64,000 nt of DNA from Thuidium tamariscinum. Taxonomy: Eukaryota; Streptophyta; Bryopsida; Hypnales; Thuidiaceae. A program made the position numbers and the translations under genes. Positions 1 through 64,000 of this stretch are shown here, piece after piece. The notes under the pieces were generated by a model. The model was not told where the DNA came from. It did no database searches and saw nothing but the letters and a program-made list of their open reading frames with translations. The DNA is taken from assembly GCA_947034885.2 (NCBI GenBank), contig OX344755.2:26791052-26855051 (forward strand), given 5' to 3'. Position 1 is the stretch's first letter. Every line of letters begins with the position of its first letter.

Positions 1-2290
1 TCCGGCCTCTGGCTCTGGTCCGCCGGTTGCTGGATCACAACTTTGATTTTTTTTTTTTTTTTTGGTTTAAGTACTTTTGAATTTTGGGTCTAACACACCT
101 TAATTCTAATACTAGAGAATGTGGCAAGGTTTAACTGGGTATGAGAGATAATCCCACTTGGTGTTCAACCCTTTTGACTTCCAATCCAAGGTTTCTTAAG
201 GTTATAACCTTGGGGTATTATAAGTTCAAAGCTTCGCCGTGAAAATGTTGAATTGTATTTTAAGAGTTTTATTCGCAAAAGGCGGTACACATGACAGTAT
301 TTAACCTAACTTTCACTTTAAATTCTTAAAATGTCTTAGTATTTTGGGATTTTGCAACCAAAGGAGGTACACATGACAGTGTTTAAACCAAACTTTGGCA
401 CTCAATGCTCAAAATTTCCGTGAATTAGTGACAAAGGAAGCGTCGAGGTCTTGCCTCTTGAGTATGTATGACAAAGGAATAAAAGTTGAAGGGGCCCTAA
501 GCCTTCAAATTCAAAGAACTGAATGCAAACAAGACTTGGCCAAGATCTTTGGTCCAAGAGGTGCTCCAACCACGTTGGTAGCACAGAAGAGTAGCGAAAT
601 ATCGGTGCAAGAAATAAGGGTACTGGCAACCTCGAGGGGGGCCCTTATATACCCGTGGCCGGGCCCCTCTCGGTAATTGCCAATGAAAACATTTCGTTAC
701 TTTCTATCCTAAACTACCCTAATGTAATTCCAAAATATTAGTTGTTTAATGGTGGAAATTTCTAAAAACATCCCCATTTTGTCAAAGAAATCTTGGCCAA
801 ATCAAATCCAAGATCTTAACCCAAAATATTTTGGAATTAACCCTAATCTACCTAGATATTTTGCAAATTAATCCAAAGTTATTTCGAAAATTGTCTTTCT
901 TTAGCCCAAAGATGGCTTTTTACGCAAGAAAGAGATCTTGACCAAATCCAATCTTTGATTTTCCAAGAGATATTTCCAAAATCACTTCTAATTAACCGCA
1001 ATTAACGATTAAAAAGTCAAACTAAGAGCTGACCCTCTCTATCTTTTAGGGAACAACTCGAAACGGAAAACCATCTGCGCCATTGTCTTCAGAAGACCCC
1101 AATTAGCCTAAGGGACCCCTTACCCCTCACTCCTAGGCCATTTGCGCGCCCAAATTGGAATTACGGTAACTCCAATTAAAAGTCAAAAATCTAACTTTTA
1201 GGATTTGTGCAATTTGATGAATCTATTAAGCCAGGGTTGTTAGGAATGTCCATGAGAGTAAGGAATGACTCCTTATTTGCGACAATCGGACATCATTCGC
1301 TCCTGATACGCCGGTCAACCCGCCGCCAACTTGTAACTTCCAGTGAATTTCGATGTCGATGCCGGTTTTGGTAGTTGGGAATGTCGGAATGTCTTCAAAC
1401 TTGACCGAGCGCTTATTAAGCACACAAAAACCTATCCTAATTTTTAGTGAGATTTTACCGCATCATACGTAATTTCTATGATTTTACGAACATTTCTATG
1501 TGCGCTTGACTTCCCATGGAGTCAACGTGGAATTTCGGAAAAATCCGAAATAAATTGGGTAACATCTAGGGCACTCCTAGATTCTTGGTGTAAGTCCCAC
1601 GCAACCTTGCACCTTTCTAATTTTAGTAATTTGGAATTACCTTGCCCAATTGGACAATTTAATTCCCGATGCCCGGGAATCTTGGACAATTGTTTGATTC
1701 TCGTTCGCTCCTGACATGCTCCTACCCTTGGAACACCTCTCTGTAGTCTTCAACCTTCAATCCTCCATCTTTTGTCTCGTGAAATTCGAATTCTCCAAAT
1801 CCATTGTAGTGGTTTTACCTTTAAATTCAATTTATTCCAAAATTGAACTTAAGCCCTGGTAACTTCCCACGCTCGTAGTAGACTCTCCTAGCTTAGTCAG
1901 TATGTCTTATGCATCCTTAAAAGGTTGACTTTGCACAGACATTCGCTAGGATTGACCAACTCTCTATTCCTTATTTCTCTCGGAATTACTAATTCTTCAC
2001 ATATACTTGCTTCGGAGACTTAGAATGATTCCAATTTCTAGTATTAGGAATTTTCCACCATCTAAGTTGGTTTTCCACCATTTTGGCATAGACTGACACC
2101 AAAACTCCCTTAACACTCTTTTTATGTCTTTTTCTTGAACATTTTGACTAATTTTCGCTATTTAATCGCGAAAAATGGACCCAGAGTCCTGAGTGCCATC
2201 TCGAGGGCTCACAACCACTTGTAGGGCATTTGTACAATGGTGTCACATCGATAAGCTTTTCCCCTATCATCGACACAAAATCCTCTTGAA
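1..2290. other. Gene-poor AT-rich DNA, no supported gene
   Basis: No coding region can be supported here; the short open frames have no recognisable motif or splice context. Visible landmarks are a T-run at 47-63 and a short direct repeat (GGnGGTACACATGACAGT) at 281-298 and 363-380, 82 bp apart. Confidence 0.5.
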
Positions 2291-2363
2291 GTCAAACATG
2301 GCAAATCTTCATGCTTGCACTCACGATGGATTTGTACAAAGATGTATCGAAGTATATTGATAC

Positions 2364-3485
2364 TTGTACAAGACACGAAGTGTGCCTCGGAATGAAATTC
2401 CCTTGTTTCTGTGTGAGATGGTGTACGTGGAAGTTATTCTTCGACAAAGGGTGGATTGGAGCACCATTAAGGGAGCAAAGCTTGTCCAAAAACCGTCAAC
2501 CAAGGACATTCCTAGGGCGGGTCCCTCCCAAAACCCACGTGTAGGTTTAGGGAAAAAGATTTTCATCAAGAATGAAGTTCCGAACAATGAGTTCGTGTGG
2601 TCGGATCACGAAAGTAGTGAAGATGAGTTGATGGATGTTGGACTGCCACATGTGGGTGAGACATTGGCTAATTTGGAGCCTTCGGAGGAGGGGGAAGTGG
2701 AGGCGGGCCCCACGTTGACATTGCCTTCATTGGAAGGGATGCCAAGAATTGAAGGATCTGTTGAAGCTGCAAGTGTGGAGGCCAACGAAGATATTCCATT
2801 GAACGACTTTTATAAAGTTCAATTGAAGAGTGTGCTTGAAGAGTTGGATAGAGCAAATGAAGAGAAAAGGACTTTGGAGGAAGGGATAGTGGCTGATACT
2901 TCTGATGATGTTCCAACCCTTCAAGCCCTCATTGAATCGGGATGAATTCAGTTGTCCAAGCAACATGAGCAAATCTTGAACTTGGAAGCATTCTATCTGA
3001 ACTTCTCCGTTTCCGGGGGTGAAGGTTCTAGTTCTTCAATTAACAAATTTGTAGAAGAACGATTGGCTAAACTCAAGGAATATTGTCACATCAAAGCTGA
3101 CTGCTTGGAAAATGAAAAAAGATCTCTTGAAGGTGCACAATCAAAATTACGTGACCTTCAGAAAATGAAGGACAAAGCCCCTCTTGATCGTAATGTTGAT
3201 ATACAAGATTCTGAAGATCATGAGAGGCAACATGAGACATTGAAGTTGGAAGCAGTGGACCTAAAGAAGAAGTTAGCCCATGCTCTCGCATTGGAAAGTG
3301 ATGTGGCCGGGGAAGTGGAGAAGAAGAAGATGAATTTGCTCAATGCACAGAATTTGAAGAAAGAGTACATGAAAAATAAATGGTGGGATTTTCCTCTTCA
3401 ATCCAATTTGGATAGTGCCTACAAGGAGGCGAAGAAAGACTTAGAAGCTAAGAAAAGGCTAAAGACAGATGAACAAAGCAAGTAG
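2364..3485 (+). pseudogene. Decayed member of the VDWST-motif family
   Basis: One frame is open from about 2361 to the stop at 3483-3485 except for an in-frame TGA at 2943-2945. A further TGA at 2358-2360 cuts it off upstream, and there is no ATG. The segment EMVYVEVILRQRVDWSTI (nt 2413-2466) matches MVYAELRLKRKVDWSTF in the gene at 51196 and AEIVLHKDVDWRTI in the gene at 46416, so this is a third, truncated copy of the same family. After it comes an acidic linker and, from 2952, a Lys/Glu-rich stretch likely to form a coiled coil. I do not know the family's function. Because the N-terminus is missing and no GC island lies upstream, I read it as a remnant. Confidence 0.5.
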
Positions 3486-3489
3486 AATG

Positions 3490-6256
3490 TTGTATGATCT
3501 TTTGGGGGGCTAGCAATGCTAGCATTTTTTGGAGGACTTATGACTTTTGTAAACATGTATATATAAAAAGGCTACTATTATTTTTTAGTATTATTTTGCA
3601 AACTTGGGGTGTTTCATTTCTATCATTGATGTGTATGGATGCAAAAGAATTCATATTCCTTCATTTGCATGTTGACGGGTTTTTTTTAAACATCCAAAAT
3701 GCTCATTCAATCTTTCAAAAAGCATCTCTATAAAATGCTCAATATGTAATATGTAGACATTTCAAATTTTTATGAAGAAAGTGTCCATATCTAAATTTCA
3801 TAAAATAGATGTTTCTTTCAATTAATACATTTTTGTACATGCAACTTTCATATTCCTTTTTAGTTTTTTGGAATAGGATAATATTTCATATGCTTCATCA
3901 ATTTTCTTTAAATTATAAGCATACAAATTTAAACTATGCATATTAGAGGTTATGAAGGTAAAGAAAATAGAATATTATCACTTATGGATGAGAGATTATA
4001 ATGTTTGATCACGAGTGTGTTAAATTTACAAAACACATGCACGGTCTTACAATCCTCTTTTCATATGTTCAATTTAAAAAATTTGGTCACCGAAAAAATG
4101 AGATACAAACATTGGAGATGCATACATTGGAGACGCATAATCCCAATAAGTTTTGGGCTTTGAAATAAGTGCTCTACAAATTTTCAAAATAAATTTAAAA
4201 TGTGAATTTCTTAATTTGATTTTGTTACTAAAATGCTAGCATGAGAAGATAGAAATGCAAGTATGTAAGCCTTGATTATAGATATAAGTAGGTATCCCAC
4301 AACTATTGAATATTTCAATGTGTTTATAACATATGCACCAATAATATAAGTGTGTATAGTATAATCACACTAGAAATCTCTAATTATAAAAAGTTTCTAT
4401 GATTTAAACACCTATACTATAGGTGAATAGTCTTGGGGATTCACATTTTTAGACTCATATAGTAGCATCTGTCATGATCGTTAAGAGGGATTTTGATTAA
4501 GGGTTGTTAGGGATTTCCTAGTTTTCTAATCAACAAATGCACAATAAATTCTGTAAAGTTCTTCATTTAATTCAATATTCAAAATCTATAACAAAAATTG
4601 AAATATTAGATGCAGGATAATAATTACCATTGGAATTGGCATTTCAATTCTATATAATTCAACTCTTAACAACTTACTATTTGAAATCATTCTATATTCC
4701 TATGTACTGACATATATTTTCCAAAAATGTTATACACTTGTAGTTTGCCTAAAAAAAATTTCAAGCATCTTATGAATTGCCTTTGAACATTGGTAATTTG
4801 GTATAGAAAAGAAACACCATTTACGACAATTATTTTATACAAATGTGATTGTATGAAGTGCAACTTCCTAGGTTTTCATACATCACAAGGCCCTCAAAAG
4901 AATTACAATCAATTCAAATGTTAATATCTTGGAAATTTTCATAGTAGAAAATTGGTTAACTTTCCTCCACATCTTCTCAAACTAGTGTAATATAGGATCT
5001 TACAATTATATGTGCCTAAATTCATATTTTTTCCTAAAATCTATTACTTGAATTAAAAATAGCAATTGTCAAAACTACCTGATTCAAATCACCTAAAGGC
5101 TTAAAATTCATTTTTGGAGTGTGTCCATTGAATTGCATTCAAATATTTGCATTAGTTTCACTATAGTATAACTTATTTTTATTGTTCACCCCTTCTGGCT
5201 CAAATGTTTTTGGTCTAAATGTTCATTTCTAATACAATGGTGTTTGCCATTTACTAAAAGATATATGTATAACTTCAATTTATAATTTATAATTTTGCAA
5301 CATTGAAGTAGCATTCTGCTCAAGTGTCTATTAACTACAAATTTTTTATGCAATAGTAATATTGCATTCCTTTAATCCCTACAAGACTAAAACGGTTTTG
5401 ACAATGGAGGATTTCAATCAATTCTATCCTTCCATATTTTTGGGCACATAGGTGTTATCATTTTTTAAAATTTTAACTGTACAAAAGTAAAAATTATTAT
5501 ATCTAGCATGTATGGAATTAATTGTAGAACATTTCAATGGTTAGATCTTTACATTATAGCAATTCTTGATGATCAACATCATGGGCCACAAACGTAGTTT
5601 TGGGAGAAACAAATTTATAAAAAGATGAATATAGATTTTTTAACCCCTTAGAAAAATTTATTTGGAGTCTAAAGATAATTTAGTATTACCATATTGAGAT
5701 TTGCTTCACCCTTAATTATTCCTAAAGATCTTTTGTTGAACATTTTTTAGATCTTAAATTATATGTTCTTGGAGTATTATATTCAATAAAACCGAAATCC
5801 TTAATTATCCCTAAACTTCCATTGTCCCTCTACTTTGGAATGTTATTTATCTAGAAATATAATTGATATTTCAATTACAACTTTAGAATGGAAGTTATAT
5901 AGCAAAAAAAAAACCATTTACCTAAACCCTTAAATCATGAGAAGCCTACACAAAGGCTTCAAATAAGGATTAAACACGAATTACTATTACATGAGATTGG
6001 ATTCATTTTCATGGAAACCTCCTACTCATTTGACTTGGAGTAAAGTTCTTCTCAAATTGTACACAACATTGTTATCATTTGGTCAATGCAAGCATCTTTA
6101 CAATCAATACTTGTCCTTAAGATGCATTCAACATAATCCATTATTGCAACTAAATCCACATAAATTTTGGAGGCTAAGATATCCTCTTTAGGATACTATC
6201 TAATTGCTTAGATCAATGTCATTAAGGTCCATGTTAGAGCTAAAAAGGTAACTTAA
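3490..6256. other. AT-rich intergenic DNA, nothing recognised
   Basis: Long AT-rich stretch with frequent stops in all frames. No transposon ends, gene fragments or tandem structure stood out. Confidence 0.5.
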
Positions 6257-7330
6257 ATTTCTAATATTTTATTTGTAAATGTCCTTCTATTTCCACATTC
6301 TTGGATAAGTGCCATATTTTTTCAATTTTGTCTTCCCATTTTTCTTCAACTAATCTAAGTCTAATATTGAAATCTCAAAAATATTACATTCCCTTCTTTT
6401 TTTTAAAGTACTAGGGGGGGGGGTGTCCATTGAATTTTAATAGAAACTCTATCTCTATAATGTTTTGGTAGAAGTTGAAGTATACATTTTTGAATAAGTG
6501 TCATTTTTTAAAATTTTGTCTTCCCATTTTTTTTTTCAACTCATCTAAGTCTAATATTCAGATCTCAAAAATATTACATTCCCTTTTTTTTAAAAGTACT
6601 AGGGGGGGGGGTATCCATTGAATTTTAATAGAAACTCTATCTCCATAATGTTTTGGTAGTAGTTCAAGTATACATTTTGGGATAAGTGTCATTTTTTAAA
6701 ACTTTGTCTTCCCATTTTTTTTTCAACTGATCGAAGTCTAATTTTGAGATTTCAAAAATATTACATTTCCTTTTTTTTTAAAAGTACTAGGGGGGGGATC
6801 CATTGAATTTTAATAGAAACTCTATCTCCATAATGTTTTGGTAGAAGTTCAAGTTTACATTTTTGAATAAGTGTCATTTTTTAAAATTTTGTCTTCCCAT
6901 TTTTTTTCCCAATAATCTAAGTCTAATATTGAGATCTCAAAAATATTACATTTCCTTTTTTTTTTTAAAGTACTAGGGGGGGGGGGGTTTCATTGAATTT
7001 TAATAGAAACTCTATCTCCATAATGTTTTGGTAGAAGTTGAAGTATACGTTTTTGAATAAGTGTCATTTTTTAAAATTTTGTCTTCCCATTTTTTTTCCC
7101 AATAATCTAAGTCTAATATTGAGATCTCAAAAATATTACATTTCCTTTTTTTTTTAAAGTACTAGGGGGGGGTTTCCATTGAATTTTAATAGAAACTCTA
7201 TCTCCATAATGTTTTGGTAGAAGTTGAAGTATACATTTTTGAATAAGTGTCATTTTTTAAAATTTTGTCTTCCTATTTTTTTCCCAATAATCTAAGTCTA
7301 ATACTGAGATCCCAAAAATATTACATTCCC
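6257..7330. repeat. Tandem repeat, ~187-bp unit, 5-6 copies
   Basis: A unit of about 187 bp repeats head to tail. The landmark AAAGTACTAGGGGGG recurs with its G-run starting near 6413, 6601, 6790, 6977 and 7165. Each unit also carries TCTTCCCATTTTTTTT, TCTAAGTCTAATATTGAGATC and ATAATGTTTTGGTAG. The T-run and the G-run (7-11 G) vary in length between copies, as expected from slippage. A partial copy starts near 6257 and the last ends near 7330. No coding potential was seen. Confidence 0.85.
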
Positions 7331-7789
7331 TTTGTTTCATATTGAGATTTGCTTCACCCTTACAAGAAATTGCCATTGAAAACTTTGAAGATGACACATT
7401 GTATCTTCTTAGTCCTTTAGGGATTAAGCATTTGAAATATCATGAAATTGAGGGTTGTCCTCCTCCATAATTGAGCTCTCATAGAACTCAACATTCCTAA
7501 GTAAAAGTATGATATTTTTTATTGAGGTTTGAAGGTTCATGATTTCTTGGAGAAAGAGCCAATAGGGCTTGGTGGTGAAGGGGTTGGAAATACCTTTGAA
7601 AGCTTCTATGTGCATCAAATGGTAAATCACTTTGGAGTAACTATTGCTACATAGTAATTTAGATGCTGCTTTTAATGAGAATGAAGTGGGATATAATGTG
7701 GAACTAGGAGGAATCTCCGAATCTCTCAAATAATACCTGTTACAGCTGGGTTAATAACTGTCTACCTTGCTCAGGCCAGCTGGTCCTGT
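7331..7789. other. Intergenic, no supported gene
   Basis: A minus-strand open frame at 7424-7729 has no recognisable motif. The plus strand here has a short plausible peptide but no start or splice signals. I would not annotate a gene. Confidence 0.35.
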
Positions 7790-8220
7790 AAGGCAACCGC
7801 GTGTACAGCAACCGCGCTTACCAAAAATTGAAAACCTGCAAAGGTGCGACCGCGGGTTAGGGGCGACCTCGGGCGCCAGAACTGCCGCCCGACACCTCCA
7901 AGCACGGTCGCCCGTCCATGCGCGGTCGCCCGTCCGGGGAGTGCGACCGCGCTTGGGGCGACCGCGGGTCAGGGGCGACCTCGGGTGCCAGAACTGCCAC
8001 CTGCCACCTCCATGCGCGGTCGCCCGTCCGGGGAGGGCGACCGCGCTTGGGGCGACCGCGGGTCATTTTTTGTAGTTCCTCACCTTGTCCCGCGGTCGCC
8101 CTTCCACGCGCGGTCGCCCCACTACCCGCAGTCGCCCTGTTCACCCGAAGTTGCCCTGTTCACCCGAAGTCGCCCTTCACCCGAAGTCGCCCTGTACCCG
8201 CAGTCGCCCCTGTGGCGACA
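7790..8220. repeat. GC-rich GGCGACCGCGGG island
   Basis: An abrupt GC- and CpG-rich block inside AT-rich DNA, built of GGTCGCCCGTCC and GGGGCGACCGCGGGT motifs. A 112-bp unit is tandemly duplicated (GGGGCGACCTCGGG at 7860 and again at 7972). The 3' part repeats GTCGCCCTGTTCACCCGAA. A TATAAA box follows directly. Before the retrotransposon inserted, this island lay roughly 240 bp upstream of the hAT start codon now at 21606. Confidence 0.8.
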
Positions 8221-8223
8221 GAG

Positions 8224-8229
8224 TATAAA
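8224..8229 (+). promoter_or_regulatory. TATA box of the split hAT gene
   Basis: TATAAA sits at the downstream edge of the GC island. The retrotransposon target duplication (8256-8260) lies 27-31 bp downstream, about where transcription should start. The hAT coding region resumes beyond the element, so this looks like its disconnected core promoter. No other support. Confidence 0.5.
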
Positions 8230-8255
8230 GCTGCAGCTGAAACACTGAGGGATTA

Positions 8256-8260
8256 CCTTG
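8256..8260. repeat. Target site duplication, left copy (CCTTG)
   Basis: CCTTG directly precedes the LTR terminus TGTCGC at 8261 and is repeated at 21405-21409 just after the other terminus. A 5-bp duplication is normal for Ty3/gypsy insertion. Confidence 0.93.
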
Positions 8261-11200
8261 TGTCGCAACACAGGGTAAGTAAATTCCCTGTTATACTCAC
8301 AAAAATCACTGTAGAGTATAACTGAGTGACTCTAAAGATCGAACCCGCGAGATTCTGTGAAGTATCTGGCTTAGTTAAGCGATTAAGATAGGACAGCTCC
8401 CAAAACTCTATAATCCAGTTCTAGATCTAGAACCGGAAATACACAAATAACCCGAGACGACAACCCGTTATCCCGTTCAAAAACTGATATTCTAGCAATC
8501 TGGTCCGGAACGGATCCGTTCCTTCACTTTTCCGGTTTCCCGGATTTTATCCGTTCCGTCAGACTGCAACGGATCCGCTCCCTAACGAGTTCCGCTCCTG
8601 GTTTCCTCTTCGGACCAATCCGTTCCGGATGATCCGTCCACACCCGTTCCTCAATCCGGTTTGGTTTTGCCTCTGTTTTACCATCAGAGGGGTCGCCGCT
8701 TGATTTTGTGAGCGGTAGGCCCACCGCTCCTTCCGTGACTTATAGTGGCTGAAGACCCACTTTCTACCCGTTAATTCTAAAATTACTTCAGATCCGGTTT
8801 GATCCCTCACAACAATCCAGACAAAGATCCGGACTGTAGGTCACACAGAGATCCCCCGTACGATCTTCTCATACTACAACGACTTTGACGCGACTTTCCG
8901 TTCCTGGGGAGCCAGGTGGCTACAAGTGTATCCGTCCGTTCCAATGTCAACTAGAACTCTTCCGTTTGCCACAAAGACGGTGAGACCTCACAGGAGATCG
9001 GACACTCAACTGGGTTTCCCACCCAGGAGCTCTAGCACGATTAAGGAATCCCTCCCTCTCGTCTAGCCTAACAACGGCTTTCTCACCCGGAATCTTAAGT
9101 CCTAGAAGCGCTGAGGCGCTAGAGTTACACTCCCAACTCTTCTCTACCCGTTCTCATATACTCAGACACGGAAAATAAGCACCAAAGGGAGAATGTCGCT
9201 TGCAAAACCACTTGCGCCTTCCTAACTCCGCGTCACGCCGCCCTACCAAACTCGGGAGATACACACGCAAAGCAAGAGAGAATAAAATACACAAAGATAA
9301 TGCAAAGGAAAAGACTCCCAGTCCACCGCGAGGGGACTGACTTAAATAATGGGCAAAAAAGCAAAAAGCGCCATACAAGTCCGCCGCGATTAACGCTCGG
9401 CGGATCCGTTCCTACCTACTTCTGAACCGGAACGGATTCCAACCCGCTCCAAGTTCCTAAACCGGACCGGATTTCCTCCTGATCCATTCCTAAGTTAAAA
9501 ACTACAAAAACAGGAAAGTCCTAATACCTACGTATCCGGCTCTGCTACCCTAGATCCTATAGTCGGGCTTTCCGCCCTACTGATCTGCTCGAAGACCTCG
9601 GTGAGGTTCCGATTCCGTTCTCCGTCTGTTGCAACCGGAGCTCCAGTAACCGGACTCGCAGGAGACTCCGACAACTGAATTGCCGCCTCCCGGTTGCCCG
9701 TTGACGCTCGCCCTGACTTCTTGGATTGCGGCGTCCTGTCCTTCCCTGGTCTCTGAGGCAACCCTTCGGAAATATCCGGTAGAGACAGATCGGAGAGTCT
9801 GACCGGAATTTCCGTCAGTCTCCGGCTACAGTCTTCCATCCGTTCGGCCGCCTCCCGAACCTTCACCAAAGTCGTCTCCACCTTTTCGGAGAAGTCGGAC
9901 AGAATCCGGACTATCCGGCTTCCGGATAGTTTCTTCTCCTTGTGCACCTCTTCGTCAAACAGTTGAGCCCGGATGACAGCCGATCCGGGTTCCCCGAATG
10001 TTGCCTTCACGTGCTCCGCCAATTTGACGGTCTCCGCCGCCATCTCCTTGGTAGCGGCCTCGTTGTCCCTGAGAACAAGGAGCTCCGCCTTCAAACCGTC
10101 AACTTCCTCCTGAAGTTTCCGGTTTTCCTCCTCCATCTTGGCGAGATCCACAGGCGAGGCGATGCAATTCCCTACCACGGTCGGGAGAGTATGATCCGGT
10201 TTGCCATTGACCATCTCCGCGATGTTCTCCAAGACGATCCGCTTGACCTCCCAATCCGCTCGGATGTTGCACAGGATTTCCGTCAGTTGCACGAACGGAT
10301 CACTGGGATCCGTTTCCTCTGCTGCTGGTTCGGCCTGACCCGGTTCGGATGGTCCCGCTCTGCCTTCCGTTCCCGGATTGTGTCGGATCGGAGGAGATCC
10401 CCTCGTGTTCGGCGGTGTGGTCTTCTGCCGCTTCACGAGCAGAACTTCCGGTTCCTCTCCCTTATCCGAGTCCTCCCGCTCTGTCTCGGACTCGGAGCTC
10501 TCCTCATCATCCGTTGACGTCTCCCCGTACGTCAAGACTATCTTCTGGGTGTGCCACGTCTTCTCTTCCGTATCCGAAAGGAGCTGTAGATGGTGGTAGA
10601 GGTGGAAGAGGTAGGGGGAGATCGGAGTTGCCCTACTCCCTCCGAGGTTCTTTAGTAACCGGGTGATCAGGTCCTGTATGATCCGGCCCCAGTCCACTTT
10701 CCGGTCTCCGATCAGCGCACCGAAAATGGTGTTGGCCAGGCCGATCGTGATCCGGGTTGGTTTCTCCGGATGAAGGATCGGAAGCAGAAACTTCAACAGG
10801 CGCCTATGCCTGTCTTCGTTGCAGTCCATGATCCGGTATCCGTCCTTCGGGTGAGGGGTGCCACTAAACTTGTTTTGGAGGAAGTCTACCTTCCTCCCGG
10901 CCGGTCCGTGCCCCTGGTGTTTGAACCCGTATACGGCCCTCCAGTGCGCCTCCGTCCATTTGTGCGGCATTCCCCGCGCCGTGTTGTCGAACTGATTCGA
11001 CACCTTGCCCTTCAGCTCCTTCACCATCCGCTCCTCCTTGAAACCCCAGGGTATCTCTGCTAACCCTAGACACCCCATTGCGGTTAAGTCCGCCATCAAG
11101 TTGCTTTTCTTCGGCTCTGTGGAAGGGATGAGCGGAACTACTTTCTTCAGCTTTATCCCTGAGGGTGGGGGTGTAGTGGACTCGGTTCTCTTCCGGCGTA

Positions 11201-11881
11201 GCTGCGGCATGGCAACTATCCGGGAAACTACCTCACTGCTCTCCTAGCCGCACGTCCCGTTCCTCACACACACTCACAACACAACTACAAAAGTAATCCG
11301 CCCGTAATAACCACCTGCACATACACACACACACTCCTCTCCACACACCAGCGTCTCAGCGCACAGTCTGAAACCCGCGCCGCTGACAACTGCCCGCTCT
11401 GACAAAACACCCGCTGCTAATACTGACAGCCGCGTCACAGAAAATTGCGCCACCAAACACGCGCGGAAAACCAACTCACAGAAAAGGCGGAAAACGCTGA
11501 GGGTTGAAAAACACACAACGAAGCGCCTGAGAGCAAATGGGCCAACTGAAAATGTCAGGCCTTATATAGTTTCCAGAAATGGATCCGGTCTTCCGTTCCT
11601 GATCATCCGTTCCCGTTCTCATCCGATCGGTCCAAGTCCGGAAATCATCCGTTCCGTTCTGGGACTGAATCCGGATAGAATCCGTTCTGTAGGGTCCGGA
11701 ATTTTTCCGTTCCGGTATTCCGTCGTAATAAACCGGAATTATTCTGCCACCGGTCTCTACAACATTATCTGGTACTACTTCTAGATCTTACCCATTCCCT
11801 GAACAAATCCGGTTGCTAAATTTTCCACTTTCCGCTCCATACTGACTTTAAATGGAAAGATCAAAAATATGTCTTGCCACA
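8261..11881 (-). repeat. 3' LTR, 3,621 bp
   Basis: Runs in element orientation from TGTGGCAAGACA (11881) to TGTTGCGACA (8261). It matches 17784-21404 at a constant offset of 9,523. It contains a TATA-like CTATATAAG near 11561-11569 about 310-320 bp into the LTR, followed by a 560-codon reading frame. The sequence is saturated with CCGGA and CCGTTCC words, including the palindrome GGAACGGATCCGTTCC near 8507. Confidence 0.95.
9528..11210 (-). CDS. LTR-encoded 560-aa protein (3' LTR copy)
   Basis: An intact ATG-to-stop frame wholly inside the LTR. Residues 1-30 are basic and Pro-rich. Residues ~40-220 form a globular part with EAHWRAVYGF, KVDFLQNKFSGTPHPKDGYR and PYLFHLYHHLQLL motifs, reminiscent of the 'putative plant transposon protein' domains in other plant LTR elements; this family match is from memory. 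Then come an acidic Ser/Glu tract (~235-260), a helical stretch and a coiled coil (~365-410), and a Ser/Pro-rich tail. It is not gag or envelope as far as I can see: no signal peptide, membrane segment or zinc knuckle. The copy in the other LTR differs by one residue (Ile here, Val there), so the frame is conserved in both. Function unknown. Confidence 0.75.
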   Translation of the reverse strand: MPQLRRKRTESTTPPPSGIKLKKVVPLIPSTEPKKSNLMADLTAMGCLGLAEIPWGFKEERMVKELKGKVSNQFDNTARGMPHKWTEAHWRAVYGFKHQGHGPAGRKVDFLQNKFSGTPHPKDGYRIMDCNEDRHRRLLKFLLPILHPEKPTRITIGLANTIFGALIGDRKVDWGRIIQDLITRLLKNLGGSRATPISPYLFHLYHHLQLLSDTEEKTWHTQKIVLTYGETSTDDEESSESETEREDSDKGEEPEVLLVKRQKTTPPNTRGSPPIRHNPGTEGRAGPSEPGQAEPAAEETDPSDPFVQLTEILCNIRADWEVKRIVLENIAEMVNGKPDHTLPTVVGNCIASPVDLAKMEEENRKLQEEVDGLKAELLVLRDNEAATKEMAAETVKLAEHVKATFGEPGSAVIRAQLFDEEVHKEKKLSGSRIVRILSDFSEKVETTLVKVREAAERMEDCSRRLTEIPVRLSDLSLPDISEGLPQRPGKDRTPQSKKSGRASTGNREAAIQLSESPASPVTGAPVATDGERNRNLTEVFEQISRAESPTIGSRVAEPDT

Positions 11882-11894
11882 TTACCCCTTCCTC
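11882..11894 (-). promoter_or_regulatory. Polypurine tract
   Basis: On the minus strand the sequence GAGGAAGGGGTAA directly precedes the 3' LTR start (TGTGG). A purine-rich run here is the expected primer for plus-strand DNA synthesis. It starts about 24 bp after the pol stop. Confidence 0.88.
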
Positions 11895-11917
11895 ATCTGT
11901 GAGCGTCCTCGCGAACA

Positions 11918-14900
11918 TCATCCCCCCTCATCTGAAGAAGTAGCTTCTAGGTACTTCTTCACCCTTGATCCGTTCACGCGAGTATCCAGCCACTGTCCTT
12001 GCAGATTCTCAAGTTGCAGGGATCCGTTCTGGAATACCTGGTTGACTCGGAAAGGCCCCATCCATCGTGTATGTAGCTTTCCCGGGAAATCCTTGTGTCG
12101 GTTGTCGTAAAGAAGGACAAGTCCGTTCTCTCGGATTCCGTGGTCAGCCGGGATCTTCCGGTCATAGTCTTCCTTCCGTTTGAACTGGATGCTCATGGTC
12201 CTTTCCAAGGCTGCAGTCCGGATCTCCTCCAATTCTTCAATTGCAAGAAGTCGTGGAAGTGTATCCACCCTTGGCTCAGCATTCCGGGCTGCCATTACCC
12301 GGAATGTTTCCACCTCTAACTCCACTCCGTGAATTGCATTTTGGCCAAAAACCAAAAAGTACGGCGTCTGTCCGGTTGTATTCTTCTCTGTTGTATTGTA
12401 CGCATGGACTGCCGAAGGTAGTTTCCGATCCCAGTCAGTCTTGTGAGCGGAAACCATCTTATTCAAAATCTTACCAATGATTCCGTTCGCACGCTCCGTC
12501 AATCCGTTCGCTTTTGGATTATAGGGAGTCGTCTTCCGGTGCTTAATAAGGTATTTGTTGGTGATGTCGATGATGACATCGTTGAGGAAATGCGTCCCTC
12601 GGTCACTGACCAGCTCCAATGGGTGTCCAAACCGCATGAGAATCTCCTCAAACAAAAAGTTCGCGGAAGTTTCAGCGTCATTCTTCCTTGTCGCCTTGGC
12701 TTCTACCCACTTCGTTGCATAGTCCGTCGCCAGGATGATGTACCTCTTCCTCCTTGCACTGACCGGAAAAATGGGTCCAATAAAGTCTATGCCCCATTTT
12801 TCGAATGGTGCTAGGGGAATGATAGGAGTAAGCGGCCAGTGGTTCCGGAAGGATGGTGCTCCTGTCCGTTGACACTGATCGCAACTTCGAACAAAATTTT
12901 TCACATCTCGGTGTAGGAACGGCCACCAGTATCCGGCCGACCGGATCCGGTTAACTGTACTCATGGAGGCGAAGTGCCCTCCAGAGCTTCCAGCGTGAAG
13001 TGCACGTATTACCTTCTTCTGTTCCGCCGGTTCCAGACATCGTCGGAGAATGTCGTCCGCTCCTAACTTGAAAAGGACTCCCCTAATCAGAGTGTAAGGA
13101 GCCACTTTTCTATGAAAGATCTCTTTCTCCTCCCGATCCATCTGTTCAGGGTATCTAGACTCTACGAAATAATCTATGACGTCTTGGTACTCTGAAACAG
13201 TCTCATTGTTGAGGTGAAAGACTTCTAAAGAAGAATCCGGATTCTCTTTTTCATCCGGAATCTTCAGAGAATCCGGAAACTCATCCGGAAACTCAGCAGA
13301 AATATCTGCTACGGATTCCTTCCCTCTCTGCCTTGAGAGGTAATCCGCGTTTGAATTTGCTTTTCCCGGTTTAACTCTAACCTCATAGTTAAACTCTTGT
13401 AAAAGTAAAATCCATCTTGCAATCCGGCCTGACAGATCCGGTTTATTTACAAGATATTTCAAAGAGTCATGGTCTGTGTGAAAAATTACCTTATACCCCA
13501 ATAGGTAATGTCGGAATTTCTTACAGGAATACACCACTGCTAGCGCCTCTCGTTCTGTGGTCGTGTAATTCCATTCTGCCAAACTCATCTGTCTGCTTGC
13601 ATAATAGATCGGATTCTCACGCTTCTCTTGGTCGAACTGCCACAGAATAGATCCCAGACACCAACCGGATGCATCGATGGTGACGTGGAACTCATTTGCC
13701 CAATCCGGAACACAGAGGATCGGAGCTCGAGCAAGCTGGGTTTTGAGATCCTCAAAGGCTTGCTGTCGTTTTCCGGTCCACTCAAATTCCGCATCCTTCC
13801 TGAGAAGTTCCGTAAGAGGTATAGCCCTTTTGGCGTATCCGTCAATGAATCTGCGGTAGTAGCCTACACATCCAAGGAAACCCCGAATCTCTCTTACGCT
13901 CGTGGGAGGTAGTAGAGATAGAATTACCTTTACCTTTTCCAGGTCTGCTTGCAGTCCGTTCTGGCTTACCATATGTCCAAGCAGGATTCCGGAATTCATC
14001 CCGAAAAAACATTTACCCGGATGCAACTTCAAGTTGGTCTCCCGGCATCTTTCAAAAGTTTTCCGTAAACAATCGAGATGACTTTTCCGGTCACTAAAAA
14101 CCGCAAAGTCGTCTATAAAAATTTCGATGAAGTGTCGAAGAAAGTCTTTGAAAATGTCCATCATTAATCGTTGAAAGGTTCCGGGTGCATTGCACAAACC
14201 AAACGGCATCCTGGTGAAAGCGTACGTACCCCATTCTGTTGTAAATGTGGTTTTCAGCTGGTCACACCATCGGATGAATACTTGGTTGTATCCAGAAAAT
14301 CCGTCCAGGAAGCTGTAACACTCGTGTCCAGCTACATGATCCAAAATGATATCGGTGAACGGAAGTGGAAAGTAGTCTTTTCGGGTTGCTGCATTCAGCT
14401 TCCGGAAGTCCTGGCATACCCGGATCTTGACCTTTCCATCCGTTCCTACCTTCTTTGGAACCACCACAATGGGAGAGACCCACTCGGAATTGTTGACTGG
14501 GTAGATGAATCCGGCTTCCAGTAACCGATCGATCTCCTCCTTCACCATCAACGAGTACTTGGGGTTGAGCCGGTACTGTCGCTGACGGACCGGAATGGAT
14601 TCTTCCGTCAAGTCAATGTGGTGTTCTCCTAAATGCGGGGGAATCCCTGTCAAGTCAGTCGGCTTCCAGGCAAAAATATCCAGATACTCCCTCAACAGTT
14701 GAGTGTACCCGGTCCTCTCCGTATCCTGCAAAAATTTGTTCAGATAGAAACTCTTGCCGGGACCGATCTCTTCCTTCTCATAATCCGTGGATGCGACAAC
14801 CGGCTTGATTTTCTCCGTGTGTGCTTCTTCCGGATCGAGGACCAGATGTCCCCATTCTCCTTTATTTGACGTACTGCTGCTGACCGGAAGATTTCCGTTC

Positions 14901-16021
14901 CTGATCTGTAGGGCAATCCACTCAGCCGTGAGCGGAACACTGGACTCCCCTAAACTTCGATCCTCAGAAACTGGGTTAAGATCCTCCTTTGGAGTGTATT
15001 CTAACACAGCGTTAGAGAATCCAAAGTTTGACTCCGACTCGTGCCCAAATGAATCCACATAATAGGATGGATCGGAATCTTCCGGATCCGTCCAGTCGGA
15101 TGTATAACCTTCTGAGTCGCTAGTCTCCCCCAAGTGACGCTCGGTGACCCAGGGTATCCAGATTGAAGGTTTCCCCACAACCAGCTCCTTGGCTCCCCAA
15201 TCCACGAGTACTCGCGCAGAGTACAGCCATGGCCTCCCAAGCAGCATAGGAAAAGGTCTCCCTTTGTTAACACGGATGATGACAAAGTTCAGAAGGTAAT
15301 CCGTTCCTCCGATCCGGGTTGGGACCTGTGACAATCTCCCAACCGGATTCACTCGCGATTGATCCGCCATACGAAGAACTTGATCCGTGGCTTCAAACGT
15401 AGTGAATCCCAGATCAAATGCTGTTTCTTCCAACATCAGGTTCACTCCTGATCCACCATCGATAGGAACCTTTGGAATAGAACACCCTTCTATTTCCACA
15501 GTGACTTCTGGTGCTCCGGCATCCTCCGGTTTAGAGTAGTTCACCGCGACAGATGGAAGTTTCACCTTCTTCTTCCGTTTCCGTGTCCAGGCATCCCGGA
15601 TCAGCTTCTGGTACATCACATTGTCGTGGATGAGCTGTCCGATCGTCACGTTCGCCTTCTGGTCCTTGATGTCCTGGATGATGTTATACTCGTGGGCCCT
15701 CACGTCCGGGTTCAGTATCACTGGAGTGTCATTGAAAGTAACTTTCTTCCGTTCTGGCACTATTTTTTCTGCAGAGATATCCGCTCGTACTTCGGCACTA
15801 ATGTCGATCGGAATCCGGTTCCGCTCCATCCCTTCCTCCGAGTGGTCTTTCTCTGGTTCCGGAACTCGTAAGGAAGGGGGCGGATCAGACTCACTGCTCG
15901 ATTCCGGCTTCCTTCTGTGCTTTTTCTTCCTGCCCCTGACAGACCGTTCCGGCTGATTCCGGGTGGAACTGCGGGTGGATACCCGGTGCACCAAATTCTC
16001 CATCCCCCCTGGCAGTTCCAC
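11918..16021 (-). CDS. pol: Pol polyprotein (PR-RT-RH-INT)
   Basis: 1,367 codons in the same frame as gag. Numbering runs from the GTG at 16021, which is probably not a start; the first ATG is six codons later and expression more likely comes by readthrough. Domains in order: retropepsin with PIDGGSGVN (D188, an IDGG variant of the usual D-T/S-G); reverse transcriptase ~480-690 with DFRKLN and FIDD (635-638); RNase H with D783, E824 and D850; integrase zinc finger H1009-H1016-C1047-C1050; integrase core D1079, D1140, E1176 (D-D-35-E); and a C-terminal MGPF...VNGSRVKKY module without a chromodomain. It ends 24 bp before the polypurine tract. The catalytic residues are all present, so the enzyme set looks functional. 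Confidence 0.95.
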   Translation of the reverse strand: MELPGGMENLVHRVSTRSSTRNQPERSVRGRKKKHRRKPESSSESDPPPSLRVPEPEKDHSEEGMERNRIPIDISAEVRADISAEKIVPERKKVTFNDTPVILNPDVRAHEYNIIQDIKDQKANVTIGQLIHDNVMYQKLIRDAWTRKRKKKVKLPSVAVNYSKPEDAGAPEVTVEIEGCSIPKVPIDGGSGVNLMLEETAFDLGFTTFEATDQVLRMADQSRVNPVGRLSQVPTRIGGTDYLLNFVIIRVNKGRPFPMLLGRPWLYSARVLVDWGAKELVVGKPSIWIPWVTERHLGETSDSEGYTSDWTDPEDSDPSYYVDSFGHESESNFGFSNAVLEYTPKEDLNPVSEDRSLGESSVPLTAEWIALQIRNGNLPVSSSTSNKGEWGHLVLDPEEAHTEKIKPVVASTDYEKEEIGPGKSFYLNKFLQDTERTGYTQLLREYLDIFAWKPTDLTGIPPHLGEHHIDLTEESIPVRQRQYRLNPKYSLMVKEEIDRLLEAGFIYPVNNSEWVSPIVVVPKKVGTDGKVKIRVCQDFRKLNAATRKDYFPLPFTDIILDHVAGHECYSFLDGFSGYNQVFIRWCDQLKTTFTTEWGTYAFTRMPFGLCNAPGTFQRLMMDIFKDFLRHFIEIFIDDFAVFSDRKSHLDCLRKTFERCRETNLKLHPGKCFFGMNSGILLGHMVSQNGLQADLEKVKVILSLLPPTSVREIRGFLGCVGYYRRFIDGYAKRAIPLTELLRKDAEFEWTGKRQQAFEDLKTQLARAPILCVPDWANEFHVTIDASGWCLGSILWQFDQEKRENPIYYASRQMSLAEWNYTTTEREALAVVYSCKKFRHYLLGYKVIFHTDHDSLKYLVNKPDLSGRIARWILLLQEFNYEVRVKPGKANSNADYLSRQRGKESVADISAEFPDEFPDSLKIPDEKENPDSSLEVFHLNNETVSEYQDVIDYFVESRYPEQMDREEKEIFHRKVAPYTLIRGVLFKLGADDILRRCLEPAEQKKVIRALHAGSSGGHFASMSTVNRIRSAGYWWPFLHRDVKNFVRSCDQCQRTGAPSFRNHWPLTPIIPLAPFEKWGIDFIGPIFPVSARRKRYIILATDYATKWVEAKATRKNDAETSANFLFEEILMRFGHPLELVSDRGTHFLNDVIIDITNKYLIKHRKTTPYNPKANGLTERANGIIGKILNKMVSAHKTDWDRKLPSAVHAYNTTEKNTTGQTPYFLVFGQNAIHGVELEVETFRVMAARNAEPRVDTLPRLLAIEELEEIRTAALERTMSIQFKRKEDYDRKIPADHGIRENGLVLLYDNRHKDFPGKLHTRWMGPFRVNQVFQNGSLQLENLQGQWLDTRVNGSRVKKYLEATSSDEGG

Positions 16022-16033
16022 CTCGCACCGTCA
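15962..16033 (-). promoter_or_regulatory. gag-pol readthrough signal: TGA-CGG plus 3' stem-loop
   Basis: The gag stop is TGA (16033-16031), followed by CGG (16030-16028), and the frame then runs on into pol. Eight nt after the stop an 11-bp perfect inverted repeat begins: GGTGGAACTGC (16022-16012) pairs with GCAGTTCCACC (15972-15962). Inside it, GGGGGGAT and ATCCACCC can extend the helix with a 2-nt bulge and one mismatch. UGA-CGG with a stem-loop about 8 nt downstream is the type II readthrough context known from furo-, pomo- and pecluviruses. The match of codon context, spacing and frame makes translational readthrough the best explanation; it has not been tested. Confidence 0.8.
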
Positions 16034-17638
16034 CTTCTCTGGATTTTCCGTCCCAGCAGTGTGTCCGTAATTGAGCGCGGTCTGCTCCCTCGGTAGAATT
16101 TGCACCTTCTTGTACACCGGTCTTGGCTGTACCGGCTTGGGACATTGCTCCTCCTGATGTCCATATTCTTGGCAATTCTGGCACGGAAGAGTTCGCGGAG
16201 CACCCTGCCCCAGTCCTCTGTTGGGACAGGCGTTGGCATAGTGTCCTGGCTCTCCACACCCGTAACAGATAACCACTTGTCTATCCGGATAGCCAGAGGT
16301 TCGGATCGGCTGCTGCACCATCATTCCTTGACTTGATCCTGGTAGGAAGTTCCGGCTCAATATGTTGGGCCGGATTGGTACTGCAATACCCTTCCCTCGC
16401 CCGTACGTTGGCTGAACTTGGTACACTTCTTCTTCCTCTTCTTCTGCCATGGTGTAGTAGATCTCCTCTTCCGGAAACACATACTGCACTTGTTTCTGGG
16501 TGATTCTCTGGCATTCGCTCGGGTAGTGACCCGGTTCTCCACATCTTCCACACCAAACGTTGGAGCGCGAGGTCGGAATTATCCGCCTAGGCTTCCGGTT
16601 CTCAGCAAGGTTGACCTTGATCGCCTCCAAAGATTGCTGAATGCTCTTCATCATATTCTTCGAATCCGTATCTTCAGTCTTTACCTTCACAATGGTCTTC
16701 CCTCGAAGGCCCTTCGATTTCGAGGAACGTCGAGGAGGTGAATCGCTCCGCTCCTCATCCGAACTTGATGAACTTGGATCGGAAACTTCCGTTCCAGAAG
16801 TGTCGGAACTACTTTCCGTCTCCGAAGTCTTTCGGTGGTGCTTCTTCCGGTTTTTCTTGTGCTTGCCCTTCTCTTTCTTCTCATTACTTCTAAGGGACTC
16901 CCTTAATGACTGAGCTGAATTTTCGTAGTTGGCAGCAGCATCCATGGCCTCTCTCAAAGTCCTCGGTCGCGTCTGACGGATCAGAAATCCCATGGATTTT
17001 GGTAAACCGGCAACGTACCACTCCACCTGCAAGCTGGGAGCAATCTCAGTAGTCAGTTTCTGAATGAGTGCCTTAACCCTTTGTCCATACTTACGAACGG
17101 ATTCTGATGGCCTCATAGTAAGAGTACTCAACCGTCCCAAGGCTCTGGCTTCTCCCCCCACTTCACGGAATGCCTGCAAGAATTCCGTTCTCAATTGGTT
17201 CCAATCATTTCGGACCGGATCCGTAATATCTTGGTACCATTTGAGAGCTTCTCCCTTTAACAGTCCTTGAAAGATCCTTCTCTGGGCCGCCTCATTCTCT
17301 TGATTGGCTATTGCCGTTGATTCAAACTCGCAGAGCCAGTCATCCGCATCTTGACTTCCGTCGCCCTTGAAACGCTTGTATCTTAACCGGGTCATGATGT
17401 CTTCGTTCTCCAGAATCAGATCTTCTCGCTCTTGCTCTAATTCCCGGTCAGGAGATGGAGGCGAATCTACAATTCTAGGATCTACTTCCTCTCTGGATCC
17501 GGTTCCTAGATCTACAACAGGATGATCTTCCGGATCGGAGCTCTCCGGATTGCTAAGATAAGGTCCGGATGATCCTTCCGCCTGCTGGCTTGGACCAAAT
17601 CGTTCAGACCTCCTCACTTTCCGTGCCCCCTTCTTCAT
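16031..17638 (-). CDS. gag: Gag polyprotein with three CCHC knuckles
   Basis: 535 aa from ATG at 17638. The retrotransposon-gag region covers ~85-240 (ALKWYQDITDPVRNDW near 131-146). A Lys-rich then Ser/Glu-rich linker follows (~250-300). Three zinc knuckles of the form CX2CX4HX4C lie at C363-C376, C458-C471 and C486-C499; most plant Ty3/gypsy Gags have one or two. It ends in TGA, in frame with pol three codons upstream of the annotated pol start. Capsid and nucleic-acid binding for the virus-like particle are the expected roles. The leader from primer site to ATG is only about 115 nt. Confidence 0.93.
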   Translation of the reverse strand: MKKGARKVRRSERFGPSQQAEGSSGPYLSNPESSDPEDHPVVDLGTGSREEVDPRIVDSPPSPDRELEQEREDLILENEDIMTRLRYKRFKGDGSQDADDWLCEFESTAIANQENEAAQRRIFQGLLKGEALKWYQDITDPVRNDWNQLRTEFLQAFREVGGEARALGRLSTLTMRPSESVRKYGQRVKALIQKLTTEIAPSLQVEWYVAGLPKSMGFLIRQTRPRTLREAMDAAANYENSAQSLRESLRSNEKKEKGKHKKNRKKHHRKTSETESSSDTSGTEVSDPSSSSSDEERSDSPPRRSSKSKGLRGKTIVKVKTEDTDSKNMMKSIQQSLEAIKVNLAENRKPRRIIPTSRSNVWCGRCGEPGHYPSECQRITQKQVQYVFPEEEIYYTMAEEEEEEVYQVQPTYGRGKGIAVPIRPNILSRNFLPGSSQGMMVQQPIRTSGYPDRQVVICYGCGEPGHYANACPNRGLGQGAPRTLPCQNCQEYGHQEEQCPKPVQPRPVYKKVQILPREQTALNYGHTAGTENPEK

Positions 17639-17754
17639 GGATTAGAAATCTCTATTTCTATAAGAAAGCTAACTCCGAGAAATGGTAAACTAAAATGGGG
17701 AAAACAAGACTGTCCCTTCTATTTCCTGTCGCAACGAAGCCGATAGCTTTAGAA

Positions 17755-17772
17755 TCCCCAGCAGCGGCGCCA
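17755..17772 (-). promoter_or_regulatory. Primer binding site, tRNA-Asp type
   Basis: On the minus strand TGGCGCCGCTGCTGGGGA begins 11 nt after the LTR end. It resembles TGGCGCCGTTGCCGGGGA, the plant tRNA-Asp(GTC) complement, with two differences. Identification of the tRNA rests on memory of that sequence; the position and the TGG start are as expected. Confidence 0.8.
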
Positions 17773-19050
17773 GATTTTTGCCATGTCGCAACACAGGGTA
17801 AGTAAATTCCCTGTTATACTCACAAAAATCACTGTAGAGTATAACTGAGTGACTCTAAAGATCGAACCCGCGAGATTCTGTGAAGTATCTGGCTTAGTTA
17901 AGCGATTAAGATAGGACAGCTCCCAAAACTCTATAATCCAGTTCTAGATCTAGAACCGGAAATACACAAATAACCCGAGACGACAACCCGTTATCCCGTT
18001 CAAAAACTGATATTCTAGCAATCTGGTCCGGAACGGATCCGTTCCTTCACTTTTCCGGTTTCCCGGATTTTATCCGTTCCGTCAGACTGCAACGGATCCG
18101 CTCCCTAACGAGTTCCGCTCCTGGTTTCCTCTTCGGACCAATCCGTTCCGGATGATCCGTCCACACCCGTTCCTCAATCCGGTTTGGTTTTGCCTCTGTT
18201 TTACCATCAGAGGGGTCGCCGCTTGATTTTGTGAGCGGTAGGCCCACCGCTCCTTCCGTGACTTATAGTGGCTGAAGACCCACTTTCTACCCGTTAATTC
18301 TAAAATTACTTCAGATCCGGTTTGATCCCTCACAACAATCCAGACAAAGATCCGGACTGTAGGTCACACAGAGATCCCCCGTACGATCTTCTCATACTAC
18401 AACGACTTTGACGCGACTTTCCGTTCCTGGGGAGCCAGGTGGCTACAAGTGTATCCGTCCGTTCCAATGTCAACTAGAACTCTTCCGTTTGCCACAAAGA
18501 CGGTGAGACCTCACAGGAGATCGGACACTCAACTGGGTTTCCCACCCAGGAGCTCTAGCACGATTAAGGAATCCCTCCCTCTCGTCTAGCCTAACAACGG
18601 CTTTCTCACCCGGAATCTTAAGTCCTAGAAGCGCTGAGGCGCTAGAGTTACACTCCCAACTCTTCTCTACCCGTTCTCATATACTCAGACACGGAAAATA
18701 AGCACCAAAGGGAGAATGTCGCTTGCAAAACCACTTGCGCCTTCCTAACTCCGCGTCACGCCGCCCTACCAAACTCGGGAGATACACACGCAAAGCAAGA
18801 GAGAATAAAATACACAAAGATAATGCAAAGGAAAAGACTCCCAGTCCACCGCGAGGGGACTGACTTAAATAATGGGCAAAAAAGCAAAAAGCGCCATACA
18901 AGTCCGCCGCGATTAACGCTCGGCGGATCCGTTCCTACCTACTTCTGAACCGGAACGGATTCCAACCCGCTCCAAGTTCCTAAACCGGACCGGATTTCCT
19001 CCTGATCCATTCCTAAGTTAAAAACTACAAAAACAGGAAAGTCCTAATAC

Positions 19051-20733
19051 CTACGTATCCGGCTCTGCTACCCTAGATCCTATAGTCGGGCTTTCCGCCC
19101 TACTGATCTGCTCGAAGACCTCGGTGAGGTTCCGATTCCGTTCTCCGTCTGTTGCAACCGGAGCTCCAGTAACCGGACTCGCAGGAGACTCCGACAACTG
19201 AATTGCCGCCTCCCGGTTGCCCGTTGACGCTCGCCCTGACTTCTTGGATTGCGGCGTCCTGTCCTTCCCTGGTCTCTGAGGCAACCCTTCGGAAATATCC
19301 GGTAGAGACAGATCGGAGAGTCTGACCGGAATTTCCGTCAGTCTCCGGCTACAGTCTTCCATCCGTTCGGCCGCCTCCCGAACCTTCACCAAAGTCGTCT
19401 CCACCTTTTCGGAGAAGTCGGACAGAATCCGGACTATCCGGCTTCCGGATAGTTTCTTCTCCTTGTGCACCTCTTCGTCAAACAGTTGAGCCCGGATGAC
19501 AGCCGATCCGGGTTCCCCGAATGTTGCCTTCACGTGCTCCGCCAATTTGACGGTCTCCGCCGCCATCTCCTTGGTAGCGGCCTCGTTGTCCCTGAGAACA
19601 AGGAGCTCCGCCTTCAAACCGTCAACTTCCTCCTGAAGTTTCCGGTTTTCCTCCTCCATCTTGGCGAGATCCACAGGCGAGGCGATGCAATTCCCTACCA
19701 CGGTCGGGAGAGTATGATCCGGTTTGCCATTGACCATCTCCGCGATGTTCTCCAAGACGATCCGCTTGACCTCCCAATCCGCTCGGATGTTGCACAGGAT
19801 TTCCGTCAGTTGCACGAACGGATCACTGGGATCCGTTTCCTCTGCTGCTGGTTCGGCCTGACCCGGTTCGGATGGTCCCGCTCTGCCTTCCGTTCCCGGA
19901 TTGTGTCGGACCGGAGGAGATCCCCTCGTGTTCGGCGGTGTGGTCTTCTGCCGCTTCACGAGCAGAACTTCCGGTTCCTCTCCCTTATCCGAGTCCTCCC
20001 GCTCTGTCTCGGACTCGGAGCTCTCCTCATCATCCGTTGACGTCTCCCCGTACGTCAAGACTATCTTCTGGGTGTGCCACGTCTTCTCTTCCGTATCCGA
20101 AAGGAGCTGTAGATGGTGGTAGAGGTGGAAGAGGTAGGGGGAGATCGGAGTTGCCCTACTCCCTCCGAGGTTCTTCAGTAACCGGGTGATCAGGTCCTGT
20201 ATGATCCGGCCCCAGTCCACTTTCCGGTCTCCGATCAGCGCACCGAAAATGGTGTTGGCCAGGCCGATCGTGATCCGGGTTGGTTTCTCCGGATGAAGGA
20301 TCGGAAGCAGAAACTTCAACAGGCGCCTATGCCTGTCTTCGTTGCAGTCCATGATCCGGTATCCGTCCTTCGGGTGAGGGGTGCCACTAAACTTGTTTTG
20401 GAGGAAGTCTACCTTCCTCCCGGCCGGTCCGTGCCCCTGGTGTTTGAACCCGTATACGGCCCTCCAGTGCGCCTCCGTCCATTTGTGCGGCATTCCCCGC
20501 GCCGTGTTGTCGAACTGATTCGACACCTTGCCCTTCAGCTCCTTCACCATCCGCTCCTCCTTGAAACCCCAGGGTATCTCTGCTAACCCTAAACACCCCA
20601 TTGCGGTTAAGTCCGCCATCAAGTTGCTTTTCTTCGGCTCTGTGGAAGGGATGAGCGGAACTACTTTCTTCAGCTTTATCCCTGAGGGTGGGGGTGTAGT
20701 GGACTCGGTTCTCTTCCGGCGTAGCTGCGGCAT
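19051..20733 (-). CDS. LTR-encoded 560-aa protein (5' LTR copy)
   Basis: Second copy of the LTR reading frame. Two of the three inter-LTR differences in this frame are synonymous (both Leu codons) and one gives Val instead of Ile. In the genomic RNA this would be the first large cistron, about 350 nt after the predicted transcript start and roughly 1.4 kb ahead of gag. How a downstream gag would then be translated (splicing, re-initiation or an internal entry site) is not visible. Domain content is as described for the other copy. No homologue is firmly recognised. Confidence 0.75.
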   Translation of the reverse strand: MPQLRRKRTESTTPPPSGIKLKKVVPLIPSTEPKKSNLMADLTAMGCLGLAEIPWGFKEERMVKELKGKVSNQFDNTARGMPHKWTEAHWRAVYGFKHQGHGPAGRKVDFLQNKFSGTPHPKDGYRIMDCNEDRHRRLLKFLLPILHPEKPTRITIGLANTIFGALIGDRKVDWGRIIQDLITRLLKNLGGSRATPISPYLFHLYHHLQLLSDTEEKTWHTQKIVLTYGETSTDDEESSESETEREDSDKGEEPEVLLVKRQKTTPPNTRGSPPVRHNPGTEGRAGPSEPGQAEPAAEETDPSDPFVQLTEILCNIRADWEVKRIVLENIAEMVNGKPDHTLPTVVGNCIASPVDLAKMEEENRKLQEEVDGLKAELLVLRDNEAATKEMAAETVKLAEHVKATFGEPGSAVIRAQLFDEEVHKEKKLSGSRIVRILSDFSEKVETTLVKVREAAERMEDCSRRLTEIPVRLSDLSLPDISEGLPQRPGKDRTPQSKKSGRASTGNREAAIQLSESPASPVTGAPVATDGERNRNLTEVFEQISRAESPTIGSRVAEPDT

Positions 20734-21083
20734 GGCAACTATCCGGGAAACTACCTCACTGCTCTCCTAGCCGCACGTCCCGTTCCTCACACACACTCAC
20801 AACACAACTACAAAAGTAATCCGCCCGTAATAACCACCTGCACATACACACACACACTCCTCTCCACACACCAGCGTCTCAGCGCACAGTCTGAAACCCG
20901 CGCCGCTGACAACTGCCCGCTCTGACAAAACACCCGCTGCTAATACTGACAGCCGCGTCACAGAAAATTGCGCCACCAAACACGCGCGGAAAACCAACTC
21001 ACAGAAAAGGCGGAAAACGCTGAGGGTTGAAAAACACACAACGAAGCGCCTGAGAGCAAATGGGCCAACTGAAAATGTCAGGC

Positions 21084-21092
21084 CTTATATAG
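21084..21092 (-). promoter_or_regulatory. TATA-like box of the 5' LTR
   Basis: CTATATAAG on the minus strand, about 315 bp inside the LTR and about 350 bp upstream of the LTR reading frame. It is the only good TATA candidate I found in the likely U3. Confidence 0.5.
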
Positions 21093-21404
21093 TTTCCAGA
21101 AATGGATCCGGTCTTCCGTTCCTGATCATCCGTTCCCGTTCTCATCCGATCGGTCCAAGTCCGGAAATCATCCGTTCCGTTCTGGGACTGAATCCGGATA
21201 GAATCCGTTCTGTAGGGTCCGGAATTTTTCCGTTCCGGTATTCCGTCGTAATAAACCGGAATTATTCTGCCACCGGTCTCTACAACATTATCTGGTACTA
21301 CTTCTAGATCTTACCCATTCCCTGAACAAATCCGGTTGCTAAATTTTCCACTTTCCGCTCCATACTGACTTTAAATGGAAAGATCAAAAATATGTCTTGC
21401 CACA

Positions 21405-21409
21405 CCTTG
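21405..21409. repeat. Target site duplication, right copy (CCTTG)
   Basis: CCTTG directly after the CA terminus at 21404, matching 8256-8260. Confidence 0.93.
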
Positions 21410-21605
21410 CTTCAGTGATTAGACTCTAGCCTTGAACCTTCGAAAGAGGCTTCTTGTGGATGTTTTGGTTCATTGGAGGGCAAGAGCCTTGCTTTGAGGG
21501 GGTTTAAAAACCCTCTCACAGTAGGTAGCATTGTCATAACTTTTTCCTCATTACTGGATTCTTGGATCGATTTTTTGGGGGTGAAACTCATTGTGGATTC
21601 ACACA

Positions 21606-23069
21606 ATGGTTGTCCCAGGTGGCGGTCAAGGTCGGAACGATACGCGTAGGGCTACAAAAGATTGGGACCCTTGGCTTGTACCGTGCGTTCCAAATGATAA
21701 TTCATCCTATGCTCGGAAATGCGTGTTTTGCGGGTGGAGCAAAGTCTTTGTGTGGAAAAGGGCATTTAGTCACTTTGGATATGGTGGCTCGGCAACAGCA
21801 GACCGTTGTCCAAAAATCCCTAGAAGTGCACGTGAAAAGTTTATGACTTGCGGCGGAAACGTTCCAAAAGCCATGAGCTTTGAAGAATTGTTTGAAACAC
21901 CATTTGTGGGCAATGAGGCCATTGGTGCGGCACAATCCCTCATTCAAGAGGTAGAGGGTGGTGAGGTGGGTGGTTCTTCAAATCCAACGGGTCCAACCGG
22001 CCCGACAAACCCTACCCCAGATTTAGTGGATTCTACTCCAAGTACGGTTGACAGAACAGGAAGCCGCCCTGTGGTTTCTCGTCAAAGAAGTATGGATGAA
22101 GCATTACAAATAGGCTTGAGACAAAAGTTGGATGCGACGTGGGCTTCATTTTTTTATGAAGCCAATATTGCATTCAACGTCACGCGACACCCTGCATTTA
22201 TAAATGCAGTGAAGGAAACTGCAGCAGCTAGAATTTTATATCGTCCACCAGCATTCAACGCGTTGCGTACCAGGATGATTGATGTGAAGAAAGAAGTTGT
22301 CCAAAAAATGGTCAATGACCGGACAAAGAACTCTATTGCGCAATATGGAGCAACTATTTGTTCAGATGGGTGGTCAGATACCAATAGGCGACCGTTGATG
22401 AACGTGATGCTCGTTTGTCCAGCAGGGGATGTGTTTTTGGGATCAGAGGACAGTACGGGAGCGAAGAAGGACATTGCCTAGACGACAGCTTTAATGTCGA
22501 AGTACATAGACAAGGCCGGTCCTTCAAATATTGTGCAATTGTGTACAGACAATGCTTCAGTAATGATTGGAACTATGTCATGTTTGTTACTGAAATATCC
22601 CCACATGTACAAACAAGGGTGTGCGGCTCACATCTTGGATTTGCTTTTGGAAGATTGGGGAAAGTCTCAAATGATGAAGGATTTGGTAAGCGAGTGTAGG
22701 ACAATGGTGAAGCATATCAGGAAATACCATTTCACTATGGCTTTGTTTCGGAAACATTCTCCAAACAAAATGCTTAGGCTGCCTACTTTGACACGGTTTG
22801 CCACCAATTTCCTTATGGTAGACCGCCTGCTCGTTTGCAAACAAGCTTTGCAAACCGTGGTTGCAGGTGACACTTACATGACCTTCGAGTTCAGTTTGCA
22901 GAATCGGACTAATGGAGGTACCATTAGGCGCAAAACAATGGATGTTCCGCTAAACATTCATTCTGAAAGGTTTTGGTCAAAATGCAAGAATTTTATGTTT
23001 ATCATAGAGCCAGTACTCGTTGCTCTACGACACTTTGATGGCAAAAAACCAGCAATGCCAAAAGCTTGA
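21606..23069 (+). pseudogene. hAT-family (BED/DUF659-type) transposase, truncated and broken
   Basis: One frame of 487 codons from ATG 21606 with an in-frame TAG at 22479-22481 (codon 292). The N-terminal CVFCGW...H motif resembles a BED finger. The DUF659-like region begins near LDATWASFFYEANIAF and includes CSDGWSDTNRRPL and CTDNAS, where hAT catalytic aspartates fall. It lines up with the copy at 55739 through much of its length, the TAG falling opposite a Tyr. The frame ends at 23069 before the C-terminal dimerisation region and a GC island follows within 90 bp, so the 3' part is lost. Its probable promoter island is at 7790-8229, cut off by the retrotransposon. Confidence 0.8.
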
Positions 23070-23149
23070 TTGATAATGTTCGAGTTGAAGAAACACGTCA
23101 GGGCTGTGCGGACGTCCTGTGACATTTGAATTTCCGAATTTAGTACGCC

Positions 23150-23395
23150 CGGTAAAATACAGAGGCGGACGGCCGCCCCGGCAGCCGGCGTCGGAGGTCC
23201 CGTCCGACCGCCCGTCCGCCCCGACCGCGGCGTCGGAGGTCCCTTCCAACCTCCCGTCCGCCCCGACCGCGGCGTCGGAGGTCCCGTCCGACCACGCATC
23301 CGCCCCGACCGCCGGTGTTGGAGGTCCCGTCCGCTGCGCCCGTCTCAACGTCCGCCCCGATCCCGACCGCGTCCGCCACGCGTCCGTGATTCTAA
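23150..23395. repeat. GC-rich GTCCGCCC island (orphan)
   Basis: CpG-rich block of about 42-bp imperfect units (GTCCGCCCCGACCGCGGCG followed by TCGGAGGTCCC), three to four copies, between AT-rich flanks. No gene starts downstream within 2 kb; the decayed hAT frame ends 80 bp before it. It may mark the 5' end of a lost element. Confidence 0.75.
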
Positions 23396-24600
23396 CTTTC
23401 AATATAGCCATTTTGGTATTTAACTTAAAATAAGAAAATGAAGCTTGAAAACTTTTCTTTTTATTTGAACTTAAAATTTTGAAAAATTCCAAGAATTGAA
23501 AAATTTATTGCAATTGCAAGTTCTATGTGTTGAAATCCGTCAAACACAATACATTGTCTTTTTCATTCATATTTATTCGTTTTAAGATCAATCCTTAATT
23601 TCAATTGCAATATTCAGTTTTCCATTTAACATTCATTAATGGTGAAAATTTCAAACTATTCCAATATATAGTATAATTGATATAATTTTCTTAACTTTTT
23701 ACTTTAAAATTATTACAATAATATGTAGTTTTCATCAAGCAATTTGTAGAAAAATAGAATATGTAGAAAGTAGAATTTTACAATAGAATTTCTCTTGATA
23801 ATGTATAAAATCAAAAATTTAATTTTCTTTAATAGCCAAATTTGACTTTGAGGTCTTTATTATTGTAGTTTTTGGTTCAAAATTTTTTAAAGGCAAATTG
23901 AAAATTATATATAGTGATCTCCATTTATACTTGTACCTTTGGAAGAAATTGAAAGTATTTCGGATTTTTTCTGCTAGTTTTCCTATATTTATTTTTAATT
24001 TTTGTAAAAAAATGATAACGATTAGAATTTTTCTCAAAATCAATTGCTCCCATTTTTGGTTCAATTGATAATCAACTATTGTTTCAATCAAATTTTTGTT
24101 TCAATTGATTTGGTTATTTTTGTTTCAATTAAAAATCGGCACAAAATCAATTGAAACCAAAATTAAATTTTATATCGATAAAATTCATAGTTTCTATTCC
24201 ATTTGGTCAAATATCATCCTTAAGCTAAAATAAGCATATCTTATTTTGTTCAAACATCAATCTTATATTTTTATTACTTGAAACTATGAATTTTATATCA
24301 CTATGAGGAAATTCAAATGATTTTGAGCGAAATTTTAGTCATCTTTTTAGTTGCAAATATTAATTGGTGGGGAAATTCACAATAAATTTTTGGAACAATG
24401 TACCTTATTACTTGAACAAGTTAACAAAAAGATCAACAAGTTGGTTTTCTTAAAAAAAATTTAATCATGAAGATTTTGATTTTTGACATTCCTTTCGGGA
24501 CAAGGTTTTAGTATTTTGAAGTGCATTTCGGGCACCAGTCCTTTTGGGGTTAATGGCATTTTCGAATTTTGAATCATGATCTGTCCATGTCATGATTTTA
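23396..24600. other. AT-rich intergenic DNA, nothing recognised
   Basis: Very AT-rich, with stops in all frames. TTTTGGGGTTAATGG at 24541-24555 may be an end of a neighbouring copy of the R1 repeat. Confidence 0.45.
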
Positions 24601-25534
24601 TTTAACCCCTAAATGCCCAAAGTCCCCTCGGGGGACACTTGGGATTTCGGGCAGGCTCGTTTGACCTGAAATTTTGACATAATTTTTTGAAACTTTTTTT
24701 GAAGATAGAAAATCACATCAGCTTTCTAAAAATATAATTTTTTTTTCAATTGGTGCTCGGGAGCAGAAGTTTTGCCATCTTAAGTCAAAAAAGCAGTTCG
24801 GCGGGCAGAAAAAAAAAACACAAAAAAATGATTTTTTTTTTTTTTCAATTTTTTTTTCTGAAAGATTATGTTTTTGTCTACATTTGAAGCTTTGATTCAT
24901 CCTATTTGGACTAATAATGAAAAAGTTATGGACAATCTTGTTTTTTGGGCAATTTAAGCATCTTCTTCAAAAAACAACTTATAGAATTCATTTTTGAATG
25001 CAATTTTCAATTTTTTTCAATTTTTTTTTTTTGAAAAGGTTAAGTTTGTTTTCAAGAAAAATCCCACCGTTGGGATTATGATTTTTTAATTCCATGTAAA
25101 GGCTATTAACAATTTAGTATTTTGTTCAACTTTGGACCTACTTCTACTTAACAATTTTTTTATATGTGAAAATGAAGTTTTGACATTCTGAAATTTTTTC
25201 CCACAACTCTCAACTCAAATGTTCAAGATAAAAAATTTTAACCTTATGGTGTGTAGTGCAAAGAAAATCCACAAATGGCCATCAAAGTCACCTGAAATTG
25301 CAGGCCGCAGTTGAAAAAAACTTTCTTTTTCAACTTCAAATGCTAATATCTTCCAATCCGTACGGTCAAACTTCATGAAATTTTTACCACATGATTTGAG
25401 ACAAGTGAATTACAAGATCCTACGGTTAGATTGTAAGGAAAAAGTTTTTTTAGGTTTCTTGAGTGGTTGCAGCAGAAATGGCAGTTTTCAGTGGTTTCAG
25501 AGCCAGAAAATGCCTTGGGAACTTAGGGGTTAAA
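24601..25534 (+). mobile_element. R1 repeat, copy 1 (non-autonomous, ~935 bp)
   Basis: Starts with TTTAACCCCTAA (24601-24612) and ends with its exact complement TTAGGGGTTAAA (25523-25534). There is no coding potential. Interior landmarks shared with the other copies are TTTTTACCACATG, ACAAGATCCTACGGTTAGAT (~25412-25431) and GCAGCAGAAATGGCAGTTTTCA. I could not find a clear target duplication, so the class is uncertain; a non-autonomous DNA element is the simplest reading. Confidence 0.6.
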
Positions 25535-26027
25535 ATTGCCATAAATTTCTCAGAGCTCCGCAAAAAGAATTTTTTCATTTGAATTTCATTTGTGAAACGT
25601 TTGTACACCTCTGAAAAATATAAAACTCTCTTGAAGTTCACCCTAACATACTCAGATTGCAAGTGAGGACGCTAATAGGTGCTTCTACCTTACTTACTAC
25701 TTAGACCTTATACATCATGCAAATTGTTACACAACCTTATCAAGTATCTATGTGCACAACAACATCTACCAACAATAAATACTATTGATCTCATTCCCCC
25801 CCCCATGAATACGTTTGCCTATCAAGTATCAAAGATCATAAACATTAATAGCTGAAATTTTCAAATGCTTTCAGTAATTCAAAAAATATAATAGATTTCA
25901 TTTGGGTTGCCATACATTGGTGCTCCGTATATATACTACGTATTATATATGCCGCACGTATACATTCTCTCTATAACATAGACTACATATCATTCTATAC
26001 TTACGTATGCTACTATACTATGCCGAT
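25535..26027. other. AT-rich intergenic, 3' of kinase-like gene
   Basis: No gene seen. It contains a C-run at 25797-25804 and alternating TATA/ACGTA sequence around 25925-26025 just past the kinase-like stop, which could include its 3' UTR. Confidence 0.4.
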
Positions 26028-27584
26028 CTATTCATACGAACGTCGAAAGTGTTCATTGGGAATAGGCCAGTTGAAAGTACTGGTCCAACGATTGATGATG
26101 CGTGCCAAACCGCCTGCATTCTTCGGGCCGTCTTTGCAAGGGCGCTCCAAGTACGCACGAAATGAAATTGCCAAGGCTTGGTGATCAAATTTGCTCATGC
26201 TTGGCGTTTCCATGTTCAACTTGTGGTACTCCTCAGACATGCAATCCCTGTTAATTGCCATGGCTATTTTGCACACTGCGTACTCCTCAGACATGCAATC
26301 CCTGTTAATTGCCATGGCTATTTTGCACACTGCGTACTCCTCCGTTGCAATGGATAAACTTGGAATTACTTGCACATTTTTGTCTTTTTCGTGCAAATAT
26401 GCAATCTTCGGGGTCACCCACCAACGGTTTTGCAAAGCAGCATCCATCTCTTCTTTGGATGTGAACACGTACAATGACTTCGGTGGTTCTGTAACGTACG
26501 AAGTCATGCCCCAATCGCACACTCCAATGTACACGCGCGACTCGTCCGCGGGGAAGTGCAACATAATGTTGTCCAGTGAGATATCATTGTGCAAATATCC
26601 TGCATCGTGCACCGCATGCATGATATGCAACAACGCCCATGCTAGCTCCGTACATTTCTTCCGAAATCGTGCAAGATGATCCGCGGCAATGACATCCGCA
26701 TCCGTTGGCGAGCTATATTGCAAGTGCATACGTATGTTGTCTGGATAAGTTCTATCCAAATGCATCATCTTCAGCAAGGTCCCGCCATTCCACCAATATG
26801 CATATCCTTCATTCCTCCTTGCATGAACTGCATGAAACCGTATCACTCCGGGATGGCCAATCCGCACCGCCATGGACTCGTTTTGGTGTTCTGCCTTCGC
26901 AAGATGAGGTAGCGTCTGCTGTACATTAGATAGCTTTGCTGCAAACTCCCAATACTCAGGTATTTCACAGCATCCCCGAATTTGCACCCTCTGAATTGTT
27001 GCGTACCCGCCTTTGGTCACGACATCATCACAATTAATCACAGTCGCCGTGTCTGGAAGTGCTATTAGATGCTTCCTGCCTTCCGTCAATTCAACCATTC
27101 CATCATTGGTTTTCCACCAACCCATAGATCCTCGTCTGTTCCTAGCAGACGCAAATGGAGCACATCGGCCGACAAACAATTCAGCCCTTAGAATGACTTG
27201 CTGAAATGCAGCATCATGTTCACGGTGATGCTTCCCATACTTCGTTAAGATGTCCTTCGCATTCCACAATGCGTCATGCACCTTATTTTTCAAAAACGGC
27301 TCAAAGCCAGTCTTATCCATCTCACTGTGCCATTGTGGAACAGAAACCGCATCCATAAGCCGCCGCCACATGTCGTCCTTGAATTTTTTAGGACAGTCCT
27401 CATTGTAGCGAACATACTTCATCTGCAAGGACATCGTGCTCTCCGATTCGTAGAAGTCCACGATCACTTTAATCAGCATATTATTCAATGCTTCAGAGGA
27501 CTTGTTTGCTTTTACCTCCTCTTTAGATGGACCTGCCACCTCCTCCAGTTTCCTTTTACCCGCCTTCTTTGTTCGTCCCATCAT
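26028..27584 (-). CDS. Protein kinase-like protein, ~518 aa
   Basis: An intact frame. I start it at the ATG at 27584, or the next ATG at 27581; both precede a basic GRTKKAGKRKLEE tract that looks like a nuclear signal. The C-terminal two thirds (~190-515) show protein kinase features: a degenerate Gly loop (KGGYATIQRVQIRG), a Lys in EFAAKLSN, a catalytic loop HNDISLDN (H-x-D-x4-N) near 332-339 and DWG in place of DFG near 357-359. An 18-residue block (EEYAVCKIAMAINRDCMS) is present twice in a row. A GC island lies about 150 bp upstream with GGTATAAGAGGGG inside it. Single-exon structure and the shared island suggest a transposon-carried or expanded family rather than a conserved host kinase. 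Substrate unknown. Confidence 0.65.
   Translation of the reverse strand: MMGRTKKAGKRKLEEVAGPSKEEVKANKSSEALNNMLIKVIVDFYESESTMSLQMKYVRYNEDCPKKFKDDMWRRLMDAVSVPQWHSEMDKTGFEPFLKNKVHDALWNAKDILTKYGKHHREHDAAFQQVILRAELFVGRCAPFASARNRRGSMGWWKTNDGMVELTEGRKHLIALPDTATVINCDDVVTKGGYATIQRVQIRGCCEIPEYWEFAAKLSNVQQTLPHLAKAEHQNESMAVRIGHPGVIRFHAVHARRNEGYAYWWNGGTLLKMMHLDRTYPDNIRMHLQYSSPTDADVIAADHLARFRKKCTELAWALLHIMHAVHDAGYLHNDISLDNIMLHFPADESRVYIGVCDWGMTSYVTEPPKSLYVFTSKEEMDAALQNRWWVTPKIAYLHEKDKNVQVIPSLSIATEEYAVCKIAMAINRDCMSEEYAVCKIAMAINRDCMSEEYHKLNMETPSMSKFDHQALAISFRAYLERPCKDGPKNAGGLARIINRWTSTFNWPIPNEHFRRSYE
26227..26334 (-). repeat. 54-bp perfect in-frame tandem duplication
   Basis: Two identical 54-bp copies (26227-26280 and 26281-26334) inside the kinase-like gene, encoding the same 18 residues twice; the first bases of a third unit follow. 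Identity implies a recent event, and the frame is kept. Confidence 0.95.
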
Positions 27585-27734
27585 GATAAAAATCACGTCA
27601 AAACTTCGAAAAAAAGCAACAAGGGGTCCCCAATAATGTCACCCTTGCTTTCCCTAGGAGGGGAACCAATGGAGACTTAAGAACTTAAGCCACCAAGCTT
27701 TCCACTCCACGCTTGCAAAATGCAAGGGAGAAAA

Positions 27735-27975
27735 CAAGAGTGAGGGCGGACGGCCCCGACCGCCCCTCTTATACCCTAGCGGACGCGCGGACGACCCGAG
27801 GAGGCGCTGTCCGCCGTCCGATCGATCGGACGGCGCGCACGCGTCCGCGCGATCGGGCGGACGGATATGCGTCCGCCTCGTCAGACGGCATCAGTCCGTC
27901 CGCCCGTCCGCGGCCGTCCGATGAATCTGACGGACGACCATGATCGGGTGGGTGCCGTCCGCCTAATCCAACGGT
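27735..27975. repeat. GC-rich CGGACGG island, 5' of kinase-like gene
   Basis: CpG-rich block of CGGACGG, GTCCGCC and GCGCGGACG words, ending about 150 bp upstream of the kinase-like ATG (minus strand). On the minus strand GGTATAAGAGGGG near 27765-27778 could serve as a TATA box. Confidence 0.75.
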
Positions 27976-27989
27976 CTACTTTGTAGAAG

Positions 27990-30170
27990 GCCTTCATTTG
28001 AAATTTCACGTGAAGAGGGGCCAAACAAATATGGAGAGGTTGAAATTTCTTAGAACATTTCTGTTCTTTGACAAATTTCCATTTGGAAATTGAAATTGCC
28101 TATTTTTTGTGAGATTCCAAAAAATAGGATACATTGCGATATTTGGAGTTTTTTGCTGAGTGCCCTATTCATTTCAAATTTCACGTGAAAAGGGGCCAAA
28201 AAAAATATGGAGAGGTTGGAATGTCATAGAACATTTGTGTTCTATGACTAATTTCCATTCCACATTTGAAATTCTCTAGTTTTGATTTTATTTAAAAAAA
28301 TACACCACGTAGCCATTTCTGGGTCTACTTTGTAAATGGCCTATTCATTTCAAATTTCACGTGAAAAGGGGCCAAAAAAAATATGGAGAGGTTGGAATGT
28401 CATAGAACATTTGTGTTCTATGAGTAATTTCCATTTGGAAACTTAAATTGCCTATTTTGGTGAGATTCCAAAAAATAGGCTACATTGCAATATTTGGAGT
28501 TTTTTGCTAAGTGCCCTATTCATTTCAAATTTCACGTGAAAAGGGGCCAAAAAAAATATGGAGAGGTTGGAATGTCATAGAACATTTGTGTTCTATGACT
28601 AATTTCCATTCCACATTTGAAATTCTCTAGTTTTGATTATATTTAAAAAAATACGCCACGTAGCCATTTCTGGGTCTACTTTGTAAATGGCCTATTCATT
28701 TCAAATTTCACGTGAAAAGGGGCCAAAAAAAATATGGAGAGGTTGGAATGTCATAGAACATTTGTGTTTTATGACTAATTTCCATTCCACATTTGAAATT
28801 CTCTAGTTTTGATTTTATTTAAAAAAATACACCACGTAGCCATTTCTGGGTCTACTTTGTAAATGGCCTATTCATTTCAAATTTCACGTGAAAAGGGGCC
28901 AAAAAAAATATGGAGAGGTTGGAATGTCATAGAACATTTGTGTTTTATGACTAATTTCCATTCCACATTTGAAATTCTCTAGTTTTGATTTTATTTAAAA
29001 ATACACCACGTAGCCATTTCTGGGTCTACTTTGTAAATGGCCTATTCATTTCAAATTTCACGTGAAAAGGGGCCAAAAAAAATATGGAGAGGTTGGAATG
29101 TCATAGAACATTTGTGTTTTATGACTAATTTCCATTCCACATTTGAAATTCTCTAGTTTTGATTTTATTTAAAAAAATACACCACGTAGCCATTTCTGGG
29201 TCTACTTTGTAAATGGCCTATTCATTTCAAATTTCACGTGAAAAGGGGCCAAAAAAAATATGGAGAGGTTGGAATGTCATAGAACATTTGTGTTCTATGA
29301 GTAATTTCCATTTGGAAACTTAAATTGCCTATTTTGGTGAGATTCCAAAAAATAGGCTACATTGCAATATTTGGAGTTTTTTGCTAAGTGCCCTATTCAT
29401 TTCAAATTTCACGTGAAAAGGGGCCAAAAAAAATATGGAGAGGTTGGAATGTCATAGAACATTTGTGTTCTATGACTAATTTCCATTCCACATTTGAAAT
29501 TCTCTAGTTTTGATTATATTTAAAAAAATACGCCACGTAGCCATTTCTAGGTCTACTTTGTAAATGGCCTATTCATTTCAAATTTCACGTGAAAAGGGGC
29601 CAAAAAAAATATGGAGAGGTTGGAATGTCATAGGACATTTGTGTTCTATGAGTAATTTCCATTCCACATTTGAAATTCTCTAGTTTTGATTTTATTTAAA
29701 AAAATACGCCACGTAGCCAGTTCTGGGTCTACTTTGTAAATGGCCTATTCATTTCAAATTTCACGTGAAAAGGGGCCAAAAAAAATATGGAGAGGTTGGA
29801 ATGTCATAGGACATTTGTGTTCTATGACTAATTTCCATTCCACATTTGAAATTCTCTAGTTTTGATTATATTTAAAAAAATACACCACGTAGCCATTTCT
29901 GGGTCTACTTTGTAAATGGCCTATTCATTTCAAATTTCACGTGAAAAGGGGCCAAAAAAAATATGGAGAGGTTGGAATGTCATAGGACATTTGTGTTCTA
30001 TGAGTAATTTCCATTCCACATTTGAAATTCTCTAGTTTTGATTTATTTATAAAAATACGCCACGTAGCCATTTCTGGGTCTACTTTGTAAATGGCCTATT
30101 CATTTCAAATTTCACGTGAAAAGGGGCCAAAAAAAATATGGAGAGGTTGGAATGTCATAGAACCATTGGA
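27990..30170. repeat. 176-bp satellite-like array, ~12.5 units, two unit types
   Basis: The landmark ATTTCAAATTTCACGTG recurs at 28171, 28347, 28522, 28698, 28874, 29048, 29224, 29399, 29575, 29751, 29927 and 30102 (spacings 174-176), after a diverged copy near 27994. Type A units contain CCACGTAGCCATTTCTGGG; type B units contain GAGATTCCAAAAAATAGG. The order is B-A-B-A-A-A-A-B-A-A-A-A-partial, so B recurs every five units (877-878 bp). Each unit holds the 12-bp palindrome TTTCACGTGAAA (11/12 in the first), and most hold the short inverted repeat AGAACATTTGTGTTCT, which some units carry with one base change. No coding potential. Confidence 0.92.
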
Positions 30171-30316
30171 GAAATTGGAATGCCATTGAATTTTGACTAC
30201 GGATGAGAAATTAGGGCCTCTCTTATTTTATTCTTATAAAAATTCTAAATGTACATGCTAGAGATCACATAGGGAAAAAAAACACGTGAAAGTTTCATTC
30301 CACCTCTTTGGACTAC
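30171..30316. other. Flank with paralogous empty site
   Basis: TTTTGACTACGGATGAGAAATTAGGGCCTCTC at 30191-30222 matches the sequence obtained by joining the two flanks of the 30328-44766 element. It therefore shows what the target looked like without the insertion. No gene. Confidence 0.7.
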
Positions 30317-30327
30317 GGATGAGGAAT
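30317..30327. repeat. 11-bp target duplication, left copy
   Basis: GGATGAGGAAT, repeated exactly at 44767-44777. A length of 8-11 bp is usual for Mutator-like insertions. Confidence 0.8.
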
Positions 30328-30529
30328 CAACGATGCTAGCGTTCGAGCGGGGAGCGGGGAGCCTATGAGCTGCGAGCGGGAAAGTTGTGAGCGGTGAGCA
30401 TAAAGTACCTTTTTTTTAGAAATTTGAGCTAGAATTTTTTTTCAATCATTTTTTTCTTCAAAAATCAACAAAAATTTATTATTTATAGTAAATTTTGCTA
30501 CCTATGACCGTGTCTCCTATAACCGTGGA
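30328..30529 (+). repeat. Left terminal inverted repeat (imperfect)
   Basis: A GAGC-rich segment 30335-30400, then an AT spacer, then CTATGACCGTG and ATAACCGTGG. Its counterpart on the opposite strand is 44656-44766, which has a shorter spacer. Similarity is patchy (about 80% over the best blocks by eye). Confidence 0.6.
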
Positions 30530-30856
30530 TTTTCATGAAGTCTCATATTTTTTGACCATTAATAATATCGTCCATACAAAAAAAATGGGGATTTAGGGTT
30601 TAGGGGTCAATAAAAAACAGGCAAAACACTTCAAATACAAAAGGCTCATGTGCCTTGTTCTAGGGCTTAGGACTTTTTTGAGTGGATAAAATAGAAATGG
30701 GTTTAGGGTTGAAAACTAGATAGAAAAAAAAGTTAGAATAATATATTTGAATTGTAAGGAAAGTCAATGTTCGTAATTGAACTCCATCACTTCATAATTT
30801 CATTTGTAGTACATGTAAAGAAAACAACATGAATGTACTACACTCTAAGAAACTAA

Positions 30857-33800
30857 TCATATCTCCTCTGAAACTATGATGATCCCTGCCTGAACTAGCA
30901 GTACCTTCAACTCATTGAAGCTATAACTAGGTGCATGAATGAATTTGTCATCATGAATGTCCATTTTGCAAAAGTACCTATACAAATAGTATAAGTGCTT
31001 GCAGTTCACATATTGTGCTCTCCCTCCAACAGCAGATACAACCATATTGACAAAGTCTGGGCATGTACATGTAGGAAACATACCCATTGTCACTCGGTAC
31101 ACATTTTTTAGTGATCCCATCCCAGTCTCAAGAGTCACAATTGCACCAAGTCCAGGAAGAGGGAGAAGGGTGACTCCTAGAATCTATCCTCTAATGTTCC
31201 CAGCACTCTCCCATTTGTTTCGTTGTTCTATAGTAGGGGCATTAGCAACTCTCCTAATAGTTCGATTATTCCTCACTGTAGGATATGCATCAGGATTTTG
31301 GGGAGGTGGATGGTCAAAAAGAAAAGGCTCAAAGATCTTAGCCATTGTGAAAAGTTGACGTGGCGACAATGTAGGCTGTTCTTGCAACTGGAATCCCGCA
31401 TGTTGCAACAACAACGTCTCTTCTCTATTCAAATTGGTTCCACTCAAGACTGGCCAAATCTCAGGCACTTGAGGCCAATCAATGACCCACTTGCGCTTGG
31501 TGCCTTTCACGCATCGTTCAATGTCATCCCAGCAAAACCAGAAGTCTACCACCACTTCACGTTTACTTCCATATTCTTCCTTTCTTCCGCGATAGGTAGG
31601 AGCGGGAGTTCCCTTTTTGCCTTTAGAAATCTTGGAGGTACACTTAATATTCGATGTCCGTTGCTGAGCAAAACATCTAGCATTTGATTTGTGGCATATT
31701 CTTGCAATGTGCCATTTTGTTGTATCACAATCACTTTCAAATGCTACCGTGACATATTGAGAAGCGCAAACCTGGCTCTGGTCTCCATTGCCCTCCAATG
31801 AATCCGCTAATATCTTAGTTGACCTTGTACGAACACGTGGTTGAGAGAAATTGAGTTTGTCCGGTCTATGTGAATCTCCAGAATCTCCAATAGGTATGTC
31901 AAGCCTCCTCTTAGTGCTTCCAAATATTTCTTCTCCCTCCAAATGTGGTATTCGAGTTCCCACGCCATGTGCTTCCGGCAATGTGTTCAGTGCTTCTGCA
32001 ATTTTTTGGGGGCAGCTGCTTCGTCTTACTGCCCTCAATTTCAATTCCCCTTTTGATGGCCCTGACCCGGATGCATGACCTCTAAGGTAAGCCCGATAGT
32101 TTGTCATTTGCATCCAAGCACGAATACTGTCATCACAAGTTGCATCAAACAAATTGTTTCCTCTTTTTCCCGACATTTGTAGCCACTTGTTGTGAACCGT
32201 TTCAGACAAATTACAAAAAGGCATGTCCGTCATCTCTTCCAAAGTTAAACCCTACAAATCCAACAATAGCAAAGTATAAATTATAAGAATTGAATGGAAT
32301 CTCCTATTTTCAATTATATTTCAAACTATTTTGTATAATCGCAAACATTGAACTATAGGGTTTTAGGTCATAGTTTATTCCATGCCCCCCCCCATCCTCT
32401 AATTGCTATATTCAAGGAATTTTGAAATTGGAGTACAAATAAAGAATAAATACACCTTCAACTAGGCATTGCAACTCTTGCATTCATATAAGTTATAGAG
32501 TAACGGAGCTACTAAGAGTCAGTTACTCAAAGAGTTGTCGAATCCGACAGTTTAGGGTAATTAGCCCCCTAGTACTAAATTGACTTCAAGAAAATTCCGT
32601 CGGATCCGACGGTTCTCTAACATTAGCCTCATAGGACTAAATTATCCCAAAATTCTGGGTGGAATTTCTAATGATTTAGAGAACTCTAACATTATGAGTC
32701 AATAAATTGAATTATTAGTAATACTATATTCATTTCAATTTTAAATTCAACTTTTCCATTTCATCTTTTCTAAGAAAACATAATAACTTAAGAAGTACAA
32801 AGAAATACATTTTCTTACCATTGTCATGAAGCCTCCCCATTGTAAATACCGGAAATGCCAAAATGCAAGCCAATGGTCCAAATGATGAAGTGAGTCTTCG
32901 TTTGCAGCTCCAGATGATAACCACCATGACCTGATTGCAAGGTAGCGTGTCTCAGCTTCATCCATTGTCTTGGATTCCTTGTACTGCTTACATAGCGCTA
33001 CGTGTTGCTGTTGGAAGGTTTGTTTGATGTGCTTCTGGGTGTGTTTATGTAGAGAATTACTCCAATGCAGTAAACATGTCCTCTCACGATTTTTCATAAC
33101 CTCATCCGCTGAACCACTACCATAGACAATGCGTACAGCATTCCAATTGGCCATAGCGCTATCTGCCATAAATCCCTTGAAGTTTGGTTTCTCCACTCCG
33201 TGTAGTGACATTATAGCATTCAAGGACCTCCAAAATTGCACTTGTATTTCTGTATCTTCAGATTGCATATCACACACTGCAATAGTCATCACCTTTTTGT
33301 ACTGACAATCGTACACGTGGCAGGCCATGGTGGTCCAATCCTTCACGCGCTTCACGTGGTCGAACATCATCCACGCATTCTGCAAATCCCCTCCACTTTG
33401 CATGCGCCTTACCAAGTCCACTCCGCTTCCAGGCCCTTCTGTGAGCATTTTGAAGATGTACACCTTCTCCTTTCCTTGGCCTGGAAATACACTGTCGTGT
33501 ATAAACTCAAACTTTGAATCCCTCTTCATAGTCATAATGTTGTCGATGACACCTCCTTGGTTGTTAGAGCGGAAAGAAGAAATGATATTCCGTATACTAG
33601 GACTACTGAGAAATTGGAAACGATCCATAACCTCTTCCATTTCCTCCCCCTTCAAGATTTTCTTCTCTCCTTCTCCATGGTGAAATAGGTGGTTTGTTAG
33701 GAAATCTTTGCTAGCGGACAAGGCTATGGCGGAGTTGGTAGCTGTAGGTGTTTTCGCTACTTGCTCTGCAATAAGTTCGGTAATTTCTTTTGCCGAGTCT

Positions 33801-34978
33801 CTATACATGCCTTTAGCTACTGGGTGACTGTGATATCCTAAGTGAATAGCAGCCCTTGTCAAATTTGGGTTATCACTATAGCAGAAGTAAATTCTAGCGT
33901 CACAGATTTTCAAGCATGTAGGTACTACTTTGCACACTTTGCAAACTAGTTTGCAATCTTTTAAGGGAATACCTCCTATTGCAAAAGGAAGCACTGTAGA
34001 ACCACTCCACTCTGTCTCATTCTTCTTAGAAGCCCTTGTCAAATACTCACAACTAGAGTTTTCACAAACAAGATGACCAGCGCAGGAAGACTTACGGAAC
34101 TTCAGATTGTCGGAGTTGTGGATGTTTGTTGTGACCAACTTGCACCAAGGGTGCCCATCATAACGCTTGTCCATTCCCTCCATGTTCCTGGCTGCGGACA
34201 AAGATGAAGAGGACTTGCATGGAGGTAATTCAAAGAAGGCATCTCCGTTGTAAGAAGGGGGCAGGAACTGTACTTGGTGATGCTTCATGGTGTTCAAATC
34301 TATTGCAGCGAGTTCATTCCTGGAACGATGGAGACCAGAAAGTTTCTTCAAGCAATCCACTATACTTGCTTTGTTTGCAGGGCTAAGGTCCACGCTAGGA
34401 TCTGAGAATTTAGACTGTGTGGAACTATGAGGTGGGGTGTTCCATATAGAAGCTACGTGTTCGGGCTCATTAGAAACCGTATGGACTGTGGAAGATTTCA
34501 TGTGAAGGGGTAAGGTTGGGGACTCACCTTCTGATTCACTAGACAATTCTACAATAGTGTCTAGTTTTTCAACCTTCACAACAGTAGGAATTTCTCTTCT
34601 ACGAAGAAGTGGGAAGCTATTTTCGAGAGGACTAGGAGTACCACTCTCAGATATGAAAGGTGTGTTCACTGTTGAATTAGCAGACTGATGACTTCCTATT
34701 TTAGGAGACAAACTAACCATAGATAATGGGAGACCGTAGGCTCTGAAATTTCCTGCACCGAGATACCAACAATGGGCTTCATTTGAGATAGACCTGACCA
34801 TGGGAATGGACTCTTGCAATTCACCGGACTCACAGTATCGCTCTTCTTCAACGTAGATAGATGACTCCACAAATTTAAATCGAACATGAAGCAAATGAGA
34901 AAATACAATAGCATGTCCTGATTCATCTAATGGAAATACTATAGGAACTTTGTGGCCATCTACACGAACGCTAGCCAT
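30857..34978 (-). pseudogene. SWIM zinc-finger, MULE-like transposase gene with one in-frame stop
   Basis: Exon 1 is 34978-32819 (ATG 34978, 720 codons), the intron 32818-32252 (GTAAGA...TAG), and exon 2 32251-30857. The join is phase 0. Exon 2 is open for 464 codons except for a TAG at 31186-31184 (codon ~1076). The N-terminal half has Ser-rich stretches, then a Cys/His-rich segment (GHLVCENSSCEYL, CKVCKVVPTCLKIC). A MULE-type core follows, with FDHVKRVKDW and FKGFMADSAMANWNAVRIVYG holding candidate catalytic Asp residues. The C-terminus has a SWIM finger (TCTCPDF...VNCKHLYYL, CxC...CxH), downstream of the stop. SWIM plus a MULE core is typical of Mutator-like transposases and FAR1 relatives. 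The stop removes the SWIM finger, so this copy may be inactive unless an unseen intron skips it. Confidence 0.65.
32252..32818 (-). other. Intron of the MULE-like gene with palindrome core
   Basis: 567-bp intron. It contains CCGTCGGATCCGACGG at 32597-32612 and a related TGTCGAATCCGACA at 32536-32549, the same core found in the hairpins at 37671-38840 on the other side of the element. Confidence 0.6.
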
Positions 34979-35828
34979 GTCTTTGAGAATAAGGAATACA
35001 CAACCGTGAATAGAAGAAATGGCTCTAAAAACATTAGGATTTTGAGTCGGATTTCTAATATAGTCTCTTCATTTAATTAATCATTACAAGGTACATGTAT
35101 CAATCATTAAGGGTGTAGTCTATTCTAGCATTTTAAAGAAATAACGGCACTTTGTATTTTTATTATTATTTATTTTTAAAACGTTCCATGGATATGAACA
35201 TTCCACTTAGCCGTTTTGTCACGCACCAGAGTTCAAGTGATCGTTTATACAAAGTATTTTAATGTAAGGTGGACAAAAGTGTTTATTACGTTCATAAGTA
35301 TTAGGGTGTCTCTAGCGCCGTCAAATCTTTATATACAAATGTACAACCGGATATTCAAATAAGTATCTAGTACTTTCAAATATGTGCCGTGGATTTCCTG
35401 CCAGTATTTATCAAATTTGAACAGTAGGGTACAACAAAAGCTCCTCCAAACGGCTTGCATTTATGTCACTGATCCTGCAAATCTCGGCGGCTTCTGACAA
35501 AGGCGGCGCCACACCACATCAAGCAATGCAATGTCCTCGTTCAAGAATCTGAAAATGGCAGTGCCGTCACGTTACATGACATGCATCAATGACTTCAAAG
35601 AAGGTTGTGAAGAACTATATATAGGCCTTCATAGAAGATGGACTCCCTTCTGTGCTTTCTGTAGACTATATTTCTATTTTGAAGTGCGATTAGTTTTGTT
35701 ATTACTTGCATCAGCCCATGCTTGTAGACGATTTGAACGTAGTCATTGTTACTCCGCAATAGAGAAGGAGTAAGAGAAAACATAGTTCTTTTTATTTCTC
35801 TTCTTGGAGAGTCTTGAAGAGAGCTAGA
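34979..35828. promoter_or_regulatory. Divergent promoter region inside the transposon
   Basis: 850 bp between the start codons of the minus-strand transposase gene and the plus-strand 280-aa gene. CTATATATAGG at 35615-35625 is a TATA candidate for the rightward gene, about 200 bp before its ATG. I see no certain TATA for the leftward gene. Confidence 0.45.
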
Positions 35829-38800
35829 ATGTCACGTGCCAAGAAAACTGTGTCAAGAACAAGTGAAGGAGAGAATGTTGAGTTCAGGCGATCTCTTAGA
35901 TTTGATGGTGGAGTAGGAGCCCATTCAGGAGGTGGTGGAAGCGAGAATCTCGAGCATTTATCGGAGCAACCCGTGGATTTTCATCAAGATGAGGTGGTAT
36001 CAAGAGCACAAGAATCACAAAATGTAAGTCTACTTTGATTCACCACCTCACTGCACTGATACCTCTCTATTACCTCTCATTTGAAATAGTTGAATGCACA
36101 GGACAAAGTGGTTTAGAAGAAGTATCTGAAAGCTTATAAAGAGTTATAGCATTTACAAATACTAAAGACAACTCTTACATGGAATAAAAGAGAGAGTGGG
36201 CCTTTCTTGAGGCATGACATGGCTATTAAACTTCCGTAGACAAATACAGTGCTACTTTAGTAGAGATCTCAGTAGGTTCCTGAGAAATTGAAGGACATGT
36301 GGTGGAGCCAGCGTGAGCAGAATGTGACAACACACATGGACCGAGTTCCCCAGTGCACCTTCTTTGTGACAGCCAGTAGTGTGATCAGTTGTAGTGCACT
36401 GACTAGTCCCCCACCCCAACGTGGAGCTGACAACTGCGTCCAGGATGAGTTCAGGTCCACGTACCGAGCATCAGTGGTGTCAGTGTCTGCGTCACAGGTT
36501 GACCACCTTCGTTTAGAAAGATCACCTGCTGTCAAAAGTCTGAGCAGATCCCTTCCCGGATTTCAAGACTGCGTTTTGTCTTCATCTGCCGCTCATAGTG
36601 GAATTTCACCTGATTCCACGTGATTACCTGCTTGGCGCGGTGGCGGGCATCAATGGCCAGAAATGACTCTGCGAATTTGGGAAACCGCCTCCAGATAACG
36701 GAAACCTCTCTCGATGCAGGATTCTAGCTCCGTAGCGCTCATCTAGTCAATCTCCTCTTCCATTTTGATGGATGCGTAGCCTCCTCGCTTGTGCAACTTG
36801 TGCAGGTCCCCATGACGAGGAGCACTCGATCTCGCGCCAAGGAGGTCCGCAGCGCGACCACGGTGGGAGATGCAGTCAGTGTCGACACGGTCATGGCTAA
36901 TCAGGTTCGCATTACAACACCGGTGGTTGGCAAAGCAAGGAGCACTTGTTTTGAGTGTTTGAGCATCTGTTCCCTTTTCTTGGAAACCGAGAATCTGCAT
37001 TGTTGGATCAGCCTCCTTCCCTCACTGATTGCAGATCAGATTGATAAAGCATTTTTGTTATTCGTTACGGTAGTCGGATGATCCATCCACGCCAACGTTG
37101 AGAAAAGTCGAATCGGGCGCGCTCGTCAAACCTGTGGGCGTCCTGCGTGCTCTGGAGTGGCGCACCAAGGCGCGCGGCGCGCTTGCGAGTGGTCTCACCC
37201 GGGCGCGCTTGCAGTGTGCTTGTGAGTGGCTCACCCGGGCGCGCGCGTCGCGACCCGGGGTGAGCTCGCAAAGAAAAATCCCTGCCGGGTGGCCATCGCG
37301 CTTGGCGCGCGCTAGCATGCCGAGTCGTCCCAGCCATGCGGCCGGCTCTCTCCCGGCTCTTGTGTACGTCCCCCGTGTGGAACGTGGGCATCCTGGTGTC
37401 TAGATTCGGAAAGACGACCCAAAGTCTGAATCTGAGAAATAGGGTGCTGTAGACTTGAATCTGGGAAACAGGGTGCTGTGGCGACCAGGTGGTCTTGAAA
37501 TCCCACATCTGTAGGTTCAATAGTGTAAAATTACTTGCATGAGCTCGCAAATAGGCCTGCCTTCAACAACGTCAGTAGGAACCTCTGTTTTTTTGTACTC
37601 TTCACCTCGAACAAGAGATTCGGTTCATGACTTCGAAGAATTCACATAAAATTAGAACTGAATACCCTCAGAGCATGAGATTTTGGGGTAGCAGGAGCTA
37701 CCCCAAGAATCACCGTCGGATCCGACGGTGATTCCTGGGGTAGCTCCTGCTACCCCAAAATCTCATGCTCCGAGAGCTTTGAGCACGCGGACTTTGAATC
37801 CATTCTTCTGCTCTTGAATCAAAAACATTGAAACTTTTGTCTTCCTGTCTAGTTGTGGTTTTCGAGCTGAAGAAGGTTGACTCCGATATTTCAAATTCGG
37901 AAATATTTTCCTTCAAATTCCTTTCAGGTTGAGTCCTCCTTCGGATCTGTAGTCATGGAGAACTAAAGTAACCTCGGTTTGTCACCTTAAATCCGTGAAA
38001 ATTCATAGCCTATGTTTTTTAAGGGTAGCCGAAGCTACCCCAGAATACACCGTCGCTACCCTTAAAAAACATAGGCTGAGATTTACTTTCTTCGCGGCCG
38101 ACTCTCACAACTTCTTTTTTCTCCTCAGGTTCCCAGACATGCCCCTCGAGCGTCGGTGGAAACAGCCACAGTCTCCGCTCAGGTAATGTTCATTTCTTTC
38201 CATTACACCTTCTTTTCAATTGAAAATTACGGATTGATACAACTCCAGATTGATTTTGTCCATGATGGTAGTCTCTTTAACGTAAGTTTATTAAATCAAA
38301 ATCTCGGCCTGTTGTTTTTTGGGGTAGCCGAAGCCACCCCAGAAAGCACCGTCGGATCCGACGGTGATTTCTTGGGTGGCTTCGGCTACCCCAAAAAACA
38401 ACAGGCCGAGAAATTTTAGTTAACCCTCTCCTGGAACTCAATGAATCATGTCTCCTGTTTCAGGTTCCAAGAAACGTAACTGCTGCAGTTGTGGAAGATC
38501 ATCATGTCTCCGATCATGTAAGTTCTCTTCGTTGTGATTTGAAAGTCTTTTAAATTTATACTTGAAGATAATAGAATTTCGGTTTTAGGGTAATTGTCAT
38601 CTTAATCTATTGATTGTGTAACCTACATTGTGTTCAATATTCTTTACTTGGTTTGAATTACTAGGATATAAGTTGGTAATGCTTGGAGATAGCTCTAATA
38701 TAGTGAGGTTCAGTATTGGAGAAATTTCTTGTATCTTCCAATATCACCTTAGCAGTCTATTTTGGGGGGTAGTACAAGGTGGATGATAAACGATCGTCGG

Positions 38801-39538
38801 ATCCGACGGTGGTATTTTGAATACCTGCTACTACCCCTAAAACCCATTTGTTATGACTCTTTTATATTCTCTCTTTGATAAGTATGAAATCCATAAATGA
38901 TTTTCATGTGTTTGGTCACTGATAAGATTAAGCATTTTGGAGAAATATGTAGAGTTCACATTTGCTCTCTTGGTCTTGGTTCATTGAGTTAATTCGTTGA
39001 GGGACAAAGTGAATTTATGTAATGTTCGTTAGTATTTTACTCTCACCATTTTAAACCTTTATAATTGATGCTAAATAAAACAATTTTATTCTTCCAGAGT
39101 GGTCGACATACTTCTAAGCGCCCAAAGCTTGCATCATTTGGAAAACAAGCCCCTATGGTTCAAAACTCTCAAGGTCTGGAGATTGGAGGCCCATCTCAGC
39201 CCAAGACGTGGCCTCAGCCTGGCATGCCCATTCCAAGTGACTCCAGCGATGACGAGGGGAACTTGGTGAGTTTTGCAGACATTATGGATGCTGCAGAGCG
39301 CGCAGCTAATGATTTTGAGGGAGATAGGCTAAGTTGGAATAGGGGTCCTGGGCCATGGTTCTCATCTGAGAGCTCGGAGACGGAGTATTCCTCCGCTATC
39401 GAGCTCTCAAATGCTAGCTCTTGTCCTCCGTTTGTGGAGTTGCATGAGGATACTTGTACTTGTAGCTTTTATTCAGATGAAGTCATCATCCTCAGCTCGG
39501 ATTCTGATGAGGATGATGACATAGAGATTATAGTATAG
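35829..39538 (+). CDS. 280-aa protein with C-terminal SUMO-interaction-like motif
   Basis: Proposed exons: 35829-36023, 36806-36904, 38129-38182, 38464-38517 and 39098-39538. All junctions are phase 0 with GT/AG ends, summing to 280 codons plus TAG. The donor of exon 2 (CAG|GTTCGC) is the weakest point. The N-terminus is basic (MSRAKKTVSR). Exons 2-4 each begin Val-Pro; exons 3 and 4 are both 54 nt and begin VPR, suggesting exon duplication. The last exon has Ser/Glu-rich acidic tracts and ends EVIILSSDSDEDDDIEIIV: a hydrophobic core next to acidic/Ser residues fits a SUMO-interaction motif, with a second reversed one after it. No catalytic domain. The gene lies 216 bp upstream of the ParB-methyltransferase gene on the same strand. 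An adaptor or regulator is my inference. Confidence 0.55.
37671..37770. repeat. 100-bp near-perfect hairpin H1 (intron)
   Basis: Zero-loop inverted repeat with 49 of 50 positions paired, centred on CACCGTCGGATCCGACGGTG (37711-37730). Each arm contains a smaller hairpin, GGGGTAGC-AGGA-GCTACCCC. The outer arm (GAGCATGAGATTTT) is not shared with H2 or H3. Confidence 0.95.
38007..38077. repeat. Hairpin H2 (intron), internally deleted
   Basis: A perfect 23-bp inverted repeat (38007-38029 with 38055-38077) around a 25-nt loop. The loop keeps one half of the core (ending CACCGTC), as if the second half had been lost. Its outer arm (AGCCTATGTTTTTTAA) is unique to this copy. Confidence 0.93.
38302..38411. 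repeat. 110-bp near-perfect hairpin H3 (intron)
   Basis: Zero-loop inverted repeat, 53 of 55 positions paired, with the same 20-bp palindromic core (38347-38366) and nested GGGGTAGC-CGAA-GCCACCCC. The outer arm TCTCGGCCTGTTGTTTTTT is unique to this copy. It lies between the two VPR exons. Confidence 0.95.
38764..38839. repeat. Degenerate hairpin H4 (intron)
   Basis: GGGGTAGTA...CGTCGGATCCGACG...TACTACCCC. The core (38795-38808) and ends are kept but the arms have diverged, so this is an older copy of the same family. Confidence 0.7.
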
Positions 39539-39754
39539 TATCTGATTTACTATAGAGGAATATTACATATGCGTTTGATACCAAACATTTTGAAAGAGGC
39601 ATATTTTTTGTTAGAGATGCTCTGGACTTCTTTTGTGCTATCATACCAATTTTCCATAATTAAAGCATATTCATTGCAATCTCAAGTGACATCAATTCCT
39701 CTAAACCTTCACTCTTTTTTTTTGGAATATGAAAGGTTGTAATAAGGATTGCCT

Positions 39755-42700
39755 ATGACGCAGATGGATATGTCACCTATCAAGGGGACTCAAGAGGAGA
39801 GAATTGTAGAGACGCCAGGCACAGATGACAGCATACAACCTGATATTGTAGGCAAACGATACGAAAGAGTGGAAAATGAAGAGATTGTGGTGACAGATTT
39901 GGTTGAAGATGAGGATCTGAAAGGCCTCATGGAGGACCAACTTCGGCGGATTCAGAAAGGAGATTCAGTAGACATCCTCTCCAGTCTGCGCACCAAGCCT
40001 GAAGATCTATTTCGTCTACGCATTCCTCTTTGCAGACTAGTGGCCATGCCCATGGTAAGGCCTACCTTGTCTTCTGATATTAAGCAATTGGAGCATGAGT
40101 TTGTTGGTGGGTACCGTGATGGTGCGGCGGTGTTCTATGTCTCTATCACAAATGAAGAGGGACAAAGCTTAGAGTTTACAGAGGCTGAGATGAGTAAGTG
40201 GAACGCCATTTGGAAAGAGAAGAATGAAGAGTTTATCCGACATGTGGAGTCCAAACCTGAACTCAAGTTCTTTAGGAACTTGAAGTTTTTCGTATGCAAT
40301 GGCAATCATCGCCGCATTGCTTGGATGAACGTCATAGAGAGATGTTTTTCTGGGATTCCAAAGAAGCATTGTGTTGTGGACTGCATTCTTCTAGACACGA
40401 AGGGTCGGAACGAGCTTGTTATGCAAGTGATGCATGACATCAACAAGTGAGTTTTTTTCTTTTTCTTTTTTCACTTTTTAAGTCTTGAAGTTTACAATTT
40501 TTGTATATTAATTTCACTCATGTTAATGTGGTATTCATTGAATAACTTGCAGGTCGACTGAAGACTCACACGTGAAGACGAACTTGGTACATACTTTGTA
40601 CCAAGTGCAGAAGTATGGACTGCTGCCACTTGAGAAATTTGCTGATTTGTTGAGGCCTGCAGAGAAGAAAAAGTGTTTGGAACACCGAGTGTCCAAGAAA
40701 TGGTATAGCATACCTGTGGAAGTTTTTACTTCCTTCATTTTCAAGGTAAGATGAATCTCTAAACCCATAATTTAAGAGGTTTGTACTTGTATAATTTTCA
40801 AATACTTTTGGATGACTAACTATTAAAATTGGGTGATTATGCAGCAAGAGATTTCTCAAGCTGCTGATTTAGCCGTGAGAAAGTATACGGATGCCACACC
40901 GGAGGAAAACCGGAAAGCACTAGAAGCTGCTCATGCCATGAGAGTTGGTACACATGAGAAAACCAAGAATATGATGGTGAAAATGGGGAAGTTGCTCGCG
41001 GTTGCTCATCCATTGAATGGTCCTGGTTTCCTCGAGGAGGTGAGCTACAATTCTTTATGGATTTTTGGAATTGTATATTTTTTTGGGTGAGATATGGATT
41101 TGAAGATGTCCTATTGGTGCAGGTAGAAAAGCATTGGAGCACTAACGAAGTTCCCGAAATGACATTAGAGAAGTTGCAATTGCTGGCAACATGTAGCATG
41201 ACATCCGCACACAAGATTAAAATCTTGAAGTGGTGGAATTCCTCTCAGCCTACTCGTGAATCAAGGAAACTTCCGCCAAAGCCAGTCTCCGAACTTCTTC
41301 TTCCCCAATTCCTTGCCAAATGCGTGTGGTACGCTGGGGTAAGTAAACAATTTTGTATATGCACATATTTGTTACTTGTAGTGGTTGCTATTGGTTTTTG
41401 CATTCACAGTTTGGAATTGGAATTAGAACCGTGAATATATTTTTTTTTTTAATTGACATTGGCGTGTTCTCAGATAGAAGATGCAGCTGTTGAGTACTTC
41501 GATTCAGTGGTAAAAGAAGACAACATCACCATTGATTACAAGACGCCAGAGAAACCAAAGTATTTGGCACACTACATTGAGGATTGGAGGCAAAAAATAT
41601 GGGACTACGGCTTCATGACTTATTTCAGGGGGCACAATTATTTTAAGAAGGGAGACTCTTTCATGGCTTTTGAGGGTTCCGCCGCTACGGTGCGTAGAGT
41701 TCTCTTCCGGTAAGTTCCCTAAACCTCCCCATTTATAAATTTTAGGCTTCATAAAATTATATGTTGCTCAAGATTTTGAAATAATACTTCCAAACTTTAA
41801 TTTGTAAATAAGTCACATTTAGAAAGTATAAGCAATTGTTGACTAGTTATAGGCACCGTGCGCACAGAAGCATGTCTTAGGGTTTAGGGTGACCCTAAAG
41901 CAAATAAGGTCTTACCCCTATCAACTTCAAATTTAGCTTCTAGTTCTCTGTGGATTATTTATCAACTACAATGAAGTCTTTGAGGACTACTTTCTATCCT
42001 TGAGGTTATTTTTTCTTTTATTATTATCATGGGTTCGGATGTAGCCATCACATTCTAAACTATAATTGTAAAACAGACATTTGATTTCCATCATCAATAT
42101 TTTCTCTAATGAACTTCTATAACTGTATATTAGGTATTTCAAATTTGAGTTGGAAGGTAAAAAGGCCATTGCAACACTCGACCTTCCCCCGTTCTTGTCT
42201 GGGTATCTTGATCGCAACTCCACAGCTTGTATGTTCACCCAGCATCAGATTCGTACTTTCACTACAGCGCACCTCAATGGTGGAGGATGGTACTTGGATT
42301 GTACCCTCGACTTTACTCCAGTTTCAGAGGTTGAGCTGAGGAGATCTTTGGATGGAAAAGGAGTGCAGGACTTGGAGATTGACGAGTTTATTGGCCTTGA
42401 TCAAAATGCAAAGAAAAAGGCCATAATGAAGAGGGATGCAACCGACAGGAGGAAGGTAGCCCGAGCCCAAGTACACTTGGAGAACAAGGAAAAGAGAGAC
42501 GCCGAGAGAGCAATCAAGAAGGCAGAGAAGGATAAAGCAGAGAAGGAGAAGGAAGAGAAGGGCAAAGGCAAGGGGAAGAAGAAGGAGGAACAGGGAGGTC
42601 AGATGGTACCATCTTCCACCGTGGATCAGAGTTCGCAAATGGAGACTGGAGCGAAGAGGAAGGTGACTCTCTCTCAACTCACCGAAGAAGTCATCAGTCA

Positions 42701-44331
42701 TGTCACGCAAGCAATGGTTTTGACAGATGATGATGGAGTGAAGACCGAGGATTTAATCCTAAATGTCTCCATTGAAGATTTGGCAAATGACATGGATGAA
42801 ATCAAGCCAACCTCCTACAACATCGTTTTGAGCTTCTTGGAGAAGGTACCCATCTATATTGTAGTATGGAATTTTCATTTATCTCTTTGAAGTGACATGA
42901 ATGTTGTCAAACTTAAAAAACTTATTTGTAATGTACTTCCATTTGCAGATGAAATCAGGGAAGCCTCGCATGTTTGAAGGTGTATTGAATGCGCGGGCAA
43001 GGGTAGACGTCATATTTATTGATTGTCCCGAGAACTTGCCCGTTCCAGGTCTGTCTTCATCTCCAACAGATGTGCCAAAATGGAATGCAGATCCTGAAGA
43101 TGAGGCTTTGCAGGCAGCGTGCAGGTTTGCTACAGAGCATCTGCAAGATGATGGATGCATCATAGTTTTTCACCCCTACAGTATGAAGTCAAGAGAGGAC
43201 ATTGCGGGAGTGTGTGAAGCTTATGATTTGGTGCAGAAAAAGGATTGGATGGGGATGAACCGCATGCACCTTTCTTCATCATCAGACACCACCAAGAAGG
43301 TAAATTTCAGTCATAGTTTTATGCCTTTTAATTTTATTTCACAAAAAATACTTCAATTCTTTCAATGCATTCTCATATATATTTGGCGTGGATGTTTCAG
43401 ACACAGAAGTTTGGAGTTACCCTCCTTGTGAAGGATTTGGGCTCAAAAGGGGATTCAAAATTCTTCTTCAAGCGGACCCACACGATGGTAAAGGCTGGGG
43501 TTAACGTTGCAGAGGATGACATGTTGATGAATTACACGCATCCAGAAAACATGGCTATGAATGGGGACTACCCTTGGCGGGGGGGACGTGAGAAAGATCC
43601 AAGGTTCTTTACTATCCTCCTCGAAGCTACTAGCGTCGAAGGAGATCTTGTACTGGATTGCACTGCATCCACAGGTTTGTATTCAATTCACAAATCTGAC
43701 ACTTCAATTGTTTAGTACTACTTCTATTATAACACTAATGCATTTTCATTTTATTACTTGTAGGTGCTTGCATTACAGCTTGCCGTAGCACGGGACGCCA
43801 CATTGTGGCTTTAGAAGGGAACGAAGACATTTACAGTGCCCTCTTGAAGCCAATGAAGAAGAAACCAGAATCTGTGGTAGCAACACCAACGCCGACGCCA
43901 CTGATTGAGGTTTCACAGGATCTGGAGGATATGCCCGTGATCCCTCGCAAATTTGTTCGCAAAGGGAAATCTAGTAAGTAAGTTGGCAATGTTTGAGTTC
44001 TTTATTGGAATAATAATCATTTCACTATTTGAGTTATAAAATACTTACAATATATCTTGCTTTTTTCAGGAGTTGTGGATTGATGTCAAGTACTGCCATC
44101 TTCAGCAAAAGTGGTCTTCTTATCAGTCCAGAGAAGCCTTTTGAGCTTCCAGTTTATGCTGAGCAATTGGCAAGTGCCTTTGCGGATTTTGGTTGTTCTA
44201 AACCAAAACGCCGCAAAGACACTTATGCTCTAAACGTTTTACAGTTTGTAGATGTGTCTGCATCCGAGGGTAGGGAGTCCTCAGAGTCATCTACAGGTTC
44301 AGATTCTGCAACAGAGTCTACAACGACTTAG
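39755..44331 (+). CDS. ParB-like domain fused to permuted DNA methyltransferase, 1,114 aa
   Basis: Ten exons: 39755-40446, 40553-40745, 40845-41039, 41123-41338, 41474-41709, 42134-42845, 42949-43299, 43401-43674, 43764-43977, 44070-44331. All have GT/AG ends and total 1,115 codons including stop with no internal stop. Residues ~85-195 resemble the ParB/sulfiredoxin fold: IPLCRLVAMPMVRP, then a G-x-HR-x2-A box (GNHRRIAW, 183-190). A Lys/Glu-rich linker follows (~605-665). Residues ~749-985 resemble a beta-class N6-adenine/N4-cytosine methyltransferase: a motif IV position FIDCPENLP (773-776, DCPE where DPPY is usual), then motif I VLDCTASTG (D951, G957) and GRHIVALEGNEDIY (E974, Y980). Cofactor residues look kept; the catalytic motif is altered, so activity is uncertain. 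ParB-methyltransferase fusions are familiar from phages and bacteria. The tail is Ser/Thr-rich. Confidence 0.65.
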
Positions 44332-44655
44332 ATTCAGAAGATTGATAAATCTCTTGGGTCAAACTATTGTGTATTGATTTTTATTATGATTGGATTTGTG
44401 TGTTTTATGGCTACTCCTTTGATGTATTTCATTTTCTTGCATAAAAATGTTTATTGCTTTATTTATATTTATTTAAATAATATTTAACCTTTGCCTTGTA
44501 GAAAATTATATAAAGCATAATCAATTAGCTATCTTACAGCACAAACCCTAAACCCTATGAAACCCCAAACCGTAAACTCTTATAATGAATTCAAATTGTT
44601 CTAAAACAAATTCTTAAACAATGAACAAATAAGTGACAGACAATGTATGTTTTGG

Positions 44656-44766
44656 CAACCACGGTCATGGGACCATCCACGGTCATAGACTCTTCATCAA
44701 TTTTTGAAATTTTTTTTTTCCCGCTCCCAGGCTCCCAAGCTCCCAGGCTCGCCTGCTAGCAACCCT
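44656..44766 (-). repeat. Right terminal inverted repeat (imperfect)
   Basis: Contains CTCCCAGGCTCCCAAGC repeats, GCTAGCA near the end (44756-44762) and CCACGGTCATGG / CCACGGTCATAG blocks that complement the left end. Confidence 0.6.
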
Positions 44767-44777
44767 GGATGAGGAAT
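44767..44777. repeat. 11-bp target duplication, right copy
   Basis: GGATGAGGAAT, identical to 30317-30327; the flank then continues TAGGGCCTCTCTTATTTTATTCT as in the paralogous empty site at 30211-30233. Confidence 0.8.
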
Positions 44778-45336
44778 TAGGGCCTCTCTTATTTTATTCT
44801 CATAAACTTAAATAAACTAACATGTAAGTCTTCTATTTCTTTTAACCCCCAAATGACCAAGTATTGCCTTGACAATTTTTACAATTTTCAAAATGGGTCA
44901 TCAAAATATATTAGTTTCAAAGGCATAACAAGCATAACCCCAATCAAGTTTTTAGCTTATTAAATTCTACTTCACAATTCTAAGTTGTTAAAACTATGTT
45001 TCAAATATATGTTCGAGACTTCGAGGAGGCATTGTAACCGGAATACTAGAAAAGAGGGGAAAACATTCCGATGCAATATTCATATTTAAATTATAACAAT
45101 AGCTACACATTGGTTAATTTTAATACTACAGGTCAAAGGTTCCATCCATAGATCCAATATTGTACTCACGCGTTTCAAAAATTTGTATTTTTATAAATAC
45201 TTATAGGTTCGTGAGTACCCCTCACCAACATTACAATACCATGCTTGCCACCACCTACAGTACATGGCAGTGGATTACAATCATTACACCGTAGTGCGGA
45301 CTAGCCACTACAAGAGTGTAGTCTTTTTGTTGTACT
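44778..45336. other. AT-rich intergenic, 3' of family gene
   Basis: No gene recognised between the transposon end and the stop codon of the minus-strand gene. Confidence 0.45.
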
Positions 45337-46416
45337 TCACTCAGAATCTGAGTCGGTATCATCTCTCTGACTATGGCCTACAGAACTAGATCCATACACC
45401 CCCATATATGGTCCTCCACCGTACACGTCTCCTGCTCCGCTTCCCGCTCCTCCTTGTCCATAGTTCCCGTAATGAGGCCCTCCGAAGGTTGGAGGAGGAA
45501 CTGAATCTCCATAGTAGGAGCCTCCTTCATTTGAACGGCCATGGTAAGACCCTCCATGATGCCCATAATTTCCATATGAACCACCTCCACTAGACCTCGA
45601 ATGGTATTGGGAGCCTTCTTGGGTAGAAGGAGCATTGTGCGCGGTTCTGTGGCTTCCTCCTATGATTTGAGAACCACTCTGCCCACCTCGTGGGTCATGT
45701 GTACCACGTTCACGTCCATAGTACCCATCGTAACCATATTGTGGACCACGATCTTCTATGCTTCTCCGCATTGCCTCACGCATTTCATGCTCGTATTGAA
45801 TGTCCTCTCGAGCTTCTCTACGTTCATGCCTCTCTCCACCGGCCACGGGTGCAGTAGCCTCTTCAACATCATCATCATCATCATCATCTGGGACGGGCTC
45901 ATCTGCATCCGGCATCACTGTTGCAGGAAATCCAAATTGCCCTCGATTGGACCATTCAGGCATGCAATCGCTTGCATTAGTCCAGCTCGTATAAATGACT
46001 GCTTCGTTGCGATTGAGAGTCGCCACATCTTTTCCATATATTGTGCGCCAATCAACATCTTTGTGAAGTACAATCTCTGCCCAGACCATGGCCATGTTCG
46101 TATAATTCATGACATTTGGTTTGGAGTCACGTATACCAGCATTACGCGTCACTTCATCGTATCGGTGAACAAAGTGCCTACTGAGACACGTGGATGTTTG
46201 CCCTTCCCAACGGCGAACTTGTTGCGCTGCACGGTCCGATGCCCACAATTTGGCAATGTGCGTCATTTTCACGTACTTCTTGCACGTAGTGGCGGTCCAA
46301 ACTTTCTTTGGTTCACTCTCCCATCCGGGTTCACCAACACACATTGGATCATTCCAATCATCCCAATTTATGCTTTGGGATTTCCCCTTGTTTCTCTTGT
46401 TTTCATCACGAGGCAT
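45337..46416 (-). CDS. VDWRT-motif family protein with Gly/Tyr/Ser-rich tail, 359 aa
   Basis: An intact single-exon frame from ATG 46416. The N-terminal half (~1-170) shares a domain with the genes at 51196 and 2364: WESEPKKVWTATTCKKYVKMTHIAKLW, RHFVHRYDEV and AEIVLHKDVDWRTI. An Asp-run (~185) and a charged Glu/Arg helix (~200-240) follow, then a low-complexity Gly/Tyr/Ser-rich tail (~245-345) resembling prion-like or phase-separating sequence. No enzymatic motif found. The GC island 46685-47100 ends about 270 bp upstream of the ATG. It is the only intact copy of the family in the window. I do not recognise the family; its neighbours suggest a mobile-element gene. Confidence 0.65.
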   Translation of the reverse strand: MPRDENKRNKGKSQSINWDDWNDPMCVGEPGWESEPKKVWTATTCKKYVKMTHIAKLWASDRAAQQVRRWEGQTSTCLSRHFVHRYDEVTRNAGIRDSKPNVMNYTNMAMVWAEIVLHKDVDWRTIYGKDVATLNRNEAVIYTSWTNASDCMPEWSNRGQFGFPATVMPDADEPVPDDDDDDDVEEATAPVAGGERHERREAREDIQYEHEMREAMRRSIEDRGPQYGYDGYYGRERGTHDPRGGQSGSQIIGGSHRTAHNAPSTQEGSQYHSRSSGGGSYGNYGHHGGSYHGRSNEGGSYYGDSVPPPTFGGPHYGNYGQGGAGSGAGDVYGGGPYMGVYGSSSVGHSQRDDTDSDSE

Positions 46417-46684
46417 GGTGGCGTTGACTAAAATGAGAGCAACTGATGACTTCGTTCACACTAATTCCAGCAATAAGAAATCAAAATGCTTCAAAGTTCC
46501 AATGCGATGCAGTTTAGATGAAGTTGTAGTCCCTCAGAGCCTGATCATTACTTCAACTAAAGTTCGTGAAGCATTTTAGTGATGATTAATGAAGCACAAC
46601 CGTTTGCACACAACGTCGGAAGGGGCGCGCAGAGCCCAGATTAAAATCAGGCACTGGATCGTCTACTCTGGAGGGAAACAAACG

Positions 46685-47100
46685 GTTGTGGCAAAATGAG
46701 CTGTCCGCCCCGCTTCTTATGCTGAGCCGTCCGCCCCCCACCGAGGCGAATGGTCAAATGCTCATCCGACGGCCGAGAGGCGGACGGCACAATCCAGCGG
46801 ACCGAAATCGGCGTCCGCTGGATCGCACGGACATCGGGCGGACTCACCGAGGGACGGACGACGCGGACGGCGCCCGTCGAGGGCGAACGCAGGACGGACG
46901 GACCGACGGGCGGACAGGCGGACGGGGCACCGACGGGCGGACGGGGGCACCGACGGGCGGACGGCGGCACCGACGGGCGGACGACGGCACCGACGGACGG
47001 ACAGGGCACCGAGGGGCAGACGGGGGCAAAGAGGGGCGGACGGCGGCACCGACGGGTGGACGGCGGCACCGACGGAAGAGCGGACGGAGGGGTGGGGGGT
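46685..47100. repeat. GC-rich island with ~20-bp GACGGGCGGACGG minisatellite
   Basis: From ~46905 to 47080 a 20-21-bp unit (GGCACCGACGGGCGGACGG) repeats about nine times with small changes. The rest is CGGACGG-rich. It lies upstream of the minus-strand gene, so the C-rich strand is the coding strand. Confidence 0.85.
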
Positions 47101-48199
47101 TTGAAACCCTCAAAGACCTAAGGTAGAAGGGGCAGGGAGAACTGACCCCCTCGCTCGGCCACTTGGGTAAAACGCTGTAATTTTTTATTTTTCACACAAA
47201 TTTCTTTTTGCAAATTTTGAATTCATATTTGCGATCAAAGACCGCAAATTAGCTAGGGGTGCTGAAAGTAGGGGTGATCACGGCCCAAACTAGGGGACTT
47301 TTTATTTTGATTGCACCTCTGGTAAAACATGGTAAGGCCGAGCGAGGGGGCCAATCCACCCAAATCGGTAGAAGCACCCAGTACAGCCGAAGTTAGTTAG
47401 TTAGCAGTTTCAGCATAGTTGGAGGCACCTTTTCCTATAAAGAATATTTTTGTAGTATTGGCAACTGAAAATCATGAATTTTTTAAAAAAAAATTAGAAT
47501 TTTTGGACGAGGCATCTAATTTCTGTGAATTTTCAAAGTAGGACTTAGTAGAGCACCTAAATCAGCACTCCTAGTAAATGTGCCTAGATTCTCACACCAA
47601 AATCTAAAATAATCATAACCCACCAAGCACAACTAAAGTTTCAAGGTACTAGTGGGGACACTTTGTAAGAAACTCTAAGGTCAAACTATGGATACACTGA
47701 AAATAATGGGTGCTTCTACCTAACATCGATACTTGAATTCTTGAAATTCATTGAGTAAGCAGTTTACACTAGTTTAGGTTCTGAAACCAGCCAAGTTGAT
47801 GTTAAATCTTCTCGAAAATCAGAAATAAATGCTAGATTCTCTTTACAATTTGCATGCATTTTGGGGAATTTGAACACTTCATGGAATAACTATGACTTTA
47901 GGTTTCAACGTTCAAATTATATGTATCCAAAATTCACCTTAGGACCTGATAGAGAGGAATGATTTATATTACCATAGTATGTTTTCAATTTCAACAAAAA
48001 TTAAATTCTTTTGGAAGAATTTGTAATTCTGGGAAATTATAATGATACTAGTCTTAAATATTGGAAATTGTCAATATCATTTGTTGAAATTCAGGTGATT
48101 CAAATTGTTCCAAACATAGTAACACACCTTCTATGACAATTGACAAAGGAATATTCAAATTTAATGAAATTCCAATTGAAAGTTGGAATCCTAAAGGAT
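47101..48199. other. AT-rich intergenic, nothing recognised
   Basis: GAGCGAGGGGGCC and the complementary GGCCCCCTCGCTC type words occur near 47146-47160 and 47339-47352, but no gene or element could be defined. Confidence 0.35.
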
Positions 48200-48860
48200 C
48201 ATTCACTTTTGGCCCTTGTGGGGAAACATGGGATTTGTGGTAGTACCTGCGGGCTGAAATTTCAAATTCGATCCTCGTTTTTAGTTTTTAAGATCTTCTT
48301 CAGAAGATAAAAAAATTGATTAACTTCCATGGAATGTAATTTCTTTCACAATTGATTCCCAATAACAACATCTATGATCCAATGAACTCAAAATATTGAA
48401 AATAAGGGACGGGGGGTTGAAAAAACTAGAACAATGTCACCATTGAGATTATTGTGTTTCAATCCCATGTTAGAGCTATTAATGATTTAGTTTTTCTTTC
48501 AATCTTGGACTTACTTGTACTTAACCATTTTTTGAATAATGAAAATCAAGCCTATTTTTCTTGAAATTTTTGTCTTAGACTTTCAACTCCCATCCAAGTT
48601 CTTCAAATTCCTTCACAACTTTTAATTGAACTTATTGAAGGTCCATTCTCCGTGCTCCATAGTTCCAAAAAAATTCCACGAGTAGCGATCAAAGTCATCT
48701 GATATTTTTGCTACTTTTTCCTAGATAAGCAAAGTACAAGATCCTAAGGTTAGATCCGAAGAAAAGTATTTTCTTCGTTTTCTTATAGTGAACGCAGCAG
48801 AAATGACAGTTCTGAGTGGTTTGTAATAAAAAAATCGCCTTGGTCCTTCAAGGGTTAACA
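48200..48860 (+). mobile_element. R1 repeat, copy 2 (degenerate)
   Basis: Shares ACAAGATCCTAAGGTTAGAT, GCAGCAGAAATGACAGTT and an AAGGGTTAAC end near 48848 with the copy at 24601-25534. The left end near 48200 is poorly defined. Confidence 0.45.
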
Positions 48861-49351
48861 ATAAAGGGAGAGATTTATATTTCATAACCATATTTTATTG
48901 CAAGACATTCTAAACTCTGAAGTTGTAACTTGTAAGGGCCTAATATAACAATTTCTAAACAAATTAGATAAATGTATCACCATACTTTCTACAATTCTAC
49001 AGTTGGAAGATGGTGACATTCATGATTGCATTAGAGGATGAGTGAAATTTGAAAATGATGCAATTATACTTGAAAAAGGATTTCAAAATGTGGGTTTTTA
49101 TAGAATCCTTCATTTCAATCTAAGTGAATGTAAATATGAAGGAGTGTACTTCAAATGATTTTACCCCTTACTGCCTTACTGGTTTGCATTTAGAAATATG
49201 TAAAGAGTATATGTTTTCTCTATTAAAGTAGGGTGCATACATTTTTTAAATTAATAATGTGTTGGATCCTTGAATCATTCATCAATTTCTTTTCACTATT
49301 TATTATTTTATATGACCCCCATATTTCCATAATGCAAAAATGATGAAGAAA

Positions 49352-49390
49352 CTAGGGTTTAGGTTCTAGGGTTTAAGGTTTAGGGTTTGG
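49352..49390. repeat. Interstitial telomere-like tract
   Basis: Four degenerate TTTAGGG-type units (CTAGGGTTTAGG...AGGGTTTAAGGTTTAGGG). Too short for a telomere; possibly a healed break or an element-internal telo-box. Confidence 0.6.
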
Positions 49391-49548
49391 GCTTGTCTAC
49401 ACTCTACCAAAGTGGACGTCGATGCTATTCGGATAGGGTGTAGGGTTGAGGACTTACTTTCTTTAAAAATTTTAATGTGCAGAATGAAACTCAATTTCAC
49501 ACATACACAATACATTGAACATTGGATGCTTTTTCCAACCCTTCCCAT

Positions 49549-50567
49549 TTTTACCCCTAAAAGCCCGCACTTTTTTTTTGGGATGTATAGAAATTTTGGG
49601 TAGGTACCTACTACTTAGTACTTACGAGCGGGGATATCCAGATTTGAGGCTAAAATTCGAATGGAATTGAGTCAATTGACCAATGTGGGGGCGAGGAAGA
49701 TTTGTCATATGCACCAAATTTTCATGGCATTTGAAAACACCGGTCAAAGGTTATAGCCTAATATGTTATTTTTTTTTTGTAACAGGGCATTTCATGCAAA
49801 TGAGAGAAAATCACTTATTTCATAAACAAGAATTCCAAAAATTCATTTTCTAGAGTTCTGGATACGCGTGAAGTTTTGAATCATTCCATTTTGATGAATG
49901 AGTCAAAAGTGATGTGGATTTTCTATTTCCGGGTAATTTTGGATTTCCTACTCTAAAATAAACTTTGAAATCCTTTATCTTACCCAACTTCCAATATTTT
50001 TGGACGAAAATAAAATCGTAGGATGTAGATACATTATTACAACATTTCAAATTTGCAACCATTGGAAATTTGGGATTGGGAATTTTCAATTCCATATTTC
50101 AACTGTAAATAATGTAGTGCATTTTATCATTCTCTACTACTACGTATTTACTGGTTTTTTCCTATACGTTGTACTATTCCAAATGATTTGAAAATTTTTA
50201 AGCATGTGCCCAACTTCTATAGGAAAACAAATCCAAAGAAGCACGACCATTTAGGTCATTTTTTCATAGAAATGTGAGCTTGGGAAGTGCAGCTGCCTTG
50301 CTTTTTGGCTTTCGTAGGGTAAAAAAAATGGTTTCAGTTAATTTGAATGCTTATATCTTCCAATCCACTCAGTGGAAAATGGAAATGTTTGAAATTTTTA
50401 CCACATGCTTTTGATGCTATATATTACAATATCCTACAATGAGATTTGTCAAAAAAAGTTGTTTTCCAAAGATTTTTGTACTAGTATTTGAAATGGCAGT
50501 TTTTGGAGGCAATTGGAGTGCTTTGGAGTTTTGGTGAAAGTATATTGATGGTCCTTTAAGGGCTCAA
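49549..50567 (+). mobile_element. R1 repeat, copy 3
   Basis: Starts TTTTTACCCCTAAA, ends CTTTAAGGGCTCAA, and has the shared interior (AAGTGCAGCTGCC near 50285, TTTTTACCACATG near 50394). It ends about 115 bp before the GC island at 50683. Confidence 0.55.
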
Positions 50568-50682
50568 GCTTTAAATATGACTTCTGGAGAACCCAATGTT
50601 CAGTTTGGACTTGTGGAATCCAATGTGGACTTTTCACTTCTCGAATCCTAGGTTCAGTTTGGACTTCGAAATCTGAGTGATT

Positions 50683-50960
50683 GGCAGGGCGGACGCCTTT
50701 GTCGGACGCCCAGTCGGTCGTCAAGGCAGACGGGAAGGTCCGAAGGGCGGACGTTGGGCGGTCGGCACAGCGGACGCCCATCGGACGTCCGCATGGTCGG
50801 CGGGGCGGCCGACCGCCCAGCGTCCGCCGGACGGGTGGACGACCCCAGGCGGACGCCGGAGGTCCGGGCGGACGCGCCGTCCGGCGACGGTCCGCATTGG
50901 CCGTCCGCCGGTCCGGTGCCGGACCTGTCTAGGTCTGGCGGCGGACGGGTATATGGTCGG
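50683..50960. repeat. GC-rich GGCGGACGCC island, 5' of RING gene
   Basis: CpG-rich, with GGCGGACGCC and GTCCGCCGG words on both strands. It ends about 240 bp before the ATG at 51196. GGGTATATGG at 50947-50956 is a possible TATA box. Confidence 0.8.
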
Positions 50961-51195
50961 ACGGCCCCTTCATTTTCCCTCACTTCTTCTCTCCTCACGA
51001 AGTGACCCAAGTCGGATGTGCTGCTTATTGCCACGTGTGAGTGCGTGGTGCTAGTTGCTCCTACTTGGCGGAGAGAAGGGGTCATTACTTTTTCACGTCG
51101 AAGCTTTGACCGATTGTATTACGAAGACACGTTTCATACCCTCCGGTTCACAAAATTGAAGGTTTCCAAGGGCTTGTAAATTTGGATTCTCTATC

Positions 51196-54100
51196 ATGGC
51201 TACAGACAGCGGTGCAGGTACTGATGGGATGAATTCAGGAGGTGACCAGAAAAAGAGAAATAAAGTGAAGGGGACTACACATGGACTACACTATGAAATT
51301 TTGGACGATCCGAACATCATAGCAGAGAGCGGTTGGGAAAATGAGACCGCAGATTATTGGACCTCCAAACTATGTAAGCAGTACGTTAAAATGTACCACA
51401 TCAACAAGTTGTGGCCTCGGGATGCACACGCACGCTAGACTGCAGATTTCAACTGTAAACCACACAGTTGCATTGACCCGCACTTTGTCCATCGAGCGAC
51501 AGAGGTGTAGGGGGCCATGTTTGGCCCTAAACCAATGTCTAAAGGGTACATCAACTACAGCTTGGCGTCCATGGTGTATGCAGAACTGAGATTGAAACGC
51601 AAGGTGGATTGGAGCACGTTCCCAACAACAAAGAAGAATCCTCTACTCCTGCAACAAAATCAAAAGGATATTCCCGATTCGTGGCCGCAGACGGCGCAGA
51701 GGGTACAACCAATCTTACAGAATCCAACAACGCCTACAACGGTGGCCTCAGCAAGCGCATGTGCGAAACCGCAATTGGATTCGAGGGAGACGACATCCAA
51801 CGTTATGAATGTTCCTGCGGTTCATGTGAATGACCAAAACAAATCTCCCAACCGGGAAGACCTCGTCAACAAAAATGGTGGCCCCTCTCCTCCAAAGACG
51901 GACCCCACGGACGAAGAGGTTGCCGGGGCCAATGTCACAATTGGACTTTATGTAGACAGCGGTGTTTTAGATAGTTTGGGATATGCAACTCCAAATCCAC
52001 AGTTGCCAACATCGGAGAGCCCATTGTGTACTCCAATCATTCAAGAGGACCTGTCAAGAACGAATGTGCAAGAACCCAATGCTGCTTCCACCAATGTAAC
52101 AGTGGATACATATGAGTTTATAAAAAAGTATCCACATTTGTCAAGTTTAGACTCGACTAGCTTCAAGAATCTTGTTGCAATGCCACAGATTCCGCATTTG
52201 GAAGGCTTGCTTGACCTTAGTATCAAGTGGAAGACAGTCGAAGAACGTTTGTTTCCATTTGAGCGACGGACTCAGCAGAACGAGCCGGAAAGCAGTACTC
52301 CACCGAAGAAAGTATATCAACCCGCTGACTTTCCACATGCCGCTCTGGCATTGACAAGAACTGCCACGTGGATAGATGAATTGGCTCCAAGGGTTGGTGC
52401 GTTTGCCGATGAATTAGCGTCCCTAGCTCCTACACTATTGAGCGGTGCGACGGCTTTCCTGCACTTCACCGATCAAATGTTACCAATTCTCACGTCCGCG
52501 ATTCATTGTGAAGAAAGTCACGCTCAATTGAGGGAGGAGCTAAAAGAAAGTGAAAGAGAAATTATACGGTTGAAGGTTGCGCTCAACAGTGAACGAGAAG
52601 AACATAAACTCAAGAAAAGGATGCAAAGGATGGAGGAATCATTGAAATGTATTGAGCCAAGTCAAGGGACTCAAGGTAGCGATCAACTCTCTCTTCCAAT
52701 GGACAAGGGCAAAGCTCATGTCGAGCCAGACCAACAAACTTTGCCGATTGGCCGTAAAAGTTGGCTTGACTTGCAAAAAGAATTGGACCAGTCCAATGCC
52801 GAAAAAGCCCTTCTTCAGTCCAAGTTGGATCAAATGATACGAGTGCAGGCCATGGATGAATATTTGCCTAGGAGTGGATCGGGGTCTCGTTGGTTGGGAT
52901 GGGTACAAAAAGTTCAAGACCCACCCTTATTAGCAGCTCGAGAAATGAACAAGCTTCGTACGATTGCATTGAAGGGTAACGATGAATGCAATGCCGTCGA
53001 GAAACATTTGAAGAAGTTCGAGAGCGAGGTGGATCGCCATCCAATTGAGAGTGCTTCAATCACATGTTGGGGAAACACAGATGCTATGATGGAGCGCTTG
53101 AACCACACAAAGAAAACGGAGGGTGGAAATATCAATTGGGCCTTGGAAGTAGAGGAAGGATGGGTCCCTTACCAAACGCTTTCAGCACACATCAACAACA
53201 AGGAGAAGCGTGTTATGCATAATTTTGATGCAGGTCATAAAATGTTGGATGGTATTTGTACAATTTGCCAATACGGTTTTGGACCTGAAGGAGCCATAAC
53301 CTTGGGCCATTGTGGCCACACTTTTCACGTGCGGTGCATCATTCAAGCATCAATGTTTAGCTCGGTTTGTGCCGAATGTCGTTCTCCTTTGAGTCCTAGG
53401 TTTTATGAATTGTTTGGACTCTTGGATGTTATGCCCCCCGGCCAGGAATACAACAGGTGGACCCTTCCATTGGACCAAGGGCCATACGAATTTGTGAATT
53501 ATAAGCATTGGGGAAAACCTCTACAATGGAACCCAACAGAACGAAGGCATGCATTGTACGATGACGTCCGTGGTCCAGTGGATGCTTTCAATTGGATGAC
53601 CCAAACGAACGAGGTGGAAATACGTGCCCGTTCAATTGACGATGATGAGGGTCGTGAATTGTTTTGTCGCAACATGGGGGGGCATTGGAGCGTGCAACGT
53701 AAAAAGTTCTTCCGGTTTCCAGAGAAGCACGTGGAGAAAACGGAAGATGGAGAATGGGTTGCCGTGGAGGATTCAGAAGAATTCAAGGAACAATATGCGT
53801 CATACGACCACGGTTTGATAGGTCGGGCCTTGTTGTTGTCAAAGCTGGAAGAAGCTGTCGAATATCGTGCTTCCGTGGACATAGATACGGAATGGAACAC
53901 AAGCGAACCAATGGTGGAGGTGGTGGAGGCGTTTGACCGGCGGGTTGGGGAAATCATAAAGCAGTGGAGGACACTTCTATTCGAAGGATGTACGACCGAA
54001 AAGTCATTGAATGAATTCTCATTTGAAGTGGCCAACAAAGTGGTAGAGGAGGTCTTACTTCGATTGCAGTCTACTTTGTCAGCCTTGAAGTTGAGGTCTG

Positions 54101-54336
54101 TGGATTTGACTCCCAAAAGAGAGAAGAAACGGAAGTTGGAAGATGATGATGATTATACAGTGGACACGGCAGAAGCATTCAAAATAGTTGAGCGGACTAA
54201 CAAATCCGCACGGCTAGCTGGCCCTGAAAGCCCTGAGGCCCAAGCTCGTCGAGAAAGTCTAAGAAGTGCAGCTCGACGCACTAAAGATGAATCGTCTCGT
54301 GCTTCGGGAGAGGGTAGTAGTAGTAAAACAAAGTAG
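51196..54336 (+). pseudogene. VDWST-motif family protein with RING-H2 finger; two in-frame stops
   Basis: A single frame of 1,046 codons from ATG 51196, broken by TAG at 51436-51438 (codon 81) and TAG at 51508-51510 (codon 105). Residues before, between and after the stops align continuously with the gene at 46416 (WENETADYWTSKLCKQYVKM, HFVHRATEV, MVYAELRLKRKVDWSTF), so these are substitutions, not introns. Further on are a helical/coiled-coil part (~430-560) and a RING-H2 finger with C688, C691, C706, H708, H711, C714, C725 and C728 (C3H2C3), followed by a conserved-looking globular part and a basic KREKKRKLED tail. RING-H2 fingers usually recruit an E2 for ubiquitin or SUMO transfer. The intact 359-aa relative has no RING, so the finger is an extra module here. 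Confidence 0.7.
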
Positions 54337-55325
54337 ACATGGACCTATACGTCTTATAAGAGTTTTTGATTGAACCATCGTATTGTATGGACTATGGATG
54401 GTTAGATGGTGATGTGTATTTTAGAAGGATAGAGCAATACTAGGTAAACGTGCACGGAATATGCTTTGAGTTATTATCAGTTTTCAATATGAACATATAT
54501 ATGGAATTATTTATCTATCTATTCATTTATCTATCTATTTATGTATGTATCAATTAGTCAATGTACGTATTCACTATGCACAATACTTTTTGATGTGGAA
54601 TGTATAGTATTAGAGGCATGGTATTGGATGTAAGAAATTATGATTGCCTATTATAATCTTTGAATTCTTAATTGATTTTGATTTGTTTTGTTCTTGTATA
54701 TGATCTCTAATATGCCTAGTTTCAATTGGCACGGTTACCATGCAAAAAAAGAAATATAGAACTTATAAAAATGTTTGTTGTTTGTTAAATTTGAACAAAT
54801 TCGTCGAAGCTCAAAATAGGCCTTGGATATTTATGGGTAAACACTAAAGGTGTTTTCAATAAAATATTATTTTCAGTAAACATGTATAGTTGTGAAATAA
54901 TTTCTAAGAACTACTTCCGTTGGTAGATTTGAAGTTGCTTTCTATGAACAAATCCTTAGAACTTGAAATTTGGCATACATATTATCAACATAGAGATGAT
55001 CTCATGCCAAGAATTTCATGGCCAAATTTTAATTTCTCAATCTTTTCTTCTTTGGGAGGGTGTCAAAGTTGGTAGCATTGGAATTTTAGTCACAACCACA
55101 CATGTACGATTGTACGTAGATTTTGAAATATCTTTTTCTGGGCAAATCTTTTGGCCTTGAATTTTGACGCATGTGTTATTAACATAGAGACGATCTTGTG
55201 CAGAAAATTAAATGTAAAAATAATAATTTTTGAGCCCTAGGGAGGGCATCAAAGATGGCAGCAGCAGGATTTTTTTTCCATGTGACAGCAAGAATTCATA
55301 AATGAAGTAGACCTTCCTGTATATG
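54337..55325. other. AT-rich intergenic with TATC microsatellite
   Basis: Degenerate TATC/TATT repeats at about 54505-54555. No gene recognised. Confidence 0.45.
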
Positions 55326-55490
55326 TTTATGCACGGTCAGTCCGCCCCGACCGCAGTCGCCGTCCGCCCCCGACCGAAGTTGCCGTCCACCCCCGACTGA
55401 ACTGGCCATCCGCCCCCGACCGAATTGGGTGTCCGCTTCGATTCAGCGACTGTTGCAACGGGTATTTGACTGTCCGCCCCAACGGTCAGC
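55326..55490. repeat. GC-rich GTCCGCCCCCGACCG island, 5' of hAT gene
   Basis: About five imperfect ~26-bp units (GTCCGCCCCCGACCGAA...). It ends about 250 bp before the hAT ATG at 55739. Confidence 0.75.
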
Positions 55491-55738
55491 TGCGCTCAGT
55501 TTACAATAAGTAGACTGAGAGAAGTCATTTGTAAGCACTCATGATGAACTGAACACTAAGATTTCCAAGGGCTAGGCGCTGCAAATTTATTTGTGTCCCT
55601 TGCTTGGTAATGCATAGTTTGGTGGAAGGGGGGGCTTTCATTTTGAAGGCTTTTTGCACTGAGTGCTTATTTGATTGTGGACTTTTATAACACAGTGCTA
55701 ACGTTACCAATTACAATTGAAGGGAAAAAGAATTCAAT

Positions 55739-58700
55739 ATGAGCAAAGACTTCACCACTTGGTACACGATTCCGGAAACGAACAAAATACAATGCAAGGC
55801 TTGCAAGTGTGTGTTTGCCCGAAAAACTAGCCGTATGTTGAGCCACTTGGGATACGAAGGCCCTATGGGACAACGTGATAGGGGCGTCGGCTTGTGCTCG
55901 CAGTTGACATCCAGAACAAAATCCTTATTTGTTAATTGCAATGGGTTGTTTCCAAAAAGACCTGTTGCGGACGGAACGGATGGCAACGACATGCCCATGT
56001 CCACAAGCAATGTTTTAAATGATAGGGGCACGCCGTGTTCTACGCAAGAAGATTCATGCACCGCACCGGAAGAAGTGGTCATTGTGGCTTCGCAAATAAC
56101 TCCGAATACGGAATCAACTAGTCATCGGCATACTTCGAGGGCATCAAGCAGTAGGCCTGCAACGCAGAGTAGGCTAGTGGATGGATTTGATGAAGTCAAC
56201 AGACGCAAATTACATGCAACGTGGGCCCATTTTTTTTATTCGGCGAATATACCATTTTCAGTAGCTCGGAATCCAGCCTTCCGGGAAGCGGTGAAGTTGA
56301 CGGCTGAGTTTAGAAAGTCCTACACTCCTCCATCGTACAATGATCTACGACATAAATTGCTTGAGCAAGCAAAGTCAGATATTCAAACGAAGTTGCTTTT
56401 GAGGACTGAAGACAGTGTGAAGAAGTTCGGAGCAACACTATCTTTTGATGGATGGAGCTCGGTGACGAACCGTCCATTAATAAATGCAATGCTCATATCT
56501 TCAGCAGGTGAACAATTCCTTGGATCAGTGGATACGAGTGGACAAAAGAAGACAGCACCATATATGGCTTCTATCTTGGAAGAATTCATAGAGCAAGTGG
56601 GCCCCAAGAATGTAGTGCAAGTGACTGCAGATAATACCAATACAAACCCCGCAGCATGGAATTTGGTGTCCCATAAATATCCACACATATATTTTCAAGG
56701 ATGTGTGGTGCATGCCTTGAACTTGTTGCTTAAGGATTGGGCGAAGCAGCCATGGATCAAAGATTACGTGAAGGTTGCCGAGGTCGTTGTCAAATTCTTC
56801 AGGAAGAGGCACATGCCACTTGCCATATTTCGGAAGTACGAGACGAGGTTCAGTTTGTTGAAGCCGTTGGAAACAAGGTTTGCTTCTTATTTCATCATGA
56901 TTGACCGCTTGTTGGAAGTGAAGGATGCGTTGAAGCAGAGTGTGGTGGATCCACAGTGGGTGGCGTATGTGAACACCTTGGATGATAGAGACAAAGGCAA
57001 ATCACGATCGCAGTCAAGGAACGTGTACAATACAGTTGTGGATGAGCATTTTTGGGACCGGTTGACCAATGTGTGGGAACTGACAGCCCCAGTTGTATTT
57101 GGTCTACGTGATTTGGATGCAAAGACGCCGTGCATGGGGAAGGTATTGCATATTATGCGGAATTTAGAAAAACATGTGTTTGGTCTATGAAGAGCACCTT
57201 TTTGTTTGGACCTTGACCGAGCAATACCATTGGAGGAGTCCTTCGTAAAACGACGGAAGATGGGGGAGACAGACCTGCATTATGCAGGCGCTCTTTTGAA
57301 CCCGTATCTTCTCCACGACAAAGAACTAGCCGACGATCAAAATGCAACTGAGAGATGCAAGGAGGTTCTAACGAAGATATGTTCTACCGAAGAGTACGCA
57401 AAGGTGGTGAAGGAATTTGTAGCCTTCCGCCATAGGGACCCTCCATTCGACACCATGTTGGAGCCACAAGAACAAATGTTGTCGGCCCATGCTTGGTGGG
57501 ATTTTGAAGGTGCATGTGGGAAGCTAATTGCTCCCATTGCCAAGAGGATTTTGGCCCAACCGGTGTCATCATCTGTATGCGAACGAAATTAGAGTAGTTA
57601 CTCTTATGTTCACAACAAATCTCGGAACAAATTGGCAACAACCCGGGCAGCGGACTTGGTGTACGTGTACACCAATTCAAAAGTTGTGGGCGCGTCGAAG
57701 AACAAGGATGAGAAGAAATGGTACACAGACAATGTGGACTATGAGTCCTCCGATGCGGGAAGCGATGCGGAAGACATTGATGATGGACCTCATCCACTTG
57801 ACCAACGGGATGAAGGTGACGAGGACAATGACATGGACAATTTGTATGATGAAACGTACCACAGTCCTAATGCAACGAATGGTGGGTGGAGAGGCAATAA
57901 TACAAGCATCTATGACTTTCACTCCGATGAGGAGAATGATGGGTACGGTGAAGATGAACCTCGTATAGCAAGATACGTGGATGGATCCGGGTTTTTGAAT
58001 AGCGAATCCATTCTATCGCAGAAGGAGGACGCTTTCGTAGAGATAGCGGAGGCGGATGGGACAACACTTCCCAATGGTGAGGATGGTGGCACGGATGAAG
58101 GCATTCGTATTTGTCAATCTCCATCCACAGGAGGGGTTCAAGAAAAGAATAATGATGAAGAAAATGATGGAGAAAGGGGTTGTACGGACAATGTAGAGGT
58201 CCCGATCAATACAATTGCAGTAAACGAAAATGGTACTGAACGTGTAGAAGAGGCCGAGAGTCCAAACTTTGGCAATACACTCAAACGTAGGGAAGAGCTC
58301 GTGCAAGATTCCCCACAACCACCTCGGAGCGGTGCACCGGGTGCCATATTTGGAACTAGTAGCCAAAATCCGGACGGTTCAAGGAGCTTAGGGCTTGGAC
58401 ATCGGCTTGTTAATGTTGGCAAGGCAAAGCAGCCTTGCATCGAATTTACTGCCACTGTATTATCATCCACCGATGATGATGGAGATCTGACATTGGCACA
58501 GATGAAACGTAATTTAGCTTTGCACATCGCACCGCCACGATGCAATCTGAAATCAGCAGGCTCTCCACCGCAATCTTCGAGGGCCACAAACATAATCGTT
58601 CATGGATGTCCCCAGGCTGTGAAATTAGAGATCAAAGTAGGCAATGAAGGTAATAAAAAAAGACCTATGCAACCTTTTGCGGTTTCACCAGTGAAGAAAT

Positions 58701-58999
58701 TGAATGCAGGTAGAACCCCCCTTCATGCATGCCTACCTGTTGCGAAGAGGAAAATGAAACCGGTCGCATGTTTGAATTCTAGGGAAGAAATGAGCAAAGC
58801 CATATTGACAGTAAAAGAGGAATACAAGAAGCCAATCAAGCGAAGGAAAGCGAAGAGAAGTAAGCAAGTAGAAGGTGCAGGATCTTCATCAGATGGTATG
58901 GAGAACACATCGAGCGATGAAGACGTAGGATATAGACGAGGATGCGAGAGTAGTGGGGCAGAGGTGAAAGGAGATGATGATTATTGTCCTTCTAATTGA
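55739..58999 (+). pseudogene. hAT-family transposase with long acidic tail; two in-frame stops
   Basis: A single frame of 1,086 codons from ATG 55739, interrupted by TGA at 57188-57190 (codon 484) and TAG at 57590-57592 (codon 618). BED-like finger: C19-x2-C22...H36. DUF659/hAT core: LSFDGWSSVTNRPL and VTADNTNTN carry the expected catalytic Asp residues. C-terminal dimerisation region: AHAWWDFEG and SSVCERN. In related transposases the residue after CERN is usually Trp, so the TAG is plausibly TGG mutated; the TGA sits where an Arg (CGA) would fit. After the dimerisation region a ~430-residue acidic, Ser-rich, finally Lys/Arg-rich tail extends to 58999, unusual for this family. It is a distant paralogue of the copy at 21606. 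Confidence 0.82.
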
Positions 59000-59215
59000 A
59001 GGGATGTAAGCTTAGGGCTTTAGATGCTCACATACACCAAGAGTAGGTGATTGCCATTTGTTGTTGAGGAAGACTTTAATAAACAAGGTTTGTTTTTGAC
59101 TTCCATGAATGGTACAACATCTTTGCTAAATCGGAGTATTGGACATCAAATGCAATATGAATGTTTAAATGTGCACCTAAGGGATTGTAGGTTGGAATGG
59201 GAATCGAAGAAACCC

Positions 59216-60164
59216 TCAACCCCTAAAGTTCCATGACTATGTATTCTCCAAAAACGCTTGAAAACTACCATTTCTAGTGCAACTACCCATTTCCTTGATA
59301 AAAACATTTTTTGATACATGTAACCATAGGATCTTGTAGTATAATGTCTACAAAACATGTGGTAAAAATTTCAGAAAATTCCACCATGTGGATCAAAAGA
59401 TATAAGCATTCAAATTCCCCTAAACCATTTTTTCAGTCCTACAAAGAATTGGGCAGCTACACTTCACAAGCTCACTTCTCAAGGAAAAAATGTTGAAAAT
59501 GGTGGTGCCTCTTTAAAATCAGTTTCCTAAACAAGATGGAGATATGCTCAAAAAATTTCATGTCATTTGGAATTGTACAACATATAGGAAAAAAATAGTA
59601 AGTAAAAAGAAATTGAGAATGATTCATAATACTAAATTGTTAAGAATTTAATAATAGAATTAGAAAATGACAATCCCAATGGTTTTAATGTTGTAATTAT
59701 CAATCTACATCCTAGGGTTTTATTTTTGTACAAAAATATTGAAATTTGAGTGAAATAAACAACTTCAAAGTTTCTTTGGTAGTGGAGAATCCATTACTGC
59801 CCGCAAACAAAAAAACCTCATAACTTTTGACGCTTTGATTGAAATGGAATGATTCAAAGCTTTCCACTTATATATAAATGTAGAAAACCAGTTTAAAATT
59901 TTTATTTTTTAAAAAAGTGATTTTTTCTGATGTGCCCGAAGTCCCGAAGACCCGAACTGCCCACTTACCAAAAAAAGCAACATATTAGGCCATAAGTTTT
60001 GAGTCATATTTCCAAATGTCATGAAATTTGATACACATGAAGATATTCCTCGCCCCCACCTTCTATTAAAATTTCAGCCCAAAATATTCAAATTTCTAAT
60101 CACATGTACCTGCCCAAAATTTCTATACAGCCCCTAAACACATGTTGGTCCTTTAGGGGTTAAA
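59216..60164 (-). mobile_element. R1 repeat, copy 4 (inverted)
   Basis: Minus-strand copy bounded by CAACCCCTAAA (left) and TTAGGGGTTAAA (60153-60164). The minus strand reads the shared AAGTGTAGCTGCCC, TTTTTACCACATG and ACAAGATCCTATGGTTAC. It lies 136 bp from copy 5 in opposite orientation. Confidence 0.55.
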
Positions 60165-60299
60165 ATGTATAAATATTTGCCTAAAACCTAAGGGGTTGTA
60201 GGTTCACAAATCCTAATTCAATATCAATATTGAAATGTTTAAATGTGTGGTTAAGGGGTTGTAGGTTCATGAATGGGAACCTAAAGAAACATAGAAATG

Positions 60300-61250
60300 T
60301 TTAACCCCTGAACACCCAAACTGCGTTTTTTAGCAGCATAGCAATTTTGGGCAGCTCACTACGAATGGAGTTTTTATTTTTTTCCTTTGAAATTCTCATA
60401 CAACGTGTGTTCAAGGAGTAGCTTTAAGGCCCAACAATTTTCATATCTTTTGACAACATGAATAAAAAGTTATTGCATGATATGTGATTTCTTTTGCTCG
60501 GCGGGCAACCCGGGCAGCTGAAAACTTCTTCAGAAATCACTTTTTCTAGAATTTGAAATTTGAAATTCATTCTTTAGATTTTTATCTACTTGGAAAGCTT
60601 TTAATTATTTCATTTTGATTTGTGAAATGAAAGTTATGGGAGTTTTAGTTTGAAGGTAGTTTGTGGGAAGTTATGGAATCTCTACTCCAAAATAAACTTT
60701 GAAGTCCATTATTTTACTCAATTTTTAATATTTTTGAAAAAAAATAAACACATTAGGTGAAGATTGTCTATTACAACATTACAACCATTGGGATTGGAAA
60801 TTTTCAATTTCAAAAATTAATTATTACTATTTTAATATTTTGATTCATTTTCTACCTCTTTCTACTTACTAATTGTTTTCTACATGTTGCAGAACTCCAA
60901 ATGATTTGAAATTTTTTAGGCATGTAGCTTACTTGACTAAAAGAATGAATCAAAAGAGTAACAACCATTTTGGACTTTTTTTCATACAAAAGTGAACTAC
61001 TGAAGTGCAGCTGCCCGGATTTTCGCAGGGCCAAAAAAAGCATTTTTGACAATGCAAACACTATTATCTTGCAATCTATACGGTGGAAATTTCTGAATTT
61101 TTTGTCACATATTCTCAAACTACTTTACTATAAGATCCTACGGTTACATTTGTGTTAAAATGTTTTTAAAAAAAGATTTTGCTGTTGTACTAGAAGTGGC
61201 AGTTTTGAAGTGTTTTTGGCAAAACATAGTCAAATACATTTAGGGGTTCA
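60300..61250 (+). mobile_element. R1 repeat, copy 5
   Basis: Starts TTTAACCCCTGA and ends TTAGGGGTTCA (61240-61250), with AAGTGCAGCTGCCC near 60997 and AAGATCCTACGGTTACAT near 61133. It ends about 120 bp before the GC island at 61370. Confidence 0.55.
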
Positions 61251-61369
61251 ATATTCCCTTAGGACGTTGTAGGTACACGAACCTGAATCCCAATAAATAT
61301 GTGAATGTTAAAGAACACTATGAACCCCCCTAAGGCCCGAGGTCGAGGGTTGAAAAATAAAAAGGGGTC

Positions 61370-61660
61370 CGTCTAAAGCCGTCCGCCGTCCGCCCATTCC
61401 CCCGCTCCGTCCGCCAATGGACTGCCCGTCCGCCATCCCGTCCGCCGTCCCGTCCGCCAACGCACCGCCCGTCCGCCCATTCCGTCGTCCCGTCCGCCAC
61501 TCCGTCCTCCCGTCCGCCACTCCGTCCTCCCGTCCGCCATCGCGTCCGCCTGTCGGTCCTCCCGTCCGCCCATTACTCGCCGTCCAACAGCCCGTCCGCC
61601 GGGAAAAACGCCGTCCGCCACGGTAATTTGGCCGTCCGCACGTCCGCTGCGTCCGGATTT
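61370..61660. repeat. GC-rich CCGTCCGCC island (orphan)
   Basis: Repeats of CCCGTCCGCCA; an exact CTCCGTCCTCCCGTCCGCCA direct repeat occurs twice in a row (near 61500-61540). No gene follows on either side within 2 kb. Confidence 0.75.
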
Positions 61661-64000
61661 TGGGCGTAATTTCCCAAAAGACGTAGAGTCCGCACAACCC
61701 TGCTTGATGTTTAATGCTCTTCCGTCTTTAGAATTTTTCAATTCTAAGAATATTGCGGCAACATACATTTCACCTATTTTTGATAACTATTCTTTTTTAA
61801 GTCAAAAATTTTCATTGGCCAACTGGTGTTCACAAGACTTGTCCACCATTTGAGATGAATTTAATCATGCCTACCTTACATCTACTACTCCAATTTGTAG
61901 GTAGGGGGCCTTTAATGTGTTGGAAAGCAAGCGATTGTTTATTTTTTCCCTTCTTTTTAAGTAGAAAAGCCTAAATCCTAAAGAATCTACTTTCATGAAG
62001 TTTTACTTAGGATGGCATTTGGTAATTTTGCATTGTTTTTTCCTTCTTCCTCCTTGTGTCCATGGATTTGGAGTTTTGGACGTCTGTTCTTTGGTTCCAA
62101 TACTTTTGTTGGCAAATGGATTTATTTACTAGTAATTTTTTGTGTATTCTCTTTTTTAGATTTCATTGTAATGAATTTGTGAATAGCAATGGAATGTAAT
62201 TTAGAATTTAAGACATCCTAGTCTAATTATGAAGAATTCTAATTTGTATCTATGTTCAAAAACATTGAAGCATTTGATTTGATTTCATGTAGTGAAAAAG
62301 ATGGAAATGGAACTACATTAATGTGTACATCTTCAATATTTGTCTATATTTTGCGTATTACTCCACAAACTTTGTACTAATATGTAGAGCTTCAAATTCT
62401 ATCAAATGGTTAAGTACAGTAATATTTTGTGGCTAAATTCAATTACATCTTAAAATAATAGAAGATATTGCAGTGCTTTAGGACAATCCATATTGCAAGT
62501 ACAATCATGGCATTCATGAATAGCCATCATGTAATGTTTTAACAACTTCATTATGGCTACTATTCATTCTAAATTCCATTTGATTGTTCTTTTTTATTTT
62601 TATTTTAAGAAACCTACACTTATTGAACCTTGATTTTCCTTAATAAATTTTTCAAAATTACATGAGAACTGTATGTTGAAGAAGTATTCTATTTTTAACT
62701 TATATGGAGTTGCAATTGTACTTGTTTTTTTCTGTTTTTTAGCATATTTAGTATAAAATGTGCTTTAATTGTCATCCTCACAAGAAGAATTTATGTTTTA
62801 ATTCAAATATTCAATTGAAAATGTAGATTCCATATTTGTAATAAATATTACATAGGTTAAGGGTTTATAATTATTAGAAATTTAGGATATTTTTTTACTA
62901 TTTCAAATCTTGATTACATTCTTTAGTGATCCCTGATTGTAAACATTAGTGGCATAATGTACTAAGATAAATAGTTAGTCATTTACAATATGAGTTACAA
63001 GGAATATGCATATGAATTTGAGAGAAAATGTAAATTTAAGATGATTGGTATTCGAAAAATGTAGACAAATAACAAATGTCGTGCTTTATATTTTCTACAT
63101 ACAATGTAAACAATAAAGATTTGAAAAGTGTACAATGCATTTTGTATGTACTGGTATGACTACATACAATTACAATGGTGTTTGAGGTGAGTTTTTTCTT
63201 AATTTTTCCATCAAAACTATTTGAAACTTAGAATTTAGAAATTACTTCAAATAAACTTTTATATCTCAAACTCATTATCAACACAAGAACCTATATAACG
63301 TTCAATGTGAGAATCTTCATGCAATTGAATAAGAACTATTCTCTTTTTTGTTGTTCTTTAACATTTTGATCGACATTAAATCATAAGAGGACTTTAGCAT
63401 TGACTCATACTTTATGAACACTCTGAAAGGGTACAATCCTTCAAAAAAATAAGGATATAAATTGTGAACATCGGGTATTTTTTAAGGGGTATTCTTTTGG
63501 GGCAGTCAATTATTCAAAATCTATCATAAGGTGAATTTTGAATTTGACTCATTAAAAAGTACGCATTCAAAAATTTAATTTTTCAATTGCCATAAATATA
63601 TCATAATTATGCTATTTTAGTAAAAACTTTACTTGTACTACAATTTTGATTTGCACTCCAATTCATTATAAGTTTTCTTACACTTCTTATTTTTTGTTTG
63701 CAAGTGTTGTATTTGCTATAAGCTTTTTTTTCCATGCCACTAGTACTTAGTATTCTACACTTGAATTTTATTAAGTTCTCACATTTTTATTATAGTGCCT
63801 ATTTTTTTTTACTAACATTTTTTGACATGGCCTATTTTTTGCCATTGTCAAAACTATTATATTACCAATTTTTTTCGTTTTCATAAAGTCTATTGTAAGG
63901 TTTTAAGAAAAAAGGGTTATTTAAATTGACTCTCTCTATTTTTTTATCCTTTCAATACAAAATCAATTTAGATGAACGAGTTGGTTAAGTATTTTATACT
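61661..64000. other. AT-rich intergenic DNA, nothing recognised
   Basis: No coding region, element end or tandem repeat could be supported. Confidence 0.45.

Follow-up and report, generated by a model that had tools for sequence, protein, structure and literature searches.

An exact intronic palindrome concentrated near ParB-methyltransferase-like genes points to candidate self-recognition by a MULE-like transposon of the moss Thuidium tamariscinum

An exact palindrome of 12 to 16 bp is concentrated near the ParB-methyltransferase (ParB-MTase) genes of a multi-copy, MULE-like family of cut-and-paste transposons in Thuidium tamariscinum. One copy of this family lies in the 64,000-nucleotide stretch analyzed here (contig OX344755.2, positions 26,791,052 to 26,855,051), referred to as the window. 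ParB-MTase genes were already known in algal transposons; the concentration of a 16-bp palindrome near such genes is new. Because of this concentration, the element may recognize its own DNA, and reading or marking of that DNA by the element becomes more likely. Our best reading, to which we give a probability of about one half, is that the element carries a candidate self-recognition system resembling VANDAL/VANC or ParB-parS.

The element, a DNA transposon, spans positions 30328-44767 of the window; its ends are imperfect terminal inverted repeats (TIRs), flanked by a 10-bp target-site duplication. Its features are the following.
30318..30327, no strand: target-site duplication, left copy GATGAGGAAT; the G just before is also shared, and an empty-site-like copy lies at 30191-30240
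30328..30383, plus strand: left TIR, imperfect; start near-identical across seven fetched copies
30858..34978, minus strand: transposase gene (exon 1, 34978-32813; exon 2, 32251-30858)
32597..32612, no strand: 16-bp palindrome CCGTCGGATCCGACGG in the transposase intron
35829..39538, plus strand: gene 2, 280 aa, modelled with five exons (35829-36023, 36806-36904, 38129-38182, 38464-38517, 39098-39538)
37667..37774, no strand: 108-bp near-perfect palindrome around a 16-bp site (37713-37728), gene 2 intron 2
38302..38411, no strand: 110-bp near-perfect palindrome around a 16-bp site (38349-38364), gene 2 intron 3
38794..38809, no strand: 16-bp site with one mismatch, gene 2 intron 4
39755..44331, plus strand: ParB-MTase-like gene, exactly 1114 aa, modelled with 10 exons and GT-AG introns
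40007..40432, plus strand: ParB/sulfiredoxin-like domain, residues 85-226, from fold and copy comparison
42949..43977, plus strand: methyltransferase-like domain, exons 7-9, with DCPEN at the motif IV position, GREKDP at the motif X position and DCTASTG as motif I
44717..44767, minus strand: right TIR, imperfect, from the TIR alignment and other copies
44768..44777, no strand: target-site duplication, right copy

The TIRs are about 50 bp long. Their local alignment score was 44, against a maximum of 37 for 5000 random 60-mer pairs from the window, and the same ends were found at other copies, bearing out the TIR-like ends proposed in an initial annotation of this DNA. The duplication reported there as 11 bp is real but comprises 10 bp, or 11 bp only if the shared G is counted; the proposed span of 30328..44766 had the correct start and stopped one base short of the end. 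Over 50 bp, the repeat copy at 30191-30240 differs from the joined flanks at 3 positions, and it serves as an internal empty-site reference. A satellite adjoins the element, outside of it, and its units contain TTTCACGTGAAA, which in bacteria forms the parS core. Scanning the window against Rfam and for tRNAs returned no match.

The window element was compared with seven other copies from its own genome (363 Mb). Six of these aligned over most or all of the element, the seventh being a fragment, and own duplications of 9-10 bp were present in five of the six long copies (the five in which the right end was read). Genome searches with the two ends gave 314 left and 161 right candidates, of which 40 were scored in each case. 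MTase exon 7 was located inward of 35 of the 40 right ends and 20 of the 40 left ends, and ParB-MTase exons were also detected at four of six sampled left ends that had been unmatched. More than 100 MTase exon places in the genome were found among the matches listed. The three genes travel together across copies, as anticipated. Two outcomes that the initial annotation had named as contrary to its proposal, copies with the same termini devoid of these genes and a methyltransferase gene at a conserved host locus devoid of TIRs, were not obtained among the ends examined.

The predicted SWIM transposase gene was found on the minus strand with SWIM landmarks, but it is interrupted in the window copy by one in-frame TAG (31184-31186). 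The transposase contains a CxC..CxH SWIM-type finger and conserved VKxE and SUMO-interaction-like motifs. The landmarks D, D, C..H, E, and SWIM occur in order when read against the pattern of such transposases, which gives a putative D-D-E core. The SWIM profile matched below the Pfam cut-off (E = 0.02), the Pfam MULE domain matched neither the three transposase stretches of the window nor four relatives, and a search of PDB with sequence profiles of the transposase yielded no informative match. Target-site duplications of MULEs are 8-11 bp in length; that of the window element measures 10 bp, those of five further copies 9-10 bp, and TIRs are present as in MULEs. KDZ and Sola1 transposons generate duplications of 8 and 4 bp, respectively, in disagreement with the 9-10 bp observed here. 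The designation of a large MULE-like transposon with its own ParB-MTase-like gene is supported.

As proposed, two multi-exon genes, gene 2 (5 exons) and the ParB-MTase gene (10 exons), are both located on the plus strand, opposite to the transposase gene. Gene 2 encodes a small acidic protein with an acidic tail carrying a SIM-like VIILSSDSDEDDD. The ParB-MTase frame is open in five of the seven long copies. In computational analysis, its ParB part folds like ParB/sulfiredoxin; the family consensus CDGNHRR reads CNGNHRR in the window copy. Searches of Pfam, NCBIfam, and PDB gave no significant profile match for this domain, the PDB sequence profile of the ParB exon gave nothing useful, and one relative matched a PHROG ParB family at E = 0.42.

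The methyltransferase part displays a beta-class-like motif order, motif IV preceding motif I, according to a weak alignment with DpnA (E = 0.44) that includes both pieces, each weak alone, and places DCPE on DPPY and DCTASTG on DPFMGSG. The Pfam N6_N4_Mtase profile scored 21.4 bits against a cut-off of 26.7 (E = 2.7e-4), four PHROG methyltransferase families matched with E below 1e-3, and NCBIfam CcrM matched at E = 0.003. The fusion of a ParB-like domain to a permuted methyltransferase domain holds for the ParB fold and the motif order, but the catalytic motifs are not canonical. The beta-class catalytic motif is (D/N/S)PP(Y/F/W). In the loci examined, other residues take the place of the first proline and the aromatic residue in DPPY, and likewise of the phenylalanine and first glycine in motif I. 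Of 38 loci, 28 read DCPE(N) at the DPPY position, 10 have other variants, and none has the canonical motif; motif I reads DCTASTG in 25 of 36. Since these motifs are common to relatives, decay in the window copy was rejected, and DCPE and DCTASTG are, as judged from the aligned loci, family traits. Their presence in most loci examined makes catalysis doubtful.

The dN/dS of the ParB-MTase gene is low, with values of 0.07-0.27 for the methyltransferase domain in 9 of 10 pairs. Together with step-wise divergence, this makes a captured passenger gene unlikely. In the divergence comparison (r = 0.55 over all 15 pairs), one of five shared sources was discordant (about 33% versus 76% identity) and was excluded as support; a sixth candidate pairing, which came from different sources, was dropped. 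When the full-length 1114-aa protein served as query, none of the 8000 scored matches reached E ≤ 0.1. Interruption of genomic ORFs by introns is the probable reason; queries with single exons did find relatives. None was confirmed in the viral contigs or in the bacterial and archaeal genomes searched, and tblastn against phages gave weak MTase-like matches (lowest E of 0.03 among the best 20 of 88 records).

The low dN/dS, the motif order with its DpnA alignment, and the Pfam, PHROG, and CcrM matches are what would be expected of an active N6-adenine or N4-cytosine methyltransferase steered by ParB to the palindromes, which would methylate their GGATCC/GATC center and thereby protect the element; the GATC at that center also fits. 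The replaced residues of DPPY and motif I, and the lack of a canonical motif at every locus examined, argue against this explanation, which we regard as unlikely. More probably, the methyltransferase-like part binds SAM or has a structural role, its chemistry being altered. Its motifs do not point to an active base methylase, although one is possible, and a methyl mark on element or host DNA is unproven. Of the earlier suggestion that the element writes or reads 6mA or 4mC, writing finds no support in DCPE and DCTASTG, whereas the palindrome, which the initial annotation did not mention, makes reading or marking of its own DNA likelier.

The 16-bp palindrome CCGTCGGATCCGACGG occurs 309 times in the genome and its reversed control 0 times; for the core GTCGGATCCGAC, the counts are 655 and 1. 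Among 50 listed sites of each, 36 for CCGTCGGATCCGACGG and 40 for GTCGGATCCGAC lie at most 20 kb from a listed MTase exon. The palindrome is kept where the flanking sequence stops aligning and is the same in divergent subfamilies of the element. According to the gene models, all four window sites are intronic. This location, and two inverted CCGAC motifs within the core, which we take to be DRE/CRT cores, could designate intronic sites for a host AP2/DREB-type factor acting as a stress switch of the element, the ParB-MTase protein doing something else. We consider this quite unlikely, as 40 of 50 listed double-core sites are near a listed MTase exon and the outer CC/GG, beyond the DRE core, is also kept in 309 of 655 sites. 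Alternatively, the palindromes could be small foldback elements multiplied inside transposons, with no binding site, their exactness resulting from recent spread or arm-to-arm correction. Long hairpins with a common arm sequence do occur in several introns and across subfamilies, and four base pairs changed in step on both arms, as expected from template-switch correction. However, sites of the transposase-side class and an intron 6 site of another subfamily resemble the window in little beyond the 16-bp core, and position classes recur across listed elements, leaving this explanation with a slim chance.

The element encodes its SWIM-type transposase on one strand, and the small acidic and ParB-MTase-like proteins on the other. 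Under candidate self-recognition, the ParB-like protein or a partner would bind the palindromes in its introns, much as VANC proteins bind short motifs of VANDAL elements. Binding would tell element DNA from host DNA and might protect the element from silencing or organize its transposition. A more specific version, held tentatively and with less than even confidence, is that a eukaryotic transposon took over ParB-parS-like self-recognition: the ParB-MTase protein would bind or mark the exactly conserved intronic palindrome (GTCGGATCCGAC) by means of a methyltransferase fold in which DCPE would be a new, conserved catalytic motif, separating the element from host chromatin.

Bacterial parS is 16 bp in length. 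The moss element resembles ParB-parS by its ParB/sulfiredoxin fold and 16-bp palindrome, although the palindrome sequence differs from parS. Other transposons also carry DNA-modification genes, namely TET/JBP genes in fungal transposons (PMC12730594) and cytosine methyltransferases in retrotransposons (PMC5890265), as far as the available text of these sources describes them, but the enzymes and element classes are different. The accessible part of a recent 6mA survey makes no mention of ParB, moss, or land plants (PMC12695648).

The accessible text of a further article describes ParB-MTase genes in transposons of brown, red, and green algae (PMC12477816), and the statement that no plant transposon with this trio had been described must be qualified for this reason. 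The brown algal case is Sola1-1_Ec32 of Ectocarpus, a giant DNA transposon with an accessory gene, opposite to the transposase, for a 1104-aa protein containing ParB-like and N4/N6 DNA-methyltransferase domains; giant EnSpm elements are named as carriers in red algae (PMC12477816). Compared by description, the moss element likewise has a ParB-MTase-type gene opposite to the transposase of a large DNA transposon, but its host element is MULE-like rather than Sola1. The authors propose binding and modification, by such proteins, of the transposon that encodes them; the accessible text names no target site (PMC12477816), whereas the moss element has a candidate palindrome. A single genome now offers the element type, a candidate target site, and more than 100 places among the matches listed that hold an MTase exon, and marking or reading by transposons of their own DNA becomes directly testable.

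Arabidopsis VANDAL is a three-gene DNA transposon (VANA, VANB, and VANC), in which VANC induces loss of silencing marks and short motifs of the non-coding parts serve as its binding sites (PMC10398659). By description, the moss element is likewise a three-gene DNA transposon with short motifs in non-coding parts. The accessible account of VANC mentions no ParB or MTase domain (PMC10398659), and VANC motifs lie in tandem repeats differing between families, in contrast to the palindrome shared by divergent subfamilies here. If true, self-recognition by the moss element would solve in a different way the problem that VANC proteins address.

The element runs from window position 30328 to 44767. 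Its ends form imperfect inverted repeats, whose alignment scores 44, as compared to a maximum of 37 for 5000 random pairs of 60-mers from the window, all of which scored below 44. The initial annotation had described a large MULE-like transposon (30328-44766) that appeared to carry its own ParB-methyltransferase (ParB-MTase) gene and was flanked by an 11-bp duplication. The duplication is present on both sides, but it is 10 bp long (GATGAGGAAT), the eleventh position being obtained only by counting the preceding G. The insertion site adjoins a repeat having its other copy at 30191-30240; this copy, devoid of the element, resembles an empty site and, over 50 bp, shows 3 mismatches to the flanks when these are joined. 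The source genome (363,211,507 bases, 19 contigs, the window being C7:26791052-26855051) was searched with a left-end query of 301 bp, leading to 40 scored matches among 314 candidates. The seven best matches other than the window's own comprised six long copies and one fragment limited to the left part of the element. Two copies matched the element over its full length (about 99.3-99.5%), three matched most of it (about 88-98% by piece), and one harbored a large deletion (main pieces 92-96%). A 9-10 bp duplication of its own flanks each of five of the six long copies; the sixth has its right end outside the compared stretch, at C2:8160038-8160324. On contig C7 near 28.5 Mb (loci L011 and L012), one copy lies nested within another member of the family and is flanked by a 10-bp duplication of its own. 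The element is a real transposon, with ends aligning as inverted repeats, a flanking duplication, and same-end copies elsewhere. Its genes are the following.

30858-34978, minus strand: transposase gene
35829-39538, plus strand: gene 2
39755-44331, plus strand: ParB-MTase gene (methyltransferase-like domain in exons 7-9, 42949-43977)

These three genes travel together. Exon 7 of the ParB-MTase gene, used as a marker, was detected at no fewer than 105 places (105 taken from 150 scored among 1428 candidates). Among these listed places, 20 of the 40 left ends had exon 7 inward of them, with the nearest place 12.6-21.2 kb away, versus a mean of 0.31 expected for random placement; the controls gave 1/40 (outward) and 0/40 (other strand). 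Because of the nested copies, one pair of adjacent left ends is matched to an identical pair of exon 7 places. At the right, exon 7 was inward of 35 of the 40 ends (68 of the 105 places used), at a distance of 1494-1528 bp in 34 cases and 5361 bp in one. Six of the 20 unmatched left ends were sampled over 1.5 kb each: ParB-MTase exons were found at four, one of them as a short piece, and were absent from the 1.5 kb examined at two. Relatives in other assemblies (E ≤ 0.1) numbered 135 for a transposase exon and 380 for a ParB exon. Comparison of 120 listed relatives of each exon identified five same-size contigs (≥10 kb) common to both, versus 0.009 expected. The two exons diverged in step in four of the five contig pairs (for example, identities of 91.7 and 89.9%, or of 82.3 and 80.9%), and one pair was discordant.

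The ParB-MTase gene consists of 10 exons separated by GT-AG introns and encodes 1114 amino acids. Its frame was open in five of the seven sequences compared (the window's copy plus the six long ones), as was that of gene 2 (280 amino acids). The transposase frame, read over two exons, was stop-free in one of the seven, with one stop in the window, the worst copies being poorly alignable. Pairwise comparison of the five copies in which the ParB-MTase frame is open gave 10 pairs, which are non-independent owing to shared history. The dN/dS of the gene was low, ranging from 0.20 to 0.47 for its full length, from 0.07 to 0.27 for the MTase domain in nine pairs (0.55 in the tenth), and from 0.11 to 0.32 for the ParB part in seven pairs. 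The three remaining pairs, of close copies, had 0 synonymous and 1-3 non-synonymous changes in the ParB part. Gene 2 gave 0.37-0.69 for the same 10 pairs.

The methyltransferase-like domain matched Pfam N6_N4_Mtase below the family cut-off (E = 2.7e-4) and four PHROG methyltransferase families (E from 2.6e-4 to 8.4e-4). Alignment with DpnA (second row, E = 0.44) consisted of two weak pieces, placing DCPE on DPPY and DCTASTG on DPFMGSG. At motif IV, the 38 loci including the window harbored DCPEN (28), DCLEN (6), or DCSEN, DSPEN, DCPKN, and DYPKN (one each), and none the canonical DPPY. Motif I was DCTASTG in 25 of the 36 loci read and a near form in the remainder, residues at exon edges being uncertain in these readings. 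Exact DCPEN is still seen in loci whose exons are 66-70% identical, and motif IV variants occur in the four most diverged loci (51-58% identity). These unusual motifs thus belong to the family. In motif II, the charged residue (GRHIVALEGNED) appears to be kept. Binding of SAM by this domain is plausible; base methylation is doubtful.

The 16-mer palindrome CCGTCGGATCCGACGG occurs four times in the window (three exact, one with a mismatch) versus 0.01 expected, always inside the element and in introns according to the gene models. Genome-wide, 309 exact copies were found (reversed control, 0), together with 655 exact copies of the 12-mer GTCGGATCCGAC (reversed control, 1). The first 50 positions of each were examined, and the palindrome was concentrated near these genes. 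Of the listed 16-mers, 36 had a listed MTase exon at no more than 20 kb (on contig C1, 35 of 42, versus 1.1% expected), four others were separated by about 6-13 kb from a right end in the list, and 10 had neither nearby. Forty of the listed 12-mers were near a listed MTase exon and fell into position classes: -10.4 to -12.2 kb, corresponding in the window to the transposase intron; -4.1 to -6.5 kb, corresponding there to gene 2 introns; -0.26 kb; and +1.6 kb. Of the 10 others, nine formed two clusters of four and five sites. In a subfamily whose MTase exon is 67% identical, an exact 16-mer was present in intron 6, which lacks it in the window, and another in the -12 kb class, in which just 31 bp were alignable. 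In two gene 2 introns of the window, the 16-mer is at the centre of longer structures; at the threshold applied, the window contains no other palindromes of such length.

37667-37774: near-perfect palindrome with central 16-mer
38302-38411: near-perfect palindrome with central 16-mer (108-110 bp for the two)

A further long palindrome is present in other copies at a point near 38055, where about 31 bp are missing from the window. Comparison of the hairpin arms (five copies for one hairpin, six for another) revealed 4 of 106 pairs changed in step on both arms and 17 of 585 cells unpaired; this pattern could be explained by selection or by template-switch correction. We propose that the ParB part, or a partner, would bind this candidate site.

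The transposase family also displays a potential SUMO-related feature.

32750-35068, minus strand: SUMO acceptor-like VKxE, then an acidic SIM-like stretch, conserved in the transposase family

Its columns are near-invariant in 54 sequences, and one strict pattern detected the combination in 35 of 120 transposase-family proteins. Gene 2 harbors a SIM-like stretch near its C-terminal end in the six copies checked. A SUMO link is possible.

About 12 tandem units of 176 bp (27973-30163) adjoin the element, outside it, and hold TTTCACGTGAAA, the core of bacterial parS (12 exact copies and one with a mismatch). Other features of the window are as follows.

8261-21404: LTR retrotransposon encoding gag, RT, and integrase domains, with end repeats of 3.6 kb
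21585-23066 and 55721-57187: DUF659 open reading frames, one with a weak BED finger
51511-54333: open frame of 941 amino acids with a RING-type zinc finger

The end repeats of the retrotransposon are 99.9% identical, indicating that its insertion is recent. The DUF659 frames probably represent transposase genes of hAT-like type, or their remnants.

The literature searched, which covered few subscription papers, yielded neither the MULE-like carrier nor the DCPE/DCTASTG signature nor the palindrome. The idea of a transposon-carried ParB-MTase binding its own element is already in print, in a passage on algal transposon ParB-MTase proteins (PMC12477816). For the proposed self-binding, the closest working model is VANC of the VANDAL elements, described in PMC10398659 as binding short motifs in non-coding parts of these elements and inducing the loss of silencing marks.
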